DNA of 64,000 nucleotides. Source: a bacterium. Its GTDB lineage: Bacteria > Cyanobacteriota > Vampirovibrionia > Gastranaerophilales > UBA9971. Shown in pieces: positions 1-64,000 of the stretch. The notes under the pieces were generated by a model that was given only the letters and a program-made list of their open reading frames with translations, ran no database searches and had not been told where the DNA came from. Every line of letters starts with the position of its first letter. Within the stretch, counting starts at the first letter, position 1. Where the stretch lies: NCBI GenBank assembly GCA_037147175.1, contig JBAWVS010000001.1, positions 62,001 to 126,000 on the forward strand. The letters run 5' to 3'. Made by a program: the position numbers and the translations under genes.

Positions 1-706
1 GTACTTGTGCAAGACCGGCAGAACCGCAAGGAAGAAGGTTATAGTTTGATTTTTCAATAGCGAGGGCTATTTGTTCCATATCTGTTGTAGAAACGGCATC
101 AACAACAATGAGTTTTTTCCCTTCTTTGACAAGCCTGTTAAGTTCTAACAGCACGGGACCTGCACCTTTCATAACCGTTATTAGCTGAATATGACCGATG
201 ATTTCATCATTATCCGCCTGTTGTTTTAAAAGAGTCGGTATATGCGACTGAAATATAGGAGAATGCGGATCTCTGGCAACTTCAGTTCTTTCAAGAGGAA
301 CCCCTTTTAAAAGATGATAACCTCCTACGGTTGTTCTTCCTTCAGCGGGGAAAGCAGGAACTATAACAGCAGCATCGCCTTTCATTGTGTTTAACACAGC
401 CAAAGTTTCTTTTGCCACATTACCTCTTAATGTTGAATCTATTTTTTTATAGATATATTCTGCATTAAAATTATTTATAAGTTTTTGAGTTGCATCAGTA
501 ACTACTTCACAAGCTTCTTTGGCAGGTTTATTTCTTGTTTCAGTACTTATAGACCATGCCTGAGTGTTGGATTTTCCTGAAGGTTCTATAGTGTAATCAA
601 GCAAAATCTGGATATTACAGCCTTTTAAGTGAAATTGCAAAGCAGTATCATTTGCACCGGTTAAATCATCGGCAATTATACCGATAGTTTTACTTTTTAA
701 AGTCAA
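1..706 (-). CDS. DUF1537 four-carbon acid sugar kinase, partial (N-terminal 235 residues)
   Basis: The reading frame is open from position 706 to the left edge, so the C-terminal ATP-binding half is missing. The start is a TTG (rc of 704-706) preceded by AAGGAG at good spacing; no ATG fits better. The N-terminus reads GIIADDLTGANDTAL, the family signature with the substrate-binding acidic residues, and further on comes KKIDSTLRGN, the second conserved motif of the DUF1537 (OtnK/DtnK) family. Known members phosphorylate D-threonate, D-erythronate or related four-carbon acid sugars, usually followed by a PdxA2-type dehydrogenase. The substrate here cannot be told. It lies 20 bp downstream of ssb on the same strand, so the two are probably cotranscribed, although no functional link is evident. 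Confidence 0.85.
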   Translation of the reverse strand, partial: MTLKSKTIGIIADDLTGANDTALQFHLKGCNIQILLDYTIEPSGKSNTQAWSISTETRNKPAKEACEVVTDATQKLINNFNAEYIYKKIDSTLRGNVAKETLAVLNTMKGDAAVIVPAFPAEGRTTVGGYHLLKGVPLERTEVARDPHSPIFQSHIPTLLKQQADNDEIIGHIQLITVMKGAGPVLLELNRLVKEGKKLIVVDAVSTTDMEQIALAIEKSNYNLLPCGSAGLAQV

Positions 707-726
707 TTATTTTCTCCTTAATAGAA

Positions 727-1062
727 TTATTCATTCACAAAGGATGATTCGCCCTTGCCACCAAGAAGACGCAGATTGGTACCTCTTACAAAGTATCTTT
801 CTCTTTTGTTTCCTTCGTTATCTGTCCATCCGCTTACGTCAAGACGACCTTCTATTGCAACAAGACGACCTTTTTTAACATATTCACCGGCTATTTCAGC
901 GCTTTTATCCCATAATTCTATGTTAAACCAGTCAGTTTTATCGCCTTCTTTGGTCCATCTGTTTACGGCAACAGAAAAAGCAGTTTTAACTTTACCGGAT
1001 TCAAAATATTTCATTTCCGGATCTTGACCGACTCTCCCTACAAGAACAACAGAATTTATCAT
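727..1062 (-). CDS. ssb: single-stranded DNA-binding protein
   Basis: A 111-residue OB-fold protein. It opens MINSVVLVGRVGQDPE and carries the typical SSB blocks: FSVAVNRW, DWFNIELW, AEYVKKGRLVAIEGRL-like strand and the GWTDNEGNKRE hairpin. It would coat ssDNA as a tetramer in replication and repair. It is shorter than the E. coli protein (178 residues): it stops right after the OB fold (ending SSFVNE) and lacks the acidic DDDIPF-type tail that recruits partners. Short tail-less SSBs are common in Cyanobacteria and relatives, and a second, tailed SSB may exist elsewhere. The start is ATG with GAGGATAT just upstream. The kinase gene follows after 20 bp. Confidence 0.93.
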   Translation of the reverse strand: MINSVVLVGRVGQDPEMKYFESGKVKTAFSVAVNRWTKEGDKTDWFNIELWDKSAEIAGEYVKKGRLVAIEGRLDVSGWTDNEGNKRERYFVRGTNLRLLGGKGESSFVNE

Positions 1063-1271
1063 ATAATATCCTCTTTTTTTGGACTTTATTTTTCAACACT
1101 AACCATTAATCGATTACATTATACCAAAAACAAAAATAATAAAATTGCATGTGAATTATCTTCATTGTATTGTCATTGCGTAGAATAAAACATACTGTCT
1201 TCGCGAACTTGTTTCTGTAGGACAAAGGAAAATTATAAATAAAAAAAGTATAAAAATATAAGGAAATAAAC

Positions 1272-2075
1272 ATGACAAACAAAATCAAAGTAGCGGTAAG
1301 CGGTGCTTGCGGAAAAATGGGTCAGGCAGTCATAAAAGCAGTTAATGCAGAGGCTGATTTGGAGCTTGTTTCGGCTATAGATGTTATAAATACAGGAAAA
1401 GACATCGGTGAAATTGTCGAAAATAAAACCTGCGGGGTTTTAATAGAAAATTCCCTTGAGCATGCTTTAAAAACAAAAAAAATTGATGTTGTTGTTGACT
1501 TTACAAATCCTGATCTGGTGTTTGAAAACTCAAAACTGATTCTTGAAAACGGCGCAAGACCTGTAATTGGCACAACAGGACTTACTGTAAGCCAGCTTGA
1601 AGAACTTAAAAAATTGTCTGAACAGAAAGAATTGGGGGCTTTAGTTGCACCAAATTTTGCAGTAGGTGCAGTTTTAATGATGATGTTTTCTCAGAAAGCT
1701 TCAAAATATTTTTCTAACGCAGAAATTATCGAACTTCATCACAATAACAAAAAAGATGCTCCGTCAGGAACTGCAATAAAAACAGCCCAACTTATGACGC
1801 AGGAACGTGCTGAATTCGGAAAAGATAATTGCCCTGAAGTTGAAACCTACAAAGGTTCACGAGGAGGAGTTACAGAATCAAATATTCATATTCACAGTGT
1901 GAGGCTTCCCGGATTTATTGCACATCAGGAAGTTATTTTCGGCTCGGCAGGACAGGCTTTTACACTCAGACATGATTCTTTTGACAGAATTAGTTTCATG
2001 CCGGGCGTTGTGCTTGGTATCAGGCATGTTGTGAATAACAAAGATTTTGTTTACGGACTTGAAAATATTCTTTAG
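1272..2075 (+). CDS. dapB: 4-hydroxy-tetrahydrodipicolinate reductase
   Basis: A 267-residue NAD(P)H-dependent reductase of the lysine/diaminopimelate pathway, cytosolic. The N-terminal Rossmann motif is VAVSGACGKMGQAV (family GxxGxMG). The middle holds VDFTNP and GTTGL, and the catalytic/substrate region is ELHHNNKKDAPSGTA (family HHxxKxDAPSGT). After this comes RGGVTESNIHIHSVRLPG and the family pattern for binding HTPA. Length is normal. An AAGGA lies 6 bp before the ATG. It is the first of three + strand dap-pathway genes here (dapB, asd, dapA), but the minus-strand gene at 2083-2655 lies between it and asd, so they are not one operon. Confidence 0.96.
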   Translation: MTNKIKVAVSGACGKMGQAVIKAVNAEADLELVSAIDVINTGKDIGEIVENKTCGVLIENSLEHALKTKKIDVVVDFTNPDLVFENSKLILENGARPVIGTTGLTVSQLEELKKLSEQKELGALVAPNFAVGAVLMMMFSQKASKYFSNAEIIELHHNNKKDAPSGTAIKTAQLMTQERAEFGKDNCPEVETYKGSRGGVTESNIHIHSVRLPGFIAHQEVIFGSAGQAFTLRHDSFDRISFMPGVVLGIRHVVNNKDFVYGLENIL

Positions 2076-2082
2076 ACAAAAT

Positions 2083-2655
2083 TTATTTGATTGATTCTTT
2101 TTGTTTTTCTTGAGGTGCCTTTACTGAAACGCTTTTGGTGAAATAATTGACAACAGCCATTAATCCTCCGCCAATTACAGCTCCTCCAACTATTCTTGAA
2201 ACATGCTTGAGAAGTGTGGCTTTTTTTAAAAATTGATGTCCTGTTGATAATAATGCCCCGGTAATGATTCCAATACCAATACCAATACGGTTGTGACGGT
2301 TGTTTGCGAGTTTTCTTTGTTTCAAAGCTTCTTCTTTAGTTTGTTCTGGAATCACAGGCGGCAGTTCAGCCTCTACATTATCTTCTTTGGGACTTTCTTG
2401 AATAACTGTCTGCGGTTCTAAGTTAACAATATCTTCTTTAGGAGGTTCTGGAACAACCGGCGGTTCTTCTGCCTTTACTTCTTCTTTGGGGGATTCAGGA
2501 ATAACTTGTGATTGCTTTGACTTTACAAAAGCATCTTTTATTTGTTCTTCAAAATCTTTTGGTTGCGATGCTTCAGTGTTTTCTTTTTCTGCCGCAAATC
2601 CTACCCTGTTTAAATTTGCTGCTCTATTCTGCAAAAATTGTATTGATGAAACCAT
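2083..2655 (-). CDS. hypothetical protein with four Pro/Glu-rich repeats and two C-terminal hydrophobic segments
   Basis: No function recognised. The protein has 190 residues. The N-terminus (MVSSIQFLQNRAANLNRVGFA) is of a type often seen in Melainabacteria small proteins. Residues about 50-115 contain four imperfect 16-20 residue repeats with the core (V/I)IPE-PKE(E/D), rich in Pro, Glu and Lys and probably extended. Then comes a basic stretch (KQRKLANNRHNR) and two glycine-rich hydrophobic segments (GIGIGIITGALLSTG and IVGGAVIGGGLMAVVNYF), likely membrane hairpins. It is convergent with dapB (7 bp between stops). The upstream region at 2728-2775 carries a direct-repeat element also found before the small gene at 9043-9417. 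The start has AAGGGGAAAG upstream. Confidence 0.7.
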   Translation of the reverse strand: MVSSIQFLQNRAANLNRVGFAAEKENTEASQPKDFEEQIKDAFVKSKQSQVIPESPKEEVKAEEPPVVPEPPKEDIVNLEPQTVIQESPKEDNVEAELPPVIPEQTKEEALKQRKLANNRHNRIGIGIGIITGALLSTGHQFLKKATLLKHVSRIVGGAVIGGGLMAVVNYFTKSVSVKAPQEKQKESIK

Positions 2656-2727
2656 AAATTCTTTCCCCTTTTTGTCTTATTAAAGTAAGTTAACATCTAA
2701 AAGTTTAAAAACAAAACCTGAAAAATA

Positions 2728-2775
2728 ATTGACGCTTTTATCCACATGCTTTTACAAAACTTTACAAAAAATTTC
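2728..2775 (-). promoter_or_regulatory. shared upstream element, copy 1 (TTTGTAAAG direct repeat)
   Basis: Read on the minus strand this is TTTTTTGTAAAGTTTTGTAA, then a spacer, then TGGATAAAA. It sits 73 bp before the 2655 start. The same arrangement lies 72 bp before the 9417 start and, less completely, before the small RNAs at 16.6 kb. Equal spacing and orientation suggest a shared promoter or activator site. The opposite strand also has a weak TTGACG/TTACAA pair (2729-2757) that could serve asd. Confidence 0.4.
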
Positions 2776-2790
2776 TCTGAACTTGTTGTT

Positions 2791-2796
2791 TATAAT
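2791..2796 (+). promoter_or_regulatory. putative -10 box for asd
   Basis: A perfect TATAAT 41 bp before the asd start codon in a very AT-rich gap. No convincing -35 box is seen at 16-18 bp, so this rests on one hexamer only. Confidence 0.3.
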
Positions 2797-2837
2797 AAAC
2801 TTAGTATCATGTAATAAAATTAGAGGCGCAAAGAAAA

Positions 2838-3857
2838 ATGACTGAAGTAAATATTGCAATATTGGGAGCAACGGGAGTTGTAGGAGGAGAAATCCTTAAA
2901 ATTCTTGAAGAAAGAAGTTTTCCGTATACAGGAATAAAATTTCTTGCAAGTGCAAGAAGCGCAGGAAAAGAAATTGAATTTAAAGGAAAAAAATATACTA
3001 TAGAAGAAGCAAGACCGGAAGCTTTCGAAGGAATAGATATAGTGCTTGCTTCGGCAGGAGCTTCTACAAGCAAAGCTTTAGCGAATGAAATAGTTAAAAG
3101 AGGGGCTATACTTGTTGATAATTCAAGTGCTTTCAGGATGGACAAAGATGTTCCTCTTGTTATTGCAGGGGTTAACGATGAAGATTTAAGGCTCAACAAA
3201 GGTATAGTAGCTAATCCAAACTGCTCTACTTCTCAATTAATGCTTGTATTAAAACCTCTTCACGATTATGCAAAAATCAAACGTCTTATAGTAAGCACCT
3301 ATCAATCAGTCAGCGGCGGCGGTAAAGAAGCCATTGACGACCTTTATGAAGGTACAAAAGCGGCTATAAACGAAGAGCAATATAACTATAAAAAATTCAT
3401 AACAAAGCCAATCGCCTTTAATTTAATTCCGCAAATAGATGTTTTTTGCGAAAACGGCTACACAAAAGAAGAAATGAAAGTATCGGAAGAAACAAAAAAA
3501 ATTCTTCACCTTGCTGATGATACCCCTATTTCTTGTACAGCCGTTAGAGTACCGGTATTTATAAGCCATAGTGAAGCTGTAAGTGTTGAATTTGAAACAG
3601 AAATCACTCCTGAAAAAGCAACAGAACTTCTATCAAATGCTTATGGTGTTACAGTTATAGATAATCCTGCAAGATCAGAGTATCCTACCCCTCTGGAAGC
3701 CGCAGGGAAAGACCCGGTTTATGTAGGAAGAATAAGAAAAGAACTTGCTCTTGATAACGGGCTTGCTTTATGGGTTGTTGCCGATAATTTGAGAATCGGT
3801 GCAGCTCTAAACACAGTAAGACTTGCTGAAAAACTTGTAGAAATGAATTTACTTTAG
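2838..3857 (+). CDS. asd: aspartate-semialdehyde dehydrogenase
   Basis: A 339-residue NADPH-dependent enzyme making aspartate semialdehyde from aspartyl phosphate, the branch point to lysine/DAP, threonine and methionine. The N-terminus NIAILGATGVVGGEIL is the Rossmann GATGxVG motif. NSSAFRMDKDVPLVI is the substrate/phosphate region, and VANPNCSTSQL contains the catalytic cysteine. STYQSVSGGGKEA and the R/H region RVPVFISHSEAV (active-site His) follow. Length is typical of the Gram-positive/cyanobacterial class. It lies between dapB and dapA, all + strand. The start has GAGG 14 bp upstream, a loose ribosome-binding site. Confidence 0.96.
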   Translation: MTEVNIAILGATGVVGGEILKILEERSFPYTGIKFLASARSAGKEIEFKGKKYTIEEARPEAFEGIDIVLASAGASTSKALANEIVKRGAILVDNSSAFRMDKDVPLVIAGVNDEDLRLNKGIVANPNCSTSQLMLVLKPLHDYAKIKRLIVSTYQSVSGGGKEAIDDLYEGTKAAINEEQYNYKKFITKPIAFNLIPQIDVFCENGYTKEEMKVSEETKKILHLADDTPISCTAVRVPVFISHSEAVSVEFETEITPEKATELLSNAYGVTVIDNPARSEYPTPLEAAGKDPVYVGRIRKELALDNGLALWVVADNLRIGAALNTVRLAEKLVEMNLL

Positions 3858-3859
3858 GC

Positions 3860-3912
3860 AACTATAGATTGCCACTTCAGAGCTAAAACTCTTCCTCGCA
3901 ATGACAATAAAA
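3860..3912. repeat. fragment of the dispersed MITE-like repeat
   Basis: Between asd and dapA, the stretch TAGATTGCC...CTTCCTCGCAATGAC resembles the right half of the full copies at 44606-44740 and 45531-45663. Terminal repeats are not present, so it is a partial relic. Confidence 0.5.
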
Positions 3913-3934
3913 TGATAAAAAAGGAGAAATTAGT

Positions 3935-4819
3935 ATGCGCATAAACGTAGGTGAAGTAGTTACCGCAATGGTGACCCCGTTTAATGAAAATTTTGAAGTA
4001 GATTATAATACAGTTGAAAAACTGGCAGATTATCTTATAAATAATGGTTCTGATGCTATTCTTGTGGCAGGAACAACAGGAGAATCACCAACTTTAACCC
4101 ATGAAGAAGAACTCGAAATTTTAAAAGTCGTAAAAAATGTTGTAGGAAACAAAGCCAAAGTTGTAATGGGTGCAGGTTCAAACAGCACAAAAACAGCTGT
4201 TGAAACTTCTACAAAGGTTGAAAAAGCAGGAGCTGACGCAATTTTATCGGTTGTTCCTTATTACAATAAACCTTCTCAAGCAGGTTTGTTAGAGCATTTC
4301 GGGCAAATTGCAAAAGCGACAAGCCTTCCGATAATTTTGTATAATATCCCCGGAAGAACAGGCATAAACATGGAGCCTGAAACAATTTCGAAACTTGCGC
4401 AAAACCATAAAAATATTGCGGCAGTGAAACAGAGCAATCCTAATATTGATCTGGTTACCGAAATCAGAATACAAACGCCTGATGATTTTGTTATTTATAG
4501 CGGGGATGACAGTTTAACTCTTCCGATGTTAGCAATTGGAGCTTACGGAGTGATTAGTGTTGCTTCTCATATCATTGGAAAAGATATTAAGCAAATAATT
4601 ACCGAATTTAAATCAGGAAATATTGCAAAAGCAAAAGAAATTCATTTAAAATCATATCCAATGTTCAAAGCAATATTCACTTCCCCCAATCCTATTCCTG
4701 TAAAAGCCGTGTTAGCAAAACAAGGACTTCTTGAAGAAACTGTAAGATCACCTCTTGTTAAACTTACAGCTTCTGAAAAGGAAAAACTTTATAATTCAAT
4801 TGCTGCTTATAGCATTTAA
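3935..4819 (+). CDS. dapA: 4-hydroxy-tetrahydrodipicolinate synthase
   Basis: A 294-residue (beta/alpha)8 aldolase condensing pyruvate with aspartate semialdehyde; it uses the product of the upstream asd. The N-terminus has VTAMVTPFNENFEVDY. GTTGESPTLTHEE carries the family threonine pair of the catalytic triad. VVPYYNKPSQAGL holds the catalytic tyrosine, and PIILYNIPGRTGINM the second Tyr and the Arg that binds the semialdehyde. AAVKQSNPN contains the Schiff-base lysine, and YSGDDSLTLPMLAIGAYGVIS is the C-terminal loop. An AAGGAG lies 9 bp before the ATG. A strong terminator follows at 4839-4867. Confidence 0.97.
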   Translation: MRINVGEVVTAMVTPFNENFEVDYNTVEKLADYLINNGSDAILVAGTTGESPTLTHEEELEILKVVKNVVGNKAKVVMGAGSNSTKTAVETSTKVEKAGADAILSVVPYYNKPSQAGLLEHFGQIAKATSLPIILYNIPGRTGINMEPETISKLAQNHKNIAAVKQSNPNIDLVTEIRIQTPDDFVIYSGDDSLTLPMLAIGAYGVISVASHIIGKDIKQIITEFKSGNIAKAKEIHLKSYPMFKAIFTSPNPIPVKAVLAKQGLLEETVRSPLVKLTASEKEKLYNSIAAYSI

Positions 4820-4838
4820 TCAAATAAATAATATTCTT

Positions 4839-4867
4839 AAAAAGCCGACATTTATTGTCGGCTTTTT
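4839..4867 (+). terminator. rho-independent terminator of dapA
   Basis: AAAGCCGACA (4841-4850), loop TTTAT, TGTCGGCTTT, then a T run. This is a perfect 10-bp stem 20 bp after the dapA stop. Confidence 0.9.
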
Positions 4868-4943
4868 GTCTTAGCAGAGAAAGCGTTGCAGCGTCTAATA
4901 AAATACTTGGTGATTTATCAAGTAAATAATTTTGATAAAAATA

Positions 4944-4976
4944 AAGAAACAGGGCGGTAACACCGCCCTGTTTCTT
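4944..4976 (-). terminator. rho-independent terminator of glnA
   Basis: The arms AAGAAACAGGGCGG (4944-4957) and CCGCCCTGTTTCTT (4963-4976) form a perfect 14-bp stem with a 5-nt loop, followed by T-rich sequence on the minus strand. It lies 17 bp beyond the glnA stop. Confidence 0.9.
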
Positions 4977-4992
4977 GTTATAGAACTAATTT

Positions 4993-6354
4993 CTAGTATT
5001 TTTCTAAATAAGCATCGATTTCCCATGGGCTTACAGCAGTTCTGTAAGAATCCCATTCTCTTCTCTTGGCTGAAATAAATTCATTAAAAATGTGTTCTCC
5101 AAGAGCTTCTTTAGCAACTGTGCTTTTTTCAACCAAATCAAGAGCTTCTTCTAAACTGCCGGGTAAAGAATCTATTCTTAATTTTTTTCTTTCTTTTTCG
5201 GTCAAGTGGTAGATGTTTGTTTCAGCAGGAGCCGGCGGATCAATTTTGTTTTGAATACCGTCTAAAGCGGCAGTTAAAATCGCAGCAAATGCCATATATG
5301 GGTTGCAGCTTGGATCCGGTGATCTTAACTCAACTCTTGTAGCAGGACCGCGTTTTGCAGGGACTCTTAATAAAGCGCTTCTATTAGCAGCTGACCATGC
5401 AAGATAAACAGGTGCTTCGTACCCTGGAACTAAACGTTTGTAACTATTAACCGTAGGGTTAGTAATAGCAGCAATACCTCTAATGTTTCTAAGAACTCCA
5501 CCAATTGCCCAGAGAGCTTCCTGGCTAAGTTGATATGGTTTTGACTCATCAAGGAACGCATTTTTGCCGTCTTTATTAAGAGAGAAGTTGCAATGCATAC
5601 CTGAACCGTTAACACCAAAGATTGGTTTTGGCATGAATGTTGCATGTAAGCCGTATTTAGCCGCGATTGATTTGACAGCAACTTTGAAAGTTACAACATT
5701 ATCAGCAGTTGTTAAAGCATCACCATATTTAAAATCAATTTCGTGCTGACCTTCAGCAACTTCGTGGTGGCTTGCTTCAATATCAAAGCCCATTTTTTGA
5801 AGGGTGGTAACCATCTCAGCTCTAAGATCTTCTCCGAGATCATCAGGACCGACATCATAATAACCTGCAGCATCATGAGCTACAGCAGTAGGTCTTCCAT
5901 TTTCATCTTTTTTGAAAAGGAAAAATTCGCATTCAGGTCCAAAATTAATTGTATAACCAAGTTTTCTTGCTTCTTCAAGAACTTTTTTCAGGTTTGTTCT
6001 TGGACAGCCTTCAAAAGGTGTTCCATCAGGATTATAAATATCACAAATCAATCTTGCAACATTTGAAGCCTCTTTGCCTCTCCAAGGAAGAATACAGAAG
6101 GTTTTTCTGTCCGGATAGAAATACATATCTGATGTTTCAATGCTTCTGAAACCTTTAATTGAAGATCCGTCAAGCATAATTTCGTTATTGAGAATCTTAT
6201 CAATCTGTTCTGCGGGAACAGCCATGTTTTTAACCTGACCGTTAATATCAACAAACTGTAGTCTGATAAACTTAACGTTGTTTTCTGTTATCAATGATTT
6301 GATTTCTTCTTTTGATAACTCTTGTCCTCTTGGTATAAATGCTGAATTCACCAT
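4993..6354 (-). CDS. glnA: glutamine synthetase, type I-alpha
   Basis: A 453-residue cytosolic enzyme making glutamine from glutamate, ammonia and ATP; active as a dodecamer. The beta-grasp domain has VDINGQVKNMAVP and MLDGSSIKGF. GPECEFFLF provides metal ligands, HHEVAEGQHEIDF the substrate and metal loop, and NGSGMHCNFSL the Mg/glutamate loop. NPTVNSYKRLVPGYEAP and RSPDPSCNPY follow. The length and the C-terminus ending WEIDAYLEKY match GSI-alpha (Bacillus-like) rather than the GSI-beta type of most cyanobacteria; the 25-residue insertion is absent and the adenylylation tyrosine context is not recognisable. So control by feedback or a repressor is more likely than by adenylylation. GGAGG lies 6 bp before the ATG. 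Confidence 0.96.
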   Translation of the reverse strand: MVNSAFIPRGQELSKEEIKSLITENNVKFIRLQFVDINGQVKNMAVPAEQIDKILNNEIMLDGSSIKGFRSIETSDMYFYPDRKTFCILPWRGKEASNVARLICDIYNPDGTPFEGCPRTNLKKVLEEARKLGYTINFGPECEFFLFKKDENGRPTAVAHDAAGYYDVGPDDLGEDLRAEMVTTLQKMGFDIEASHHEVAEGQHEIDFKYGDALTTADNVVTFKVAVKSIAAKYGLHATFMPKPIFGVNGSGMHCNFSLNKDGKNAFLDESKPYQLSQEALWAIGGVLRNIRGIAAITNPTVNSYKRLVPGYEAPVYLAWSAANRSALLRVPAKRGPATRVELRSPDPSCNPYMAFAAILTAALDGIQNKIDPPAPAETNIYHLTEKERKKLRIDSLPGSLEEALDLVEKSTVAKEALGEHIFNEFISAKRREWDSYRTAVSPWEIDAYLEKY

Positions 6355-6694
6355 ATTTGCCTCCTTAACATGTTTTAATCTAAGCTTTTGAGCTTATATT
6401 ACTATTTAAACAAAAATATTTCAAATTATTTAATCTGTTTTAATAAATACATACATACCATATATGTTTATATAACATTAATTACTGGTCAAGTACTGAT
6501 ATAATTTGGTAATATCGGAAATTAATCAATATTTTAGTTTTTTTCTAAAAATACATTAAAAACCATGTTTTTTTGAGTCAAAAAACAAATTTGCCTTTAA
6601 TAAATCTGTTTTTTGACTTTTTTAAACTATTAATTTGGTTTTTAGAAGTTTAAAATTAATTTAAAAAACCTTAACATTTCTTTTTAAACCTTTT
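6355..6694. other. 340-bp AT-rich gap holding the glnA control region
   Basis: Upstream of glnA (minus strand). A TTGACC is readable at 6487-6492 (rc), about 130 bp before the start, without a clear -10 at standard spacing. I saw no convincing NtcA-type GTA-N8-TAC site. At 6576-6590 and 6604-6618 lies an imperfect 15-bp inverted repeat (AGTCAAAAAACA / TGTTTTTTGACT) with a T run on the + side. It may be a weak terminator behind the crotonase gene. Confidence 0.4.
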
Positions 6695-7456
6695 TTAACA
6701 GTCTTTCCAAACAGGAACTCGCTTTTCAATGAAGCTGTTTGTTCCTTCGGCGTAGTCATGAAGTTTTAGCAGTTCCTCGAGGAAGACTTTTTCTGCAAAT
6801 TCGATTTTTTCCTTTAAACCGGCATAATTGATTTTTTTATAAGTATTAAGGGTTGTTCTTATTACGCTTGAGCTGTTTTGGATTATGGAATTTATAAATT
6901 CATCAGTTTTTTTGTCGAATTCTTCTTCTGAAAAAACATGATTAACAAGTCCTGCGGCTAGAGCGTCTTTAGATAACAGTTTTTCTCCCGTTAAAATAAG
7001 CTCCAGTGCTTTTTTGTTCCCTGTTAAATAAGTCAAATGAGTTATTGATAAAGGAGGAAAGCAGGCAAGTTTAATTTCAGGCTGAGCAAAAAAAGCATTT
7101 TCTGAAGCGAGAACAAAGTCGCAAAATAAAGCAAATTCGCTTCCTCCTCCAAAACAACCTGATTTTACAAGTGCCAGCGTTGGTATTTCCAAATCTATCA
7201 TGGTAAAAATCAACTTATGAAAGGCTTTAATTAATTCGGGAGCTTTTTCAGGCAAATGATCCGCTATATCGACTCCTGCTGAAAATATTTGTTGGTCGGA
7301 CTCAAAAATAATCATTCGTAATGTTTTCTGATTTTTCAATTCTTGTAAGGTTTTATCAAGAAAAATCAGGTCTTCAATGCTGAAAATATTTAACGGAGGC
7401 TTTGAAAAAGTTATTTTTGCCCAAGAATCAGTTATTTTTATATTAATATTGTTCAT
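6695..7456 (-). CDS. crotonase-family enzyme, like cyclohexa-1,5-dienecarbonyl-CoA hydratase
   Basis: A 253-residue enoyl-CoA hydratase/isomerase fold. The opening is like that of the Dch family (ITFSKPPLNIFSIEDL), with the oxyanion-hole segments QQIFSAGVDIADHLPE and KSGCFGGGSEFALFCDFVLA, then FAQPEIKLACFPP. The pattern SAGVDIxDHLPE...QPEIKLxxFPP is what I associate with the cyclohexadienoyl-CoA hydratase group of the benzoyl-CoA pathway, though similarity by eye does not fix the substrate. The hemerythrin gene ends 11 bp upstream, and a second crotonase lies beyond it, so the three probably form one unit. No benzoyl-CoA reductase genes are in the window. A generic enoyl-CoA hydratase is the fallback. 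Confidence 0.75.
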   Translation of the reverse strand: MNNINIKITDSWAKITFSKPPLNIFSIEDLIFLDKTLQELKNQKTLRMIIFESDQQIFSAGVDIADHLPEKAPELIKAFHKLIFTMIDLEIPTLALVKSGCFGGGSEFALFCDFVLASENAFFAQPEIKLACFPPLSITHLTYLTGNKKALELILTGEKLLSKDALAAGLVNHVFSEEEFDKKTDEFINSIIQNSSSVIRTTLNTYKKINYAGLKEKIEFAEKVFLEELLKLHDYAEGTNSFIEKRVPVWKDC

Positions 7457-7466
7457 TTCTTAAATT

Positions 7467-7898
7467 CTAGTCTTTTTTTACCTGCTTGGAATTCATTTTT
7501 TTTTCAAGAATAAATTCGGCAAGAATTTTGTCTTCACCAAGAACGTGCTTTCTTATCCAATCTATGAGCTGTACGTTAAAATCAAGATTGAAATCGGATG
7601 AAAAGCCTTCTTTTTTAAACAATTTTTCGAGTTTCAAATAATCTTCCGCAAAAGCTGCATGGTCATTCAAATGCTGTTCATAATGAGGATAATTAAGCTT
7701 AAGCATGCAATTTTCTTCTGTTGCGAAGTGTTCATTTATGTAATGTTTAATATACTCAAATGTTTCTAGAAGTTTCTCAGTATCTATCCCTTTTAAATAA
7801 GACTCATGAAGTGTTTTTATTCTGGAGATAAGTTCCATGTGCTGAGTATCTATTTCTTCGACTTCCGTAAGAAGTTCTTCAGGAAAATCATTAAGCAT
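7467..7898 (-). CDS. bacteriohemerythrin
   Basis: A 143-residue four-helix diiron protein. The iron ligands are all readable: DTQHMEL (His), HFATEE (His and Glu four apart), HYEQHLNDH (His pair and a further His) and HVLGED (His and Asp). These proteins bind oxygen reversibly and store, deliver or sense O2; related domains also act in oxygen taxis. No fused signalling domain is present. It sits between two crotonase genes on the same strand (11 bp before the downstream one), which may mean an oxygen-sensitive or oxygen-buffered pathway, but that is inference only. Confidence 0.88.
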   Translation of the reverse strand: MLNDFPEELLTEVEEIDTQHMELISRIKTLHESYLKGIDTEKLLETFEYIKHYINEHFATEENCMLKLNYPHYEQHLNDHAAFAEDYLKLEKLFKKEGFSSDFNLDFNVQLIDWIRKHVLGEDKILAEFILEKKMNSKQVKKD

Positions 7899-7966
7899 AA
7901 AAAATCCTTTTCATATATATTTAGTTATGATAACGCAGAGTCTTTTTATAAAAAACCTTTTAATAC

Positions 7967-8923
7967 TTAATGTAAAGAAGATCCGCACTTGCCGCAGAAA
8001 TGAAATTCTTCAGGCAAGTATTTAGTTTTACAGGTTTTGCACTCTTTTAAATTTGCACCCCAGAGTGTTTCAGAGGATTGGTTATTTTTAGCTTTTTCTC
8101 TTATTTTTAAGTAATCAGGATTTCTTTTTTCAACAAAGCCTTGCATTCCTTCATGAACTTCAAGAGATGAAAAATGAAGGCTTAGCCAATCTTTTGCATG
8201 TCCTATAGTACTATGCCATGCGAAATCTTTCCAAAAATTAAGCTGCTGTTTAGTATATCTGGTGCATTCAGGGAATTTATTTATAAGTTTTTGGGTTAGT
8301 TCATTAATTTTTGAATCAAGTTCTTCATAAGGCACAACATAGTTTACAAGTCCCCACTCAAGGGCTTTTTGTGCATTTATAGATTCATTTAATAAAAGAA
8401 TTTCTCTTGCCCGTCTGTCTCCGACAATAATAGGCAAAAATTGAGTTGCTCCTCCTGCTGCGACGCTTCCTATGCTTGTTCCTACATGTTTTATAGTAAC
8501 GTGTTCAGCGGCTACCGCCAAATCGCAAGACATGTTAATTTCGTTTCCCCCACCGACAACCATCCCGTTGAGTCTTGCTATTGTGGGTTTTCCGCAATTT
8601 CTCAATAAGTCATGAAATTGGTTAAAAACGCCCATCCATTTGTAAAAATCACGCGGTCGGTTTATAAATTCAGAAGCGTATTCTTTTACGTCACCGCCTG
8701 TGCAAAAAGCTTTTTCTCCTGCTCCTGTTATTATAATTACTGCAATCCCGTCATCCCATGAGGCATCCTGAAGGGCGGTAATCATTTCTTGAAGGGTAAT
8801 TATGCTGTAGGCATTGTAAACTTCGGGTCTATTTATTGTGATAGTGCCAACCCAGTCGGATTTTTTATATAGAATTTCTGAAAAATTAAATTCTTCAGGA
8901 ATTTTAGGTGTAAATTGTTTCAT
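7967..8923 (-). CDS. crotonase-family protein with C-terminal zinc ribbon, BamA/oxocyclohexenecarbonyl-CoA hydrolase-like
   Basis: The protein has 318 residues. Residues about 15-270 are a crotonase fold with TITINRPEVYNAYS, GEKAFCTGGDVKEYASEF, RLNGMVVGGGNEINMSCDLAVA and IGSVAAGGATQFLPIIVG. The run CTGG-x-KEY, NGM-x-x-GGG-x-EI-x-M-x-CD and GGAT-x-FLP resembles the ring-cleaving 6-oxocyclohex-1-ene-1-carbonyl-CoA hydrolase (BamA/Oah) more than ordinary enoyl-CoA hydratases or MenB. The last 35 residues add CKTCKT...HFCGKCGSSLH, a CxxC-x13-CxxC zinc ribbon, unusual for the family. It is the first gene of the set with the hemerythrin and the Dch-like gene. Substrate unknown. Confidence 0.75.
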   Translation of the reverse strand: MKQFTPKIPEEFNFSEILYKKSDWVGTITINRPEVYNAYSIITLQEMITALQDASWDDGIAVIIITGAGEKAFCTGGDVKEYASEFINRPRDFYKWMGVFNQFHDLLRNCGKPTIARLNGMVVGGGNEINMSCDLAVAAEHVTIKHVGTSIGSVAAGGATQFLPIIVGDRRAREILLLNESINAQKALEWGLVNYVVPYEELDSKINELTQKLINKFPECTRYTKQQLNFWKDFAWHSTIGHAKDWLSLHFSSLEVHEGMQGFVEKRNPDYLKIREKAKNNQSSETLWGANLKECKTCKTKYLPEEFHFCGKCGSSLH

Positions 8924-9042
8924 ATTTTTCTCCGATTAGCCTTAGTATATCATACAAAACAGGATATTTTAGCCTACCGGAAAGAAAAGAGCTAAACCGC
9001 ACTTGATGAGGATGATGCTTTTGCGATTTAACATTTAAATAT

Positions 9043-9417
9043 TTAAGAATTAACCTTCGTTGTTAATTTCGTATAGGTTTCTAAAATCCATTTTTTTGTC
9101 GCATCAGCGCTTTTAAATATAGGATTAGTTACTTTTTCACCGATTGAAGTAGAATCAAAAAGCTGCTGAATACCGCCAAGCGAGAGAGAAAAGTAAGAGG
9201 CAGGAGTTTCCTTTGGTCGATCGACCCCGGATCGATAAAAAACATCGGAATTTGCAGGAACAAAATTTAAATTTAAAGAATCTTTAATTCCGTTGTTAGC
9301 CAGTTCGGTTTTTGCTGCATTTGCGCCTGCAATAAATTTTTCAAAGAGTTTGTTTTCTTTTTGAATATTAATCTTTAATTTAGTCCCAAAAGCAATGTTT
9401 GATTGTTGAATTTTCAT
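9043..9417 (-). CDS. small hypothetical protein, lineage type
   Basis: A 124-residue soluble protein of unknown role. It begins MKIQQSNIAFGTKLKI, a start style I associate with families of small proteins in Melainabacteria. No motif, signal peptide or membrane segment is seen. A mid-region FVPANSDVFYRSGVDRP stands out but is unassigned. The start ATG is supported by AAGGAAGTAAC upstream. The upstream region shares the direct-repeat element with the gene at 2083-2655. Confidence 0.6.
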   Translation of the reverse strand: MKIQQSNIAFGTKLKINIQKENKLFEKFIAGANAAKTELANNGIKDSLNLNFVPANSDVFYRSGVDRPKETPASYFSLSLGGIQQLFDSTSIGEKVTNPIFKSADATKKWILETYTKLTTKVNS

Positions 9418-9485
9418 TTTTAGTTACTTCCTTTTGTTACTTAATTAATTAAATTTTGTATCTGCTAATTATAATAATCCTAAAA

Positions 9486-9535
9486 ATAAAAGTTGATAGT
9501 TTTATCCATTCGTTTTTACAAATCTTTACAAAAAG
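9486..9535 (-). promoter_or_regulatory. shared upstream element, copy 2 (TTTGTAAAG direct repeat)
   Basis: On the minus strand: TTTTTGTAAAGATTTGTAAA, then TGGATAAAA and TCAA. It is about 72 bp before the 9417 start and matches the copy at 2728-2775 over roughly 45 bp. Likely a promoter or activator site shared by the two small-protein genes. Confidence 0.45.
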
Positions 9536-9571
9536 TTTTTGTAAGAAAGAGAGAAAGGCATTAAAATTTGC

Positions 9572-11968
9572 TTAATTTCGGATAATTTTACTGGAACCTT
9601 TTTCAGTATTATATTCTATGGTAATTATATTGTCTATTTCATTTTTTATGTCTTCAATATGAGTAATTAAAATTACCTGCTCGAAGTTATTTATGAGATT
9701 TCTCAATAAATTTACTACGTTATTCCTCCTATTTTCGTCAAGAGAACCGAATATTTCATCCAAAATTAATAAAGACAGAGTTTTACCTGATCGTTGTGCA
9801 ATTATTTGAGAAATAGCAAGCCTTACACAAAGATTAACAAGGTCTTCTTCTCCTCCTGAGATAACCGGCTTGATTTCACCGTCATCATGAAGGCATATTT
9901 CATATTTTTCGTTTAATTCAAGCTCTGAATATCTTCCATCAGTGAGATCTACAAGAAATTTGCTTGCAAGTTCCGAAATCTCAGGACGTGCCTGATTGTT
10001 TAATTTTTCCCAGAATTGACCGTAAAATCTTTCTAATTCGATAAGCAGGTCTAATCGTCCTTGTTTTTCTTTTATATAATTGAGTTTTTCCTTGTTGGAA
10101 TCTTCCTGTTTTTTAATCCATTCAAGCTTATCTTTTTTATTTATTTCTTGCTCTTCAATTTTACCAAGTTCATTTTTTAAATTATAAAAAGACTCTTTTG
10201 TTAATTGAAAAGCCTTTTCGATTTTTAAAAAGCTGTCTTCTGAATAATTAAATTCTTTTAATTCTTTGTCAGCTTGCTTTTTTTTTGTTTCTATTTCTTG
10301 TTTCACTCCTATTGAGTCTTGAAGCTCATTTTTAATTTTGTCAAAGTCAGCTAACTCGGCATTTAACGTTAAAATTTGTTCGTAATTATTTCTAAGAGGA
10401 AGAATTTTTTCTCTTAAGTTGTTTAAAGTCTTATTATCAAATCCTTCCGGTATTTTTACCAGTTCTTCCTTGATTTTTATTTTTTCAAGAGTTTTAGTTT
10501 CAATTTCATTTTTTATAATTAAAAATCGTCTTTTTTCTTCCTCATACTGACCCTGAAAGTTCATTAACTCAGCGTATTCTTTTTCTTTTTGTTCTTTTTT
10601 CTTTTTAAATTCAGTTAATTCAGCCGAATTAACATTCAATTTTTCGTATTCTGTCTTTAAAATTTGTATTTCTTTTTCTAAAGTCTTTATCTGGTCTTTA
10701 AAATTACCTGTAACTTTCTCAAATTCTCCTTTTAAGGTCCTTTCACAGGTAGGACAAATCCCTTCTTCACCTTTGTTCTTAATCAAAGAAAGTTGTTTTT
10801 GCGTTTTTTCCACTTCTTTCTGCTTTTGAGAAATTAAAACTTCGTTTTCTTTTTTACATGCAGTGATTTTCGTTTCAATTTCCTTGATTTTTTCAATTAA
10901 ATCGGAAATTTCTTCCTTAATAAAAGGTATTTTATCTACAATAAGACGTTTTTCTTTCCCTGACTTAATAACTTCTTCCTGTTGAAGAGTTTTTTCTTTA
11001 ATTTCTTTGTCTAAACCCTCAATTTTAGAAAGATAAGTTTGCCGTAATGCTTCTTTTTCCTGTAATTTCTCTAATTCCTTGATTTTGAAGTCTGTTTCTT
11101 TGTACTCTGTCTCAAATTTACTTATTTCTGCAAGAATTTTTGATTTTTCTTCCAGATTTTCAAATTTTTCCTTTAAAGAAACAATATTTTTTTCCATAAA
11201 AGCACTTTTTTCTGTCAAAAATTCGATTTCTCGAGTATTTTTGTCAAATTTTTCCTTAATTTCTTTAATTTTTTCCCATTCAGGTTCAATTTTAGCAATT
11301 TCATCGGTGCATTTGTTAAATTCTTTTTGCTTCGCGACTAAATTGTTATTAATTTCTTCCAATTCGGCTCGGGCAATCTTTTTTTCTTCTTTAAGAGAAT
11401 CCAAATCAGCAATACCTTGCTTTAATCCTGTTATTTCATAGTTAATACTATTTTTATCAGTTCTTATCTGCTCTTGAATTTCTCTTATCTTTTCATAGTT
11501 CAAAACTTTGGAAATAAATTTCCTTCTTTCAAGCGGTTTCTGGTTTCCTAGAAAATTTAGCTCTTTCTGACCTGTAAAATAAGTATTAAAAAACTCATCT
11601 TTTGTCATTCCCAGTTTGTCTGTCAGGTATTTAGTAACTTCCTGCTGTGTTGTAACAATCGGAGCCTGATTGTCTCCCAAATAAAGCTCTGCTTTGTCCA
11701 GAAATCTTTCAATTCTGAAAACCTCGTCATCAAGGTAAAAAATAAGTTCAACCCTGACTTTTGCTCTTGCTTTAGCCTTATTAAACTTTATTGTGTCCTT
11801 ATTTCCTCTAGCAGCATCAGTTCCATATATTGACCATGTTATTGCTTCAAGAATAGTACTTTTTCCGGCACCATTAGTGCCGTTAATTATAGTAATGCCG
11901 TCTGTAAACTCTATAAAAGAGTCTTCATGCTGCCTGAAATTCTCAAGTTTTAATGATTTAAGCTTCAT
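9572..11968 (-). CDS. sbcC: Rad50/SbcC-type SMC ATPase
   Basis: A 798-residue ATPase partner of the Mre11/SbcD nuclease in DNA double-strand break processing. The N-terminal head has LENFRQHEDSFIEF and the P-loop NGTNGAGKSTILEA. Then two long Glu/Lys-rich coiled coils flank a zinc hook with CPTC (Cys405 and Cys408, in GICPTCERT), which dimerises arms. The C-terminal head has the ABC signature region VISGGEEDLVNLCVRLA and Walker B LLILDEIFGSLDE, ending in the D-loop and the LITHIEDI switch His. At about 800 residues it is nearer archaeal Rad50 than E. coli SbcC (1048). It follows sbcD by 13 bp as the last gene of the nurA-herA-sbcD-sbcC operon. Confidence 0.93.
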   Translation of the reverse strand: MKLKSLKLENFRQHEDSFIEFTDGITIINGTNGAGKSTILEAITWSIYGTDAARGNKDTIKFNKAKARAKVRVELIFYLDDEVFRIERFLDKAELYLGDNQAPIVTTQQEVTKYLTDKLGMTKDEFFNTYFTGQKELNFLGNQKPLERRKFISKVLNYEKIREIQEQIRTDKNSINYEITGLKQGIADLDSLKEEKKIARAELEEINNNLVAKQKEFNKCTDEIAKIEPEWEKIKEIKEKFDKNTREIEFLTEKSAFMEKNIVSLKEKFENLEEKSKILAEISKFETEYKETDFKIKELEKLQEKEALRQTYLSKIEGLDKEIKEKTLQQEEVIKSGKEKRLIVDKIPFIKEEISDLIEKIKEIETKITACKKENEVLISQKQKEVEKTQKQLSLIKNKGEEGICPTCERTLKGEFEKVTGNFKDQIKTLEKEIQILKTEYEKLNVNSAELTEFKKKKEQKEKEYAELMNFQGQYEEEKRRFLIIKNEIETKTLEKIKIKEELVKIPEGFDNKTLNNLREKILPLRNNYEQILTLNAELADFDKIKNELQDSIGVKQEIETKKKQADKELKEFNYSEDSFLKIEKAFQLTKESFYNLKNELGKIEEQEINKKDKLEWIKKQEDSNKEKLNYIKEKQGRLDLLIELERFYGQFWEKLNNQARPEISELASKFLVDLTDGRYSELELNEKYEICLHDDGEIKPVISGGEEDLVNLCVRLAISQIIAQRSGKTLSLLILDEIFGSLDENRRNNVVNLLRNLINNFEQVILITHIEDIKNEIDNIITIEYNTEKGSSKIIRN

Positions 11969-11981
11969 AAAAAATATCTTA

Positions 11982-13127
11982 TCATATACTTACAGCCTTT
12001 AAATAATCTTTTGCCAGATTGTTAAACATTTCCTGATTCAACCCCTGCGCCAATTCAAAAACATTTAACTCTGCATCAAGTGCTTCATGAAGGTTTTTTC
12101 GTTTTTCGACAGGGTTTCCTTCCTTGTCAAAAGTCAGATTCACGTCCTTTTTTATGAAATTAAGCATGAAATGAACTGCTTTTTTTCTGTATTCCCTGAT
12201 TTTAGTGTAATTTAGATTTCTTATCGCCAGAGGGTCTATGTTATCAAGGGTTATTCTAACTATAGAATTTTCAAAATCATTTATTTTTGCTACTTCTTCA
12301 TCAATATAGGCGTTAATTTCCTCTGCGGTGAGAGTATCCGCATTAATTTTTTTTATATCAACCACTGTTCTTGGTGTTTGGAGCGGATGAAACGTTATTT
12401 TTTTTGTTTCAAGGTTATATTCAATGAAACCTTTAGGGTCTTTGGCTTCTTGCCAAATATTTGAGCTGGTTCTTTCTATCGCTCCAGAGTAATATATGTT
12501 TTCTTCAAGCTCTGTATATTTGTGATAGTGCCCCAGAGCTACATAATCCCACTCTGAACCGTTAATCTTCTCTGAATCAACAAGTTCTTCGGAGCTATGT
12601 TTGGATAATTCAGGGCATTTTACGCTGTTATAAGAACAATGCATAGTCAAAACATTGTATTTATAACCTCTATCAGGAGTTAAAGTTGTTTTATTGAGTT
12701 CATACAAAGCATTATGCGGAATGCATAAAATGCTTGCATTTAAATTCTCGAAGACAACCTGTTCAATTTGCCCATCTACAACTTTAACATTTGGAATGGT
12801 AGTTTCAAGAAGTTTTAGAATACTTCCTGATTCCACCGACTTTGAAGACTCATGGTTGCCTGAAATTAGAACTATAGGAGCATTGCAGTTTTTTCTGAAA
12901 TTATTAAGAAGCTTAATCGTCAAATAAATTGTGGAATTGCTCGGTCTTGGCTTGTGAAAAATATCTCCCGCCATCAAAACAAGGTCAGGTTTAAGTTCTG
13001 AAACCTTATCAAGTGCTTCTTTAAATGTTTTGACAACATCTTTTTCCCGAATATTCAAGCCTTCAGGACTTAATTTATTATATGACCTGTAGCCCAGATG
13101 CAAATCGGCAAGATGAATAATTTTCAT
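11982..13127 (-). CDS. sbcD: Mre11/SbcD-type DNA repair exonuclease subunit
   Basis: A 381-residue metallophosphoesterase nuclease. The five metal-binding motifs are all visible: HLADLHLGY, LMAGDIFHKP, ISGNHESSK, LTMHCSYNS and ALGHYHKY. The C-terminal third should be the capping and Rad50-binding region (NVFELAQGLNQEMFN). It acts with the Rad50-like protein encoded 13 bp downstream. Upstream herA ends 6 bp before its start, so the genes are tightly packed. The CSYNS block, where many SbcDs have HxH, and the length are closest to the archaeal-like Mre11 branch by eye, but this needs a tree. Confidence 0.93.
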   Translation of the reverse strand: MKIIHLADLHLGYRSYNKLSPEGLNIREKDVVKTFKEALDKVSELKPDLVLMAGDIFHKPRPSNSTIYLTIKLLNNFRKNCNAPIVLISGNHESSKSVESGSILKLLETTIPNVKVVDGQIEQVVFENLNASILCIPHNALYELNKTTLTPDRGYKYNVLTMHCSYNSVKCPELSKHSSEELVDSEKINGSEWDYVALGHYHKYTELEENIYYSGAIERTSSNIWQEAKDPKGFIEYNLETKKITFHPLQTPRTVVDIKKINADTLTAEEINAYIDEEVAKINDFENSIVRITLDNIDPLAIRNLNYTKIREYRKKAVHFMLNFIKKDVNLTFDKEGNPVEKRKNLHEALDAELNVFELAQGLNQEMFNNLAKDYLKAVSI

Positions 13128-13133
13128 AGTGTT

Positions 13134-15119
13134 TTACTCTTTTAACCAGTCGTCAATATCTGTATTGCCTACCGATGGAGAAAGTTTTTCTTCAAAGCTT
13201 TCTCTTTGAGGCTTTTTTCGCAATATATTTTTAAAATATTCGAGAGGATTGTCTTTGCCTTTCCTCTCGGTTTCATTGAAAGCCCTTTTTACTTCTTCTT
13301 TATCGACATCGCAAATAGCGTTTTTAATATCATTCGCTTTGATTTTATGGTCAAGGCGTTTGAAATTAATAATCATTGCATCTTCAAAATTTCTTTCCGC
13401 TACGGGAGGAAACTTTTTAGAGCCGTCCTGACTTGTCATAAAAGGCGGGCGCGGGAATCTTACAAAGATATACTGATTAAAATGCGGATGCCTGATGAGA
13501 AGTTTCCCTTTTTCAAGTACTGTTAATTCGGCTTTAATACTTGAAGGCATGACACTGTAGCCCTGAGAAGCCAGTTCGTCCATGTCCATACGTCCGTAAA
13601 TACTTGTTCCGCAGTTTCCGACAATTCTTTTGTGAACCTGTGATTTAAACTGCTGTGCAGAAAAGAGGATTAAGCCCAAGTATCTTCCTCTTTCGGAAAT
13701 TTCCAGCAGGGTTTGTTTGAGATAAGAATTTCCAGAGTCGCCGGAAGCGTATTTATTAAGCTCATCCACAAAAATTATGACCTTATCAACGCCAAGTTTC
13801 TTGTTTTCAAGCTGTTCTTTCAGTTTTTCAACAGTTCTGGTAAACACCAAATCCTGAGCAATAGGAATCATTCCTGCTATATCTACAACATAAACCCCTT
13901 TGTCTTTAAATTCTCCCCATGGTAAGTCATGCATGGAAGAATCATTAGTCACAAGTCCTTTGCAGCGGGTTTTTATGTTCATAAGCCTGTTATAAATTTT
14001 TCTTATTGTAGGGATTGCATGCCCTCTCCACTGTTGTTTCCCTTCGCCGTTGCCTTTTTCTTCATCTCCTGCTTCTGCGAAAATCCTCTGAAACCATTCT
14101 TCAAGGTCGTTAAAATTCTTTATTTTCTTATGTACGCAATAATGAGAATCCGGTTTATCTTGATTTATCACTTTTTCTTTCATGAAAGAAAGAAAAGCAT
14201 CCGCCTTTGCATCGATATCATCATTGTTTAAAAGCACCTGCACATGGTCAAAAATCTCTTCCAAACCCCAGCTTAATGGATTTACGTTGTGCATAAGGTG
14301 ATCATTTGTTCTTAAGGTGTTTAAATTTACTCCGTCATCCTTATAAGGAGCGTAATATTCAACATTTTCAAAAGCATTTACTTCCATACCAAGCTTTTTA
14401 TACATTTCTTTTTCTTCTTCAGAAAGATTTTCCGCAGGCTGGTCAAGAAACAAAAGGTCATAACCTTTTACATTAAAAAGAACCGTAGCAATTTTTTCAT
14501 TGTTATCGCTCTGATACTTTTGAAAAATGCTGCTCAAAAGGAATTCTATAATGCTGGTCTTTGTTGCAAGCCCTGAAACTCCTGTAACATTCAAATGTGC
14601 GGCTTCCGGCCCTAAAAGGAAATTAGAATCAAGATAAACAGGAGATTGGTTTTCCCCGTTTACGTAAAGCCCGACAGGGATTTGGGAATCTTCAAATTTA
14701 TCCATTCTCAGGGATTTTTTTACGTCAGCATCCTCCGCCAGAAAGACATTTCCGATCGGGACAGGCTGAATAGGTTCTTCAGGTTCCATTTTTAAGACAG
14801 ATGCCGTGTAATACCTTATTTCCGGTCTTTCTGTCTGGGCAAGGCGGTTTTCTTGAGGCTCCCTATCGGCACTTATGTAATCATGCATCGGTGATTCCAG
14901 GTCGGTGTAGCTTATGCCTTCATTTACAATTCCGTAAATCGTTCTTTTGTATTCCGCATTTTTTTTATCGGAATAAACCCTGTCGCTCTCAATCTTGACA
15001 ATGGTTCCAATTCCTACAGGAGAGTCAAGATTTGTCCAAAAACTGAAAGTCTGTGCAGTATTAGGCTTTTTTTCAGTTGCAACAACTCTTCCTATAACTT
15101 TATTTTCTGTTTCGTTCAT
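13134..15119 (-). CDS. herA: HerA/FtsK-type DNA translocase ATPase
   Basis: The protein has 661 residues. An N-terminal HAS-barrel-like region (IGRVVATEKKPN, IGTIVKIES, IYGIVNEG) is followed by a RecA-like core. The expected P-loop is LNVTGVSGLATKTSIIEF around residue 176; here a threonine precedes the lysine, not the usual glycine, so the loop is non-canonical. Walker B is VIIFVDELNKYA (about 446). The HerA-type sensor/arginine region LLEISERGRYLGLILFSAQQ and NCGTSIYGRMD follow. HerA forms a hexamer that pumps DNA and works with NurA nuclease in end resection. Here the NurA-like gene is immediately upstream (63 bp) and Mre11/Rad50 genes downstream (6 bp), which strongly supports the call. 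Confidence 0.85.
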   Translation of the reverse strand: MNETENKVIGRVVATEKKPNTAQTFSFWTNLDSPVGIGTIVKIESDRVYSDKKNAEYKRTIYGIVNEGISYTDLESPMHDYISADREPQENRLAQTERPEIRYYTASVLKMEPEEPIQPVPIGNVFLAEDADVKKSLRMDKFEDSQIPVGLYVNGENQSPVYLDSNFLLGPEAAHLNVTGVSGLATKTSIIEFLLSSIFQKYQSDNNEKIATVLFNVKGYDLLFLDQPAENLSEEEKEMYKKLGMEVNAFENVEYYAPYKDDGVNLNTLRTNDHLMHNVNPLSWGLEEIFDHVQVLLNNDDIDAKADAFLSFMKEKVINQDKPDSHYCVHKKIKNFNDLEEWFQRIFAEAGDEEKGNGEGKQQWRGHAIPTIRKIYNRLMNIKTRCKGLVTNDSSMHDLPWGEFKDKGVYVVDIAGMIPIAQDLVFTRTVEKLKEQLENKKLGVDKVIIFVDELNKYASGDSGNSYLKQTLLEISERGRYLGLILFSAQQFKSQVHKRIVGNCGTSIYGRMDMDELASQGYSVMPSSIKAELTVLEKGKLLIRHPHFNQYIFVRFPRPPFMTSQDGSKKFPPVAERNFEDAMIINFKRLDHKIKANDIKNAICDVDKEEVKRAFNETERKGKDNPLEYFKNILRKKPQRESFEEKLSPSVGNTDIDDWLKE

Positions 15120-15182
15120 ATTAAAACCTTATTTTTATACTTATAATAATACTTTAACAATATAAATTTTGTTATAAAAAAA

Positions 15183-16244
15183 TCAAGAAAGACTTTCAAT
15201 CATTGTCCAACCGGGAGCTTTTGCTTTCAAATAGTCTTCGCAGTATTTAATGGGATAAATCATCCTATCCCAACGTGAAGCAGGAAATCCGACTGGTTTT
15301 GTTTCCAGCAAAATCCATGAACTTATCTCATCAACTCTGCTAATAAGTTCTTTTTTAGCTGGAATTTCTACTCTTACAATCCCAAAATCGTTTACACCAT
15401 TGCGTTTGTCATGGTGCAGTCTTAAATACCATGTAAAAATATCTTTTTTCTTCCCTGTTTTATCATATGGTTGAAAAACGCTTGAACGTTGACCTTTCTC
15501 CATAGAATAAAGTTCACACATCTTTTCAAAAGGGAAATAATAAACTCCGTGAGATTTGACTATTCCTGCAATATTTGAACTTTCCAGAATATTTTGGCTT
15601 TTAGTATTCAAAGTCCCGTCCACAAAAAGCCAGCCGTCTTTAAATTTTGAGTCCAGCCATTTATTTGTCAGTTTATCTTCAATTTTTCTTCTTTTTTCCT
15701 GTATTTCACTGTGAGCCTGTTGGATAAATTCATCGGGGAATACGGGATAGGCTTTTCTTTTTCCCTGATTTGGAATTATGCCGACATTTTTATAATTATT
15801 TTTTATTTTTTCGATTTCTTTAAGCTCAAAATAGTGTGAAGGGCAATTATTATTTTCTTTCACAGGAATATAAAAAATTCCCTCCCCTATTTCTAAGTCT
15901 GTAGAATGCAAAGTTTTATCAGTCCTTTTTAAAACTGCCGCTCCGACATAACCGTAAATAACAGGGATAGTCCGAAGATAGCAAAGTATTTTTTTTCTTT
16001 CAATTCCGTCAAGAAAATAAGAAAACCCTGAAGCAGCTGTTTTTATTTGAATTTTTTTAAATTTTAATTCTCCGCAGGGTTCATCTTCTTTTATAATGTC
16101 TGCTTTTCTTTGTTCAAAATCATTTTCAGGTTTGGAAAAGTTATCATTTTCGGAATTAAAAAAAGTTTTGGGGATTTTTATATCTTCCCCGTTAAGTTTT
16201 TTTTCTTTTATAAAACCCTGAAAAATTTTTAATTCTAAAGTCAT
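15183..16244 (-). CDS. nurA: NurA-like nuclease domain protein
   Basis: A 353-residue protein with the spaced features of NurA 5'-3' nucleases: a first acidic motif SYFLDGIERK (about residue 77), a second GWLFVDGTLN (about 207), the GIVKSHGVYY segment, the long strand FTWYLRLHHD, and a terminal VRVEIPAKKEL...VGFPASRWDRMIYPIKYCEDYLK resembling the family's final R-E, YP and Ah/A motif. Similarity is distant and the call rests partly on its place before herA. It would trim DNA ends with HerA. It is the first gene of the operon; upstream lie the twin small RNAs. A weak AGAAGG precedes the ATG. Confidence 0.72.
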   Translation of the reverse strand: MTLELKIFQGFIKEKKLNGEDIKIPKTFFNSENDNFSKPENDFEQRKADIIKEDEPCGELKFKKIQIKTAASGFSYFLDGIERKKILCYLRTIPVIYGYVGAAVLKRTDKTLHSTDLEIGEGIFYIPVKENNNCPSHYFELKEIEKIKNNYKNVGIIPNQGKRKAYPVFPDEFIQQAHSEIQEKRRKIEDKLTNKWLDSKFKDGWLFVDGTLNTKSQNILESSNIAGIVKSHGVYYFPFEKMCELYSMEKGQRSSVFQPYDKTGKKKDIFTWYLRLHHDKRNGVNDFGIVRVEIPAKKELISRVDEISSWILLETKPVGFPASRWDRMIYPIKYCEDYLKAKAPGWTMIESLS

Positions 16245-16381
16245 TTAAAACCCTTCTCTTTTGAATTAATTTTAAGGCTTATTATAAAATTTTGAAAGAT
16301 ATTTTTTAAATGAACTTCGCCGATATTTTATTATTTGTAATGACAAAAATATTTTGATTTTAAAATAATATAAAAATTTGC

Positions 16382-16457
16382 AAAAAAAATGCCGCTCTTT
16401 TTGGGGCGGCTACTAGACTCGGGGGAGGAGGTTTGGGTAGGGTCTTTATGACCTTAC
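16382..16457 (-). ncRNA. candidate small RNA A, CU-rich with intrinsic terminator
   Basis: Read on the minus strand: a 5' hairpin (GGTC / GACC at 16441-16452), an 18-nt unpaired linker ACCCAAACCTCCTCCCCC (16422-16439), a GAGTCTAGTA spacer, a GC-rich hairpin (16391-16410) and eight T (16382-16389). The last two make a textbook rho-independent terminator. The linker carries two CCTCC-type anti-Shine-Dalgarno blocks. Hairpin, open CU-rich stretch and terminator hairpin is the plan of the cyanobacterial Yfr1 RNA, but the motif is not the Yfr1 motif. The 5' end near 16457 is a guess from a TATAGT about 7 bp upstream. Confidence 0.6.
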
Positions 16458-16538
16458 TTTTACTATATCGGTATTTTATTTTAAAACTTTAATGTTTTTT
16501 TAAAATAAAAAGGGAAATTTTTATTCCTGTTATTGAGC

Positions 16539-16613
16539 AAAAAAAATGCCGCTCTTTTGGGGCGGCTACTAGACTCGGGGGAGGAGGTTTGGGTATGGTC
16601 GATTAGGACCTTA
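16539..16613 (-). ncRNA. candidate small RNA B, sibling of A
   Basis: The same plan as copy A: a 5' hairpin GGTC/GACC (16598-16610) with a changed loop, the identical CU-rich linker (16579-16596), a terminator hairpin (16548-16566) and eight T (16539-16546). The loop of the terminator is one base shorter. The upstream CATTAAAGTTTT block is shared with A. Further upstream, TTTGTAAAGATGTTGTAA (rc of about 16664-16683) resembles the element before the small-protein genes. Confidence 0.6.
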
Positions 16614-16929
16614 CATTATTTGTTTCGACATTCTTTTATAAAAACTTTAATGATTTCCTGCTTTTGTTACAACATCTTTACAAAAAAACTCAACTTAAAA
16701 TAATATTTTAATTAAAAATTTTTTAAAAAAAATACTGAAATTAAAAGAATTTTTAGACCCGATTAATGCCCGACCGTTTAAATTAATAACTCTTCAAAAT
16801 AACATTATTTTTGAATATTAGACAGGCAGGTTATATAAAATTTTTGAATATTAAACAAAAATTAAACAGTATAAACAGTCGTTTAGTTTACCGTTTAAAT
16901 ACATGAGTATATTTTTGTAGGGAGGAAAA

Positions 16930-17052
16930 ATGAGTAACATTGCGGATGGTTTTTTAAGAATACTAAAAAGTCACTTATATTTGTCATTTCCGATTATTTT
17001 GATTTCTATTCTTAATACTTTTATATTTATGTTTTTATTTAAAACTTTTTAA
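16930..17052 (+). CDS. 40-residue membrane peptide
   Basis: A small gene with a very strong ribosome-binding site, GGGAGG six bases before the ATG. The peptide starts MSNIADGFLRILKSH and then is a single hydrophobic segment (LYLSFPIILISILNTFIFMF) ending LFKTF. One transmembrane helix with the basic residues on the N-terminal side is expected. It lies alone between the small RNAs and tetR (convergent with tetR, 22 bp gap). No homologue recognised; it could be a toxin-like or regulatory small membrane protein, but nothing else supports this. Confidence 0.55.
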   Translation: MSNIADGFLRILKSHLYLSFPIILISILNTFIFMFLFKTF

Positions 17053-17074
17053 GCAAATAAACATGTTTTGAACT

Positions 17075-17677
17075 TTATTTATTTTTCGAATTGTTTAATA
17101 TTGTTAAAACGCTTTTTAGATGCTCTTCCAGTTCTTCTTTAGAAACATTATCCCTTACACCAAATAGAATTTCATTGTAATATTTACCTTTTAATAGCGA
17201 AATTAAATGATCAGCATATTTTGAGGGAGAAGAGACCTGTATTAACCCTTTTGCTGCGGCTTTTGAAATAAATTTTTCCAGCATAATGTAGGTTATCGAA
17301 GGGCCTATGTTATAAAAATTCTTTGTTATGTTAGGATTAGTAGCCATTTCGCTTAAAACTATGCGATGAACCGCGCATAATTTCTCGTCGATTACAAGTT
17401 TTAGAAAATTTTTGCAAAATTTTTCCAGTAAAATATCAAAATTTTCTTCAGTAACTTCTACGTCTTCAATATCTTTATAGTATTTTTTGCTTTGATTAAT
17501 CACAATTTTTTGCAAAATAATTTGTTTATTTTCAAAATTATTATAAATAGTTTGCTTGGAAACACCTGCTTCTTTCGCCACTTCATCCATAGAAGTGTTA
17601 TTATAACCGCATTTTAAAAATAATTTAAAGGCGGCATTAAATATTAACTCTGATTTGTTTTTCATAATAATTCGCAT
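17075..17677 (-). CDS. TetR/AcrR-family transcriptional repressor
   Basis: A 200-residue regulator. The N-terminal helix-turn-helix is clear: IFNAAFKLFLKCGYNNTSMDEVAKEAGVSKQTIYNNFENKQIIL (cited in part). The C-terminal ligand-binding domain is variable (AVHRIVLSEMATNPNI, YADHLISLLKGKYYNEILFG) and of the AcrR/TetR_C type. It is divergent from the TPR/PKS operon with a 104-bp gap that holds a 17-bp palindrome over the -35 box, so it most likely represses that operon and itself. The start may be the fifth codon (MKNKSEL); neither ATG has a clear ribosome-binding site. The ligand is unknown. Confidence 0.9.
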   Translation of the reverse strand: MRIIMKNKSELIFNAAFKLFLKCGYNNTSMDEVAKEAGVSKQTIYNNFENKQIILQKIVINQSKKYYKDIEDVEVTEENFDILLEKFCKNFLKLVIDEKLCAVHRIVLSEMATNPNITKNFYNIGPSITYIMLEKFISKAAAKGLIQVSSPSKYADHLISLLKGKYYNEILFGVRDNVSKEELEEHLKSVLTILNNSKNK

Positions 17678-17710
17678 TTTCTAGTTCATTGGATCATTTT
17701 ACAGAAAATA

Positions 17711-17742
17711 GACTTGACAGTCCAGTCCACTTTCTGTAGTCT
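17711..17742 (+). promoter_or_regulatory. TetR operator overlapping a sigma-70 promoter
   Basis: The palindrome GACTTGACAGTCCAGTC (17711-17727) matches its reverse complement at 14 of 17 positions. It contains the -35 box TTGACA (17714-17719); 17 bp later is TAGTCT (17737-17742) as a weak -10. A wider ACAGAAA...TTTCTGT inverted repeat surrounds it. A repressor bound here would block the promoter of the gene at 17782. Confidence 0.6.
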
Positions 17743-17781
17743 TAACAATATTCTTAATAATTTTCAAATGGAGAATAAAAA

Positions 17782-18441
17782 ATGATTAAAAAAAGAGCAT
17801 ATTTTTTTATTTGCTTAATTGCATTGATGTCTAATGTGGGTTGTCTTGCCGTCAGTGCATTTAATTTAATTTCTTTTGATGAAGAAATAGCGCAAATTCG
17901 TTATAATGTAACTGCTATCGAACATATATATTCCAAGAACGATAATGCAGGAAAAACCAGAGCGTACGAAGAACTTATCAAAAAAGCCGATAAATTAGTT
18001 GTACAATATCCTGATAGGGCAGAACCCTATGTTTGGGAAGGAATAGCTTTATCTGCTCAGGCAAAATACAAAGGAATCGGAGCAATATCAAATGTAAATA
18101 CAGCAAAAGCGTTGTTGGAAAAATCAGTAAAAATTAATCCCGATGCTTCGGGTGCGGCAGGGCTGAATGCCCTTGGAATGTTGTATTATAAAGTTCCTGC
18201 ATGGCCTGTTAGCTTCGGTAATGATAAAAAAGCTCAAGAATATTTCTATAGAGCCCTATCAATATCTTCCAACCTCGATACAAATTATAGATACGGTGAA
18301 TTTTTATTGGAAGAATCCAAAATAAAAGAAGGACTGAGTTATCTTAATAAAGCTTTAAATTTCCCCTTAAGGTCAGGCAGAAAAGAAGATCCGTTAAAAA
18401 AAGAAGATATTAAAAAACTAATTGAAAAGTATAAAGGGTAA
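17782..18441 (+). CDS. exported TPR-like protein
   Basis: A 219-residue protein with an N-terminal signal sequence (KKRAYFFICLIALMSNVGCLAVSA); the LMSNVGC could be a poor lipobox but is more likely part of a signal-peptidase I type leader. The body has helical repeats of TPR kind: GKTRAYEELIKKADKLV, YPDRAEPYVWEGIAL, LLEKSVKINPDASGAAGLNALGMLYY and NLDTNYRYGEFLLEESKIKEGLSYLNKAL. The PAWPVSFGNDKKAQEYFYRAL box is shared with a family of periplasmic TPR proteins of unknown role. It is the first gene of the operon and ends 9 bp before the type III PKS. It could hold the synthesis complex or carry a lipid product; that is a guess. Confidence 0.7.
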   Translation: MIKKRAYFFICLIALMSNVGCLAVSAFNLISFDEEIAQIRYNVTAIEHIYSKNDNAGKTRAYEELIKKADKLVVQYPDRAEPYVWEGIALSAQAKYKGIGAISNVNTAKALLEKSVKINPDASGAAGLNALGMLYYKVPAWPVSFGNDKKAQEYFYRALSISSNLDTNYRYGEFLLEESKIKEGLSYLNKALNFPLRSGRKEDPLKKEDIKKLIEKYKG

Positions 18442-18450
18442 AAATAAAGT

Positions 18451-19497
18451 ATGACGTGTGTGATAAAAACAAATACTTTGCTTCCTGAATATAAGCATTC
18501 TGAGCAGGAAGCCATAGAACAATATAAAAATTGGGTATCGGAAAAAAGCCAATCGTTTCAAAACAAAGCAATAAAAATCTTTGAAAGTGCTGTTATAAAA
18601 GAAAAACATACAATTGCACCTGCTGAAGTTCTTTTTAGCAAAAGAACTTTTGAAGAAACAAATAATTTATACAAAGAAAAAGCAGTGGAATTTGGAACAA
18701 AAATTTTAGCGGATACATTGCAAAAAACAGAAATTAAACCTGAAGAATTGGACTTTATCATAACCACATCCTGTACAGGGTTTATGATTCCTTCATTTGA
18801 TACTTATGTGATTAACAGTTTGGGATTGAGAAAAGACATAAAGAAGCTTCCGATAACCGAAATTGGTTGTGCGGCAGGAGCATCAGCATTAATTTATGCC
18901 AACGATTTTTTAAAAGCATATCCTGATAAGAAAGCAGCTGTTATTACTCTTGAATTTCCTAGTAATACAATCCAGTTGGATGATTATAGCTGGGATAATA
19001 TTGTAGGGACAGCATTATTTGCTGATGGAATAGGATGCGCAATACTGGGAGAAAATATTCGGGGGTGTCCTGAAATTATTGATTCACAAATGCATCAGGT
19101 GGTCGATACAACTGAAATTTTAGGTTATAACATTACAAACACAGGTTTGAAAATGAATCTCGATAAAACTATTCCGAATGTGATTGAAGAACATTTTGAA
19201 CAGATAGTTTCGGATTTTTTAAACACAAATGGCTTAAAAATAGAAGATGTAGACCATTTTCTGATTCATCCGGGCGGAATAAAAATTCTTAACAAAATTG
19301 AAAATATTCTTTCTAAATATAATAAAAATGTCGATATTTCCAGAAAAATTATGGAAACATACGGCAATTTATCGAGCAGTACAATACTTTTTATTTTAAA
19401 TGAATATATGAATAATACTGCCGCTGGAGAAACTGCTTTAGTATTGAGCTTTGGTCCCGGATTTTCAGCGCATCAGTTACTTTTAAGATGGAATTAA
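18451..19497 (+). CDS. type III polyketide synthase (chalcone/alkylresorcinol synthase-like)
   Basis: A 348-residue thiolase-fold homodimer. The catalytic triad is complete: Cys140 (EIGCAAGAS), His273 (LIHPGG) and Asn306 (YGNLSS). SCTGFMIPSFDTYVI and the C-terminal LSFGPGFSAHQLLL match the family; this ends the usual GFGPG loop. These enzymes extend an acyl-CoA starter with malonyl-CoA and cyclise it to pyrones, resorcinols or related phenols. The neighbours (quinone reductase, UbiE-like methyltransferase, U32 protein) resemble the tailoring logic of phenolic-lipid operons such as srsABC, where a PKS is followed by a methyltransferase and a flavoprotein hydroxylase. Product unknown. Confidence 0.9.
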   Translation: MTCVIKTNTLLPEYKHSEQEAIEQYKNWVSEKSQSFQNKAIKIFESAVIKEKHTIAPAEVLFSKRTFEETNNLYKEKAVEFGTKILADTLQKTEIKPEELDFIITTSCTGFMIPSFDTYVINSLGLRKDIKKLPITEIGCAAGASALIYANDFLKAYPDKKAAVITLEFPSNTIQLDDYSWDNIVGTALFADGIGCAILGENIRGCPEIIDSQMHQVVDTTEILGYNITNTGLKMNLDKTIPNVIEEHFEQIVSDFLNTNGLKIEDVDHFLIHPGGIKILNKIENILSKYNKNVDISRKIMETYGNLSSSTILFILNEYMNNTAAGETALVLSFGPGFSAHQLLLRWN

Positions 19498-20090
19498 AAA
19501 AAATGAACAAAAAGAAAAAAATATTATTAATAGACTTACACCCTGACAGTCAAAGTTTTTGCTCTGTTATGGCACAAAAATACGTAGACGGTGCTATTGC
19601 TTCAGAATTTGAGGTGAAAATTATCAAGGTCAGAGAATTGAATTTCGATAATGTGCTTCATTTCGGTTATAGAGAAATTCAAGCTCTTGAACCAGACTTG
19701 ATTCAAGCACAGGAAGAAATTAAGTGGTGCAGCCACCTTGTATTTATCACTCCAGTGTGGTGGGGCTCTATTCCTTCCAGTGCAAAGGGCTTTATTGACA
19801 GAGTTTTATTAAGCGGATTTTCTTATAAGTTTGATATAAAGAAAAAAAGACCTGTCGGTTTACTGAAAAACAGGTCGGCAAGCGTGATTTATACACAGGG
19901 AGCGCCTTTTATTTACAGCAAATTTTTTACAGGAGATGCCTTCTGGAATTTTATGAAAATTTGTATTCTTCAGTTTTGCGGCTTTTCAAACATTAAAAGA
20001 AAATGCTTTGATAAAGTAAAGTCGGGAACAGATAAAGAAAGATTGAAAATTTTAAACGAAACTTATGAACTTGGAAAAAAAGGATTTTAA
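19488..20090 (+). CDS. flavodoxin-fold NAD(P)H quinone oxidoreductase-like protein
   Basis: The protein has up to 200 residues. The N-terminus KKILLIDLHPDSQSF is the FMN/FAD phosphate-binding strand of the Flavodoxin_2 (NQO/MdaB) family, and VFITPVWWGSIPSSAKGFIDRVLLSGFSY is its hallmark isoalloxazine loop. These proteins reduce quinones by two electrons or act as flavin reductases. The first ATG overlaps the PKS stop by 10 bp; a second ATG at 19503 (MNKKKKILL) is also possible and neither has a strong site. It would either keep a phenol/quinone product reduced or supply electrons to a tailoring step. Confidence 0.85.
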   Translation: MELKKMNKKKKILLIDLHPDSQSFCSVMAQKYVDGAIASEFEVKIIKVRELNFDNVLHFGYREIQALEPDLIQAQEEIKWCSHLVFITPVWWGSIPSSAKGFIDRVLLSGFSYKFDIKKKRPVGLLKNRSASVIYTQGAPFIYSKFFTGDAFWNFMKICILQFCGFSNIKRKCFDKVKSGTDKERLKILNETYELGKKGF

Positions 20091-20093
20091 GAT

Positions 20094-20861
20094 ATGACTA
20101 TTCATGACAACAAGTCCAAATTACAACTTCTGGAAGATGTGGGATTTGTAAAATATTTTACCGGAAACTCATGGAGTGAGTATAACAGGAAATTTTTTGA
20201 TAATCTTGCCAAAAAATATGATGCCACAAACGCTTTGCATAGCTTTGGCACGAAAAGTATTATTGACAAAAAATCAATTGAAAAAATCCATTTTCCTGTA
20301 AACGCCTCTGTGCTTGATTTATGTACAGGAAGTGGAGATATCTGCATTAGGATAGCAAAGAAACATCCTGATTTTAAAATTATAGCTCTCGATGCATCGG
20401 AAAAAATGCTTGAAATAGCAAAACAAAAAGCAAAAGGCTGCAATAATATTGATTTTGTAAAAGGTGACGCCTTAAGCCTGCCTTATGAAGATAATTCATT
20501 TGATGTTTTAATAATAAGTTTCGGACTTCGGAATCTTGAAAATATTCAGGCAGGACTTAAAGAAATGCAAAGAGTTGTAAAATCCGGCGGTTATGTAGTT
20601 AATATTGATCAGGGAAAACCTGAAAATCCTGTCTTTAAAGCTCTTTATCAAGTTTATTTTTACGGCATAGCTCCATTAATAGGGAAATTAATTTTTCATA
20701 TGGGAGAATTTAATTCTTTCAAATATTTGCCCGAATCTAACAAATATTTTCCTTCCCAGCAAGAACTTGTGAAAATTTTTGAAGAAGTCGGATTTAAAGA
20801 TATAAATAATTACAATTACTGGCTTGGCGCGATTTCTCAACAAATTGCGAGGGTCGAATAA
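20094..20861 (+). CDS. UbiE/MenG-like SAM-dependent C-methyltransferase
   Basis: A 255-residue protein. FDNLAKKYDATNALHSFGT is the UbiE/COQ5 N-terminal signature. The SAM site is SVLDLCTGSGDICIRIA, with IALDASEKMLEIA as the acidic loop. Then SFGLRNLENIQAGLKEMQRVVKSGG and the C-terminal YNYWLGAISQQIA, all as in MenG/UbiE. These methylate a quinone-ring carbon. It starts 3 bp after the reductase stop, and its own TAA overlaps the next ATG (TAATG), so translation is coupled. In this operon it more probably methylates the PKS product than menaquinone, but it could serve both, so menG is not assigned. Confidence 0.85.
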   Translation: MTIHDNKSKLQLLEDVGFVKYFTGNSWSEYNRKFFDNLAKKYDATNALHSFGTKSIIDKKSIEKIHFPVNASVLDLCTGSGDICIRIAKKHPDFKIIALDASEKMLEIAKQKAKGCNNIDFVKGDALSLPYEDNSFDVLIISFGLRNLENIQAGLKEMQRVVKSGGYVVNIDQGKPENPVFKALYQVYFYGIAPLIGKLIFHMGEFNSFKYLPESNKYFPSQQELVKIFEEVGFKDINNYNYWLGAISQQIARVE

Positions 20862-22072
20862 TGAAATTATCGATTGCTACAAATTTTGATAATGAATTAA
20901 TAGAACAAATAAAAGATTATCCTGTCGAAGAGCTTTATGGAAAACTTTCAAAGGACTTTGTCGGAGGAGGAAGATCTTCCTATATGCTTGCACCTGTTGA
21001 AAAAAACATATTAGTAGAACATATAGCCCATGCAAAAAAATACAATATAGGATTCAATTATCTTTTGAATGCAAGTTGTATAGATAACCTTGAAACAACC
21101 AGAGATGGGCAGAAACAAATCAGAAAATTGCTGGACTGGCTTACAAAAATAGGCGTAACTTCACTTACTGTGTCGACTCCATTTTTATTGCAGACAATAA
21201 AAAAGAGTTATCCGCACTTTCGTGTGAGAATTTCTGTTTTTGCGTGTGTTAATAACCTTAGAAAAGCACAATACTGGGAAGAAATGGGTGCAGATATAAT
21301 TGCGCTTGATTCGCATGTATTAAACAAAGATTTTAAAACACTCAAGCTTTTAAAAGAAAAACTTTCCTGCGGGATGGAAATTTTGACTAACGGAAATTGC
21401 CTTATGAATTGCATGATGGCTCATGTGCATCCGAATTTAATGGCTCATAGCTCGCAATCAAAGCATACTTCCGACGGATTTGTTATAGACCACTGTTTTT
21501 TGTACTGTCAAAAAAAGAAAACGGAAGAACCCGCAAATTATTTAAAGTCAGACTGGATACGCCCTGAGGATATACATTACTATGAAGAAATAGGCTATGA
21601 AAACTTTAAGCTGGTAGAAAGAAATATCAAAACGGAAGAAATGGTAAAAAGAGTAAAAGCTTATTCCAATCGTTCTTATGACGGAAACTTACTTGATTTG
21701 GTTCAGGGGTTTGGATTTAAGGACCAACAAAAACTTTCAGCAAATTCAAAGTTTAATAAACTGGCATTTTTCTTTAAACCTACAAAAATTAATATGTTTA
21801 AATTAAATAAAATTAAAGAACTCTGCACAAGAAAAGGAATGTTGTTGCCGCTTAAATCTGTTCCCGTTTATATTGATAACAAAAAACTGGATGGATTTAT
21901 TGAACCTTTTTTAAAAAGATCCTGTATGGATTTAAATTGCGGGATTGACTGCAAACATTGCGATTACTATGCCGACAAAGTTATCACAATTGATACTGCA
22001 TTTCAAAAAGATTGTATTCAACTCCATAAAGATATAGATGATGATATTTATTCAGGAAAAATGTGGAAATAA
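20861..22072 (+). CDS. U32-family Fe-S protein (UbiU/UbiV-like hydroxylase candidate)
   Basis: A 403-residue protein of the so-called peptidase U32 family. Cysteines that could bind [4Fe-4S] are at 180, 184, 212 and 216 (NGNCLMNC and DHCFLYC), the region used by UbiU, UbiV, TrhP and RlhA. WIRPEDIHYYEEIGYENFKLVERN is the family's barrel-end motif (IxPEdi...G-x-FKIEGR). An extra C-terminal cluster Cys355-360-364-367 (CMDLNCGIDCKHC) is unusual. UbiU/UbiV hydroxylate the ubiquinone ring without O2, using prephenate. Coupled to a UbiE-like gene in a PKS operon, this suggests an O2-independent ring hydroxylation. Real peptidase activity is unlikely. Confidence 0.75.
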   Translation: MKLSIATNFDNELIEQIKDYPVEELYGKLSKDFVGGGRSSYMLAPVEKNILVEHIAHAKKYNIGFNYLLNASCIDNLETTRDGQKQIRKLLDWLTKIGVTSLTVSTPFLLQTIKKSYPHFRVRISVFACVNNLRKAQYWEEMGADIIALDSHVLNKDFKTLKLLKEKLSCGMEILTNGNCLMNCMMAHVHPNLMAHSSQSKHTSDGFVIDHCFLYCQKKKTEEPANYLKSDWIRPEDIHYYEEIGYENFKLVERNIKTEEMVKRVKAYSNRSYDGNLLDLVQGFGFKDQQKLSANSKFNKLAFFFKPTKINMFKLNKIKELCTRKGMLLPLKSVPVYIDNKKLDGFIEPFLKRSCMDLNCGIDCKHCDYYADKVITIDTAFQKDCIQLHKDIDDDIYSGKMWK

Positions 22073-22090
22073 TATCCGAATTTTTATAAA

Positions 22091-25000
22091 TTATTGATAT
22101 TTATTTTCGTTGTCATTTGAGGAATCCAGTGTTTCTCCTGTAGGAGCAATAGTTTTATTCTTCCTGAAATTTTCCCTTAAAGACAGAACTAAAATATAAA
22201 AAACAGGAATAAAAAGCAGGTTTAAAACTGTTGAAACCAGCATTCCGCCAAATATAGCTGTTCCCATAGACTGACGGCTCGCAGAACCGGCTCCGGTTGA
22301 TAAGACTAACGGCAAAATACCAAGCATAAATGACAGTGATGTCATTAAAATGGGGCGAAAACGAATGGCTGCTGCCTGCATTACCGCATTTTTTATTGAT
22401 AATCCTTTTTCATGAAGCTGATTTGCAAATTCAACTATTAAAATAGCGTTTTTGCTTGCAAGACCAATCAGCATAACCATACCAATCTGACAAAAAACGT
22501 CATTTTGAAACCCGCGTGTAAATTGTGCCAATAATGCCCCAAAAATAGCCACCGGTACAGCCATTAAGATTATAACAGGATTCATAAAGCTTTCATATTG
22601 GGCTACAAGTATTAAAAATATAAATATAAAACTTAAAGCAAAAATAAATGTGGCTTTAGAGCCTGATTCCATTTCTTCTAATGCAGTTCCAGACCATTCA
22701 AAAGACATTCCCTGAGGGAGAACTTTTTTGGCAATAGACTCCATTTCCTTAATCGCTTCGCCTGAACTGCGTCCAAAGAAAGGAGAGCCGTTTATTTCAG
22801 AAGATCTGAACAGGTTGTAATGACTTATTGTCTGCGCAGTATATGTTTGTGAAGTTGAGATAAGGTTTGAAAGCTGAATCATAGAGCCGTTTTGTGAACG
22901 GACATAGAATTGACCGATATTGTCAGGATTGTTTCTGAATTGCTGATCAGCCTGAATATAAACTCTGTATACCTTGTTAAGATAGTCAAAATCATTGACG
23001 TACATTGAACCTAAAAATACTTGCATAGTCGTATAGATGTCCTGCAAGGAAATATTTAATTGTTTTGCCTTGAATTTATCAACTTTAACCATTACCTGTG
23101 GGTTGTTTGCACTGAAACTCGAAAAAAGACCGAGCAGGACAGGTGATTTGCTTCCTGTCGCAATGACAGACTGAGTTGCCGAACTTAATTCATTAAGAGT
23201 ATGTCCGTCCTCATCTTTAATTTCAAACTGAAATCCTCCGATATTTCCGACACCTTGAATTGCAGGCGGTTCAAACGGCATAATAATAGCGTTCGGTATT
23301 CCCATGAGTTGACCTCTGAGTCTGTTTACAACGGCATTTACAGAATGTTCATTGCCGCTTCTTTCCCTGAGAGGTTTTAAGGAAATAAACTGGATGCCTT
23401 TATTAGGTCCGTTTCCCATAAAGCTAAAACCTCCTATGGAAACGGCATAAGCAATTTCAGGAGTTTGACGATAAATATATTCGGCCTGATCAAGAACTTT
23501 TTCAGTTTGAGAAAGAGAAGACCCTTCAGGTGTTTGAATAATTGAAACAATAAATCCCTGATCTTCATTTGGAACAAAGGCTGAAGGAACTATTTTGAAC
23601 AATAAATATGTTGCTCCGATTAAAAGACAAAATATAGTCAAAGTGGGCTTTATATGCTGAATAACAAAGTTGAGTAATTTGTTATAAAAATTTCTGGTAT
23701 TTTGAATAAAAATATTTACTTTGTCAAAGAACAATGATTCTTTATGTTGATGAGAAATTAATAAAGCCGCCAAGGCAGGGGTTAATGTTAATGCATTAAA
23801 TGTCGATATTGCGATAGAAAAGGCAATTGTGAGAGCAAATTGTTTGTACAGCTGACCGGTTACTCCGGGGAAAAAAGCAATCGGGACAAAAACGGCTATA
23901 AGTACAAGAGATGTTGCTATAACTGCGCTAAACACTTCTTTTGTTGCTTCTACTGCTGCTATAGCAGGAGGCATGCCCTTTTCTTTTATAAAACGTTCAA
24001 TATTTTCAATAACAACGATTGCATCATCAACAACAAGACCTGTTGCCAGAGTTATTCCAAACAATGTAAGTGTATTTATCGAGAATCCAAAAAGCTTCAA
24101 GAAGGCAAAAGTTCCTATTAAAGAAATAGGTATTGTAATTGCCGGAATAATAGTTGTTCTCCAGTTTTGAAGAAAAATATAAATTACCGCTATAACAAGT
24201 AAAATTGCGCCTAAAAGAGTGAAAAGAACTTCCTTGATGGACTCATTGACAACTTCTGTCTCATCAACAATTTGCTTGTACTTCAAACCTGCAGGAAAGC
24301 TTTCAGAAATCTTTTGCATTTCTTTTTTTACATTATTGCTGACTTCCAACGCATTGGCATTTGGAAGCTGGAAAACACCTAAAGCAATAAATTCCTGCCC
24401 CATAAATTTGGCTGTTGAAGAATAGTTCTCTGCACCGAGTTCTGCATAACCGACATCGCTTAATCTTACAAAACTGCCGTTTGAGCCTGTTTTTATTATA
24501 AGATCATTAAATTCTTTAACAGTTTGTAATCTTCCGGAAGTTTTAACACTCATTTGTATTGATTGATTGCTGTTAACGGGGGGTTGACCTATTTGACCCG
24601 CTGCTACCTGAATATTTTGTTCTTGAAGAGCTTTAATCACGTCACCGGCGATTAATAATCTGGCTGCAAGTTTCCCCGGATCAAGCCAAAGTCGCATTGC
24701 ATACTTTCTTTCTCCGAATATATTAACTGAACCAACGCCTTTTACCTGTTTTAACCTGTCTTTTATAAAACGATCCGCATAATTGCTTATGAAAGAATTA
24801 TCGTATTTGCCGCCATCCGAGTATAAACCGTAGATTAAGAGCATTGCGGTTGAATTTTTTTGAATGCTGATGCCGGTTGATTTAACTTCAGCAGGGAGTC
24901 TTGCCTCTGCCATTTTTACCCTGTTCTGTACTTCCATCAAAGCCGCATCAAGGTTTCTGTTCAAATCAAAGACAATATTAATAACGCTTGTTCCATCGTT

Positions 25001-25252
25001 ACTGCTGCTGGAAGTAATATATTTCATTCCTTCTACGCCGTTAATTTCCTGTTCTAAAGGCGTAGTTACAGAAGATTCAACAGTTTGTGAATTAGCTCCG
25101 ATATAATTTGTTGTTACTGTGATTTGAGGGGGAGCGATTTGTGGATATTGGGCAACAGGAAGCATCGGAATACAAATAGCACCTATTAACAGAATTATTG
25201 CAGAACAAACTCCTGCAAATCGTGGTCTTTTAACAAAAAAATCTATAAACAT
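22091..25252 (-). CDS. RND efflux pump inner-membrane transporter (HAE1, AcrB-like)
   Basis: A 1053-residue pump subunit with 12 transmembrane helices and two large periplasmic loops. The start MFIDFFVKRPRFAGVCSAII is typical. The proton-relay motif TLATGLVVDDAIVVIENIERF (two Asp) and the matching GLASKNAILIVEFANQL (Lys) in TM10 are present, so the pump should be active. PVAQYPQIAPPQITVTTNY is also standard. The first periplasmic region marks the multidrug (HAE1) group rather than metal pumps. It starts 3 bp after the adaptor gene, in the order adaptor then pump. It is convergent with the U32 gene (18-bp gap). Confidence 0.95.
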   Translation of the reverse strand: MFIDFFVKRPRFAGVCSAIILLIGAICIPMLPVAQYPQIAPPQITVTTNYIGANSQTVESSVTTPLEQEINGVEGMKYITSSSSNDGTSVINIVFDLNRNLDAALMEVQNRVKMAEARLPAEVKSTGISIQKNSTAMLLIYGLYSDGGKYDNSFISNYADRFIKDRLKQVKGVGSVNIFGERKYAMRLWLDPGKLAARLLIAGDVIKALQEQNIQVAAGQIGQPPVNSNQSIQMSVKTSGRLQTVKEFNDLIIKTGSNGSFVRLSDVGYAELGAENYSSTAKFMGQEFIALGVFQLPNANALEVSNNVKKEMQKISESFPAGLKYKQIVDETEVVNESIKEVLFTLLGAILLVIAVIYIFLQNWRTTIIPAITIPISLIGTFAFLKLFGFSINTLTLFGITLATGLVVDDAIVVIENIERFIKEKGMPPAIAAVEATKEVFSAVIATSLVLIAVFVPIAFFPGVTGQLYKQFALTIAFSIAISTFNALTLTPALAALLISHQHKESLFFDKVNIFIQNTRNFYNKLLNFVIQHIKPTLTIFCLLIGATYLLFKIVPSAFVPNEDQGFIVSIIQTPEGSSLSQTEKVLDQAEYIYRQTPEIAYAVSIGGFSFMGNGPNKGIQFISLKPLRERSGNEHSVNAVVNRLRGQLMGIPNAIIMPFEPPAIQGVGNIGGFQFEIKDEDGHTLNELSSATQSVIATGSKSPVLLGLFSSFSANNPQVMVKVDKFKAKQLNISLQDIYTTMQVFLGSMYVNDFDYLNKVYRVYIQADQQFRNNPDNIGQFYVRSQNGSMIQLSNLISTSQTYTAQTISHYNLFRSSEINGSPFFGRSSGEAIKEMESIAKKVLPQGMSFEWSGTALEEMESGSKATFIFALSFIFIFLILVAQYESFMNPVIILMAVPVAIFGALLAQFTRGFQNDVFCQIGMVMLIGLASKNAILIVEFANQLHEKGLSIKNAVMQAAAIRFRPILMTSLSFMLGILPLVLSTGAGSASRQSMGTAIFGGMLVSTVLNLLFIPVFYILVLSLRENFRKNKTIAPTGETLDSSNDNENKYQ

Positions 25253-25255
25253 TGA

Positions 25256-26434
25256 TTAATTACCTTTTTCAATAATTGCGACAGGAGCGCCATCCATTAA
25301 TTTCTGTATTCCCTGTGTTACAATTTGCTCACCTTGAGTCAAACCGCCGAGAATAACGTATTTGTCACCTTGAATATTACCAAGTTTAACCGGTTTTTGT
25401 TTTACAAAAGGCTTTTTGTCTTTTAAATTAACGACATATACAAAGTCCTGACCGCCAAAATTAACTATTGAACCTGTCGGAACTAAAATTCCTTTGATAT
25501 CACTGTAAACAACCCGTGCTTTAACTGATTGATCGGCTTTTAAAATCCCGTCAGCATTAGAAATAATTGCTTTAACTAAAATTGTTTGAGTGTCTTTATC
25601 TATAACAGGGGATACAAAAGAGATTTTTGAACGTTTGATTACATTATTGTCGTTATCTAAAATCTCAACAGACAAGCCATTTTTAACATCAAACACCTTG
25701 TCTGAAGGCAATCCGACATTGGTTTCCAGCGTATCATTTTGTGTAATGCTTAATAAAGGCGTGGTTGGATTTACATAACTTCCTGTTTTTACCGGAATAT
25801 CGCCAACAATTCCATAATAAGGAGCTGTAATTTTGTAATATTGAAGCTGTAGTTGCTGTTCTTTAATGGCAAAATCGGCTTTTTCAATTTCTGCTTTTTG
25901 CGCTTCAATTTGTGCAGCATTAGCCTCAAGATCAAATCTGGCTTTGTTATAGCTGTCAGTATATTTTTCTAAATCCTGCTTACTGACGGTATTCTTTGAA
26001 TATAAAGCTTTATATCTTTCATACATTTGTTTGTTATATTCAAAATTTGATTCTGAAATTTTTCTTTGAGCCTGATAATTATAAAGAGCTGCCTTTGCCG
26101 CAGAAACATTTGCCTGACTTGAATTTAAAACTGATTCCTGTTTGCGTTTGTCAATAAGCATTAATAATTGACCCGCTTTGACATGTTCACCTGCTTTAAC
26201 GTAAATATTCGCAATTTGACCCGAAATTTGGGGTTGAAGAACAACCGAATAGCGAGAAATAAGATTTGCCTGATAGATCTCGGAATTTATAACTTTTGAT
26301 GCTTTTATAACAGTTGTTTCTACCGGCATGGGAGGCATTGCCCCCATAAACGGAGGTTTGTTGCATCCTGTCAAACCGATTAATGAAACAATCATTAATG
26401 AAATTAAAGTTAATTTATTTTTAGCGCTATTCAT
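25256..26434 (-). CDS. RND efflux periplasmic adaptor (AcrA-like lipoprotein)
   Basis: A 392-residue adaptor. The N-terminal signal ends in a lipobox (LIGLTGC), so it should be a lipoprotein anchored to the inner membrane. Then a barrel-sandwich/lipoyl hybrid pair (QPQISGQIANIYVKAGEHVKAGQLL and ITAPYYGIVGDIPVKTGSYVNP), a long alpha-helical hairpin (about 105-205), and C-terminal beta barrel. It links the AcrB-like pump to a TolC channel. The gene lies 41 bp downstream of the ABC permease gene and 3 bp upstream of the pump gene; the only TolC in the window is at the start of the same run of genes. Confidence 0.93.
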   Translation of the reverse strand: MNSAKNKLTLISLMIVSLIGLTGCNKPPFMGAMPPMPVETTVIKASKVINSEIYQANLISRYSVVLQPQISGQIANIYVKAGEHVKAGQLLMLIDKRKQESVLNSSQANVSAAKAALYNYQAQRKISESNFEYNKQMYERYKALYSKNTVSKQDLEKYTDSYNKARFDLEANAAQIEAQKAEIEKADFAIKEQQLQLQYYKITAPYYGIVGDIPVKTGSYVNPTTPLLSITQNDTLETNVGLPSDKVFDVKNGLSVEILDNDNNVIKRSKISFVSPVIDKDTQTILVKAIISNADGILKADQSVKARVVYSDIKGILVPTGSIVNFGGQDFVYVVNLKDKKPFVKQKPVKLGNIQGDKYVILGGLTQGEQIVTQGIQKLMDGAPVAIIEKGN

Positions 26435-26475
26435 ATTTATTTAACTCCTGTGTTTTAAGAAACAAGTATAATACG

Positions 26476-27705
26476 TTATTCATACCTGAGGGCATCTATC
26501 GGGCTGAGCAAAGAGGCTTTGTATGCAGGATAAAACCCGAAGAAAATACCCACTACCCCTGAAAATCCAAATGAAAGAATTATTGATAAAGGCGAAACCA
26601 TTGTAGGCCAACCGGCAGCAGATGAAATTAAGTTCGCTCCGAGTATGCCGATTAAAATTCCGACAATGCCACCTGATAATGACAGCATGAGGGCTTCTAT
26701 AAGAAATTGAAGGCGAATATCCCATGTTTTTGCGCCTATTGCCATTCTTATTCCTATTTCTTTCGTTCTTTCAGTGACAGAAACAAGCATTATGTTCATA
26801 ATTCCTATACCTCCGACAAGCAAAGAAATAGACGCAATTGCTCCAAGCAATAAAGCCATTACATTTGATGCCTGTTGAGCCATTTGCATCATCTGAGTGA
26901 GGTTTCTTATGCTAAAATCATCTTCCTGTTTCAGCCCAATATGATGTTTTTCTTTTAATAAAGCCGTTATTTCTTCTTCCGAAGTGCTTAAGGCTTCTGC
27001 ATTATTTGCTTTTACCATAATAATCCTGACCATTCCTGGAAATTCAGAGCCAAAAAGTTTTTTCTGCCCGGTTGTCAGAGGAATATAAATCCCGTCATCC
27101 TGATCTTGACCGACCATAGATTGTCCTTTTCTTTCAAGAGTCCCTATAACTTTGAACGGAATCCCTTTTATCCTGATGATTTTTCCAAGAGGATCAAGGT
27201 CGCCAAAAAGGTTTATAACAACAGTTTGCCCTAAGATACAAACTTTTGTGGCATTTTTTACGTCTTCATTAGTGAATATATTGCCTGAAGAAAGTCCCCA
27301 ATCTCTAATATCAAGTAAATTAGGGGTTGAGCCTATAATTTGTGTAGACCAGTTCTGGTTTCCGAATACAATTTGACCTGTGCCCGAAACAATCGGAGCA
27401 ACATTAGCAACAGAAGAACATTCTTTTTTTATAGCCTCGGCGTCTTTTACTGTTAAAGTCGGTTTGCTGCCCATGCTCATTCTCGTTCCTCCGGAAGTTG
27501 TTGCTCCAGGCATTACGATAAGAAGATTACTTCCCATTGTTGAAATCTGGTCTGAGACTTGCTTGCTTGCTCCAGAGCCTACTGCAAGCATTATTATAAC
27601 GGCGCTAACCCCTATAATTATCCCGAGACTGGTCAGGATTGAGCGCATTTTATTGACTTTTAGGGCTCTATATGCAATTTTTATCGTGGAAGAAAGGTCA
27701 ATCAT
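26476..27705 (-). CDS. MacB-type ABC transporter permease
   Basis: A 409-residue permease with an N-terminal membrane segment (MRSILTSLGIIIGVSAVIIMLAVG), a periplasmic MacB_PCD domain (about 45-265), and a C-terminal FtsX domain with three helices containing GIMNIMLVSVTERTKEIGIRMAIGA (coupling helix), as in MacB and YknZ. In contrast to E. coli MacB the ATPase is a separate gene just upstream (25 bp). MacB systems are mechanotransmitters that drive export of peptides, antibiotics or lipids through MacA and TolC. The gene lies 41 bp before the AcrA-like gene. Confidence 0.92.
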   Translation of the reverse strand: MIDLSSTIKIAYRALKVNKMRSILTSLGIIIGVSAVIIMLAVGSGASKQVSDQISTMGSNLLIVMPGATTSGGTRMSMGSKPTLTVKDAEAIKKECSSVANVAPIVSGTGQIVFGNQNWSTQIIGSTPNLLDIRDWGLSSGNIFTNEDVKNATKVCILGQTVVINLFGDLDPLGKIIRIKGIPFKVIGTLERKGQSMVGQDQDDGIYIPLTTGQKKLFGSEFPGMVRIIMVKANNAEALSTSEEEITALLKEKHHIGLKQEDDFSIRNLTQMMQMAQQASNVMALLLGAIASISLLVGGIGIMNIMLVSVTERTKEIGIRMAIGAKTWDIRLQFLIEALMLSLSGGIVGILIGILGANLISSAAGWPTMVSPLSIILSFGFSGVVGIFFGFYPAYKASLLSPIDALRYE

Positions 27706-27730
27706 AATTATTTGCTTTTTCTCTCTTTTA

Positions 27731-28426
27731 TTACCGGTATTTGGTTTTAATTTCGTCGCTTACAACGTATCCGTCTTTAAATCTTATAATTCTTTTCGAA
27801 TATTCGGCAATTTCTGGCTCATGAGTTACCAGAATTATGGTTTTTTTTGATTCCTTATTAAGTTTAACAAACAGTTCCATTATTTCACAGCTTGTTTTTG
27901 TGTCCAAGTTTCCTGTGGGTTCATCTGCCATAATTATAGGCGCATCATTAACTATAGCCCTTGCTATTGCCACTCTTTGTTGCTGCCCGCCGGAAAGCTG
28001 ATTAGGTGTATGATGAATCCGTCCTTCAAGACCTACTGTTTTAAGGGCTTCTGTTGTTTTAATTTTTCTTTCAAATAAAGATTTGCCGCTGTATATCATA
28101 GGCAGTTCAACATTTTCCATTGCAGAAGTCCTCGGCACAAGGTTAAAACCCTGAAAAACAAACCCTATCTTTTCGTTTCTGATGCTTGCAAGTTCATCTC
28201 TCTTTAAATTGCTTATATTTATGCCGTCAAGCAGGTATTTTCCTTCTGTAGGTTTGTCAAGGCAGCCGATAATATTCATAAAAGTTGACTTGCCTGAGCC
28301 GGATTGTCCCATTATTGAAACAAAATCGCCTGCTTCAATAGATAATGAAACATCTTGAAGCGCATTAACCTCAACATCGCCCATTATATAGGTTTTTCTA
28401 AGCTGACTTGTACTTATAAGTGACAT
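27731..28426 (-). CDS. ABC transporter ATPase of MacB/LolD type
   Basis: A 231-residue ATPase. It has Walker A GQSGSGKST, a Q-loop in FVFQGFNLVPRTSAMENV, signature LSGGQQQRVAIARA, Walker B PIIMADEPTGNLD and switch His LVTHEPEIAEYS. These are the full features of the MacB/LolD/YknY group. It pairs with the separate permease encoded 25 bp downstream. The MacA-like gene stops 1 bp before this start, so the operon is tight. Confidence 0.95.
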   Translation of the reverse strand: MSLISTSQLRKTYIMGDVEVNALQDVSLSIEAGDFVSIMGQSGSGKSTFMNIIGCLDKPTEGKYLLDGINISNLKRDELASIRNEKIGFVFQGFNLVPRTSAMENVELPMIYSGKSLFERKIKTTEALKTVGLEGRIHHTPNQLSGGQQQRVAIARAIVNDAPIIMADEPTGNLDTKTSCEIMELFVKLNKESKKTIILVTHEPEIAEYSKRIIRFKDGYVVSDEIKTKYR

Positions 28427-28427
28427 A

Positions 28428-29591
28428 CTACCGCATTCCCATTCCCATTCCCTGAGGTCTGCTTTTTTGCCCTTTTGCTTTATCTATTTCGTGTATAATC
28501 ACTTCTTGACCTTCATGGAGCTTTCCTGAAACTATTTCAATGTTTTCTCCGTCGCTGATGCCTGTTTTTATTTTAATTCTTTCAGGTTCTTTATTTTTTA
28601 ATATCCAGATTCCTTGATCTTTATATTTAGGGGCATCCTCGTCAGTATTTGGAGTAAATCTCAAGCCTGCATTAGGAATCATCAATATATTTTTCTTTTT
28701 AGAACTAATTATAGACACATTTGCGGTCATACCCGGTTTAAGTTTCAGGTCTTTGTTATCTACATTTACGACAACATCGTAGGTAACAACGTTTTGGACA
28801 GTTGTCGGAGTGATTCTTATTTGCTTTACCTTTCCTTTAAAAGTCATATCGGGATACCCGTCGAGAGTATATTCAACATCCTGATTGAGTTGAACTTTGC
28901 CTATATCCGCTTCTGCCACGTTTGTGTCAATCTGCATTTTTGTTAAATCTTGTGCTACAAGGAATAATGTCGGAGTTTGAAAGCTTGCTGCCACAGTTTG
29001 ACCGACATCTACGTTTCTTGTAATAACTATACCGTTAACAGGTGAGATGATTCTTGTATATCTTAAATTTGTCTGATTGTTTCTTAATGCCGCGGAAGCC
29101 TGTGCGATTTGCGCCTGTGCTGAAGCTATCTGAGCTTTGTCGGAATTATAAGTTGTTTCCGCCAGATCAACCTCGCTTTTGGAGATAAAATTTCTTTCAT
29201 ACAGCGATTTATTGCGATTATAAGTTTTTTCATCGTTTATTAAAATACTTTTTATCTTTTGAAGATTTGCCTGAGCATTGTATACATTTGCGCTTCCTTG
29301 AGCCACCTGGGCTTCAAAGATAGACGGATCAATCTGAGCCAGCAGCTGACCCTTTTTTACGGGAGAATTAAAGTCTACATACAAGTCTTTAATGGTTCCT
29401 GAAACCTGGGTTCCAACGCTGATGCTGGTTACGGGATTTACTGTTCCTGATGCGGTAATTGATTCAATTATATCTCCTTTAGCAACAGGTTCTGTTTTGT
29501 ATTTTACAGGGCTTTTTGTTCCTTTAATTATAAAAATCGACAGAGAAACAATTGATATTAAAACGATTATGCTGATAATTATTTTTTTCAT
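28428..29591 (-). CDS. MacA-like periplasmic adaptor
   Basis: A 387-residue adaptor with an N-terminal membrane anchor (KKIIISIIVLISIVSLSIFII), barrel-sandwich segments (VSGTIKDLYVDFNSPVKKGQLL and IISPVNGIVITRNVDVGQTV), an alpha hairpin of about 100 residues rich in Ala and Gln, and a beta barrel. The C-terminal tail is rich in Gly/Met (PQGMGMGMR). It connects the MacB-type permease to TolC. Its ATG overlaps the TolC stop by 4 bp (ATGA), a sign of translational coupling. Confidence 0.93.
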   Translation of the reverse strand: MKKIIISIIVLISIVSLSIFIIKGTKSPVKYKTEPVAKGDIIESITASGTVNPVTSISVGTQVSGTIKDLYVDFNSPVKKGQLLAQIDPSIFEAQVAQGSANVYNAQANLQKIKSILINDEKTYNRNKSLYERNFISKSEVDLAETTYNSDKAQIASAQAQIAQASAALRNNQTNLRYTRIISPVNGIVITRNVDVGQTVAASFQTPTLFLVAQDLTKMQIDTNVAEADIGKVQLNQDVEYTLDGYPDMTFKGKVKQIRITPTTVQNVVTYDVVVNVDNKDLKLKPGMTANVSIISSKKKNILMIPNAGLRFTPNTDEDAPKYKDQGIWILKNKEPERIKIKTGISDGENIEIVSGKLHEGQEVIIHEIDKAKGQKSRPQGMGMGMR

Positions 29592-31102
29592 TTTACCCCC
29601 ATTGCATTTTCAAGGTTTATGTATGCTGTATTATAATCATAAAAAGCTTCTACATAAGATAATTGAGCATTATTGTAACTTATTTCCGCATCATTAACTT
29701 CTATAGAACTTCCAACACCCACTTTATACCTTCCGTTAGCCAAATCAAAGTTTTCCTTTGCCTGTTTAACTGTTAATTCTGTAATAGGTATTCTTTTTTC
29801 CGCTTCCGTAAGACTTATATATGCCTGTTTAACCTGTAAATATATATTCTGTTTAAGTATTTCAATGTTTAATTTTGCAATATCCAGATTTGTTCTGGCT
29901 TCAGCTACTTGATTTTTTGTTAAAAGCCCGTTAAAAACAGGAATATCAACATTTGCGCCGAAAGACCAGCCGTTATCAAGAGGAAATTTCTGACCGCCGA
30001 TGCCATAATTTGCATAACCTGTTAAAGCAGGGTAATAGTCTTTCTGAGCAAGTTTTATTGATTCGTTTGCTATGGTTTCTTTTGTTATTAAAGATTTTAA
30101 ATCATAGCGATTCTCAAAAGACTTTTTAAGAGCTTCTTCGAGAGTTATATCGAATTTTTTAAAAGAAAGATCGCTGATAATACTGTGTTTTTCAACTGCT
30201 GATTTTAAAACAGTACCTTTAGCTGCTGATTCTATGTTGTTTTTGGCTTTATATGCTATTTTTATATCTTTATTTGTTATGTTTTGGGGTCTATTAAAAG
30301 TAATAGTGTCTGCAACATCATATTCCGGAGCATCAAATATTCCCATTGCGTTGTTTAAAGCGGCTATTGCTGTTTTGTACGAATCTGTTGCTTTGATATA
30401 ATTTAATTTTGCATTGCTAAGATTGACTTCTGCTGTTGTTACGTCAATTTTTGACCTGATTCCTATTTCAAAAAAAGCATTTGCCTGTTTTAAATGTTTT
30501 TCGTACTGATTAATAGACTGTTCAAAGATATCCCTGTTTATTTTTGATAAAAGTGCGGAATAATAAGCCTGTTTGACATTATATGCTATTTGGACTGTTT
30601 TATCTTCAACATCAGAGGTAGCCGCATTTAAATTCAATTTTTGAATGTTAGTTTTTGTAGGTGTTTTCCCAAAATCATAAATAAGTTGATTTACGCTTAT
30701 GTTACCGGAATACTGGTTGCTGTTTTTGTCAATTGGTGAACTTGTAATGGCATTTTGTCTGCCATAACCTGATGATACATTTAATTGAGGGAAATAATTT
30801 GATTTTGCTTGACCTATTTTACTTTGATAAATTTTTGTTGTGCTCTTGGCAAGATCGATATTAGGATTATTTTGGAAAGCTATATCAAGACAGCGTTCTA
30901 AAGTAAGGACTTCATTTTTTTTTATGGTGAGATTTGTTGTTTCTTTAGCAGGGGAGATAGCCTGATTTTCGTGTGCTTTCCCTGATGCTGATTTGGAAAG
31001 CTGTAAATTGTTTTCTGCCAATGCTTGAAAATTCAGGACAAAAATCGATGAAATGCTTAAAAATGTTATTATGACTTTATTCACGAAAAATTTATATCTC
31101 AT
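29588..31102 (-). CDS. TolC-family outer-membrane efflux protein
   Basis: A 504-residue protein with an N-terminal signal sequence (ITFLSISSIFVLNFQALA). Two OEP repeats follow: LTLERCLDIAFQNNPNIDLAKS and LEEALKKSFENRYDLKSLI, each with the long periplasmic helices. VNQLIYDFGKT and VPVFNGLLTKNQVAEA are typical strand regions. The insert after the first domain (about 245-310) is longer than usual. It forms the exit duct for both pumps of the operon. The promoter region upstream (31103-31405) holds a 12-bp palindrome at 31204-31240. Confidence 0.93.
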   Translation of the reverse strand: MRYKFFVNKVIITFLSISSIFVLNFQALAENNLQLSKSASGKAHENQAISPAKETTNLTIKKNEVLTLERCLDIAFQNNPNIDLAKSTTKIYQSKIGQAKSNYFPQLNVSSGYGRQNAITSSPIDKNSNQYSGNISVNQLIYDFGKTPTKTNIQKLNLNAATSDVEDKTVQIAYNVKQAYYSALLSKINRDIFEQSINQYEKHLKQANAFFEIGIRSKIDVTTAEVNLSNAKLNYIKATDSYKTAIAALNNAMGIFDAPEYDVADTITFNRPQNITNKDIKIAYKAKNNIESAAKGTVLKSAVEKHSIISDLSFKKFDITLEEALKKSFENRYDLKSLITKETIANESIKLAQKDYYPALTGYANYGIGGQKFPLDNGWSFGANVDIPVFNGLLTKNQVAEARTNLDIAKLNIEILKQNIYLQVKQAYISLTEAEKRIPITELTVKQAKENFDLANGRYKVGVGSSIEVNDAEISYNNAQLSYVEAFYDYNTAYINLENAMGVK

Positions 31103-31203
31103 TTTAATTAGCCAATAAATTAATTTTAGTACAAATCCATAATAATAACGAAATCAAAATTTTTAAAGTTCATTTATTTACGAAAATATTGCTCATAAAG
31201 AAT

Positions 31204-31240
31204 CAATGTTATTATAATAACAATTACCATAATAACATTG
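31204..31240. promoter_or_regulatory. 12-bp inverted repeat upstream of the efflux operon
   Basis: CAATGTTATTAT and ATAATAACATTG are separated by 13 bp, a perfect AT-rich palindrome about 100 bp before the TolC start. It may be an operator or just a hairpin. The rest of the 302-bp gap shows nothing else except the terminator at 31348-31382. Confidence 0.4.
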
Positions 31241-31347
31241 TTTTTATGGACTTACAAGAAAAAATTTCAAAACTATAAGACTTGTAATTATTTCAAGAGA
31301 AGAAACCGCTGAGTTGCTTTCAGTGTTTAGGAAATGGATGAAATTAA

Positions 31348-31382
31348 ATATGCCTCTATTATCCTGTCTAATAGAGGCATAT
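31348..31382 (-). terminator. hairpin terminator of the glycosidase gene
   Basis: A perfect 14-bp stem ATATGCCTCTATTA / TAATAGAGGCATAT with a 7-nt loop, 24 bp after the stop of the gene at 31406-33550. The T tract on the minus strand is short (TTTAATTT). Confidence 0.75.
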
Positions 31383-31405
31383 CTTTGAATTAAACTTAAT
31401 TAAAT

Positions 31406-33550
31406 TTAATTTATAATAACAGGAACGATTGTTGAACCGGTTGATTCACCTGCCGAGTTAAAAGATGTTACTTTGTAATAATAAGAGCCTGCAATAGTTT
31501 GAGGATGAATTACCATTACTGTGTTTTTGTCGGTTACTCCGGCATTAGTGAAAGGTCCGCTTTCCGAAGTGGCAAAATAGATTTTAAAGCCCTGTTCATT
31601 AATCGAATTATCTGCCCATGACAGAATAACAGCAGGTTTGTTATTTGTATCTTTCAATCCGACTGCTTTTAATTTAGAAGGATTTGGGGAAATATATTCT
31701 TTAACTGTTGTACTTGCTACGTTTGAGCTTTGAGTGGTACCATCGGCAAATTTAGCAACAACTTTATAATAATATGTTCCATATGGTGGATTTGCTCCTA
31801 TGGTGTACGTGTTGTTAGCGCTGCCTGTTCCTGCAAAAGTAGCTGTACTGCCGACCAGTTTGAAGTTATTGGTGTCAGTAACAGATTGATATATATCATA
31901 CCCTGTTTCATTAGTGGCACTGTCTCTCCAGTTAAGTATTGCCATATACGTACTTGTTGAAGTTATTATCCCTATTTTTGCAGTTAAACTTGATGGTGGT
32001 GCTGTTGTTGCAGGTGTAGTTGTAATATTAGTGTTCACCACATTTGAGGGTTGCGATTTCCCCGCAGTGTTTACCGCTAAAATTTGATAATAGTAAGCTC
32101 CCTGCGTTGGTGTTGCCCCGAGATTTATTCCGGCACCGGTACTATTTTGCGCAGGAGTCGCAATAGTCTGGAAGTTGGTAGTAGAATTTATTGATTGTTG
32201 TACCTCAAAACTGGTTTCATTGCTGGAATTATCAGACCAGCTGAGATTTACAACATAATTTCCTGTTGTGGCTCCTTTTGTTACACTGGTTACCAGAATA
32301 TTAGAAGGAGAGGCAGGAATAGTTACTACCGGAGGAGTTGAAGGTGCGTTTTTTACATAAATTGGAGTGCCTGTCAAATTAACTGACTGTCCGTAAACAG
32401 TAATTGCATGAGCCGTCCCTGTAGTCCATGCTACAGTAGTTTTTGCTCCTGAAGTGTTTGTGTATTCAAAAATGTAATCAGAAGCAGCAGAAGAGAGTCT
32501 TCCTGAATAAGTCATACCTGATAATGTCTGATTAAAAGTTTGAACAGCGGTGTATGCTAATTTTAAACTGTTATCAGCTTTGACTAAGCCAAAATTGTGT
32601 TCAGCATTGGTTGAATCTGTTCCATCATTCTTAAAATCATAAATCATTGAGACAGGAATGCTTTTATAATCGTGATATGCAAGTTGACGAACCAAATATT
32701 GCGCCTCTGTAGTTTCATTTTGTATATTTGACCATGTTGTGCTAAAACCGAATTCTCCGCCGATTATAGGTAAATTTGGATTGCTTGGATTATATGTTTT
32801 TATTTGATTTCTTATTGTGTCGTATAAATAATCAAGACCTCCGTTGTCAGGAGCAGCATTTTGGTAAGGATGAACGCTTATTGCATCTACAAGCCCATAC
32901 AAGCCTTGTTTTCCGCACCCATCAAGGAAAGAAAATGTATTTGCAGTAAAAGCTACTGCGGGAGCTATAACTATTGCATTGGGATCAGCAGCTTTAATTG
33001 CAGGAACTGCTGATTTTAGCAGTGTCATATACTGATCGACGCTATTGGAAGGATTCCAAAATGTATCAAGGTTGGGTTCATTCCATATTTCCCAGATTAT
33101 ACCTTTTCCTTTATAACGGGCGGCAGCAGCAGCGGCAAAATTGGTGAAACCTTGAACTTGAGCAGGAGTACATATACCGACAAGTTCGCTTTGTGCCAGA
33201 TAGTTAGGATTGTTGTAATCAAGAATAAAATAAGGTCTTATTCCTCTTGATGTTAAATCATTTACCAGCTGGTCAGCGGCTGCCCAGTTATATTGACCTT
33301 TTACATTTTCGACTTGACCCCATTTAAAATCTGTACGCGCTATAGTAAAGCCGGCAGCTTTTACCATATCCAGGTCTTGTGCAGCGCCGGAATGAATACA
33401 AACCCCTATCCCTTTTGGTATCGGTACGGTTGCAAAACTTGCATTTGTACAAAAACCAAAACAAAGAAAAGCTGCGAAAAGAAATAATAGTAACTTTGAT
33501 CTCAAAATAATCCTCCTTATTTTAAATTTTAACTTGTCTGTTTTTTTCAA
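31406..33550 (-). CDS. secreted clan-A glycoside hydrolase (PslG/GH39-like) with three fibronectin type III-like domains
   Basis: A 714-residue protein. A signal sequence with a long basic start (about 1-41) ends in CTNASFA. The catalytic barrel runs about 45-345, with acid/base Glu158 in IWEIWNEPN and nucleophile Glu266 in IIGGEFGF, 108 residues apart as in clan A. The aromatic and His loops (ISVHPYQNAAPDNGG) also fit. Three fibronectin III-like modules follow (about 410-505, 515-615, 625-712), each with a NLSWSDNSSNETSFEV or NWRDSATNETGYDI type core. It resembles PslG, a glycosidase of an exopolysaccharide locus, and here also borders an exopolysaccharide locus. It may trim or release the polymer. 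It is transcribed alone, with its own terminator. Confidence 0.8.
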   Translation of the reverse strand: MKKTDKLKFKIRRIILRSKLLLFLFAAFLCFGFCTNASFATVPIPKGIGVCIHSGAAQDLDMVKAAGFTIARTDFKWGQVENVKGQYNWAAADQLVNDLTSRGIRPYFILDYNNPNYLAQSELVGICTPAQVQGFTNFAAAAAARYKGKGIIWEIWNEPNLDTFWNPSNSVDQYMTLLKSAVPAIKAADPNAIVIAPAVAFTANTFSFLDGCGKQGLYGLVDAISVHPYQNAAPDNGGLDYLYDTIRNQIKTYNPSNPNLPIIGGEFGFSTTWSNIQNETTEAQYLVRQLAYHDYKSIPVSMIYDFKNDGTDSTNAEHNFGLVKADNSLKLAYTAVQTFNQTLSGMTYSGRLSSAASDYIFEYTNTSGAKTTVAWTTGTAHAITVYGQSVNLTGTPIYVKNAPSTPPVVTIPASPSNILVTSVTKGATTGNYVVNLSWSDNSSNETSFEVQQSINSTTNFQTIATPAQNSTGAGINLGATPTQGAYYYQILAVNTAGKSQPSNVVNTNITTTPATTAPPSSLTAKIGIITSTSTYMAILNWRDSATNETGYDIYQSVTDTNNFKLVGSTATFAGTGSANNTYTIGANPPYGTYYYKVVAKFADGTTQSSNVASTTVKEYISPNPSKLKAVGLKDTNNKPAVILSWADNSINEQGFKIYFATSESGPFTNAGVTDKNTVMVIHPQTIAGSYYYKVTSFNSAGESTGSTIVPVIIN

Positions 33551-33570
33551 GTAACCTCCACCTCTATATA

Positions 33571-33751
33571 GTTTGAGTTGCTAAATAAATTAATCGTTCT
33601 GTCATTGCGAGGAAGCTCGAAGAGCTGACGCGGCAATCTATTTAGGTTTTAAACAAATATTATAATTCGATAGATTCGCACGTTCCTTTTAGTCGCTCAG
33701 AATGGCAATGTCAATGTTCATGCTGATTTTCGCTAAACAGCAATTTGAGTT
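33571..33751. mobile_element. MITE-like element, long copy
   Basis: It is bounded by TTTGAGTTGCTAA (about 33571-33583) and AGCAATTTGAGTT (33739-33751), an inverted pair similar to the ends of the copies at 44.6 and 45.5 kb. Inside are GTCATTGCGAGGAAGC and GGCAATCTA, then ATAGATTCGCACG and GGCAATGTCAATG. It is more diverged than the other copies. Confidence 0.55.
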
Positions 33752-33897
33752 ATATAATTTTTTGCTAATTACAAACACCCGACAAAGTTTACTAATTAAA
33801 ATTCTGGCATATTAATAAATATAAAAAAATTCCAAACCGTATATATGTTTATAAAAACAAATAAACTTTTTGTTACGTAAGCGTTTGAGGCTGTAAA

Positions 33898-33999
33898 ATT
33901 TGTTTTAACATTTCTTCATAATGTCCAATCAGGCAATATTTTTATACATTGTCGGGTAATTTACCAATAAGTTTTTTTTAGTGTCCAATTAAATAATTC
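33898..33999 (+). repeat. 102-bp direct repeat, copy 1, upstream of the acyltransferase
   Basis: It matches 35030-35131 at about 90 percent over 102 bp by eye, ending GTCCAATTAAATAATTC. It holds two TGTCCAAT blocks and a short GGTAATTTACC palindrome. Each copy ends roughly 30 bp before a start codon (34026 and 35163). Confidence 0.85.
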
Positions 34000-34025
34000 A
34001 ACAAAAAATAAAAGGAAGTTAATGA

Positions 34026-35024
34026 ATGAAGAGCAGGTTGCATTGGGTTGATTTTGCAAAAGGGCTGGGAATAATTCTGGTAGTCTACGGGCATGTTCTC
34101 AGAGGATTGAATTCTGCTAATCTTTGCAACGGTCTTTTTTTTAAAGTATCGGATAATTTGATTTATGGTTTTCATATGCCTTTATTTTTCTTTTTATCAG
34201 GCATTTTTACAGAAAAGTGGGTATTAAAAGATTTTAAAAACGCTTTTTCGGATAAACTAAAATTTTTAGTTTATCCGTATTTTGTTTGGTCGCTCTTGCA
34301 GGGGAGCTTCAATGTTTTATTATCAAAATATACAAACAATGCAATTACTTGGGGGACTTTGTTAAACATATTTTATCAGCCCATTGGGCAATTCTGGTTT
34401 TTATATGCATTATTTTTTGTCTTTTTTATCTATTACTTATTGAGAAAAAAGTTTAACTTAATCCAAATTTTTATGTTTTCACTGGGTTTTTATTTTATTT
34501 CTCCGTTTACAAGAGTGCAAATATTAGGAAATATTTTTAAAAATTTCCTCTTTTTTGTATTTGGCATTTTGTACGTAACAAAATTGGATTATAAAATTGT
34601 TATTTCCAAATTATCTGAAATAAGACCGCTAATTATAACCTCTTGCCTGTTCATTTTAGCTAATATATTTTATCTGTCGGTTTATTCTGTATTAGGTCCT
34701 ATAAAACTAAAATTAGTGCAGATTCCAATTGCATTGATAGGGATTTTGTTTGTTTTATCAATATCTTCGCATCTTGAAAAACTCAAAAGCTTTAATTTCT
34801 TTAAATATTTAGGGATGTTGTCAGTTGTAATATATGTTGCTCATATATTAATAACTGCTTCAACAAGAATATTTCTTATGAAGTTTCTGCATATTAGTAA
34901 TTTATATATTCATATTGCAGTAGGAACTACAGTTGGTGTGATTTTGCCTGTTGTTTTTTATGCTCTCATAAAAAAATTTCAAATGGTCCATGTTTTATTC
35001 GGTAAAAATATAGAGAAAGCATAA
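34026..35024 (+). CDS. acyltransferase family 3 membrane protein
   Basis: A 332-residue integral membrane protein with about ten hydrophobic segments. LHWVDFAKGLGIILVVYGHVLRG is the family N-terminus with the catalytic His of the R/D-K-G-H type motif; FHMPLFFFLSG is the second conserved block. This is the pattern of OafA/WcaF-like and fucose 4-O-acetylase-like enzymes that acetylate surface polysaccharides. It begins the + strand part of the exopolysaccharide locus. It is bracketed by the two 102-bp repeats, so it may be a module inserted or exchanged by recombination. AAGGAAG lies upstream of the start. Confidence 0.85.
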   Translation: MKSRLHWVDFAKGLGIILVVYGHVLRGLNSANLCNGLFFKVSDNLIYGFHMPLFFFLSGIFTEKWVLKDFKNAFSDKLKFLVYPYFVWSLLQGSFNVLLSKYTNNAITWGTLLNIFYQPIGQFWFLYALFFVFFIYYLLRKKFNLIQIFMFSLGFYFISPFTRVQILGNIFKNFLFFVFGILYVTKLDYKIVISKLSEIRPLIITSCLFILANIFYLSVYSVLGPIKLKLVQIPIALIGILFVLSISSHLEKLKSFNFFKYLGMLSVVIYVAHILITASTRIFLMKFLHISNLYIHIAVGTTVGVILPVVFYALIKKFQMVHVLFGKNIEKA

Positions 35025-35029
35025 AAAAG

Positions 35030-35131
35030 ATTTGCTTTAACATTTCTTCAGAATGTCCAATCAGGCAATATTTTTATGCATTGCAGGGTAATTTACCAAT
35101 GAGGTTCTTTTAGTGTCCAATTAAATAATTC
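35030..35131 (+). repeat. 102-bp direct repeat, copy 2, upstream of the GINT1-like gene
   Basis: The second copy of the repeat at 33898-33999. It starts 6 bp after the acyltransferase stop and lies 31 bp before the 35163 start. Confidence 0.85.
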
Positions 35132-35162
35132 TGTAACGATAAAAAAATAAAGAAGGGTATCA

Positions 35163-36785
35163 ATGAAAATTGCTGTTTTGATAGATTCTTTTAAATTGCC
35201 TAGTTGGAAATCTAAAATTATAGAGGACTTATATAACAATGAATCTACAGAAGTATATTTGATTGAGTTAAAATACAGTCCCATACAAAAACTCTTTAAT
35301 TTTTTAAAAAAGTTTAACTGCATTTTATTTTATTTTTATGAAAGCCTGGATTATCTGGTTTTTAGCAAGAGCAATAAATTTAAGGAAATAAAAGACCAAA
35401 AAGATGCATTACAAAAAATCAATATAAAAAACCCGAAATATAAAACAATTAGAATTGAATTTAGGAAAAACAAACTGCTTTGCATTCATAACTGTCCTCA
35501 TAAAGAAGAGTTGGATTTTGATTTGATTGTAGATTTGACTAAAACATTAACAAAAGATTTTTATGAAAATTTTATTGCGCTTTCAAAAAAAGGAATTTGT
35601 TTTTTTGAATTAGGTGAACAATCTGACTCATTTGTTCATTTTTTCAAAGAAATTTATTTTAACATTCCGACAATAAATGTTTGTTTAAGCATTACTGATG
35701 GAAAATATAAAAAAACTTTGTATGAATCTTGTTCTGAAACATTCAATATTTCTTTTTACTTAAACAGTAATAAAAACCTGTGGAAAATATCGAATTTTAT
35801 AAAGAGAAAAATTGATAAAATCAATGATTTTTCTCTTTCTGATTTTAATTCCGATGACAAATGTTTTCGATATGATATCAAAGTTCCGTCAAACGGTTTA
35901 ATGCTTAAATTTATCTCTAAAATTTTAAAAAACATATTAAAAACTAAATTATTAAATTCAAAATTCAAAAGCCAGTGGTTTTTAGCCTATGAAAAGACAA
36001 ATCCGGAAATAGATTTAATAAATGAAGATAAATCAAATTTTAAAATTATAGCTCCACCTGATGATAAATTTTTTGCTGACCCTTTTATAGTTAATGAGAA
36101 CAATAAAAGTTATGTGTTTTTTGAAGAATATTGTTATTTAAAACAAAAGGGAATGATTTCCTATTTGGAAATAGACGAAAATGAAAAGATTTCATCTCCT
36201 CAGGTTATTCTTGAAAAGGATTATCATATTTCTTATCCTTTTGTTTATAAACATGAAAACAAGTATTATATGATACCCGAAACACTTGCTAACAAGACAA
36301 TAGAGTTGTATGAAGCAACAGATTTTCCTGAAAAATGGGAATTAAAGAAAGTTTTGTTTGACAATATCAATGCCGTAGACAGCTCTCTGGTATTTTATAA
36401 TCAAAAATTCTGGTTATTTACTAATGTATCAACAAGAGGAGCTGCTTTAGCAGATGAGCTTTTTATTTTTTATTCAGAGTCTCTTTTGGGAGAATGGCAA
36501 GCGCATTCTAAAAATCCGGTTGTCTCAAATTCAAAAACGGCAAGATCTGCCGGAAAATTTTTCTTTAACAAAGGCAGACTTATAAGACCCAGTCAGGAAA
36601 GTTCCTTGCGTTACGGCTATGCTTTAAATTTTAACAATGTGGATATTCTTACAGAAAATGATTATCAGGAAACCTTGATAAAAAACATAAAGCCCGAATT
36701 TATTGATGATAACCTCGCGATACATACTTTTAACAGTAACAATATTTATAACTTTATAGACGGAATGAGACTTATAAAAAAATAA
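35163..36785 (+). CDS. GINT1-N-like beta-propeller protein of a polysaccharide locus
   Basis: A 540-residue protein. The N-terminal 250 residues have a Rossmann-like layout (MKIAVLIDSFKLPSWKSKIIEDL, FDLIVDLTKTL), as in proteins with a formyltransferase-like start. The C-terminal half is a five-bladed propeller like that of glucosamine inositolphosphorylceramide transferase N-terminal domains and glycosidase clan F: FFADPFIVNENN, YVFFEEYCYLKQKG, HISYPFVYKHENKYYMIPET, VDSSLVFYNQKFWLF and RSAGKFFFNKGRLIRPSQ. In bacteria this family occurs in exopolysaccharide loci and is thought to modify sugars. Exact reaction unknown. It is followed 6 bp later by the flippase gene. Confidence 0.65.
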   Translation: MKIAVLIDSFKLPSWKSKIIEDLYNNESTEVYLIELKYSPIQKLFNFLKKFNCILFYFYESLDYLVFSKSNKFKEIKDQKDALQKINIKNPKYKTIRIEFRKNKLLCIHNCPHKEELDFDLIVDLTKTLTKDFYENFIALSKKGICFFELGEQSDSFVHFFKEIYFNIPTINVCLSITDGKYKKTLYESCSETFNISFYLNSNKNLWKISNFIKRKIDKINDFSLSDFNSDDKCFRYDIKVPSNGLMLKFISKILKNILKTKLLNSKFKSQWFLAYEKTNPEIDLINEDKSNFKIIAPPDDKFFADPFIVNENNKSYVFFEEYCYLKQKGMISYLEIDENEKISSPQVILEKDYHISYPFVYKHENKYYMIPETLANKTIELYEATDFPEKWELKKVLFDNINAVDSSLVFYNQKFWLFTNVSTRGAALADELFIFYSESLLGEWQAHSKNPVVSNSKTARSAGKFFFNKGRLIRPSQESSLRYGYALNFNNVDILTENDYQETLIKNIKPEFIDDNLAIHTFNSNNIYNFIDGMRLIKK

Positions 36786-36791
36786 GGGAGA

Positions 36792-38147
36792 ATGAGCAAA
36801 ATGTCAGGCGTTATTATAGAAAATTTAACCACTAAAAAAGTGTTGTTTAATAATGCTTTAATAAGCTTATTTGTTCAGGCAGGACCTGCACTTATAGCAT
36901 TTTTTACTATTCCTGCAATGATAAAAGGGCTCGGTACTGAAAAATTCGGGATTTTAACTATTATCTGGTCTATAATAGGCGCTTCCAGTATTCTTGATTT
37001 TGGGTTAGGTCACGCATTAACCCAATTTGTTTCCAGAAAAATTGGCTTAAAAGAAACAGACGAGCTTCCAAACTATATAATTACAGCTATTATCTTTATT
37101 TTTATGTTGGGAATTATTGCGACAATTCTTGTATATTTATTAGCGCCGTTAATAGCCGGAAAGTTTATGCATACATCGGCGGCTTATATTAATGATGTTA
37201 TCAGTTCATTCAGGCTGCTTGCAATAACCATACCGTTTTTAATGATTAATATATGTCTGGTGGGCTTTCTTGAATCCTGTCAAAAATTTGGAATAATCGG
37301 CATACTTAAAATTCCTATTCTTTTTTGCAATTATGTCGCTCCTTTATTTGTTCTTTGTTTCTTCAAAAGTTTAATTGCGGTTGTAAGTGTGCTTGTAATA
37401 GGAAGGATTATTTCATGTGCCGCATATTTTTGGTTTAGCATGAAAATAATTCGTACTTTTGCCAAAAAAATAAAAATAGATATTAAATGCATAAAGCCTT
37501 TATTAAGTTTTGGCGGATGGATGACCTTAAGTAACATAATAGTTACGCTTGTTTCAAATATTGACCGTTTTGTTATTGCAGGATTGATTTCTGCTAAAGT
37601 GGTCGCTTATTATACAACACCTCTTGATACTTTAGTAAAAATATGGACAATACCCTTTGCGATTATGAGTGTAATGTTTCCTGCGTTCAGTTCCGAGTTT
37701 TTTGCGAACAGGGAAAGAGCCAAAAGGCTTTATTATAAATGTCTTCAAACAATATTTATTATAATTTTCCCGATATGCCTTATTCTTTTTATATATGCAA
37801 AACCAGGGCTTACTCTCTGGATAGGGAGCGAATTTGGTGAAAGAAGCTGTCTTCTGTCAAAAATAATAATAGTAGGGGTGTTTTTACACAGTTTAAATAT
37901 AATTAATTATACTTTTATACAGTCAACAGGAAAATCCGAGATACAGGCAAAAATACATCTTGCTGAGCTTCCGGCTTATTTGGCTATTTTGTGGTTTTTT
38001 GTAAAACATTTTGGACTGATAGGAGCTGCTTTTGCATGGTTGGTTAGAATTATTATAGATTTTGCATTGTTTAATTTTTTCTCATTATATCTTATGAAAT
38101 CAAAGATCCCCTCTGAAGTTGAAGAACCTGATTTGAATTTAGTTTAA
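36792..38147 (+). CDS. Wzx-type polysaccharide flippase
   Basis: A 451-residue MATE/MOP-superfamily membrane protein with about 12-14 helices. The start is FNNALISLFVQAGPALIAFFTIPAMIKGLGTEKFGI, the typical oligosaccharide flippase opening. YTTPLDTLVKIWTIPFAIMSVMFPAFS is the second conserved half. It moves the lipid-linked repeat unit across the inner membrane for polymerisation by the Wzy-like protein (51354-53027). It is 6 bp after the previous gene and 27 bp before the FkbH-like gene, so likely cotranscribed. Confidence 0.88.
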   Translation: MSKMSGVIIENLTTKKVLFNNALISLFVQAGPALIAFFTIPAMIKGLGTEKFGILTIIWSIIGASSILDFGLGHALTQFVSRKIGLKETDELPNYIITAIIFIFMLGIIATILVYLLAPLIAGKFMHTSAAYINDVISSFRLLAITIPFLMINICLVGFLESCQKFGIIGILKIPILFCNYVAPLFVLCFFKSLIAVVSVLVIGRIISCAAYFWFSMKIIRTFAKKIKIDIKCIKPLLSFGGWMTLSNIIVTLVSNIDRFVIAGLISAKVVAYYTTPLDTLVKIWTIPFAIMSVMFPAFSSEFFANRERAKRLYYKCLQTIFIIIFPICLILFIYAKPGLTLWIGSEFGERSCLLSKIIIVGVFLHSLNIINYTFIQSTGKSEIQAKIHLAELPAYLAILWFFVKHFGLIGAAFAWLVRIIIDFALFNFFSLYLMKSKIPSEVEEPDLNLV

Positions 38148-38174
38148 ACAAACAATCTTATAAGAAGGAAATTT

Positions 38175-40058
38175 GTGATGGAGAAGAAAGACTCTGTATT
38201 TTTAACAAAAAATATAAAATTAGTTATTTGGGATTTAGATGAAACCTTCTGGAAAGGGACATTGTCAGAAGAAGGTATTCATATAATAGAGAAAAATCCG
38301 AATATCGTAAAACATCTTGTTGATAGAGGCATAATGAATTCCATAGCCTCAAAAAATAATTATAATGATGTAAAAGATATCTTGATTAATTTAAATGTCT
38401 GGGATTATTTTATTTTTCCCTGTATAGATTGGGTTGGCAAAGGTGAAATGATAAAATGGATACTGGAAAAAGCTCAATTAAGAGATGAAAATACTCTGTT
38501 TATTGATGATAATCATCTGAATTTATCTGAAGCAAAGTTTTATAATCCTGAACTTAATATCGCGAGTCCTGAATTTATCGATGAAATATTATCACATGAA
38601 TCTTTTTTAGGAAAAGACGATAGGAATCATTCAAGGCTAAAACAATATAAAATCCTTGAGAACAAAGAAGAAAGCAAAAAGTTTTTTTCAAATGATACAG
38701 AGTTTCTCGTTAGTTCAATGATTAAAGTTGAAATAATTAAAGATACAAAAAAGCATTTTGACAGGATATTTGAACTAATAGAGCGAACAAACCAGCTGAA
38801 TTTTACAAAAAAAAGAAGGTCAGAAGATGAAATAAGAACACTTCTTAGCAATCTCGATTTTGAGAATGCCTGTATACAAGTAAAAGATAAGTATGGAGAT
38901 TATGGTATTGCGGGATTTTATTCTTTAAATAAGCAAAATAATGAACTGGAACATTTTTTGTTCTCTTGTAGAGTATTAAATTTGGGTATTGAACAATATA
39001 TTTATGCTTTGCTCGGCCTCCCTGAAATAAAAATTGTCCCCGAAGTGGCCTCTCAACTGGATAATAAGGAAAAGCCATTCTGGATTAATTCTGATGACAA
39101 AGCAGAAAAAGTTTTTGTAAAAAAGAAAAAAAAGAAACAGTACAACTTGTTGCTCAAGGGCGGGTGTGATTTAGAACAGATATTTCACTATTTGCAGCAT
39201 GAAAATATTAATCTTAAAACAGAATTTCCCCTGACATTTAAGAGCCATCATCAATTACGAAGCGACTGCACTCTGTGCATGAGAAATTCTGTCGAATTGA
39301 AAAGAGAAATTCAGGATAAATTAATAAACGAAGTTCCTTTTTTGGGCAGGCATTTATTTGAAACAGAAGTTTTTAATAATGATTATGATGTCCTAATACT
39401 TAGCCTTGTAAATAATTATTGGACAGCGGTTTATAAAGAAAAAACTTCCGGAATAAAAATTCCGTCTGTTCACAGGATATTTGATGAAGCCACAGGCGAA
39501 TTAGATGAATATTTTATAATAAGAGGTATTCAATATGATAATGAGCTGCTAAAAGTGTTTAAGGAACGCTATGACTATGAGGGAAAGTTATCACCCGATG
39601 AATTTAAAGCTAACCTGAAATTTTTACTCCAAAAAATAACAAAGCCTGTAATATTTATTAATGCAACTGAAATTCCTTTTGTGGATCGAGGATTTACATC
39701 TGAAGCGGCGAGAATAGATATTTCAACAGATAGAATTATTGAAATGAATCGGGTGTTGGATGATATTATTGCCGGAAATAAAAATTGTTATCTTTTAGAT
39801 ATGAGAAAAATAGCTCTTAAAAATACTGATATGAAGATTTCACCTTTTCATTACAGAAGAGAAATTTATATAAAGATGTCTGAAAATCTTTTTAGAATGA
39901 TTGAAAATTTTGATAATTCCGGATTTAAATTAAACAGGGTAAATTTTGTCGGAGCTGTTATTTTAAAGTTTTTTACAGATGGCAAAGATAAAATAAAATA
40001 TTCGATAATTGATTTATATAGAGCTGCTAAGTCCAAACTAAGCAAATTTAGACTTTAA
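38175..40058 (+). CDS. FkbH-like HAD-IIIC/GNAT protein fused to an SGNH-like domain
   Basis: A 627-residue protein. Residues 15-150 are a HAD-IIIC domain: WDLDETFWKGTL (Asp20 and Asp22) and FIDDNHLN. Residues 170-310 are the GNAT-like part usual in FkbH (FELIERTNQLNFTKKR, DYGIAGFYSL). A poly-Lys linker (KKKKKK) leads to a C-terminal region (about 325-600) with strand-helix features of SGNH hydrolases: YNLLLKGGCDLEQIF, DVLILSLVNNYW and a terminal H-Y-R. FkbH enzymes load D-glycerate on an ACP; no ACP gene is seen here. In polysaccharide loci such fusions may add glycerate or another acyl group. It overlaps the convergent GNAT gene by 21 bp. Confidence 0.75.
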   Translation: MMEKKDSVFLTKNIKLVIWDLDETFWKGTLSEEGIHIIEKNPNIVKHLVDRGIMNSIASKNNYNDVKDILINLNVWDYFIFPCIDWVGKGEMIKWILEKAQLRDENTLFIDDNHLNLSEAKFYNPELNIASPEFIDEILSHESFLGKDDRNHSRLKQYKILENKEESKKFFSNDTEFLVSSMIKVEIIKDTKKHFDRIFELIERTNQLNFTKKRRSEDEIRTLLSNLDFENACIQVKDKYGDYGIAGFYSLNKQNNELEHFLFSCRVLNLGIEQYIYALLGLPEIKIVPEVASQLDNKEKPFWINSDDKAEKVFVKKKKKKQYNLLLKGGCDLEQIFHYLQHENINLKTEFPLTFKSHHQLRSDCTLCMRNSVELKREIQDKLINEVPFLGRHLFETEVFNNDYDVLILSLVNNYWTAVYKEKTSGIKIPSVHRIFDEATGELDEYFIIRGIQYDNELLKVFKERYDYEGKLSPDEFKANLKFLLQKITKPVIFINATEIPFVDRGFTSEAARIDISTDRIIEMNRVLDDIIAGNKNCYLLDMRKIALKNTDMKISPFHYRREIYIKMSENLFRMIENFDNSGFKLNRVNFVGAVILKFFTDGKDKIKYSIIDLYRAAKSKLSKFRL

Positions 40059-41051
40059 TTCTTTTAGTGAGTGATATATAAAATCATATTTTTTCAAAAG
40101 AGGTGTATTGGTTTTTATACATAAAACAATAGATTCGGAATTTATAAAATTATATTTATAAGAGTAGGCTCCCACCCCAAAATCAATAAGAGAACAATTT
40201 TTCTCAAAAGCTTTATTGAAAAAATGATAATGAATTAATAAACTTGGCGAAATAATTTCAAAACTCGGATCAAAAGCAGAAGCCATTATTGAAATTTTAT
40301 CAAAATATTTGTAGGATAGCTGAAAAGAAATTGAATTTTGTGTATTTTCATGTGAAAGCCTTGATAACAAAAGTAAGTCAGTATTATAATAAAGATCTTT
40401 TATAAAAAGTTCTTTTTCTTTTGATCTAAATAGAGACCATCTTTTTTTGTGGAAGGAAAGCATTTTTTCAAAAAAACCGGAATCTTTCGAGGTTTCATAT
40501 TCAAAGTTTAATTTTTGATTATATTTATTGTTTGAACTCGTTATTTTTCTTTTTATTCTAGAAGAAAAAGATTTTTCAAATTTAAAATCAGAGTCGGCTT
40601 TAGGTTTTAAAGTACTGGAATATATTTTTTTTGAAAAATTTTTATTGTTTTCAATTTCTCTTAAGAAGACTTTTATAAAATCACTTTCAGGATTAACAAA
40701 CCTGAAGTCAACTTTCAGCTCTTTATTCAGGATATCTTCAACAAGATTATTTATATAATTAATTGAAGTTGATAAAATATTGAATTCATCATAAAAATCA
40801 GGCTTTGAACCTATTAAACAAAGAACTTTGCCGCTTAGATAAAACGGAGCAACCAATTTTAGATTGTCATCTTCCCATGCGGTATAAATAAAAAGTTTTT
40901 TATTTTTGTCTCCAAAATATTTAAACCATATTGAACACCATTCAGGACTAAGATTGTAAGCTCCTTTTAAAAGTTCAAAAAGTTTTTGCCATTCTGTTAA
41001 AAGATTTTCATCAAACTCATTATATATTTTAAGAATAGTTGTATCTTTCAT
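40038..41051 (-). CDS. BioF2/CelD-type GNAT acyltransferase
   Basis: A 337-residue protein. The layout is that of the GNAT_6 (BioF2-like/CelD) family found in exopolysaccharide and cellulose loci: an N-terminal half with NLSPEWCSIWFKYFG and LVAPFYLSGKVLCLIGSKPDFYDEF, and a second GNAT-like half with FFEKMLSFHKKRWS, SFQLSYKYFDKISIMASAFDP and LLIHYHFFNKAFEKNCSLIDFGVGAYSYKY. These align with the family's FY-K-RW and DF-G-YK blocks. It probably acylates a sugar or sugar nucleotide. Its 3' end overlaps the FkbH-like gene. It is the last of three minus-strand genes with galE and the radical SAM gene (57-bp gap). Confidence 0.7.
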   Translation of the reverse strand: MKDTTILKIYNEFDENLLTEWQKLFELLKGAYNLSPEWCSIWFKYFGDKNKKLFIYTAWEDDNLKLVAPFYLSGKVLCLIGSKPDFYDEFNILSTSINYINNLVEDILNKELKVDFRFVNPESDFIKVFLREIENNKNFSKKIYSSTLKPKADSDFKFEKSFSSRIKRKITSSNNKYNQKLNFEYETSKDSGFFEKMLSFHKKRWSLFRSKEKELFIKDLYYNTDLLLLSRLSHENTQNSISFQLSYKYFDKISIMASAFDPSFEIISPSLLIHYHFFNKAFEKNCSLIDFGVGAYSYKYNFINSESIVLCIKTNTPLLKKYDFIYHSLKELKSKFA

Positions 41052-41108
41052 TTTTTACTCCAAATAAATTAGTTGCCGGAAAAACACAAGCTTTAGCAAG
41101 AGATATTC

Positions 41109-42086
41109 TTAATAATTTTTAAATTTTTCCCAACTGTAAGCTGTTTTGCAAATAAGCTCTATATCGTTATATTTTGGAAACCACCCCATCTCAGTTTTGA
41201 TTTTAGAGTTATCTGCAATTACAATTTCAGGATCGCCTAATCTTCTTAAAGTGGTTTCTGTTTTGAAATTAATTCCGCTGACTTTTCTCATAGTGTTGAC
41301 AACCTCTTTAACGCTGTAACCTGTTCCGTATCCGCAATTAAAGATATTACTCCTGTTTGTCTTCAAATAATCAAGAGCTTTAATATGCGCATTCGCAAGA
41401 TCTTCAACGTGTATGTAATCTCGTATTGCCGTACCGTCATTAGTGGAATAATCTTCTCCGAAGATATATATTTTCCCCCTTTTACCTGCAGCTGTTTCGG
41501 CTGCAACTTTAATAAGATTTGTAGCATTTGGAAAAGATTGACCGATTTTGTTGTTAATATCTGCACCGGAAACATTAAAATATCTTAGAATCACGTATTT
41601 GAAATCAGGATGAGATTTTCCTGCGTCTATAATAACTTTTTCGCTCATTAATTTACTCATTCCGTACGGATTTATCGGATTTAGAGGAACACTTTCTTTT
41701 ACGGGAGTATTATCGGTTTCTCCGTATACGGCAGCTGTTGATGAAAATATAAAGTTTTTAATTTTGTGTTTAATACAAAGGTTCACAAGATTTATAGTGT
41801 TAGCCGTATTATTTAAATAATATTTCATAGGATTTTCAATAGATTCAGGGACGGTTATCGATGCCGAAAAATGTATTACAGCGTCAAAATTGCCTTTTTC
41901 TATTATTTCTTCAACCTTTTTTGTATTTGATAAATCTTCACGAATTAAGTTTCCGTACAATACAGCCTCTGCTTTTCCTGTAGACAAATTGTCCAAAATT
42001 TTAAGCGAATGCAAAGTGTTTTCTCCAAGCTGTTTAACAACATGGCTGCCTATATATCCTGCTCCGCCGGTAATTAAAATATTCAT
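41109..42086 (-). CDS. galE: UDP-glucose 4-epimerase
   Basis: A 325-residue short-chain reductase. It has NAD-binding ILITGGAGYIGSHV, the SSTAAVYG serine, the NPYGMSK catalytic Tyr-Lys, and KRGKIYIFGEDYSTNDGTAIRDYIHVEDLA, the well-known GalE nucleotide-sugar loop. It interconverts UDP-glucose and UDP-galactose (or the GlcNAc forms) and so supplies donor sugars for the polysaccharide. Length is slightly short of 338 but complete. The radical SAM gene stops 6 bp upstream. Confidence 0.93.
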   Translation of the reverse strand: MNILITGGAGYIGSHVVKQLGENTLHSLKILDNLSTGKAEAVLYGNLIREDLSNTKKVEEIIEKGNFDAVIHFSASITVPESIENPMKYYLNNTANTINLVNLCIKHKIKNFIFSSTAAVYGETDNTPVKESVPLNPINPYGMSKLMSEKVIIDAGKSHPDFKYVILRYFNVSGADINNKIGQSFPNATNLIKVAAETAAGKRGKIYIFGEDYSTNDGTAIRDYIHVEDLANAHIKALDYLKTNRSNIFNCGYGTGYSVKEVVNTMRKVSGINFKTETTLRRLGDPEIVIADNSKIKTEMGWFPKYNDIELICKTAYSWEKFKNY

Positions 42087-42092
42087 TTTCAG

Positions 42093-43091
42093 CTACAGCT
42101 TCAGCGAATTACTTGATAACGATTTTAAGCGTTCTTCCCGGTTGATTTTTGAACCATATAAAGATAACTCCGGTTTTTTCTTTGCATAATCGCTGTAAGC
42201 TTTTTGCCATGAAGGTGAAACTGCTTTAAGTTCGGACTCATCCATTATTTTTGACTCAAAAAAACCGCAGTATCCGCATAATAAGCCCAATTGTGTTCTG
42301 AATTTTTCTTCTGTTATTTCATTAAAATTCTTTATGCCGATGTCTAATCCTAAAACCCTGTCAACGCTTGCAGCAGCGCCGCATGAGTAATAGCCGTACC
42401 TCGTTAGCGCAGAACCTGCTGTTGATACTGTTTTACATCCTTTTGAAAAATCTGTTTCAGTATTACTGTATTTTTCCATGTCAATAGGTGCAATATTAAA
42501 GGTATAAAATAAAGTGTTTTTTATTGAAGTTTTACTGCTGTTTTCATGATGGATAATATCGGGTAAATTTGCTAAAACTTTTTTTGTTTCATCGGTTAAG
42601 CCATTTGTGGATATAGTTATTTTGGTATTAGGGGAATGTTTTAACTTATAGTCAACAAAAAGATCGCATATTTCATAGATATTAGGGTGCAAAGTTGGCT
42701 CGCCCCCTATTAGTACTATAAAAAGCCATTTATTATTTGTTTTTATACTTTCATCAATAAAATATTTTATTTGATCAAGAGTCATATACTCATCGCTCGG
42801 AGCCTGCCTGCATGACCTGTCGCAGTGATAACATTTCATGCTGCACTTTGTGGTAATTTCGAGTTCGATTTTGTTTTTATGAATAAAAAATGGCAGGTTT
42901 CTGTTTTTTTTATACTTTATATTTAAGCTTCTATAAAGTTTAAATATACCTTGCCAGTAAGCAATATAATTTAAAAAAGATAATTTTCGCAAAATTGATT
43001 TTGGGAAACTATAATTTTTGTCGATAAAACGAAATTCTTTTTCCAGAAAGTTTAAGCATTTTGCAACCGTTAATTTGTAAGAATAAGACAT
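42093..43091 (-). CDS. radical SAM protein of the polysaccharide locus
   Basis: A 332-residue protein. The Fe-S motif is CSMKCYHC (Cys83, Cys87, Cys90), preceded by IELEITT and followed by LIGGEPTLHPNIYE (the GGEP SAM motif). In the C-terminal half are CGAAASVDRVLG and LCGYCGF, possible auxiliary-cluster cysteines. The N-terminal 65 residues are basic and unassigned. The substrate is unknown; radical SAM proteins with this look are found near glycosyltransferases and may modify a sugar or a peptide. It lies 6 bp upstream of galE and is probably in the same operon. Confidence 0.8.
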   Translation of the reverse strand: MSYSYKLTVAKCLNFLEKEFRFIDKNYSFPKSILRKLSFLNYIAYWQGIFKLYRSLNIKYKKNRNLPFFIHKNKIELEITTKCSMKCYHCDRSCRQAPSDEYMTLDQIKYFIDESIKTNNKWLFIVLIGGEPTLHPNIYEICDLFVDYKLKHSPNTKITISTNGLTDETKKVLANLPDIIHHENSSKTSIKNTLFYTFNIAPIDMEKYSNTETDFSKGCKTVSTAGSALTRYGYYSCGAAASVDRVLGLDIGIKNFNEITEEKFRTQLGLLCGYCGFFESKIMDESELKAVSPSWQKAYSDYAKKKPELSLYGSKINREERLKSLSSNSLKL

Positions 43092-43299
43092 AATAAATAC
43101 CTTTAGCTGTTAATTCAGTAAGACTTAAATTTTATTTTTAAATTTAATTATTTTTAATTACCCTGTTTTATATTTTTTTGTGTAGTTGCTTTTATAAAAA
43201 ATAATTAACCTTATTGTGCAATTCCTTTAACTCCTGAATTGATTGAAAATTTTTTCAATGTACTTATTGATAAAATTTGAGGAAATAATATATCAAAAA

Positions 43300-44595
43300 A
43301 TGAAAGTGATGCTTATAAACAATACATTTGGAGATTTTGGCGGGGGCGACGGAAAAATAACTTATGACACAGGAAAGCTTCTGCGTGAAAAAGGTTTTGA
43401 AGTTTTTTTCTTTTCAAGTACTAAAAAACCTTATTATGAAGAAAATTATGAATATAGCCCTTTTTTCCCTAAAGAGTTTAAGAAATTTCAAATGATTAAT
43501 CCGATAAGAATATTTTATAATTTTGAAGCGGAAAAAAAATTATCAAGATTAATACAAATAATAAAACCTGATATTGTTCATATTAATAATATTCAGTACA
43601 ATTTAACGCCTTCAGTTCTTGTTTCCTGCAAAAAAAATAAAATACCTGTAGTAATGACTTTTCACGATTCTCATTGTGTTTGTCCTACGGCAACTTTAAT
43701 AAAAGGAAAAAGCGGTTACTGCAAAAACAGAGAATGTAGAAGTGGAAACATTCTTTCTTGCATAATAAATAAATGTTTCAGCAGCAGTTTTTTAAAAAGT
43801 TGTATAGCAGGATTTGAATTTTTATTCAGGAAAAAAATGAATTTTTATGATATTCCCGATGCTTTTATTTGTCCGAGTAATTATGTATATGATATTGCAC
43901 TCAAATCAGGGATTAAAAAGGATAAACTGTTTGTTGTAACCAACTTTGTAAACAGTGAATATTTAGATATTCAGCCTTCATATACCAATCAAAATTATTT
44001 TTTATATGTAGGCAGACTTGTTAAAGAAAAAGGTCTTGATTATTTATTGAAAGCCTTTAAAGACTTGCCTGAAATAAAACTTAAAATCGTAGGAGACGGT
44101 AATTATAAAAATAATCTTGAAAAGCTTGCAAAAGATTTGAATTTATTAAATGTTGAATTTCTCGGATTTAAAAATGGAATTGAACTTGAAAATGAATACA
44201 AAAACGCTAAAGCAATATTTTTACCCAGCATTTGCTCGGAAAACTCCCCTTTGACAATACTGGAATCATTTGCCTGGGGAAAATCGGTAATTGCAAGTGA
44301 TATTGGAGGTATTCCAGAAATTGTGATTAATAATTACAATGGTTTTACAGTTCCTCCCTCAAATTCAATGGAAATAACAAAAGCTGTCAGAAAACTTCAC
44401 GGCAACAAAGAACTCGCTTTGAAGTTGGGGGTCAACGCAAGAAAAACTCTTGAAAAAAAATACAATTCCGAAATTTATTTTGAAAAGTTAAAAAATATTT
44501 ATTATTGTGTATTAAATAAATATTCAAATTGCGAAAATAAAACAGATTTTCCCGAAAAAACCAATGTTGAATATAAAAGTCTCATTAATAAATAA
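43300..44595 (+). CDS. glycosyltransferase family 4 protein
   Basis: A GT-B enzyme of about 431 residues. I choose the ATG at 43300 because MKVMLINNTFGDFGGGDGK aligns with the start of the related gene at 48939-50177; the frame is open to a TTG at 43243. The donor half has FVNSEYLDIQPSY, YFLYVGRLVKEKGLDYLLKAF, LKIVGDGNYKNNLEKLA and the family E-x7-E at SENSPLTILESFAWGKSVIASDIGGIPEI. It shares an insertion rich in Cys (CPTATLIKGKSGYCKNRECR...) with the 48939 gene, so the two are paralogues. It would transfer a sugar to the growing repeat unit in the cytosol. Confidence 0.85.
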   Translation: MKVMLINNTFGDFGGGDGKITYDTGKLLREKGFEVFFFSSTKKPYYEENYEYSPFFPKEFKKFQMINPIRIFYNFEAEKKLSRLIQIIKPDIVHINNIQYNLTPSVLVSCKKNKIPVVMTFHDSHCVCPTATLIKGKSGYCKNRECRSGNILSCIINKCFSSSFLKSCIAGFEFLFRKKMNFYDIPDAFICPSNYVYDIALKSGIKKDKLFVVTNFVNSEYLDIQPSYTNQNYFLYVGRLVKEKGLDYLLKAFKDLPEIKLKIVGDGNYKNNLEKLAKDLNLLNVEFLGFKNGIELENEYKNAKAIFLPSICSENSPLTILESFAWGKSVIASDIGGIPEIVINNYNGFTVPPSNSMEITKAVRKLHGNKELALKLGVNARKTLEKKYNSEIYFEKLKNIYYCVLNKYSNCENKTDFPEKTNVEYKSLINK

Positions 44596-44605
44596 AAGAC
44601 AGTGA

Positions 44606-44740
44606 AACTCGAATTGTTAAATTGCCAAAATCGTCATTGTTCGCAAAGCGAAGCAATCAATAAAAAACAAAACGGATTGCCTTGTCTAGCCTAAAGCCTC
44701 TCCTTGCAATGACGCGTAAATTAAATTAGCAATTCGAGTT
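44606..44740. mobile_element. MITE-like element, full copy (135 bp)
   Basis: The ends AACTCGAATTGTTAA (44606-44620) and TTAGCAATTCGAGTT (44726-44740) form terminal inverted repeats with one mismatch. Inside are CGTCATTGTTCGCAAAGCG, GAAGCAATC and, inverted, GGATTGCC and CTTGCAATGACGCG. No coding capacity. It fills the gap between two convergent genes. Confidence 0.75.
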
Positions 44741-44755
44741 ACTGAATAATCAGAA

Positions 44756-45349
44756 CTAAACGTATTCTTTAGTCAAAACTTTTTTCTCAACAGAAATATG
44801 ATTATTTAGTACGGTCATTATCAGATGAGTGATCATCATGTGTAAATCTTCTGTTATTTGCATATTATTAACATTAACGTTAACGCTGTATCTGGCAATT
44901 TTCTTTAAATTGCCCCCGTCAAAACCTGTTATTCCTACGGTTAGATTGTTTTTCTGATTAGCATATTCTATTGCTTTTAAGACGTTTTTTGAATTTCCGC
45001 TTCCTGAAATACCGATGACCACGTCATCTTCTTTTAAAAAGTTTTTTAACTGTTCTACAAATAAAGAGTTATAATCAATATCATTTGCATAAGCCAGCAT
45101 AGTAGGTATGTTGTCGGTTAAAGATAAAACTCTGAACTTTTTAAATAAATTGGAATTAATTCCTTTATTAAAATCACAGGCAAAATGCGATGCAGTAGAA
45201 GCACTTCCTCCGTTGCCAAAAATATAAATATTGCTGCCTTTTTCATAAGCGTCTATTAATATTTTGATAAAATTATTAATTTCATTTAAATCTAACATGT
45301 CTATAGCTTGTTTTGCAGAAGCCAGATATTTGCTTATTTCATGCTGCAT
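44756..45349 (-). CDS. gmhA: phosphoheptose isomerase-like SIS protein
   Basis: A 197-residue SIS-domain isomerase. It has IYIFGNGGSASTASHFACDFNKG (family GNGGSAADAQH type), LSLTDNIPTMLAYANDI, DVVIGISGSGNSKNVLKAI and the terminal EDLHMMITHLI with the catalytic Glu/His. GmhA turns sedoheptulose 7-phosphate into D-glycero-D-manno-heptose 7-phosphate, the first step towards GDP- or ADP-heptose. The HddA- and HddC-like genes lie upstream on the same strand, 415 bp away, which supports the GDP-heptose role. It is preceded by a leader element shared with the gene at 57208. Confidence 0.87.
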   Translation of the reverse strand: MQHEISKYLASAKQAIDMLDLNEINNFIKILIDAYEKGSNIYIFGNGGSASTASHFACDFNKGINSNLFKKFRVLSLTDNIPTMLAYANDIDYNSLFVEQLKNFLKEDDVVIGISGSGNSKNVLKAIEYANQKNNLTVGITGFDGGNLKKIARYSVNVNVNNMQITEDLHMMITHLIMTVLNNHISVEKKVLTKEYV

Positions 45350-45373
45350 TTTTTAATCCTTCCTTAAGTCGTA

Positions 45374-45457
45374 ATAAAAATAATTTTGAAAAATATATAG
45401 TACGGAAGATATACTATACTTCATTGAAAATAATTAAACCCTCCTTGTGTATATAAC
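45374..45457 (-). promoter_or_regulatory. shared 85-bp leader, copy A (before gmhA)
   Basis: On the minus strand it runs TATATACACAAGGAGGGTTT...GTATAGTATATCTTCCGTA...TATATTTTTC, matching 57093-57180 at most positions. It includes an AAGGAGGG and, 14 bp later, a short frame starting MKYSISSV, where copy B has MTYSMSSV followed by a stop. It could be a promoter region, a leader peptide or both. Confidence 0.6.
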
Positions 45458-45530
45458 TTTCTGTTCAATTTTATTTTAAATCTTAATTATCCTCTATTAT
45501 TAAATATGCAAACTAATAAATATTGCTATA

Positions 45531-45663
45531 AAATTCGAATTGCTAAATCGCCAAAATCGTCATTGCGAGCATAGCGAAGCAATCTATAATAAACAAAATA
45601 GATTGCCAAATCGAGTCAAAAGCCTCTTCTCGCAATGACGCGTAAATTTAATTAATTCGAGTT
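45531..45663. mobile_element. MITE-like element, full copy (133 bp)
   Basis: Ends AATTCGAATTGCTAA and TTAATTAATTCGAGTT. Inside are CGTCATTGCGAGCATAGCG, AAGCAATCTA and the inverted TAGATTGCC and CTCGCAATGACGCG. Closest to the 44606-44740 copy and to the half copy at 53083. Confidence 0.75.
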
Positions 45664-45671
45664 ATAACAGA

Positions 45672-45712
45672 AAAAATCTCCTTATTTGTTGTTTATGCAT
45701 AAGGAGATTTTT
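45672..45712 (-). terminator. terminator behind the HddA operon
   Basis: AAAAATCTCCTTAT / ATAAGGAGATTTTT (45672-45685, 45699-45712) with a 13-nt loop and a T run on the minus strand, 52 bp after the hddA stop. Confidence 0.8.
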
Positions 45713-45764
45713 ATTTTAACTTTGGTTCTTTTTAAAAATAAAAAAGATTTGGCTGTGGGAACTG

Positions 45765-46739
45765 TTAGTCAGCGTAAATTACAGTAGTCCCAATGCTTTC
45801 AAATTCAAAATCAAGTTCGTTTAAGTCTTTAAGAGAGTCTCTGAGTTGCTTATGCTTATTTTCTTTGGCATAGAATAATAAAAAACCATTTTTGCCTGCG
45901 CCGAGTAATTTTCCGCCGGAGGCTCCGTTTTTCATCGCCAAATTATAATAATAATCTATTTTTTCATTGGAAATTTGGGAAGAAAGTTCTTTTTTGTACA
46001 GCCAACCTTTATGGAGAATTTCTCCAAAATCGTCAATATTTCCCCTTAAAAGCTCATCTCTTAATTCATAAGCCAGCAGCACCATTTTTTGAAGATTTTT
46101 AGTTTTTTTGCTGTCAGCTATATTTTCCTTTTGTTCTTTTAATATAGCGCTTGCTGAGCGCTCTGAGCCGGTATAAAACATAAGTAGATTATTTTGAAGT
46201 TTAGCGGATTTGTCTTTATCCAGTGCGATTTTTTCTGTAGTGACAACATCATCCTGATTAAAAGATATAAAATTTAATCCGCCGATTGCACAGGCGTATT
46301 GATCCTGCTTTCCAATTGGTTCTTTGAGTTTGTCTATTTCAATTTCACAGGCGTAGCTGGCAATTTCAGTTTTTTTCATATATTTTTGCGTATAAATATT
46401 GCACAAATTAATCAACCCTGCGGTAAAAGCGGAAGAAGAGCCAAGACCTGTTCCTGATGGAATATCTGCGCTTGAATTAAAATCTATTCCCATTATTTTA
46501 TAATCATCAAGAACACGTTTTATAATTCTGTGTTGAATTTTATTTATATTATCCACACATTCCAGATTTGAATATTTTAAAAAGTACCCGTCTTTCTGGA
46601 AGTAAGGGTGCATTGAAAGATAAATATATTTATTAATGCTTGTGCTCAGGACTGCACCGCCGTAATTTTGATAATAATCTTTTAAATCACTGCCGCCTCC
46701 GGCAAAGCTAATTCTGAAAGGAGTTCTCGTAATAATCAT
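45765..46739 (-). CDS. hddA: GHMP kinase, D-glycero-alpha-D-manno-heptose 7-phosphate kinase-like
   Basis: A 324-residue sugar kinase. It has RTPFRISFAGGGSDLKDYY (family start), DIPSGTGLGSSSAFTAGLI (ATP loop PxGxGLGSSS) and the C-terminal NGASGGKLLGAGKNGFLLFY (motif GAxGxKxxGAGxGG, with one Gly changed to Asn). KLKEPIGKQDQYACAIGG is the heptose/fucose-kinase block. HddA phosphorylates heptose 7-phosphate at C1, the alpha form leading to GDP-heptose. It is the third gene of epimerase-hddC-hddA, 10 bp after hddC, with a terminator behind it. Confidence 0.88.
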   Translation of the reverse strand: MIITRTPFRISFAGGGSDLKDYYQNYGGAVLSTSINKYIYLSMHPYFQKDGYFLKYSNLECVDNINKIQHRIIKRVLDDYKIMGIDFNSSADIPSGTGLGSSSAFTAGLINLCNIYTQKYMKKTEIASYACEIEIDKLKEPIGKQDQYACAIGGLNFISFNQDDVVTTEKIALDKDKSAKLQNNLLMFYTGSERSASAILKEQKENIADSKKTKNLQKMVLLAYELRDELLRGNIDDFGEILHKGWLYKKELSSQISNEKIDYYYNLAMKNGASGGKLLGAGKNGFLLFYAKENKHKQLRDSLKDLNELDFEFESIGTTVIYAD

Positions 46740-46749
46740 AACTGTTCCC

Positions 46750-47832
46750 TCATAATAAAATTAAAGTTTCGCATTTGTTATTAGTACTCAGAAAAGAATT
46801 AGCAACGTCGATATTCATCTGCTGAACAGTTTTTTCTATTTCATGAATAAAATTAGCATCCAAATAAAAAGTTTCATCTATATAAGCATTTTTCTGCCCG
46901 AAGATAGTTTCTATTTTTTCCTGCAAATTATTTTCAATATATGAAGAAGCTGATTTTCTTATCATTATGGACAAATAATTACTTTTATTTATTTTTTTAA
47001 CAAATTCCTGTATGTCGTTAATGGCTTTTTGATCATTTATATGGGGATAGTCAGCAAATAGATTTTCAAGATATTCGTCTAATTCGAAAAATACAGCTTT
47101 TCTTTTGTTTTTTTTGTTGCAGCTGGAGATTTTTCCGAAAATAAAGTCCTGCTTAACTTCCTCAAACCTGTCAGGTGTGCCCAGATCTTTTAGATATTCG
47201 CTTGTTTTATAAGCTTTTATTTTTATTTTTTCTTTTAATAATGCAGGAAAGATGTCTTTTCCAAAGTCCTGAGCTTCATTTTCTTTTATATGATTTAATA
47301 TATCACGAGAAAGGATATATACAGCGGCATTTACAAGGTTTTTGCGGTATTCATTCTTGTCTCTCGGCTTGGGATGAAAAGCAGTTACCTCTTTTTTATC
47401 GTTTATTTCCAGCAAATCACTGTCATAAGGATAATCATTAGGCTGAACTATAACTGTTGCTATGGCTTCAGAAGTTCTGTCAGATTCAATAAAACTCTCT
47501 ATATCAAAGTCTAAGAACAGGTCTCCATAAAAAATTAAAAATCTTTCATCAATAATATTTTTTATTAATTTAAGGCATCCTGCCGTTCCGAGAGGATAAG
47601 GTTCTGTTATGTGGGTTATATTTACCCCAAAATCCTTGCCATCGCCAAAATAATCAATAATAACACCGGATAAATGCCCTGAAATAATAATTATATCTTT
47701 AATTCCATATTTTCTGGCAAGGTTAATCTGGTGCTCGAGGATACTTTTATCGCCTATTTTTACCATAGGCTTTGGAATATCCGTCAATCCAAGACGGGTT
47801 CCCATCCCTCCTGAGAGAATAACTAACTGCAT
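46750..47832 (-). CDS. hddC: sugar-1-phosphate nucleotidyltransferase (HddC-like) with degenerate GmhB-like HAD domain
   Basis: A 360-residue protein. Residues 1-230 are the nucleotidyltransferase: LSGGMGTRLGLTDIPKPMVKIGDKSILEH, FLIFYGDLFLDFD and KDLGTPDRFEEVK, as in heptose-1-phosphate guanylyltransferases. Residues about 240-360 look like a decayed GmhB phosphatase: the DRDG of GmhB is replaced by FFELDEYL, the TNQ by MIRK, the CPH zinc loop is missing and the final VGD-x-x-D is STNNKCE. So the phosphatase step seems lost here and must come from elsewhere. It overlaps the upstream epimerase gene by 10 bp and precedes hddA by 10 bp. Confidence 0.82.
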   Translation of the reverse strand: MQLVILSGGMGTRLGLTDIPKPMVKIGDKSILEHQINLARKYGIKDIIIISGHLSGVIIDYFGDGKDFGVNITHITEPYPLGTAGCLKLIKNIIDERFLIFYGDLFLDFDIESFIESDRTSEAIATVIVQPNDYPYDSDLLEINDKKEVTAFHPKPRDKNEYRKNLVNAAVYILSRDILNHIKENEAQDFGKDIFPALLKEKIKIKAYKTSEYLKDLGTPDRFEEVKQDFIFGKISSCNKKNKRKAVFFELDEYLENLFADYPHINDQKAINDIQEFVKKINKSNYLSIMIRKSASSYIENNLQEKIETIFGQKNAYIDETFYLDANFIHEIEKTVQQMNIDVANSFLSTNNKCETLILL

Positions 47833-48776
47833 TTTATTGTACCCCCTTCTAATATGTTTCTCACGGACTTTTTAACGGCTTCTGAAGACGTTATTTCAAG
47901 ATTCCAACCTAACTTATGAATTTTATCAAGTTTGTATTTGAAAGCAGGCACATCGCCAACCCAGCCTGCTTCCTGCTCCTGATATGTTATTTCCGGACAA
48001 AGCCCCATCTCTTTTGCTACTATATCTGCTATTTGTTTTACTTTTACGGTTGAATTAACCCCTATGTTTATATAATTAAGCTTTTCGCAGCAGTTTTCCC
48101 TGATAAAACAAATTGCTTCTACAACATCTTTAACGTACAAATACGGTTTATCCTGGTTTCCGTTTCCAAGAACTGCCAATTTCTTATTATTTCGGGTTAA
48201 TTTGTTTATAAAGTCATGGATAACCCCATGGGTAGCTCTTTCCCCGACCACGTTCGGAAATCGTATTATCCAGGCGTTAAAACCGTAATTTTCAACAAAG
48301 CTGGAAATAAATCCTTCACATGAGAGTTTTGCAGCTCCATAATGAGAGATTGGAAATAACGGGCCTGAATCTTCATCGATTATCTTCTGAAAATTTCCGT
48401 AAATAGCGGAACTTGACGGAAAAATTATGTTTTTAACACTATGTTTTTTCATTAGTTTCAAAATGTTATAAGTTGTTAAAAAAGTATTTTCAAAATCAAT
48501 ATCAGAGTCGGCAAAACTCGATTTTATGTCTGAATTTGCAACAAAATGAAACACATTTTTAATTTTTTCCCGCGCAAAAATATCATCAATTGCATCAAAA
48601 TTTAAAATATTTTCTTCATAAAATTTAAAGTTTTCATTTTTAAAATTATGAGATATATTTTCTATCTTTCCGGCGGATAAATTATCTGCTACAACTACTT
48701 TATGACCTTTTTTTAACAGGCTATCCACAAGATGGCTGCCTATAAAGCCTGCTCCGCCGGTAACTATTGATTTCAT
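47823..48776 (-). CDS. NAD-dependent sugar-nucleotide epimerase/dehydratase
   Basis: A 317-residue extended short-chain dehydrogenase. It has IVTGGAGFIGSHLVDSLL, VVADNLSAGK, IFPSSSAIYG (Ser), SHYGAAKLSCE (Tyr-Lys), RFPNVVGERATHGVIHDFI and KPYLYVKDVVEA. This is of the GalE/GDP-mannose-dehydratase-like class. As the first gene in front of hddC and hddA it probably acts on the GDP-heptose or on another sugar nucleotide of this polymer; the exact reaction cannot be told. The stop overlaps the hddC start by 10 bp. Confidence 0.85.
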   Translation of the reverse strand: MKSIVTGGAGFIGSHLVDSLLKKGHKVVVADNLSAGKIENISHNFKNENFKFYEENILNFDAIDDIFAREKIKNVFHFVANSDIKSSFADSDIDFENTFLTTYNILKLMKKHSVKNIIFPSSSAIYGNFQKIIDEDSGPLFPISHYGAAKLSCEGFISSFVENYGFNAWIIRFPNVVGERATHGVIHDFINKLTRNNKKLAVLGNGNQDKPYLYVKDVVEAICFIRENCCEKLNYINIGVNSTVKVKQIADIVAKEMGLCPEITYQEQEAGWVGDVPAFKYKLDKIHKLGWNLEITSSEAVKKSVRNILEGGTIKCS

Positions 48777-48938
48777 ACGCTTTACCTGTAATATTGTTGT
48801 AAATTTTCATACTTTAGCCCCTGGATAAACATTATAAAAAACACCGGCTTTATAAATAAGTATCTTGAAGCATTATAGGAAAGTATAAAATTCAAGATAA
48901 AAAATAGTAATTTTGTCTTAGCTAAAATGGGTTTGCTT

Positions 48939-50177
48939 TTAAACACAAACTAAAGAATTATAAATATTTATAAGATTTTTATAATGCATCTCTATACTAT
49001 AAAGATTTACAGCCTTTTCCCTGTTTCTTTTTCCCATTTCAACCGCAAGTTCTCTTTCTTTATATAATTTGTTTATTGCGGATGCGAGTTCATCAATATT
49101 TTCCGGTTGAAAAACAATTCCGTTCGAATAATTTTCGATAAGTTCCGAAATGGCCCCGATTTTGCTTGCTATAACGGGTTTTCCGTAAGCATAGGATTCA
49201 ACAATAGTTAAACCGAAAGTTTCAAACCAATTACACGGAAGAATAGTTGCAATACAGTTTTGGTATTCCCTTTCCACTTCTTTATCCGATAAAAAACCAA
49301 GAAAATTAACATTTGAAGTGTTTAATTTTTTGGAAAGTTCAATTAAATTCTTTTCTTCAGGACCTTTTCCTGCTATATGCAGTTTTATCTCAGGGAATTT
49401 GCTGATTGCTCTTATTAAATAATCTATGCCTTTTTCTTTCGATAATCGGCCTATGTATAAAAAATAGTCTTTATCGTTATATTGAGGGGTAATATTAAGG
49501 AAGGATTCCTTGATAAAACTGTTTAAAACAATAAGTTTATCGGGATTTATGTCTGAATTTATTGCCAAATTGCGCATTGCATGGCTCGGGCATAAAAAAA
49601 CATCTATTAAATCGTAATATCCCGTTATTTTATTATATAAATTCTCTGCTGTTGCAATAAAACTTGCTTTAAAATTGTTATCTTTGCATTTGTTCAAAAG
49701 ACAATGAAAAATATTTCCGGAAAGGCAAAGTTCTTTTTGGCAGTACGTACGGTTTTTATACATTAATGTTCCGCTCGGACACATTAGTCTCGGGTCATTT
49801 AAGGACATTACAACAGGAATATTTCTTTTTTTGCACGGCTCAATGACAGAAGGTGTCAAATGGTAATAAATGTTATGGCAATGAATAATATCAGGCTTCA
49901 GTACATCAAGATAAGCACCCAATTTGTTTTTTGCATCGGAGTTATAGAATGGTTTTAACAGATATTTGAACATATCCGATTTTGTCAAAGACCTGTAATC
50001 TACATGTTCAGGGAAAAAATGTGAATATTCGTAATCTTCTTCAAAATAAGGTCCTTTGTTTGTGGCAAAAAAGAAAACTTCATGACCGTTTTTTTTGAGT
50101 ATAGAAGCTTGATCATACATAGTGGATTCAGCTCCGCCGTATGACGAGAAAAAATTATTAACAAACAATATCTTCAT
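48939..50177 (-). CDS. glycosyltransferase family 4 protein, paralogue of 43300-44595
   Basis: A 412-residue GT-B enzyme. The start is MKILFVNNFFSSYGGAEST, and the donor half has YFLYIGRLSKEKGIDYLIRAI, LHIAGKGPEEKNLIELSKKL, CNWFETFGLTIVESYAYGKPVIASKIGAISELI. The Cys-rich insertion (CPSGTLMYKNRTYCQKELCL) is shared with the gene at 43300, which marks them as paralogues in one locus. It is 5 bp after the next upstream gene and so in the operon with the second GT4 and the polymerase. Confidence 0.87.
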   Translation of the reverse strand: MKILFVNNFFSSYGGAESTMYDQASILKKNGHEVFFFATNKGPYFEEDYEYSHFFPEHVDYRSLTKSDMFKYLLKPFYNSDAKNKLGAYLDVLKPDIIHCHNIYYHLTPSVIEPCKKRNIPVVMSLNDPRLMCPSGTLMYKNRTYCQKELCLSGNIFHCLLNKCKDNNFKASFIATAENLYNKITGYYDLIDVFLCPSHAMRNLAINSDINPDKLIVLNSFIKESFLNITPQYNDKDYFLYIGRLSKEKGIDYLIRAISKFPEIKLHIAGKGPEEKNLIELSKKLNTSNVNFLGFLSDKEVEREYQNCIATILPCNWFETFGLTIVESYAYGKPVIASKIGAISELIENYSNGIVFQPENIDELASAINKLYKERELAVEMGKRNREKAVNLYSIEMHYKNLINIYNSLVCV

Positions 50178-50182
50178 TTATT

Positions 50183-51385
50183 TTAACCTGTTATAGCATC
50201 CATATCATGTGATTTTAATGCTGCATTTATTACAGCTATACATAAATTATCAAAATTAGCATTTTTAATAATTTTATAAGAATTTTCTCCCAGTTTTACT
50301 GAATCTTTTGCGACTTGTAAAATGCATTCCGAAAGCTTTTCTGAGTCTTGAAACGGGAAGATATAGCCGTTAACACCATTTTTTATAAGGTCTAAAGCAC
50401 ATCCAACCTTGTCTGAAACAATTACAGGCAGGTCAAAATTCATTGCTTCGTTTATAACAAGTCCCCATGGTTCCCATTTTGAAGGCAACACGAAAATATC
50501 AGAAATTGTATAAAACATACTTAATTTCTTAAACTGCATAAAGGGGACAATTTTTATGAAATTTTCAAGTTTTTTATCTTTTATTTGATTAATAATACTC
50601 TTTTCAAGATATCCCCCTCCAACAAGTAAACAAAGGACGTTTTTTTCTCCGTTGTTAACTATTCTTTCAATAGAATCAATTAAAGTAAAAAGATTTTTCT
50701 CGTCTACAAATCGTCCTACAAATAAAACAACTTTTTTTTCAGGCGAGATTTTGAGTTTTTTTCGCATTAAAGCTTTTTTTGGTAAAAGTTTTATATATCT
50801 GTCTCTAAATTTTTCATTCTTAACAGGGCTGCAAGAAAAAAATATTTTGTCAGAAACATCTTTGTTAAATTTTTCAATTAGTTCTTTAACATGTGTTCCG
50901 TAAACTACAAAACTTGAGAAAAGGTTTTTGTTTACATACATTGCCCTGATTAACAGTTTCATAAAGGTTTCTGTTGTTTCAAAACCGTTTTCTTCCCACA
51001 AAACGGTTTTGATTCCTAATAGCTTTGCCAGAAAAGCGTAAAAAGGACCTATAAACCTCGCTCCACCTTTAAATACTATGACATCGTATTTTGATATTTC
51101 TTTAATTAAACTAAATCCTCCTAAATAAAAAAATCTATTTTTTTTTGTAGTTTTAAATAATTTAGCGTCTTTTAAAATTTCAAATTTATAATTTGCAGAT
51201 TTTAGAAAATCAAGACTCCATTCTCTGTCAGGTTCTATATAAGAACAAGCCACAACTTTGAAATCAACTTCTTTTGAATATTTCGAAAGAGTGTTAAAAA
51301 AAGCATCCATATAAGGAGAAATACTATTTGTGATAAATAAAATTTTTAATTTTTCAGAAAAATTTTGGAATTTTTTTGTAGTCAT
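50183..51385 (-). CDS. glycosyltransferase family 4 protein
   Basis: A 400-residue GT-B enzyme. It has KILFITNSISPYMDAFFNTLSKYS, KVVLFVGRFVDEKNLFTLIDSIE, LCLLVGGGYLEKSIINQIK and LPSKWEPWGLVINEAMNFDLPVIVSDKVGCALDLI (E-x7-E type). The start ATG overlaps the end of the polymerase gene by 32 bp; a later in-frame ATG is possible but the N-terminal strand (LKILFITNS) fits the first. It adds one residue of the repeat unit. Confidence 0.85.
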   Translation of the reverse strand: MTTKKFQNFSEKLKILFITNSISPYMDAFFNTLSKYSKEVDFKVVACSYIEPDREWSLDFLKSANYKFEILKDAKLFKTTKKNRFFYLGGFSLIKEISKYDVIVFKGGARFIGPFYAFLAKLLGIKTVLWEENGFETTETFMKLLIRAMYVNKNLFSSFVVYGTHVKELIEKFNKDVSDKIFFSCSPVKNEKFRDRYIKLLPKKALMRKKLKISPEKKVVLFVGRFVDEKNLFTLIDSIERIVNNGEKNVLCLLVGGGYLEKSIINQIKDKKLENFIKIVPFMQFKKLSMFYTISDIFVLPSKWEPWGLVINEAMNFDLPVIVSDKVGCALDLIKNGVNGYIFPFQDSEKLSECILQVAKDSVKLGENSYKIIKNANFDNLCIAVINAALKSHDMDAITG

Positions 51386-53027
51386 CTTTTGAATCCTCTT
51401 TAACCTTAATAAAAGACATCTTCACTGATTCAAGAAATCCTAAAAGAGAGAAAAATGTTATATGTGTAATCATGGAAGGGCTTTCCGCAGTGAAAAATAC
51501 CAGAAAAAAGGCAATACAAGACAGGCTTATAGTGCTAAAAAGCTTAACTGCTTTATCTGTTGATTTTTTTACAATATCAATAATGTTTTTGCATAATATA
51601 ACCAGAGGCGGCAGGAAATATAAAAGAGCGACAAACCCCCAGTTGTAAAAATATTCAAGATACAAATTATGAATATGGGGCTGTTGAAAACTTTTGTCAG
51701 GCTGCATAGCAGATAAAAAGAAGCAGGTTTCTCTGGAAGAATCTGTTCCGAATCCGAATATGGCGGTAAACCAAGTTAAATTATCTGCCCAGTTCTTCAT
51801 ATAATAATACCAGTTTGTTTCTCTGACATCCAAAGTAGTTGTAGTGCCAAATCTGTTTGAAATATTATAAAAGAAATCACCCATAAAATCTTGATTTAGA
51901 AGGAAAAACGGCAAAGTCAAAATTAAAGGTAATAAAATTATATAAAACAGATTGCGGAGATTTTTTTTAGGTTGGCTTATAGCTTCTGTGTCGGTTTTTT
52001 CTATAAAAAAGAAAGAGCAAATTTGTATAATTATAAAGCCTGTTAAAAAAGAGACTATGGTGCCTTTTTTTATTCCAAGAATAATTAAAAGTGACAGAAT
52101 AACCATATTAATATTAATAATATATTTTAACCAACCGGTTGAAAGATCGGGTTTGAAATTTGAAATATATAAATTAAATCCAATAAATAAAAGTAAAATT
52201 AATCCTTCAAAATCTCCTCCCGTAAAGCCGTTATCTATTGCAAGACGGTTTTCCATAAACATTAAGGAAGCTGTTCCGATTAAAATACAAGAAATTAAAA
52301 TGCAAAAATAAGAAAGATAACCGAAAGAAAAAAGTTTAATAATATCTTCAAGTTTTTTCTTTGTTTTCTCAATGGTTTTAAGACCATAAAATGACATATA
52401 GCCGATAACAAAAGAAATAAGAGGTATAATTGCGGTCAGATATTTAAGAAACTTTGTTTCTTCAGATCCAAATTCCCTCGAGGCTGCGCCATAACCAGAA
52501 CCAATCGAAGCATATTTTAAACCTAAATTGTTTTGTATCCATATGTCTATATAGCTTGAAGATCTAAAATCAGAGCTGTAAAAAAACGCATAAAATATAA
52601 TGAGTATAAAAAACAAAAGCAAAAGTCTGAATTCAAGATTAGACCATAGATACTTAAAGTTTGTAAAAATATAATAAAAAGTAATTAATAAAGAAATTGA
52701 AAAGATAATAACATGAGGCTTAAAATTTAATCCCAGAGGGCTAAAAATATCCTGATTGAAGAAAATCCAAATATTAATAAACTGAAGTAAAAAATATGGA
52801 ATTATTTTGTTATCTATACATTTAGAAATTAAAAAGATGACAACAAATAAACCTGTAAATAATACAGAGCCGGCTAAGATGGGATTTGCTTTTTCAAAAA
52901 GACCTAAAATATTCGCACCGGCCAGTGAAAAAATTATTCCCAGAATAACTGCTGCTATTTTAAAAAAGCGGGTATTAATAAAATTTTTAGTTTCGTTGTT
53001 GTCTATACTCTTTTCGATGTTATACAT
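51354..53027 (-). CDS. Wzy-like O-antigen polymerase/ligase membrane protein
   Basis: A 557-residue membrane protein with about 12 predicted helices. The large periplasmic loop contains the ETCFFLSAMQPDKSFQQPHIHNLYLEYFYNWG stretch, where the HNLYLE pattern is the Wzy/WaaL (O-antigen ligase) family signature. Low sequence conservation is normal for polymerases. It would join repeat units on the periplasmic side after Wzx export. It follows the Wzc-like gene by 133 bp; a half MITE lies between. Confidence 0.75.
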   Translation of the reverse strand: MYNIEKSIDNNETKNFINTRFFKIAAVILGIIFSLAGANILGLFEKANPILAGSVLFTGLFVVIFLISKCIDNKIIPYFLLQFINIWIFFNQDIFSPLGLNFKPHVIIFSISLLITFYYIFTNFKYLWSNLEFRLLLLFFILIIFYAFFYSSDFRSSSYIDIWIQNNLGLKYASIGSGYGAASREFGSEETKFLKYLTAIIPLISFVIGYMSFYGLKTIEKTKKKLEDIIKLFSFGYLSYFCILISCILIGTASLMFMENRLAIDNGFTGGDFEGLILLLFIGFNLYISNFKPDLSTGWLKYIININMVILSLLIILGIKKGTIVSFLTGFIIIQICSFFFIEKTDTEAISQPKKNLRNLFYIILLPLILTLPFFLLNQDFMGDFFYNISNRFGTTTTLDVRETNWYYYMKNWADNLTWFTAIFGFGTDSSRETCFFLSAMQPDKSFQQPHIHNLYLEYFYNWGFVALLYFLPPLVILCKNIIDIVKKSTDKAVKLFSTISLSCIAFFLVFFTAESPSMITHITFFSLLGFLESVKMSFIKVKEDSKDDYKKIPKFF

Positions 53028-53048
53028 GATTTTTATTTTGCCTTTTCT

Positions 53049-53071
53049 AAATCCCCCTCAGGGGGAAATTT
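53049..53071. repeat. small palindrome before the polymerase gene
   Basis: AAATCCCCC-TCA-GGGGGAAATTT, a 9-10 bp stem with a 3-nt loop, 22 bp upstream of the polymerase start. It might attenuate transcription from the Wzc-like gene or be part of the adjoining repeat. Confidence 0.45.
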
Positions 53072-53082
53072 ATTTATTTTTT

Positions 53083-53137
53083 ATAGATTGCTTAGCTATG
53101 CTCGCAATGACTATTTTGGCGATTTAGCAATTTGAGT
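53083..53137. mobile_element. MITE-like element, half copy
   Basis: Reading the minus strand: ACTCAAATTGCTAAATCG, then AGTCATTGCGAGCATAGC and AAGCAATCTAT. It matches the left half of the 45531 copy closely, and then ends; the right half is missing. Confidence 0.65.
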
Positions 53138-53160
53138 CAATCAGCAACTTAAATGTGAAT

Positions 53161-55338
53161 TTATGAATAATTACGTCCGTATAATTCACTTTCTTCAATA
53201 ACTTTATAGTTTTTGCTGCCCGCATCTCTTGAAATCACATAAGGAATATTAAGGTTTAAATCTTTTAATTCATTAATTGTATTAGCCATTGATTCAGGAG
53301 AGTCAGAATTGTTAGCTATCATTATATTTAAGTCGGTTTTTTGCATTAATGAAGAACATGCAGGATAAATAATAGGCTGTGCCGGCATGTCAATAAGTAC
53401 AAAATCAAAGTTAGCTTTTAAGAAGTTAATGAATTCATCAAAACCATTGCTTAAAACGTAATCGTACAGATTTGTAACTCGATTGATTACAGGCAGGAAT
53501 AAAAAATAATTGTTATTGATATCATCAAATTTGATTTTTAAAGCATTTTTTTCCAGCAGCATGTTCAAATAATTGCTTGAGATATATTTAGATACTGAAA
53601 TTTCATTATTTATAAAACGGATAATATCAATCAAATCGTTGTTAATTTCAGATTTAACATTAAATTGTTCTTTAATTTTATTAGAACATTTAAAATCACT
53701 GCTTATTAAGACAACTGATTTTCCTAATTTTGCAAGGTTTGCGGCAATATTTGGAGTTATGAAAGAAGAACTTCTATACGGGGATGATGAGACAAAAGAA
53801 ATAACTTTAATTTTTTTATCATATGAAAGTCTCATCAGATTTGAAGAAATATTTGCATAAGAAGCTCCGTGTATAGATTCGGTACTTTTTATCAATCCGT
53901 TTTCGGCATATTCTGCCTTAAAATATTCTGAATTTTCTATATAGGGTAAAACACCCATAGATTTATAAGATCTAAGAGCAAAACTTTCAGGATTTTCTTT
54001 AACCCAGCCTCCTAAAAATCCCGCTAAAGCGCCTGTGTATATAAAGCCGAGGAAACTTAATATTAGAGCATTGTCAGTTCTTTTAGGTTTTGACGGGTAA
54101 TCAAGAACAAAAACATTATCTACAATTCCATTTTCTTTAAATTTAGCGTCAAGTTGTTTTCTTTTAAAACTTTCATAGATATTTTTTAAAGTGTCTTCTT
54201 GATTGGTTAGTTCTTCAAGATTTAAAATTTTATTGGGAAGTTCTGATTCTGTATTTTTTAAATTGGTCATAGTGCCGGCAAGTGATGCAAGCTCGGCTCT
54301 TAAAGAAGTTGTTTCGGCCTGAACTCTCGCCATATCAAGAGCAAGGTCTTGAGAAGGCTCATCATAAAGGCCTCTTTTTACGGAAACATCTTGCAATGAT
54401 TCTTTGGTTCTACTATCGATACTGGAGTTGATAGATTTTATTTCGTTTTTTGCGGCAACAACTTCAGGATAAGCATCATTGAATTTGCCGGTAAGATTTG
54501 CATATCTTTGCTTTGCAACAGCAAGTTCGTTATGCAAGGCTTCCAGATGACGGTCTTCTCCTATAGCTGTAGCTCTTAATGCGGCTTTTGAATCGCTAAA
54601 ACCAAGCTGCTCAGCAAAATTAGCAAGTTTTTTGTCATTATAATTAATTTGACTTTTCAAATCAGCTATTTGTTTGTCAAGGAGGTATCTTGACTGCAAA
54701 ATATTAATGCTTTCCTCATTTGCATTGATTACTCCTTTTGAAATTCTATAATCTCTTATTCGCTGTCTTGCCATAGCAAGTTTATTTTCAATTTCTTTTG
54801 AATAAGTGTTTAAATATTTGCTTTGTTTAGTTTCAATAGATCTTCTTAATTCAAGATTTTCGTTTTTAAACTGGGCTATTGTTTCAAGCAGTACAAAATC
54901 CGCTGATTTTTCGTTTGACCAGTTTAAAGAAAGAGTAAGCGTATCCGTTGAAGGAATTATTTTTGTTTTAAGTTTATTTTTAAAATAATTATGAAAATCT
55001 CTTGCGGATTTTATTTTAAGGCTTTCGAATTCTTTAGGGTATTTAACGCTTATAGTTTTGTAGATTTTATCTGACAAGCTTTCTGACTGAAGAATTTGGA
55101 TAATATTGAAAAGAGGATTACTGTATCCGCTTTGAGAGGCGACACTGGAATCTCCTGTTTCTGTATCTGTAGAGACGCTGTACTGGGGGATATTCCTTAT
55201 ATAGATTTTCGCATCTGTTTTATAAGAAGGCTTAAAAACGAAAACTGCATAAATAAGGAACAAAGCGAAAGATGTCCAAACACATGAACTTATAAGCTTC
55301 TTTTCCTTTGAAATTATGGATAAAAATTTTTCTGCCAT
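53161..55338 (-). CDS. Wzc/GumC-like chain-length protein with degenerate BY-kinase domain
   Basis: A 725-residue inner-membrane protein. Residues 1-35 hold the first membrane helix (CVWTSFALFLIYAVFVF), then the Wzz domain and long coiled coils (about 150-370, with LDMARVQAETTSLRAELASL), the second helix (LSFLGFIYTGALAGFLGG, about 425) and the cytosolic domain. The latter should have a P-loop like PGEGKST; instead it reads SSSPYRSSSFITPNIAANLAKLG, with no lysine. The second acidic motif LLISSDFK is also altered (normally DxD). The C-terminus has few tyrosines. So the kinase looks inactive; chain-length control may persist. It probably pairs with the Wza-like protein. Confidence 0.85.
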   Translation of the reverse strand: MAEKFLSIISKEKKLISSCVWTSFALFLIYAVFVFKPSYKTDAKIYIRNIPQYSVSTDTETGDSSVASQSGYSNPLFNIIQILQSESLSDKIYKTISVKYPKEFESLKIKSARDFHNYFKNKLKTKIIPSTDTLTLSLNWSNEKSADFVLLETIAQFKNENLELRRSIETKQSKYLNTYSKEIENKLAMARQRIRDYRISKGVINANEESINILQSRYLLDKQIADLKSQINYNDKKLANFAEQLGFSDSKAALRATAIGEDRHLEALHNELAVAKQRYANLTGKFNDAYPEVVAAKNEIKSINSSIDSRTKESLQDVSVKRGLYDEPSQDLALDMARVQAETTSLRAELASLAGTMTNLKNTESELPNKILNLEELTNQEDTLKNIYESFKRKQLDAKFKENGIVDNVFVLDYPSKPKRTDNALILSFLGFIYTGALAGFLGGWVKENPESFALRSYKSMGVLPYIENSEYFKAEYAENGLIKSTESIHGASYANISSNLMRLSYDKKIKVISFVSSSPYRSSSFITPNIAANLAKLGKSVVLISSDFKCSNKIKEQFNVKSEINNDLIDIIRFINNEISVSKYISSNYLNMLLEKNALKIKFDDINNNYFLFLPVINRVTNLYDYVLSNGFDEFINFLKANFDFVLIDMPAQPIIYPACSSLMQKTDLNIMIANNSDSPESMANTINELKDLNLNIPYVISRDAGSKNYKVIEESELYGRNYS

Positions 55339-55398
55339 ATCAATCCTTTAACTCCTTTTTTACTTTATATAATTTCTAAGAGGTTTTAAAATATTGCA

Positions 55399-56556
55399 TT
55401 ATCTTCTGAAAACATAATCCATGTTGCTGTAGCCGGTGGCAAAAGAACTTACCGGATTTACAACTCTTAGCAGATAATCAAAGCCTCGAGCAATTCCTGA
55501 AGAAGCTTTCTCAGGCACAAAGACTATATCATTTGGTAACAGAACAACATCGTTTTTCATCGGGTTTACTTTTGCGGATGTAAGCTTGCCGTTATTATCC
55601 ATTCTGGAGATGATTACGGATTTTGGAGGAGAAGTAGCGCCGTAAAGATATCCGCCGGCCATGCTTATAGCTGTATTTAATCTTGGAGAATCACTTGCGT
55701 TAAGCATTACAAGACCTGCATTATTTACATATCCCATTACTCTTACAGGGATTTGTTTTCGTGAAAAAGTTGAAGCGGCAAAATCATTGTATTTTTGTGA
55801 ATCAATTGCATAAGTTGTTGATAGTTTTGGAACATAAACTACATCCCCGCTCATTAGATAAATATCCTGAGCAGAATTTCCTTTATTTACAAGATCAAGC
55901 AAATTGACATTATATTTTGTCCCATCATATTTATTTGATATTTCAATGTTTTCAAGATCTGCATCAGGAGTTATTCCTCCGGCAGCTCCGAGGATGTTAG
56001 TGAGCAAAGGGGTTTTTCTGTCAATTGCTACTGTTCTTTGTTCAGAAGTATATGAATTGGAATAAGAGGTATCTGTGTTTAATTCATAGCTTCCGGGGGA
56101 TACTATGGCACCTGTTAAATAAACTATTAAAGGTTTTGTTTTAGTAAGAGTTATGGAAATCATAGGATTTTTAATGATAACTTCAAACTTATTTTTTAAT
56201 TCGTTGCGAAGTTCGTCAAGAGTTTTTCCTTGTGCTTTTGTAGCGCCTATAGGACCTATCAATATATTTCCGTCAGGTTGGACACGAACATTTTCCTGTC
56301 TGAATTCGGGAAATCCTATAAAAGATATGTCTAATACATCATTGGGACCAAGAATGTATTTTCTGGCGTAAGTATTATTTCTAACCTCCAATTTATTAGG
56401 TTCTTGCGAACTTTCTGAAACGGCACTCAAGTTTGCTTTGAGAGAAGTTCCTTCTGATGCACTGCTTTTTAAATTCGAGAAATTTGGAAAAATAAATAAA
56501 CTGACAAAAACTAAGAAAGTTACTATTTTTTTCATTTTTTTCATAATATTTTCCAT
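55399..56556 (-). CDS. outer-membrane polysaccharide export protein (Wza/OPX-like)
   Basis: A 385-residue protein with an N-terminal signal sequence (KKIVTFLVFVSLFIFPNFS). The Poly_export domain is clear: YILGPNDVLDISFIGFPEF, VRVQPDGNILIGPIGATKAQGKTLDELRNEL. SLBB-type parts follow (PLIVYLTGAIVSPGSYEL, IPVRVMGYVNNAGLVMLNASDSPRLNTAISMAGGY). It forms the export pore for the polymer. No clear lipobox. It is 60 bp before the Wzc-like gene and transcribed in the same direction. The first ATG (MENIMKKMKK) has AAGGAAATGGAA upstream; the fifth codon could also serve. Confidence 0.9.
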   Translation of the reverse strand: MENIMKKMKKIVTFLVFVSLFIFPNFSNLKSSASEGTSLKANLSAVSESSQEPNKLEVRNNTYARKYILGPNDVLDISFIGFPEFRQENVRVQPDGNILIGPIGATKAQGKTLDELRNELKNKFEVIIKNPMISITLTKTKPLIVYLTGAIVSPGSYELNTDTSYSNSYTSEQRTVAIDRKTPLLTNILGAAGGITPDADLENIEISNKYDGTKYNVNLLDLVNKGNSAQDIYLMSGDVVYVPKLSTTYAIDSQKYNDFAASTFSRKQIPVRVMGYVNNAGLVMLNASDSPRLNTAISMAGGYLYGATSPPKSVIISRMDNNGKLTSAKVNPMKNDVVLLPNDIVFVPEKASSGIARGFDYLLRVVNPVSSFATGYSNMDYVFRR

Positions 56557-56884
56557 TTCCTTTTAACTTAAATAATGAGTAATAATTAGCACTATATTTT
56601 TCTGAAAAATTTTAATAAATTAATATTTCTTTAAATAATATTGAAAATAAATTACCTGCTTTACCATATAAAAGATTATTTGTTTTTCCTCTAAAAGGAC
56701 AATTTTAAAAGTTATTTAATTTTTTTTATACTAAAACGAGTTTATATTTTCGGAAACGATGAGTTTTCGAAAATAATGCTTTTACTATCGAATGCCGCTT
56801 TTCTGCAGGTTATTAAAATCCCGAATTTATTTTTAAATCGGCATAAATCAATTTCAAAAGAAAACGAGAAATAAAAAAATAAAG

Positions 56885-57035
56885 GGGTGAGTGAGTTGCT
56901 GCTGGCTATGAAAAGTGGATTGCGAGCTGAGAGCGAAGAAGGGGCTTTATCTTTTCGAAACGCAGTTGCTTTCGAGTAATCAGGCAACGAGCCAAAAATT
57001 GCTCTCATGGACTGCTTTGAAGCAGAGGCCGTGGA
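56885..57035 (+). ncRNA. candidate structured RNA
   Basis: Nested pairings readable by eye: GGC (56904-56906) with GCC (57028-57030); GAGAGC (56929-56934) with GCTCTC (57001-57006); GGCT (56943-56946) with AGCC (56990-56993); GTTGC (56965-56969) with GCAAC (56984-56988); and the hairpin CTGCT-TTGA-AGCAG (57012-57025). It does not match any riboswitch or housekeeping RNA I could recall. It precedes the leader and gene at 57208. It could also be a member of a dispersed palindromic repeat. Confidence 0.4.
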
Positions 57036-57092
57036 AAATAAGGATTTTACGAATATTTGTTTAAAAAGGTATAAATCAAATTAAACATAAGG

Positions 57093-57180
57093 CTATATAC
57101 ACAAGGAGGGTTTATTTCTTTGTGATGACGTATAGTATGTCATCCGTATAGTATATTTTTCGAAAAATTTTTTTTATTAT
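57093..57180 (+). promoter_or_regulatory. shared 85-bp leader, copy B (before the 57208 glycosyltransferase)
   Basis: TATATACACAAGGAGGGTTT, then GTATAGTATGTCATCCGTA and TATATTTTTCGAAAAATTT. It is the same block as copy A at 45374-45457, here on the + strand. Both copies end 25-30 bp before a gene of the same polysaccharide locus. The AAGGAGGG is followed by MTYSMSSV-stop. Confidence 0.6.
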
Positions 57181-57207
57181 TATTTATGAATTTATGAGGA
57201 GTTAAAG

Positions 57208-58356
57208 ATGTTGTTAACAACTCCTGACAAGGAATTTACAACTATAAATTTATCCAAAAAAAATGATAGCTCAAAAAAGAAAATTGCTATTGTCTCGGAT
57301 CAAATATCAGGCGGTATAGGAGGAGCTGAGAGCATAACCTTTTCTATGGCAAGAATGTATCCGGATGCTCATTTGTACGCAACTGTCGTTGATAAAAATA
57401 TTCTTCCGGATGATATTTTACAAAAAGGAATAAAATCAACTTTTATACAAAATCTTCCGTTAAGTAAAAAGCTGTATAAAGCTTATCTTCCTTTAATGCC
57501 TACAGCTATTGAATATCTTGATTTACAAGAATATGACATTATTTTTTCGTCACATCATTGCGTTGCAAAAGGGGTTATACCAAGACCCGATGCGGTTCAT
57601 ATCTGTTATTGCCATTCTCCGGCAAGGTATATATGGGATTTGTTCTGGACATATCAACAACTTAACGGTGTAAATAAAATTACAAAATTCTTAAGCTCTT
57701 TTCTCTGCAACTATCTTAGAGTTTGGGATGTGACAAGCTCTGCCAGGGTTGATTATTTTCTGGCAAATTCGGGTTATACAGCAGCGAGAATAAAAAAATT
57801 CTATAACAGGGATTGTGAAATTTTGTATCCGCCTGTAGACACCAATAAGTTTTTCCATGAAGGATACGATGATTATTATTTAATGATAAGCAGGCTTGTC
57901 GGGTATAAAAGGTTTGATCTTGCAATAGAAGCATTTAATGAAAACGGTAAAAAACTTGTAATTATAGGCGACGGTGCAGAATTTGAAAAATACAAAAAAA
58001 TTGCAAAACCCAACGTTAAACTGCTTGGAAAAGTTTCGGATGAAATTCTTGCCAAGTATATGAATAGATGCAAAGGATTTATATTTCCCGGCAAAGAAGA
58101 TTTCGGTATTGTAATGGCGGAAGCGCAAGCTGCAGGCAAGCCGGTCATTGCTTTTAAAGGCGGCGGCGCTCTCGATATTGTAATAGATGGTCAGACAGGA
58201 ATTCTTTTTGAAGAGCAAACTGTTGAATCTCTTGGTAATGCCATAAAAATTTGTGAAAAAAACGAATGGGATAACAGGTTTATACAAGAAAGTGCAAAAA
58301 GATTTGATAAAGAAAAGTTTAATAAAAGACTCAAACAAATAATAGAAAACACGTAA
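57208..58356 (+). CDS. glycosyltransferase family 4 protein (WbaZ-like)
   Basis: A 382-residue GT-B enzyme. SDQISGGIGGAESITFSMARMYPDAHLYATVVD and ICYCHSPARYIWDLFWTY are typical of the WbaZ/mannosyltransferase-like branch. The donor half has YYLMISRLVGYKRFDLAIEAFNENG, LVIIGDGAEFEKYKKIA, KGFIFPGKEDFGIVMAEAQAAGKPVIAFKGGGALDIV. It is followed 25 bp later by the initiating transferase gene, so it may add the second sugar. The start has GAGGAG 6 bp upstream; the N-terminal 25 residues are an unusual low-complexity extension. Confidence 0.87.
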   Translation: MLLTTPDKEFTTINLSKKNDSSKKKIAIVSDQISGGIGGAESITFSMARMYPDAHLYATVVDKNILPDDILQKGIKSTFIQNLPLSKKLYKAYLPLMPTAIEYLDLQEYDIIFSSHHCVAKGVIPRPDAVHICYCHSPARYIWDLFWTYQQLNGVNKITKFLSSFLCNYLRVWDVTSSARVDYFLANSGYTAARIKKFYNRDCEILYPPVDTNKFFHEGYDDYYLMISRLVGYKRFDLAIEAFNENGKKLVIIGDGAEFEKYKKIAKPNVKLLGKVSDEILAKYMNRCKGFIFPGKEDFGIVMAEAQAAGKPVIAFKGGGALDIVIDGQTGILFEEQTVESLGNAIKICEKNEWDNRFIQESAKRFDKEKFNKRLKQIIENT

Positions 58357-58381
58357 TAAAAGTTATATAGAGGTAGAAAAA

Positions 58382-59128
58382 ATGTTAGCGGAAAAAACCA
58401 TAGATAAAAATATTATTTCACAAGAAATTGTTGATTTTATAAAAAATTCTAATAATAGATTTGATAATATAATAAAAAATCCTTACGAAATTTCAATTAA
58501 TCTTTATAATTCAAATCAAAAAGTTTTTCAGTATTTTCTGAAAAAAATAATTGAAAAGACGATAACCATAGTAGGTCTGGCTTTGATTTCACCTGTTCTT
58601 TTTATTACTGCAGCAGCAATAAAACTGGAATCAGAAGGACCTGTGTTTTTTAAACAAAAAAGAATAGGCCAGCATGGTAAGGAATTTTATATTTGCAAAT
58701 TTAGAAGCATGTACAAAGATTCCGAAAAAAAGGCTGAAGAACTGCAAAAATACAATCAAACAAACGCATTAATGTTTAAAATGTTTGATGATCCGAGAAT
58801 AACAAAAGTCGGCAAATTTATTAGAAAATACAGTATTGATGAACTTCCTCAGTTATTCAATGTTCTTAAAGGTGAAATGAGTCTTGTGGGCTTCAGGCCT
58901 CCTTTACCATCCGAAGTAAGCAAATATAAGGATTTATATTATGTGCGATTTGCAATGATGCCGGGATTAACAGGTCCATGGCAGGTAAGCGGCAGGTCAA
59001 AAATTAAAGAATTTGAAGATGTCGTAAATCTTGAATATGAATATGCAAAAGATTGGTCATTGTTTAAAGATATGCACATATTAATGAAAACCATTCCTGT
59101 TGTATTATTTGGAAAAGATACCGCTTAA
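58382..59128 (+). CDS. undecaprenyl-phosphate sugar phosphotransferase (WcaJ/PssY type)
   Basis: A 248-residue protein that starts polysaccharide synthesis by moving a sugar phosphate to undecaprenyl phosphate at the membrane. One membrane segment (KTITIVGLALISPVLFITAAAIK) precedes the catalytic part: GPVFFKQKRIGQHGKEFYICKFRSM, DPRITKVGKFIRKYSIDELPQLFNVLKGEMSLVGFRPPLPSE and PGLTGPWQVSGRS. All the family's conserved motifs are there. The 65 residues before the membrane segment are not a full CoA-binding-like domain, so this is the short form. AGAGGTAG lies before the ATG. Confidence 0.93.
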   Translation: MLAEKTIDKNIISQEIVDFIKNSNNRFDNIIKNPYEISINLYNSNQKVFQYFLKKIIEKTITIVGLALISPVLFITAAAIKLESEGPVFFKQKRIGQHGKEFYICKFRSMYKDSEKKAEELQKYNQTNALMFKMFDDPRITKVGKFIRKYSIDELPQLFNVLKGEMSLVGFRPPLPSEVSKYKDLYYVRFAMMPGLTGPWQVSGRSKIKEFEDVVNLEYEYAKDWSLFKDMHILMKTIPVVLFGKDTA

Positions 59129-59165
59129 TTATGAAATGAAAAATATTTTATACCCTTATAAGGTC

Positions 59166-59194
59166 TTGACTTTATAAAAACAAACAAATATGAT
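59166..59194 (+). promoter_or_regulatory. sigma-70 promoter for the 59243 gene
   Basis: TTGACT (59166-59171), 17-bp spacer, TATGAT (59189-59194). It is close to consensus and about 49 bp before the ATG. Confidence 0.7.
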
Positions 59195-59242
59195 AGTTTC
59201 TAGTTATCGTACTTTAAAAAATAATTATTAAAGGGGTGAGGG

Positions 59243-59629
59243 ATGAAAAAGGAAATCTTGTTCTTGGGCTTTGCAGTGCTTATTTCCGGGGAAACAGCTT
59301 TTGCGATCGAAAATACTACAATACCCGACAAATTTTCGGGGCAAAGTTGCGGTCTTTCAGATAATAGACTTTGTGATGCCGTAACTAATATTTTAGTGAA
59401 GGAACTGCTGAAACAAACGGTTTATACTGTCGGAACACAGGTTCTTAACAAATATATGAATACAACCGTAACTATTCCGGTAACAACGACTACTCCGGTA
59501 GTTTATACTCCTGCGGCAGCACCTGTAACAACACCTGCTCCTGTTGTTTATACTCCGGCGGCAAGTCCTGCTCCTCTCAGCACAACCACAACTACTGTTC
59601 CGGAAGAACAGATGATTATTGTTAATTAA
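59243..59629 (+). CDS. small exported Thr/Pro-rich protein
   Basis: A 128-residue protein. A signal peptide (KKEILFLGFAVLISGETAFA) is followed by a mature part with two cysteines (SCGLSDNRLC) and a C-terminal low-complexity half rich in Thr, Pro, Val and Ala: VVYTPAA occurs twice in a 17-20 residue repeat (VVYTPAAAPVTTPAP, VVYTPAASPAP), then STTTTTV. Function unknown; such tails often extend through or along the cell wall. AGGGGTGAGGG before the start is a strong ribosome-binding site, and a good promoter lies upstream. Confidence 0.7.
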   Translation: MKKEILFLGFAVLISGETAFAIENTTIPDKFSGQSCGLSDNRLCDAVTNILVKELLKQTVYTVGTQVLNKYMNTTVTIPVTTTTPVVYTPAAAPVTTPAPVVYTPAASPAPLSTTTTTVPEEQMIIVN

Positions 59630-59720
59630 AAATTTTACTTAACACCTGTTTGCGAAAAAAATCATTGCCTGTTTTTAACAAGATAGGCTCTAAGAAAGCT
59701 AAACAGAAAGAAAGAGAAAC

Positions 59721-60116
59721 TTGAAAAATTATAATTATAAGAAACAGATAATGAAAAACCCTGTATCAATAAAAATTATTTTTATGGGGTTTGGTTTGTT
59801 AGCGGGGATTTTATTTAGTTCAGTTGCTTTTGCGACAGCATCAAAAATTGTTCTTTTTTGTTCAAGTTGGAGTATGCAATGCAGAGAAGCACGAACAGCC
59901 TGTTTTTCTCTTGCGCAGGAAACCGGTATAAATTTTACTGATTTGGATATAGACCAAAAATCTTCACTGCAAAAAGCAAATAATTTAGGACTGAGCTTTC
60001 CTTCGGCAATTCCGTATCTTTATATCATTGACAAAAAAGGCAATGTTATAAAAGGAAAACTTTACAACGGAGAAGCTTTGCAGGAGTTGAAACAGGAAAT
60101 AATTAAATATACCTGA
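59721..60116 (+). CDS. membrane-anchored or exported thioredoxin-fold protein with incomplete active site
   Basis: A protein of up to 131 residues; the annotated TTG start gives MKNYNYKKQIMKNP, and the ATG at 59751 (MKNPVSIKIIF) is an alternative. A hydrophobic leader (IKIIFMGFGLLAGILFSSVAFA) is followed by a short thioredoxin-like fold: KIVLFCSSWSMQCREARTAC, then LDIDQKSSLQKANNLG, SFPSAIPYLYIIDKKGNVIKG (cis-proline strand). The expected CxxC is replaced by SMQC, so classic disulfide chemistry is doubtful. An inverted repeat covers the stop codon. Function unknown. Confidence 0.6.
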   Translation: MKNYNYKKQIMKNPVSIKIIFMGFGLLAGILFSSVAFATASKIVLFCSSWSMQCREARTACFSLAQETGINFTDLDIDQKSSLQKANNLGLSFPSAIPYLYIIDKKGNVIKGKLYNGEALQELKQEIIKYT

Positions 60117-60150
60117 GCTAATAATTAAAAACTATCTCGATATTAGCTCA
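60114..60150 (+). terminator. inverted repeat after the thioredoxin-like gene
   Basis: TGAGCTAATA (60114-60123, including the stop codon) and TATTAGCTCA (60141-60150) form a perfect 10-bp stem with a 17-nt loop. There is no T run after it, so it may not terminate on its own. Confidence 0.4.
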
Positions 60151-60306
60151 TATGTGAGAATTATTCGGATAATTATTGGTATTAATTTTTTTTGGAACTT
60201 TTACAAAAATAATTAACGGGAAAAAATAACGTTATTCTACTTAGTGATGTTTTTTTATATAAAGTATTTCATTATGTTTTTTATATAAAAAATGGAGTCC
60301 TGATTT

Positions 60307-62043
60307 ATGAGTGACGATAATGAAAATCTAAAAAATATAATTATTAATACTTTAATAAGTGACGATCTCGAGGAAGCTGTCAGAAATATAACGATGGAAC
60401 TGGGCAAGCTCTTTAATGCAGACAGAGTGCATTTCAGGTTTTATGATAAAGATATAAATACTTTTTCGGAGGTTGTCGAAGAATACAGAAAAAATAAAGA
60501 AAGTCCTTCCTCAAAGAGAAAGATGCTTTATCCTATAGAGTTTGACAGGTTTTTAAAAGATAAATTAACACAAGAAAAGCATCTTTTTATAATCGATGAT
60601 ATTAATAAACCTGAATATCCCGAAACATTTAAGCAGCTTTTTGAAAATCTGGAAATAAATAATGAAATAATACTGCCCATTTTTTTTAGAGGAGAGCTTG
60701 AATCTGCATTTTTTATAACGAACACAGAATCCACAGAACTTTTATCAGGAAAAAATCTGGAATTTTTAATTCCTGCTGCAAGACAAATTTCTATCGGGAC
60801 TCATTTGTTTAAAGTCCAAAATAGTCTTATCAAGGCTGTTAGTTACGAAAAAATACTCAAAGAAATAATAATGGAAGTCAGGGGTTATGAAAACCTTGAG
60901 CAAGTATTTGAGTATTTGGTCAATAAATTGGCGGATATGTATGGAGTGAACAAGGTTTTACACTTAAATACCGATTCTTTAGGAAATTTTGTCGTCATAA
61001 ATGAAGCATTAAAAGATAGAGTTAAAGAGTTTGAAGGAAAAATAATTTTTACACAGGATTCTTTTAAGGAACTGGAAAATTATACAGAACATTCAATTAT
61101 AACGGTAAATACTCTTGAGCAAATTCAAAATACCAAATTAAAGAAATTTCTGGAAGAAAATAATATTAAAGCTTTTATGCTCTATCCTATTGAAATCCTT
61201 TCACCTGTTAAAGGCGAAAGGAAAATAGAAGAAAGGGTTATGGTCTGTTCTGATATTCCGAGAAAATGGTCGTATCAGGATATAGAATCTTTAAAGTTAA
61301 TTGTTGGAACTACCGCAATTATTTATATTGAAATCAGAAGCAGAAAAGAAATAAGAGCAATTGAAGAAATTTTTATAGCCTCGCTTGTTCATGATTTGAA
61401 GAGCCCTATTTATGCCGAGCAAAAAGCCCTTGAATTCATAATATCAAAAAAACAGGATGCCAGTATTCAAAGCATTATGACGTATTTGAATGATATATAT
61501 AAGACAAATGAAGAGCTTTTAAGGCTTATAACAAATCTTCTTCTTGTTTATTCAATGGATCTTGGCTTGCATGAAATAAAAAAAGAACCGGCAAATATAT
61601 CTAAAATAATTGATGATGCCATAAGAACAATAAAACCTATGGCTGATGATAACGAATCAGAAATTATTAAAAATATTCAGGAAATTCTTATGGATATTTA
61701 CATGGATCCTGATGAAATCAGACGGGTTTTTATAAATATAATAATTAATGCCATTAAACATAATCCTAAAAAAGTAGAAATAAATATTTCCGCCGAAAAG
61801 AGAGAAAACGAAATTCTTATTTCAATAAGTGATAATGGTGCCGGAATCCCTGAAGCAGAAAAAGCCAATATTTTTCAAAAATATCAGACAAGTAAGAGAA
61901 AAGTTGGTACGGGTCTCGGGCTTTATTTGTCAAAACAAATAGTTGAATATCACGGGGGAACAATATGGTTTGAATCAGAAGAGGGCAAGGGAACTACTTT
62001 CTATTTTACTTTGCCGTTAACTGATGAGATAAAAGGAGATTGA
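60307..62043 (+). CDS. GAF-type sensor histidine kinase
   Basis: A 578-residue cytosolic kinase with no membrane segment seen. Residues about 15-165 and 185-345 look like two GAF-type sensor domains (ADRVHFRFYDKD, NNEIILPIFFRGELESAFFI; GYENLEQVFEYLVNKLADMYGVNKVLH). The H-box is FIASLVHDLKSPIYAEQ (His362). The ATPase has the N-box IINAIKHNPKKVEI, the G1 box ISDNGAGIPE and the G2 box GTGLGLYLSKQIVEYHGG. It is followed after 1 bp by a receiver protein, a likely partner. The signal is unknown. Confidence 0.9.
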   Translation: MSDDNENLKNIIINTLISDDLEEAVRNITMELGKLFNADRVHFRFYDKDINTFSEVVEEYRKNKESPSSKRKMLYPIEFDRFLKDKLTQEKHLFIIDDINKPEYPETFKQLFENLEINNEIILPIFFRGELESAFFITNTESTELLSGKNLEFLIPAARQISIGTHLFKVQNSLIKAVSYEKILKEIIMEVRGYENLEQVFEYLVNKLADMYGVNKVLHLNTDSLGNFVVINEALKDRVKEFEGKIIFTQDSFKELENYTEHSIITVNTLEQIQNTKLKKFLEENNIKAFMLYPIEILSPVKGERKIEERVMVCSDIPRKWSYQDIESLKLIVGTTAIIYIEIRSRKEIRAIEEIFIASLVHDLKSPIYAEQKALEFIISKKQDASIQSIMTYLNDIYKTNEELLRLITNLLLVYSMDLGLHEIKKEPANISKIIDDAIRTIKPMADDNESEIIKNIQEILMDIYMDPDEIRRVFINIIINAIKHNPKKVEINISAEKRENEILISISDNGAGIPEAEKANIFQKYQTSKRKVGTGLGLYLSKQIVEYHGGTIWFESEEGKGTTFYFTLPLTDEIKGD

Positions 62044-62044
62044 T

Positions 62045-62503
62045 GTGTATTTAACAGATTCAGCTCCTCAAATAACAATAGTAATTGTAGAAGATGAAAA
62101 TTTGTATAAAAAAGTGATTATAGATTTTCTTCAGGAAGATTCTGCTTTTAAAGTTGTGGGGGAAGCAAAAGATGGACAGACGGCAGTCAATCTTGCCAAA
62201 GAGCTTCGGCCCGATGTAATAATTATGGATCTCGGGCTTCCTGTTATTTCAGGAACGGAAGCCACTAAAAAAATAAAAGAAACTAATTCGTTTATTAAAA
62301 TTATAGCGTTAACAGCTCATTCGGATAAAAATGAAGCCATAGATTCATTGATAGCAGGAGCTTCTGCTTATGTTAACAAAGATATTAAAATTCAGCATCT
62401 AAAAATGATTATTCAGACGGTTAATGAAGGTGCAATTTGGCTATCTCCCGTTATAGGCTTTAAAGTTTTTTCGGAAATCCTAAAGCTTTATAAGCATAAG
62501 TAA
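62045..62503 (+). CDS. stand-alone receiver-domain response regulator
   Basis: A 152-residue protein. The start is GTG with AAAGGAG 6 bp upstream; no ATG fits. A NarL-like receiver: acidic pair VEDENLY, phospho-acceptor Asp62 in IIMDLGLPV, switch Thr in IALTAHS, and Lys in YVNKD. After the receiver comes a 25-residue tail (NEGAIWLSPVIGFKVFSEILK), which is the linker seen in NarL-type regulators, but the LuxR helix-turn-helix is missing. So it is either a true single-domain regulator or one that lost its output. It overlaps no gene and lies 1 bp after the kinase. Confidence 0.88.
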   Translation: MYLTDSAPQITIVIVEDENLYKKVIIDFLQEDSAFKVVGEAKDGQTAVNLAKELRPDVIIMDLGLPVISGTEATKKIKETNSFIKIIALTAHSDKNEAIDSLIAGASAYVNKDIKIQHLKMIIQTVNEGAIWLSPVIGFKVFSEILKLYKHK

Positions 62504-62537
62504 CAGGAGTTGCACAAGCGTTAAATTTCATTTTATT

Positions 62538-64000
62538 TTATCCGACTTCTTTTAAACCGTTAGTCGATATGATTTTCAAGCGTCTTTCAGGCTCTTCACC
62601 GACACTTGTACTTGTCAGGTTATACTTTTCAATGATTTCATGCTGAAGTTTTCTTATATGTGATTTTCTTGGTTCGAGTTCTATTGAGTCTGAACCGTTT
62701 AGAATTTTATAAACAGCTCCTTGAACTTCTTTTAATGCTTCTTCAGTTTCATCAAAACAAGCCATTCCGTAAGAATCCCCAGGTTTTTCTTTCATGCCGA
62801 AAGAATCTTTAATCGCTTTTTGAATTTGAGGCATTGTATTTGATTTTACAAAATGAATAGGCAAATGATAATCTTTGGCGACATTTAAGATTTTTGCGCC
62901 GCCTTTTGAAAAGCTGTTATGTGCAATTACGACATCGGCTTCATCGATATTTCTTGTGATTTCAACGTCAATGTCAAGTCTTTCAATAACTTTATCAACC
63001 ATTGAGCGGCTTACAGCGTAGATAAATATTTTTTTGCTTGAGGCTCTAATGTTTTTGGTGTATTTGTCCACAAAAGCTTCAAAGTTAACTTTCTGCTCGA
63101 TTTTTTCTGCTTTTTCAGCCTGTTTAACTTCGACAGTTTCTCCTTTGTGATCAATTTTTCTGATTTCAGGAGATATAGGCCAGTCTCTAAGGATACAATC
63201 AACGGCTTCAGACGCATTTGGATATACTGCGAGAGTTTCTCTGTCTCTGATTTCGATTATTATATCAAAAGTAGGCTGTTTTTCTCTTTCAAGAACAGTT
63301 TTCTGGCAAGCTCTTCTTCTTGCTTCATCATCGCCCAGCGTTACAGTATTTACTCCGCCGACTAAGTCTGACAAAGTAGGGTTTTTAATAAGATTTTCAA
63401 GGAGATTTCCGTGTGCTGTAGCAATAAGCATTACGCCTCTTTCGGCTATTGTTCTGGCAGCCTGTGCTTCTTGCTCTGTACCTATTTCATCTACAACAAT
63501 CACTTCAGGTGTATGATTTTCAACAGCCTCAATCATCACATCTTTTTGACGTTCCGGTGATAAAACTTGCATACGTCTTGATTTGCCAATCGCAATATGG
63601 GGAACATCGCCATCTCCGGCAATTTCATTGGAAGTGTCGACAACAATAACACGTTTGCTCAAATCATCGGCTAAAAGCCTTGCTATTTCTCTGAGTTTTG
63701 TAGTTTTTCCCACGCCCGGTTTTCCGAGAAATAAAATACTTTTTTCTTGAAGCACTAAATCTTTTATACAATTAATAGTTCCGGTTACGACCCTGCCGAC
63801 TCTGCATGTAAGACCTATAACATGACCTTTTCTGTTGCGAATAGCGCTAATTCTGTGGAGTGTTCCCGGAATACCGGATCTGTTATCGGATGTAAAATCA
63901 TCTATTTTTGAAATTACGGAATCAATATCTTTTTGGGTTACAAATTCTTGTCCGAGATATTCGATAGACTTGTCTAAATGCCTTAATTCGCCTCTTCTTC
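62538..64000 (-). CDS. Ycf45-like AAA ATPase with R3H domain, partial
   Basis: The gene runs off the right edge: the frame is open through to position 64000 with no start. A GTG at 63755 is only internal. The sequence upstream of it (GTLHRISAIRNRKGHVIGLTCRVGRVVTGT) is conserved in the family. The ATPase has FLGKPGVGKTTKLRE (Walker A), EVIVVDEIGTEQEA (Walker B) and LIATAHGNLLENL. The C-terminus has the R3H pattern SHIRKLQHEIIEKY...GEEPERRLKI. It is like cyanobacterial and plastid Ycf45, distantly related to SpoIIIAA, thought to bind nucleic acid. The exact role is unknown. Confidence 0.88.
   Translation of the reverse strand, partial: RRGELRHLDKSIEYLGQEFVTQKDIDSVISKIDDFTSDNRSGIPGTLHRISAIRNRKGHVIGLTCRVGRVVTGTINCIKDLVLQEKSILFLGKPGVGKTTKLREIARLLADDLSKRVIVVDTSNEIAGDGDVPHIAIGKSRRMQVLSPERQKDVMIEAVENHTPEVIVVDEIGTEQEAQAARTIAERGVMLIATAHGNLLENLIKNPTLSDLVGGVNTVTLGDDEARRRACQKTVLEREKQPTFDIIIEIRDRETLAVYPNASEAVDCILRDWPISPEIRKIDHKGETVEVKQAEKAEKIEQKVNFEAFVDKYTKNIRASSKKIFIYAVSRSMVDKVIERLDIDVEITRNIDEADVVIAHNSFSKGGAKILNVAKDYHLPIHFVKSNTMPQIQKAIKDSFGMKEKPGDSYGMACFDETEEALKEVQGAVYKILNGSDSIELEPRKSHIRKLQHEIIEKYNLTSTSVGEEPERRLKIISTNGLKEVG

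Follow-up and report, generated by a model that had tools for sequence, protein, structure and literature searches.

Ring hydroxylation of the phenolic and quinone lipids built by type III polyketide synthases (PKS) is thought to need O2. The window analysed here, a stretch of 64,000 nucleotides of bacterial DNA, places a type III PKS gene in one run with genes for a quinone-reductase-type flavoprotein, a UbiE/MenG-family methyltransferase and a U32 protein, which raises the question of whether such a lipid could be made and oxidised in the absence of oxygen. The reading favoured here, with a probability of roughly 0.4, is that of a specialised-metabolite operon in which a phenolic or pyrone lipid would be methylated by the MenG-like enzyme, oxidised without O2 by the U32 protein and kept reduced by the flavodoxin-type quinone reductase; we infer its substrate, reactions, oxygen donor and tailoring roles from the genes. 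An O2-independent phenolic-lipid operon is plausible at this locus.

Layout of the locus and its host genome

The features of the locus are collected in Table 1. The five genes from the TPR protein to the U32 protein are separated by 9 bp, a 10-bp overlap, 3 bp and a 1-bp overlap on one strand, and such packing argues strongly, at the level of sequence, for a single operon. The earlier note had described five tightly spaced or overlapping genes on this strand, and the open reading frame coordinates and domain matches bear this out. The TPR protein has no Pfam match. The operon is unlikely to be a contaminant or a recent import, since its five genes have a GC content of 0.32-0.34, compared with 0.33 across the window, and its PKS groups with members of the same class.

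Table 1. Features of the locus, in window coordinates
Feature	Position	Strand	Remarks
TetR-family regulator	17075..17677	-	TetR_N and AefR-type C-terminal domain; divergent to the operon
Intergenic region, presumed promoter/operator	17678..17781		Imperfect palindrome 17705-17733, not above chance
TPR protein	17782..18441	+	Signal-peptide-like N-terminus; weak NCBIfam matches to BstC/PilW
Type III PKS	18451..19497	+	Cys140-His273-Asn306
Flavodoxin_2 family NAD(P)H oxidoreductase, quinone-reductase type	19488..20090	+	PF02525, 116 bits
UbiE/MenG-family methyltransferase, divergent, N-terminal extension	20094..20861	+	TIGR01934
U32 protein, separate branch	20861..22072	+	CX3C ... CX3C and C-terminal C-x4-C-x3-C-x2-C

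The TetR palindrome proposed earlier did not hold up. The best candidate in the 104-bp gap, at about 17705-17733, scores 22/29 and was equalled or beaten in 47 of 300 shuffles, and promoter-like matches in the gap between the TetR and TPR genes are no more frequent than in shuffles. Control of the operon by TetR is plausible from the divergent orientation of the regulator gene. On the other side, an RND pump gene (22091) lies 18 bp downstream of the operon and is convergent with it. It begins a series on the - strand (22091-31102) encoding an RND efflux pump (permease and adaptor) and then a MacAB-like ABC transporter, an adaptor and a TolC-type protein; these pumps are a possible export route for the operon product. 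Upstream of the operon lie an SbcD/Mre11-like nuclease (11982-13127) and, adjoining it, a 661-aa protein (13134-15119) whose sequence has the look of a HerA-type ATPase.

The genome assembly comprises 2.66 Mb in 109 contigs and is 99.44% complete. Among its genes are those for a group A6 [FeFe]-hydrogenase, which scores above its cut-off, and for the futalosine pathway markers MqnA and an MqnP-type prenyltransferase. Its hydrogen metabolism is therefore of the anaerobe type, and the futalosine route is its probable way of making menaquinone. Given the hydrogenase, an O2-free route would make sense in this host. Gene content and kin point to a relative of Cyanobacteria that does not photosynthesise (Vampirovibrionia/Melainabacteria). 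The earlier note held that lack of conservation in related genomes would refute its idea, and the gene set does lack it: no second copy of the five genes was found in 10 genomes of the family, 339 of the phylum and 382 of the class, which leaves the set unique to the window genome among those sampled. A literature search found, among the papers covered, no description of clusters pairing U32 proteins with type III PKSs, or with loci of the type encoding ribosomally synthesised and post-translationally modified peptides (RiPPs).

The type III PKS and its relatives

The PKS matches Chal_sti_synt_C with 83 bits, and Cys140, His273 and Asn306 fall within the expected motifs GCAAG, HPGG and GNLSS. 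Chalcone-synthase fold domains and a Cys-His-Asn triad mark it as a type III PKS, and the complete triad claimed earlier is confirmed residue by residue. No PKS relatives were found in the 9 other family genomes examined, and the best matches among 339 phylum genomes reach 33% identity. Three closer matches were obtained from the 382 class genomes, in G543 of the same order (47%), G372 (42%) and G402 (38%), and these form a clade of four with the window PKS (100/99 in the tree). A search of genome contigs gave a single, distant PKS match.

The neighbours of these relatives bear on the likely product. The closest, in G543 (locus L164), has an ICMT gene alongside. The G372 gene is flanked by a class I methyltransferase and a FAD_binding_3/geranylgeranyl-reductase-like oxidoreductase, and the G402 gene has no recognised neighbours on a contig that ends there. 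The L164 arrangement is that of bpsAB, in which an alkylpyrone synthase of the same PKS class is paired with an ICMT methyltransferase; the window operon differs from bpsAB in having three extra genes and no ICMT-type methyltransferase beside the PKS. Among solved structures in the PDB, the best full-length match is Pks11 of M. tuberculosis, an alkylpyrone synthase.

In the light of these observations an alkylpyrone operon is a serious rival: pyrones are suggested both by the nearest PKS relative and by the nearest solved structure. The PKS would then make alkylpyrones in the manner of Pks11 or bpsA-type enzymes, the methyltransferase would methylate the pyrone, and the U32 protein and flavodoxin would serve redox upkeep or some other oxidation of the chain. 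A quinol, however, would suit a methyltransferase of the MenG type and a flavoprotein of the quinone-reductase type better than a pyrone would, and the ICMT of the closest relative is absent; overall this account is judged somewhat unlikely. It also bears on the product predicted in the earlier note, a methylated alkyl-hydroquinone or quinone. The idea of a dedicated lipid or phenol operon is supported, but the bpsAB-like pairing of the closest PKS relative with ICMT makes an alkylpyrone product just as probable as a resorcinol or a quinone.

Comparison with 48 other type III PKS loci shows what the operon lacks and what it has instead. Their commonest neighbour is a FAD_binding_3 oxidoreductase, counted when adjacent to the PKS or one gene away, which occurs in at least 31 of the 48, often with a methyltransferase; the count is a lower bound because the flanks are mostly 1.5 kb. 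None of the 48 contains a relative of the window Flavodoxin_2 or U32 protein, and no FAD-dependent oxidoreductase gene is present at 16600-22400 of the window. By this comparison, the usual FAD oxidoreductase is missing and the U32 protein and flavodoxin are found instead.

The operon shares a PKS, a methyltransferase and a redox protein with hidABC (hierridin, picocyanobacteria), with planctomycete type III PKS operons and with srsABC (Streptomyces). It differs from the hid and srs operons in that their redox protein is a FAD-dependent oxidoreductase, which does not accompany the PKS and methyltransferase in the window, where the U32 protein and Flavodoxin_2 occur; its methyltransferase is of the MenG type, and gene order and PKS clade also differ. 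The hidABC and planctomycete operons, which combine methyltransferase, oxidoreductase and PKS, make alkylresorcinols, and heterologous tests left the role of the hid-type FAD oxidoreductase open (PMC10896814). For this reason, replacement of a hydroxylase by the U32 protein is partly an assumption.

The methyltransferase and the housekeeping menG

The operon methyltransferase belongs to the MenG/UbiE demethylmenaquinone methyltransferase family, scoring 204 bits against model TIGR01934 (cut-off 158). It differs from MenG/UbiE in its N-terminal extension, its operon context and its divergence, with 48% identity to the menG product of the same-genus genome G009, while MqnA of the same pair of genomes is 80% identical and the menG genes of G008 and G009 are 88% alike. 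It sits on a long branch inside the family (80/81). A conserved His of the family is gone, the window copy reading NALHSFGTK in place of N..[IM]SFG.H; this His is kept in E. coli UbiE and in all eight sister sequences compared.

The operon copy is also the sole UbiE-type match above 47 bits in the assembly. At this level of completeness, and with futalosine markers in the genome, the enzyme could be the real, fast-evolving MenG of the organism, in which case the flavodoxin, UbiE and U32 trio would alter menaquinone and the PKS would be a chance or loose neighbour. The loss of the His and the overlapping PKS gene argue against this account, as does synteny. About 0.5 kb separates menG from a STAS-type gene in both G008 and G009, and in G009 menG also directly adjoins rnpB. 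In the window genome, contig C21 starts 248 bp before the STAS gene and contig C83 ends beside a Bax-inhibitor-like gene, on the other side of the expected menG place. The rnpB gene was not found in the assembly either although, to our knowledge, no living cell of this kind can do without it. Since the syntenic place of menG falls in an assembly gap and rnpB is missing too, the housekeeping menG most likely went unassembled and the operon UbiE is probably an extra, diverged copy. The account of a real MenG is therefore considered improbable. For the earlier note, this methyltransferase being the only MenG of the genome was part of what would refute its idea; it is the only copy in the assembly, and that is probably an artefact of the same gap.

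The gap between C83 and C21 (loci L143 and L144) is an observation in its own right, as an assembly that is 99% complete hides an essential RNA gene there, probably together with menG. Short interspersed repeats are its likely cause; a repeat motif found near L107:7611-7730 has dozens of copies in this genome. In two sister genomes (L109:5392-6768 and L110:4160-5533), menG is fused behind an acylneuraminate-cytidylyltransferase-like domain, and in two others menG and the acylneuraminate-cytidylyltransferase-like gene are adjacent and unfused.

The U32 branch and the proposed pathway

The U32 protein scores 41.8 bits against PF01136 (cut-off 22.4). Its cysteines at 180, 184, 212 and 216 and a C-terminal cluster at 355, 360, 364 and 367, both of which the earlier note had recognised, give the motif N-x-x-C-x3-C, C-x3-C 28 residues on, and C-terminal C-x4-C-x3-C-x2-C. 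U32 enzymes have been reported to hydroxylate without O2 (PMC11574389, PMC6747719), and the cysteine spacings of UbiU, UbiV, TrhP and RlhA all differ from that of the window protein (PMC6747719, PMC11574389). The motif of UbiU is CX6CX16CX38C and that of UbiV CXnCX12CX3C (PMC6747719).

The window protein shares with UbiU and UbiV a U32 domain with cysteines and a redox or quinone context, and differs from them in its cysteine spacing, its extra C-terminal cluster, its separate branch and the lack of a partner subunit, the operon holding one U32 gene. A tree constrained to place it with UbiU and UbiV was rejected (p-AU 1.3e-5, to be read with caution given long branches). Kinship with UbiU/UbiV is thus rejected by motif, missing pair and tree, and the comparison may be kept only as an analogy, in that the protein may work like them. 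With the RNA hydroxylases TrhP and RlhA it likewise shares the U32 domain. Their CX6CX15CX3C motif is absent, the TrhP model gives 17.9 bits against a cut-off of 534, and the protein falls outside both in the tree, so that the grouping with tRNA- or rRNA-modifying members which would have spoken against the earlier note was not found. RNA modification is covered elsewhere in the genome, since TrhP-like and RlhA-like proteins are among its remaining U32 members.

Matches to the U32 protein occur in only 10 of the 382 class genomes, one of them the genome of the window itself, and none were found in plasmids or viral contigs, so that the branch is a rare one. The window protein and its relatives form one side of a branch (95/82). 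The C-terminal cysteine cluster is present in all 16 relatives and N-x-x-CX3C in 15 of them. Identities of 25-31% and long branches indicate that the branch is old and that functions may differ within it; we know of no member with a known reaction. AlphaFold2 run on the window protein alone, without an alignment, gave a pLDDT of 36.

Several of the relatives directly follow genes for small Cys-rich leader-type peptides, TupA-type ATP-grasp proteins and radical SAM proteins, and these neighbours suggest that relatives in the branch work in RiPP-like pathways. The U32 protein of the window might accordingly modify a peptide or protein rather than a polyketide, the operon coupling two functions. 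In the operon we saw no peptide gene of the RiPP type and neither radical SAM nor ATP-grasp genes, and this alternative is regarded as very improbable. The RiPP-like loci in gut-type relatives (L140:4507-6851; L141:2571-4871; L071:6234-8876 and 16500-19127; L073:7478-9917; L137:2953-9494) combine small Cys-rich peptides that share a leader-like start (e.g. LTDQEIESIYSDI), TupA-type ATP-grasp, radical SAM and a U32 protein of the window branch. Two B12-type radical SAM proteins of L137 resemble rSAM_ocin_1. No NCBIfam model matched the peptides or the tested U32 proteins of these loci.

In the favoured pathway of an O2-independent lipid operon, the PKS would use malonyl-CoA to elongate a fatty acyl-CoA, giving an alkylpyrone or alkylresorcinol, and the MenG-like enzyme would C-methylate the ring. 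The U32 protein, through one or more putative Fe-S clusters suggested by its cysteines, would carry out an O2-free oxidative change such as ring hydroxylation, with prephenate perhaps serving as oxygen donor by analogy with reports on other U32 proteins. The flavodoxin-type reductase would keep the resulting quinone as the quinol. Handling of the lipid may fall to the TPR protein, perhaps together with the adjacent efflux pumps, and TetR may sense the lipid. Of the earlier proposal that the U32 protein replaces an O2-dependent hydroxylase, the vacant FAD position, filled in at least 31 of the 48 other loci and here accompanied by U32 and flavodoxin, speaks in favour, while the supposed relationship to UbiU/UbiV has fallen away.

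A broader and rather doubtful extension is that the branch with the C-terminal cysteine cluster represents a new class of O2-independent natural-product tailoring enzymes, acting on a polyketide lipid here, in place of an O2-using flavoprotein, and on ribosomal peptides in the gut relatives. The five-gene set is small and directly expressible. If the U32 protein does carry out the hydroxylation, secondary metabolism would join ubiquinone and RNA as a field of U32 chemistry, and anaerobes would have an alkyl-quinone route that is missed by searches keyed on flavoprotein hydroxylases.
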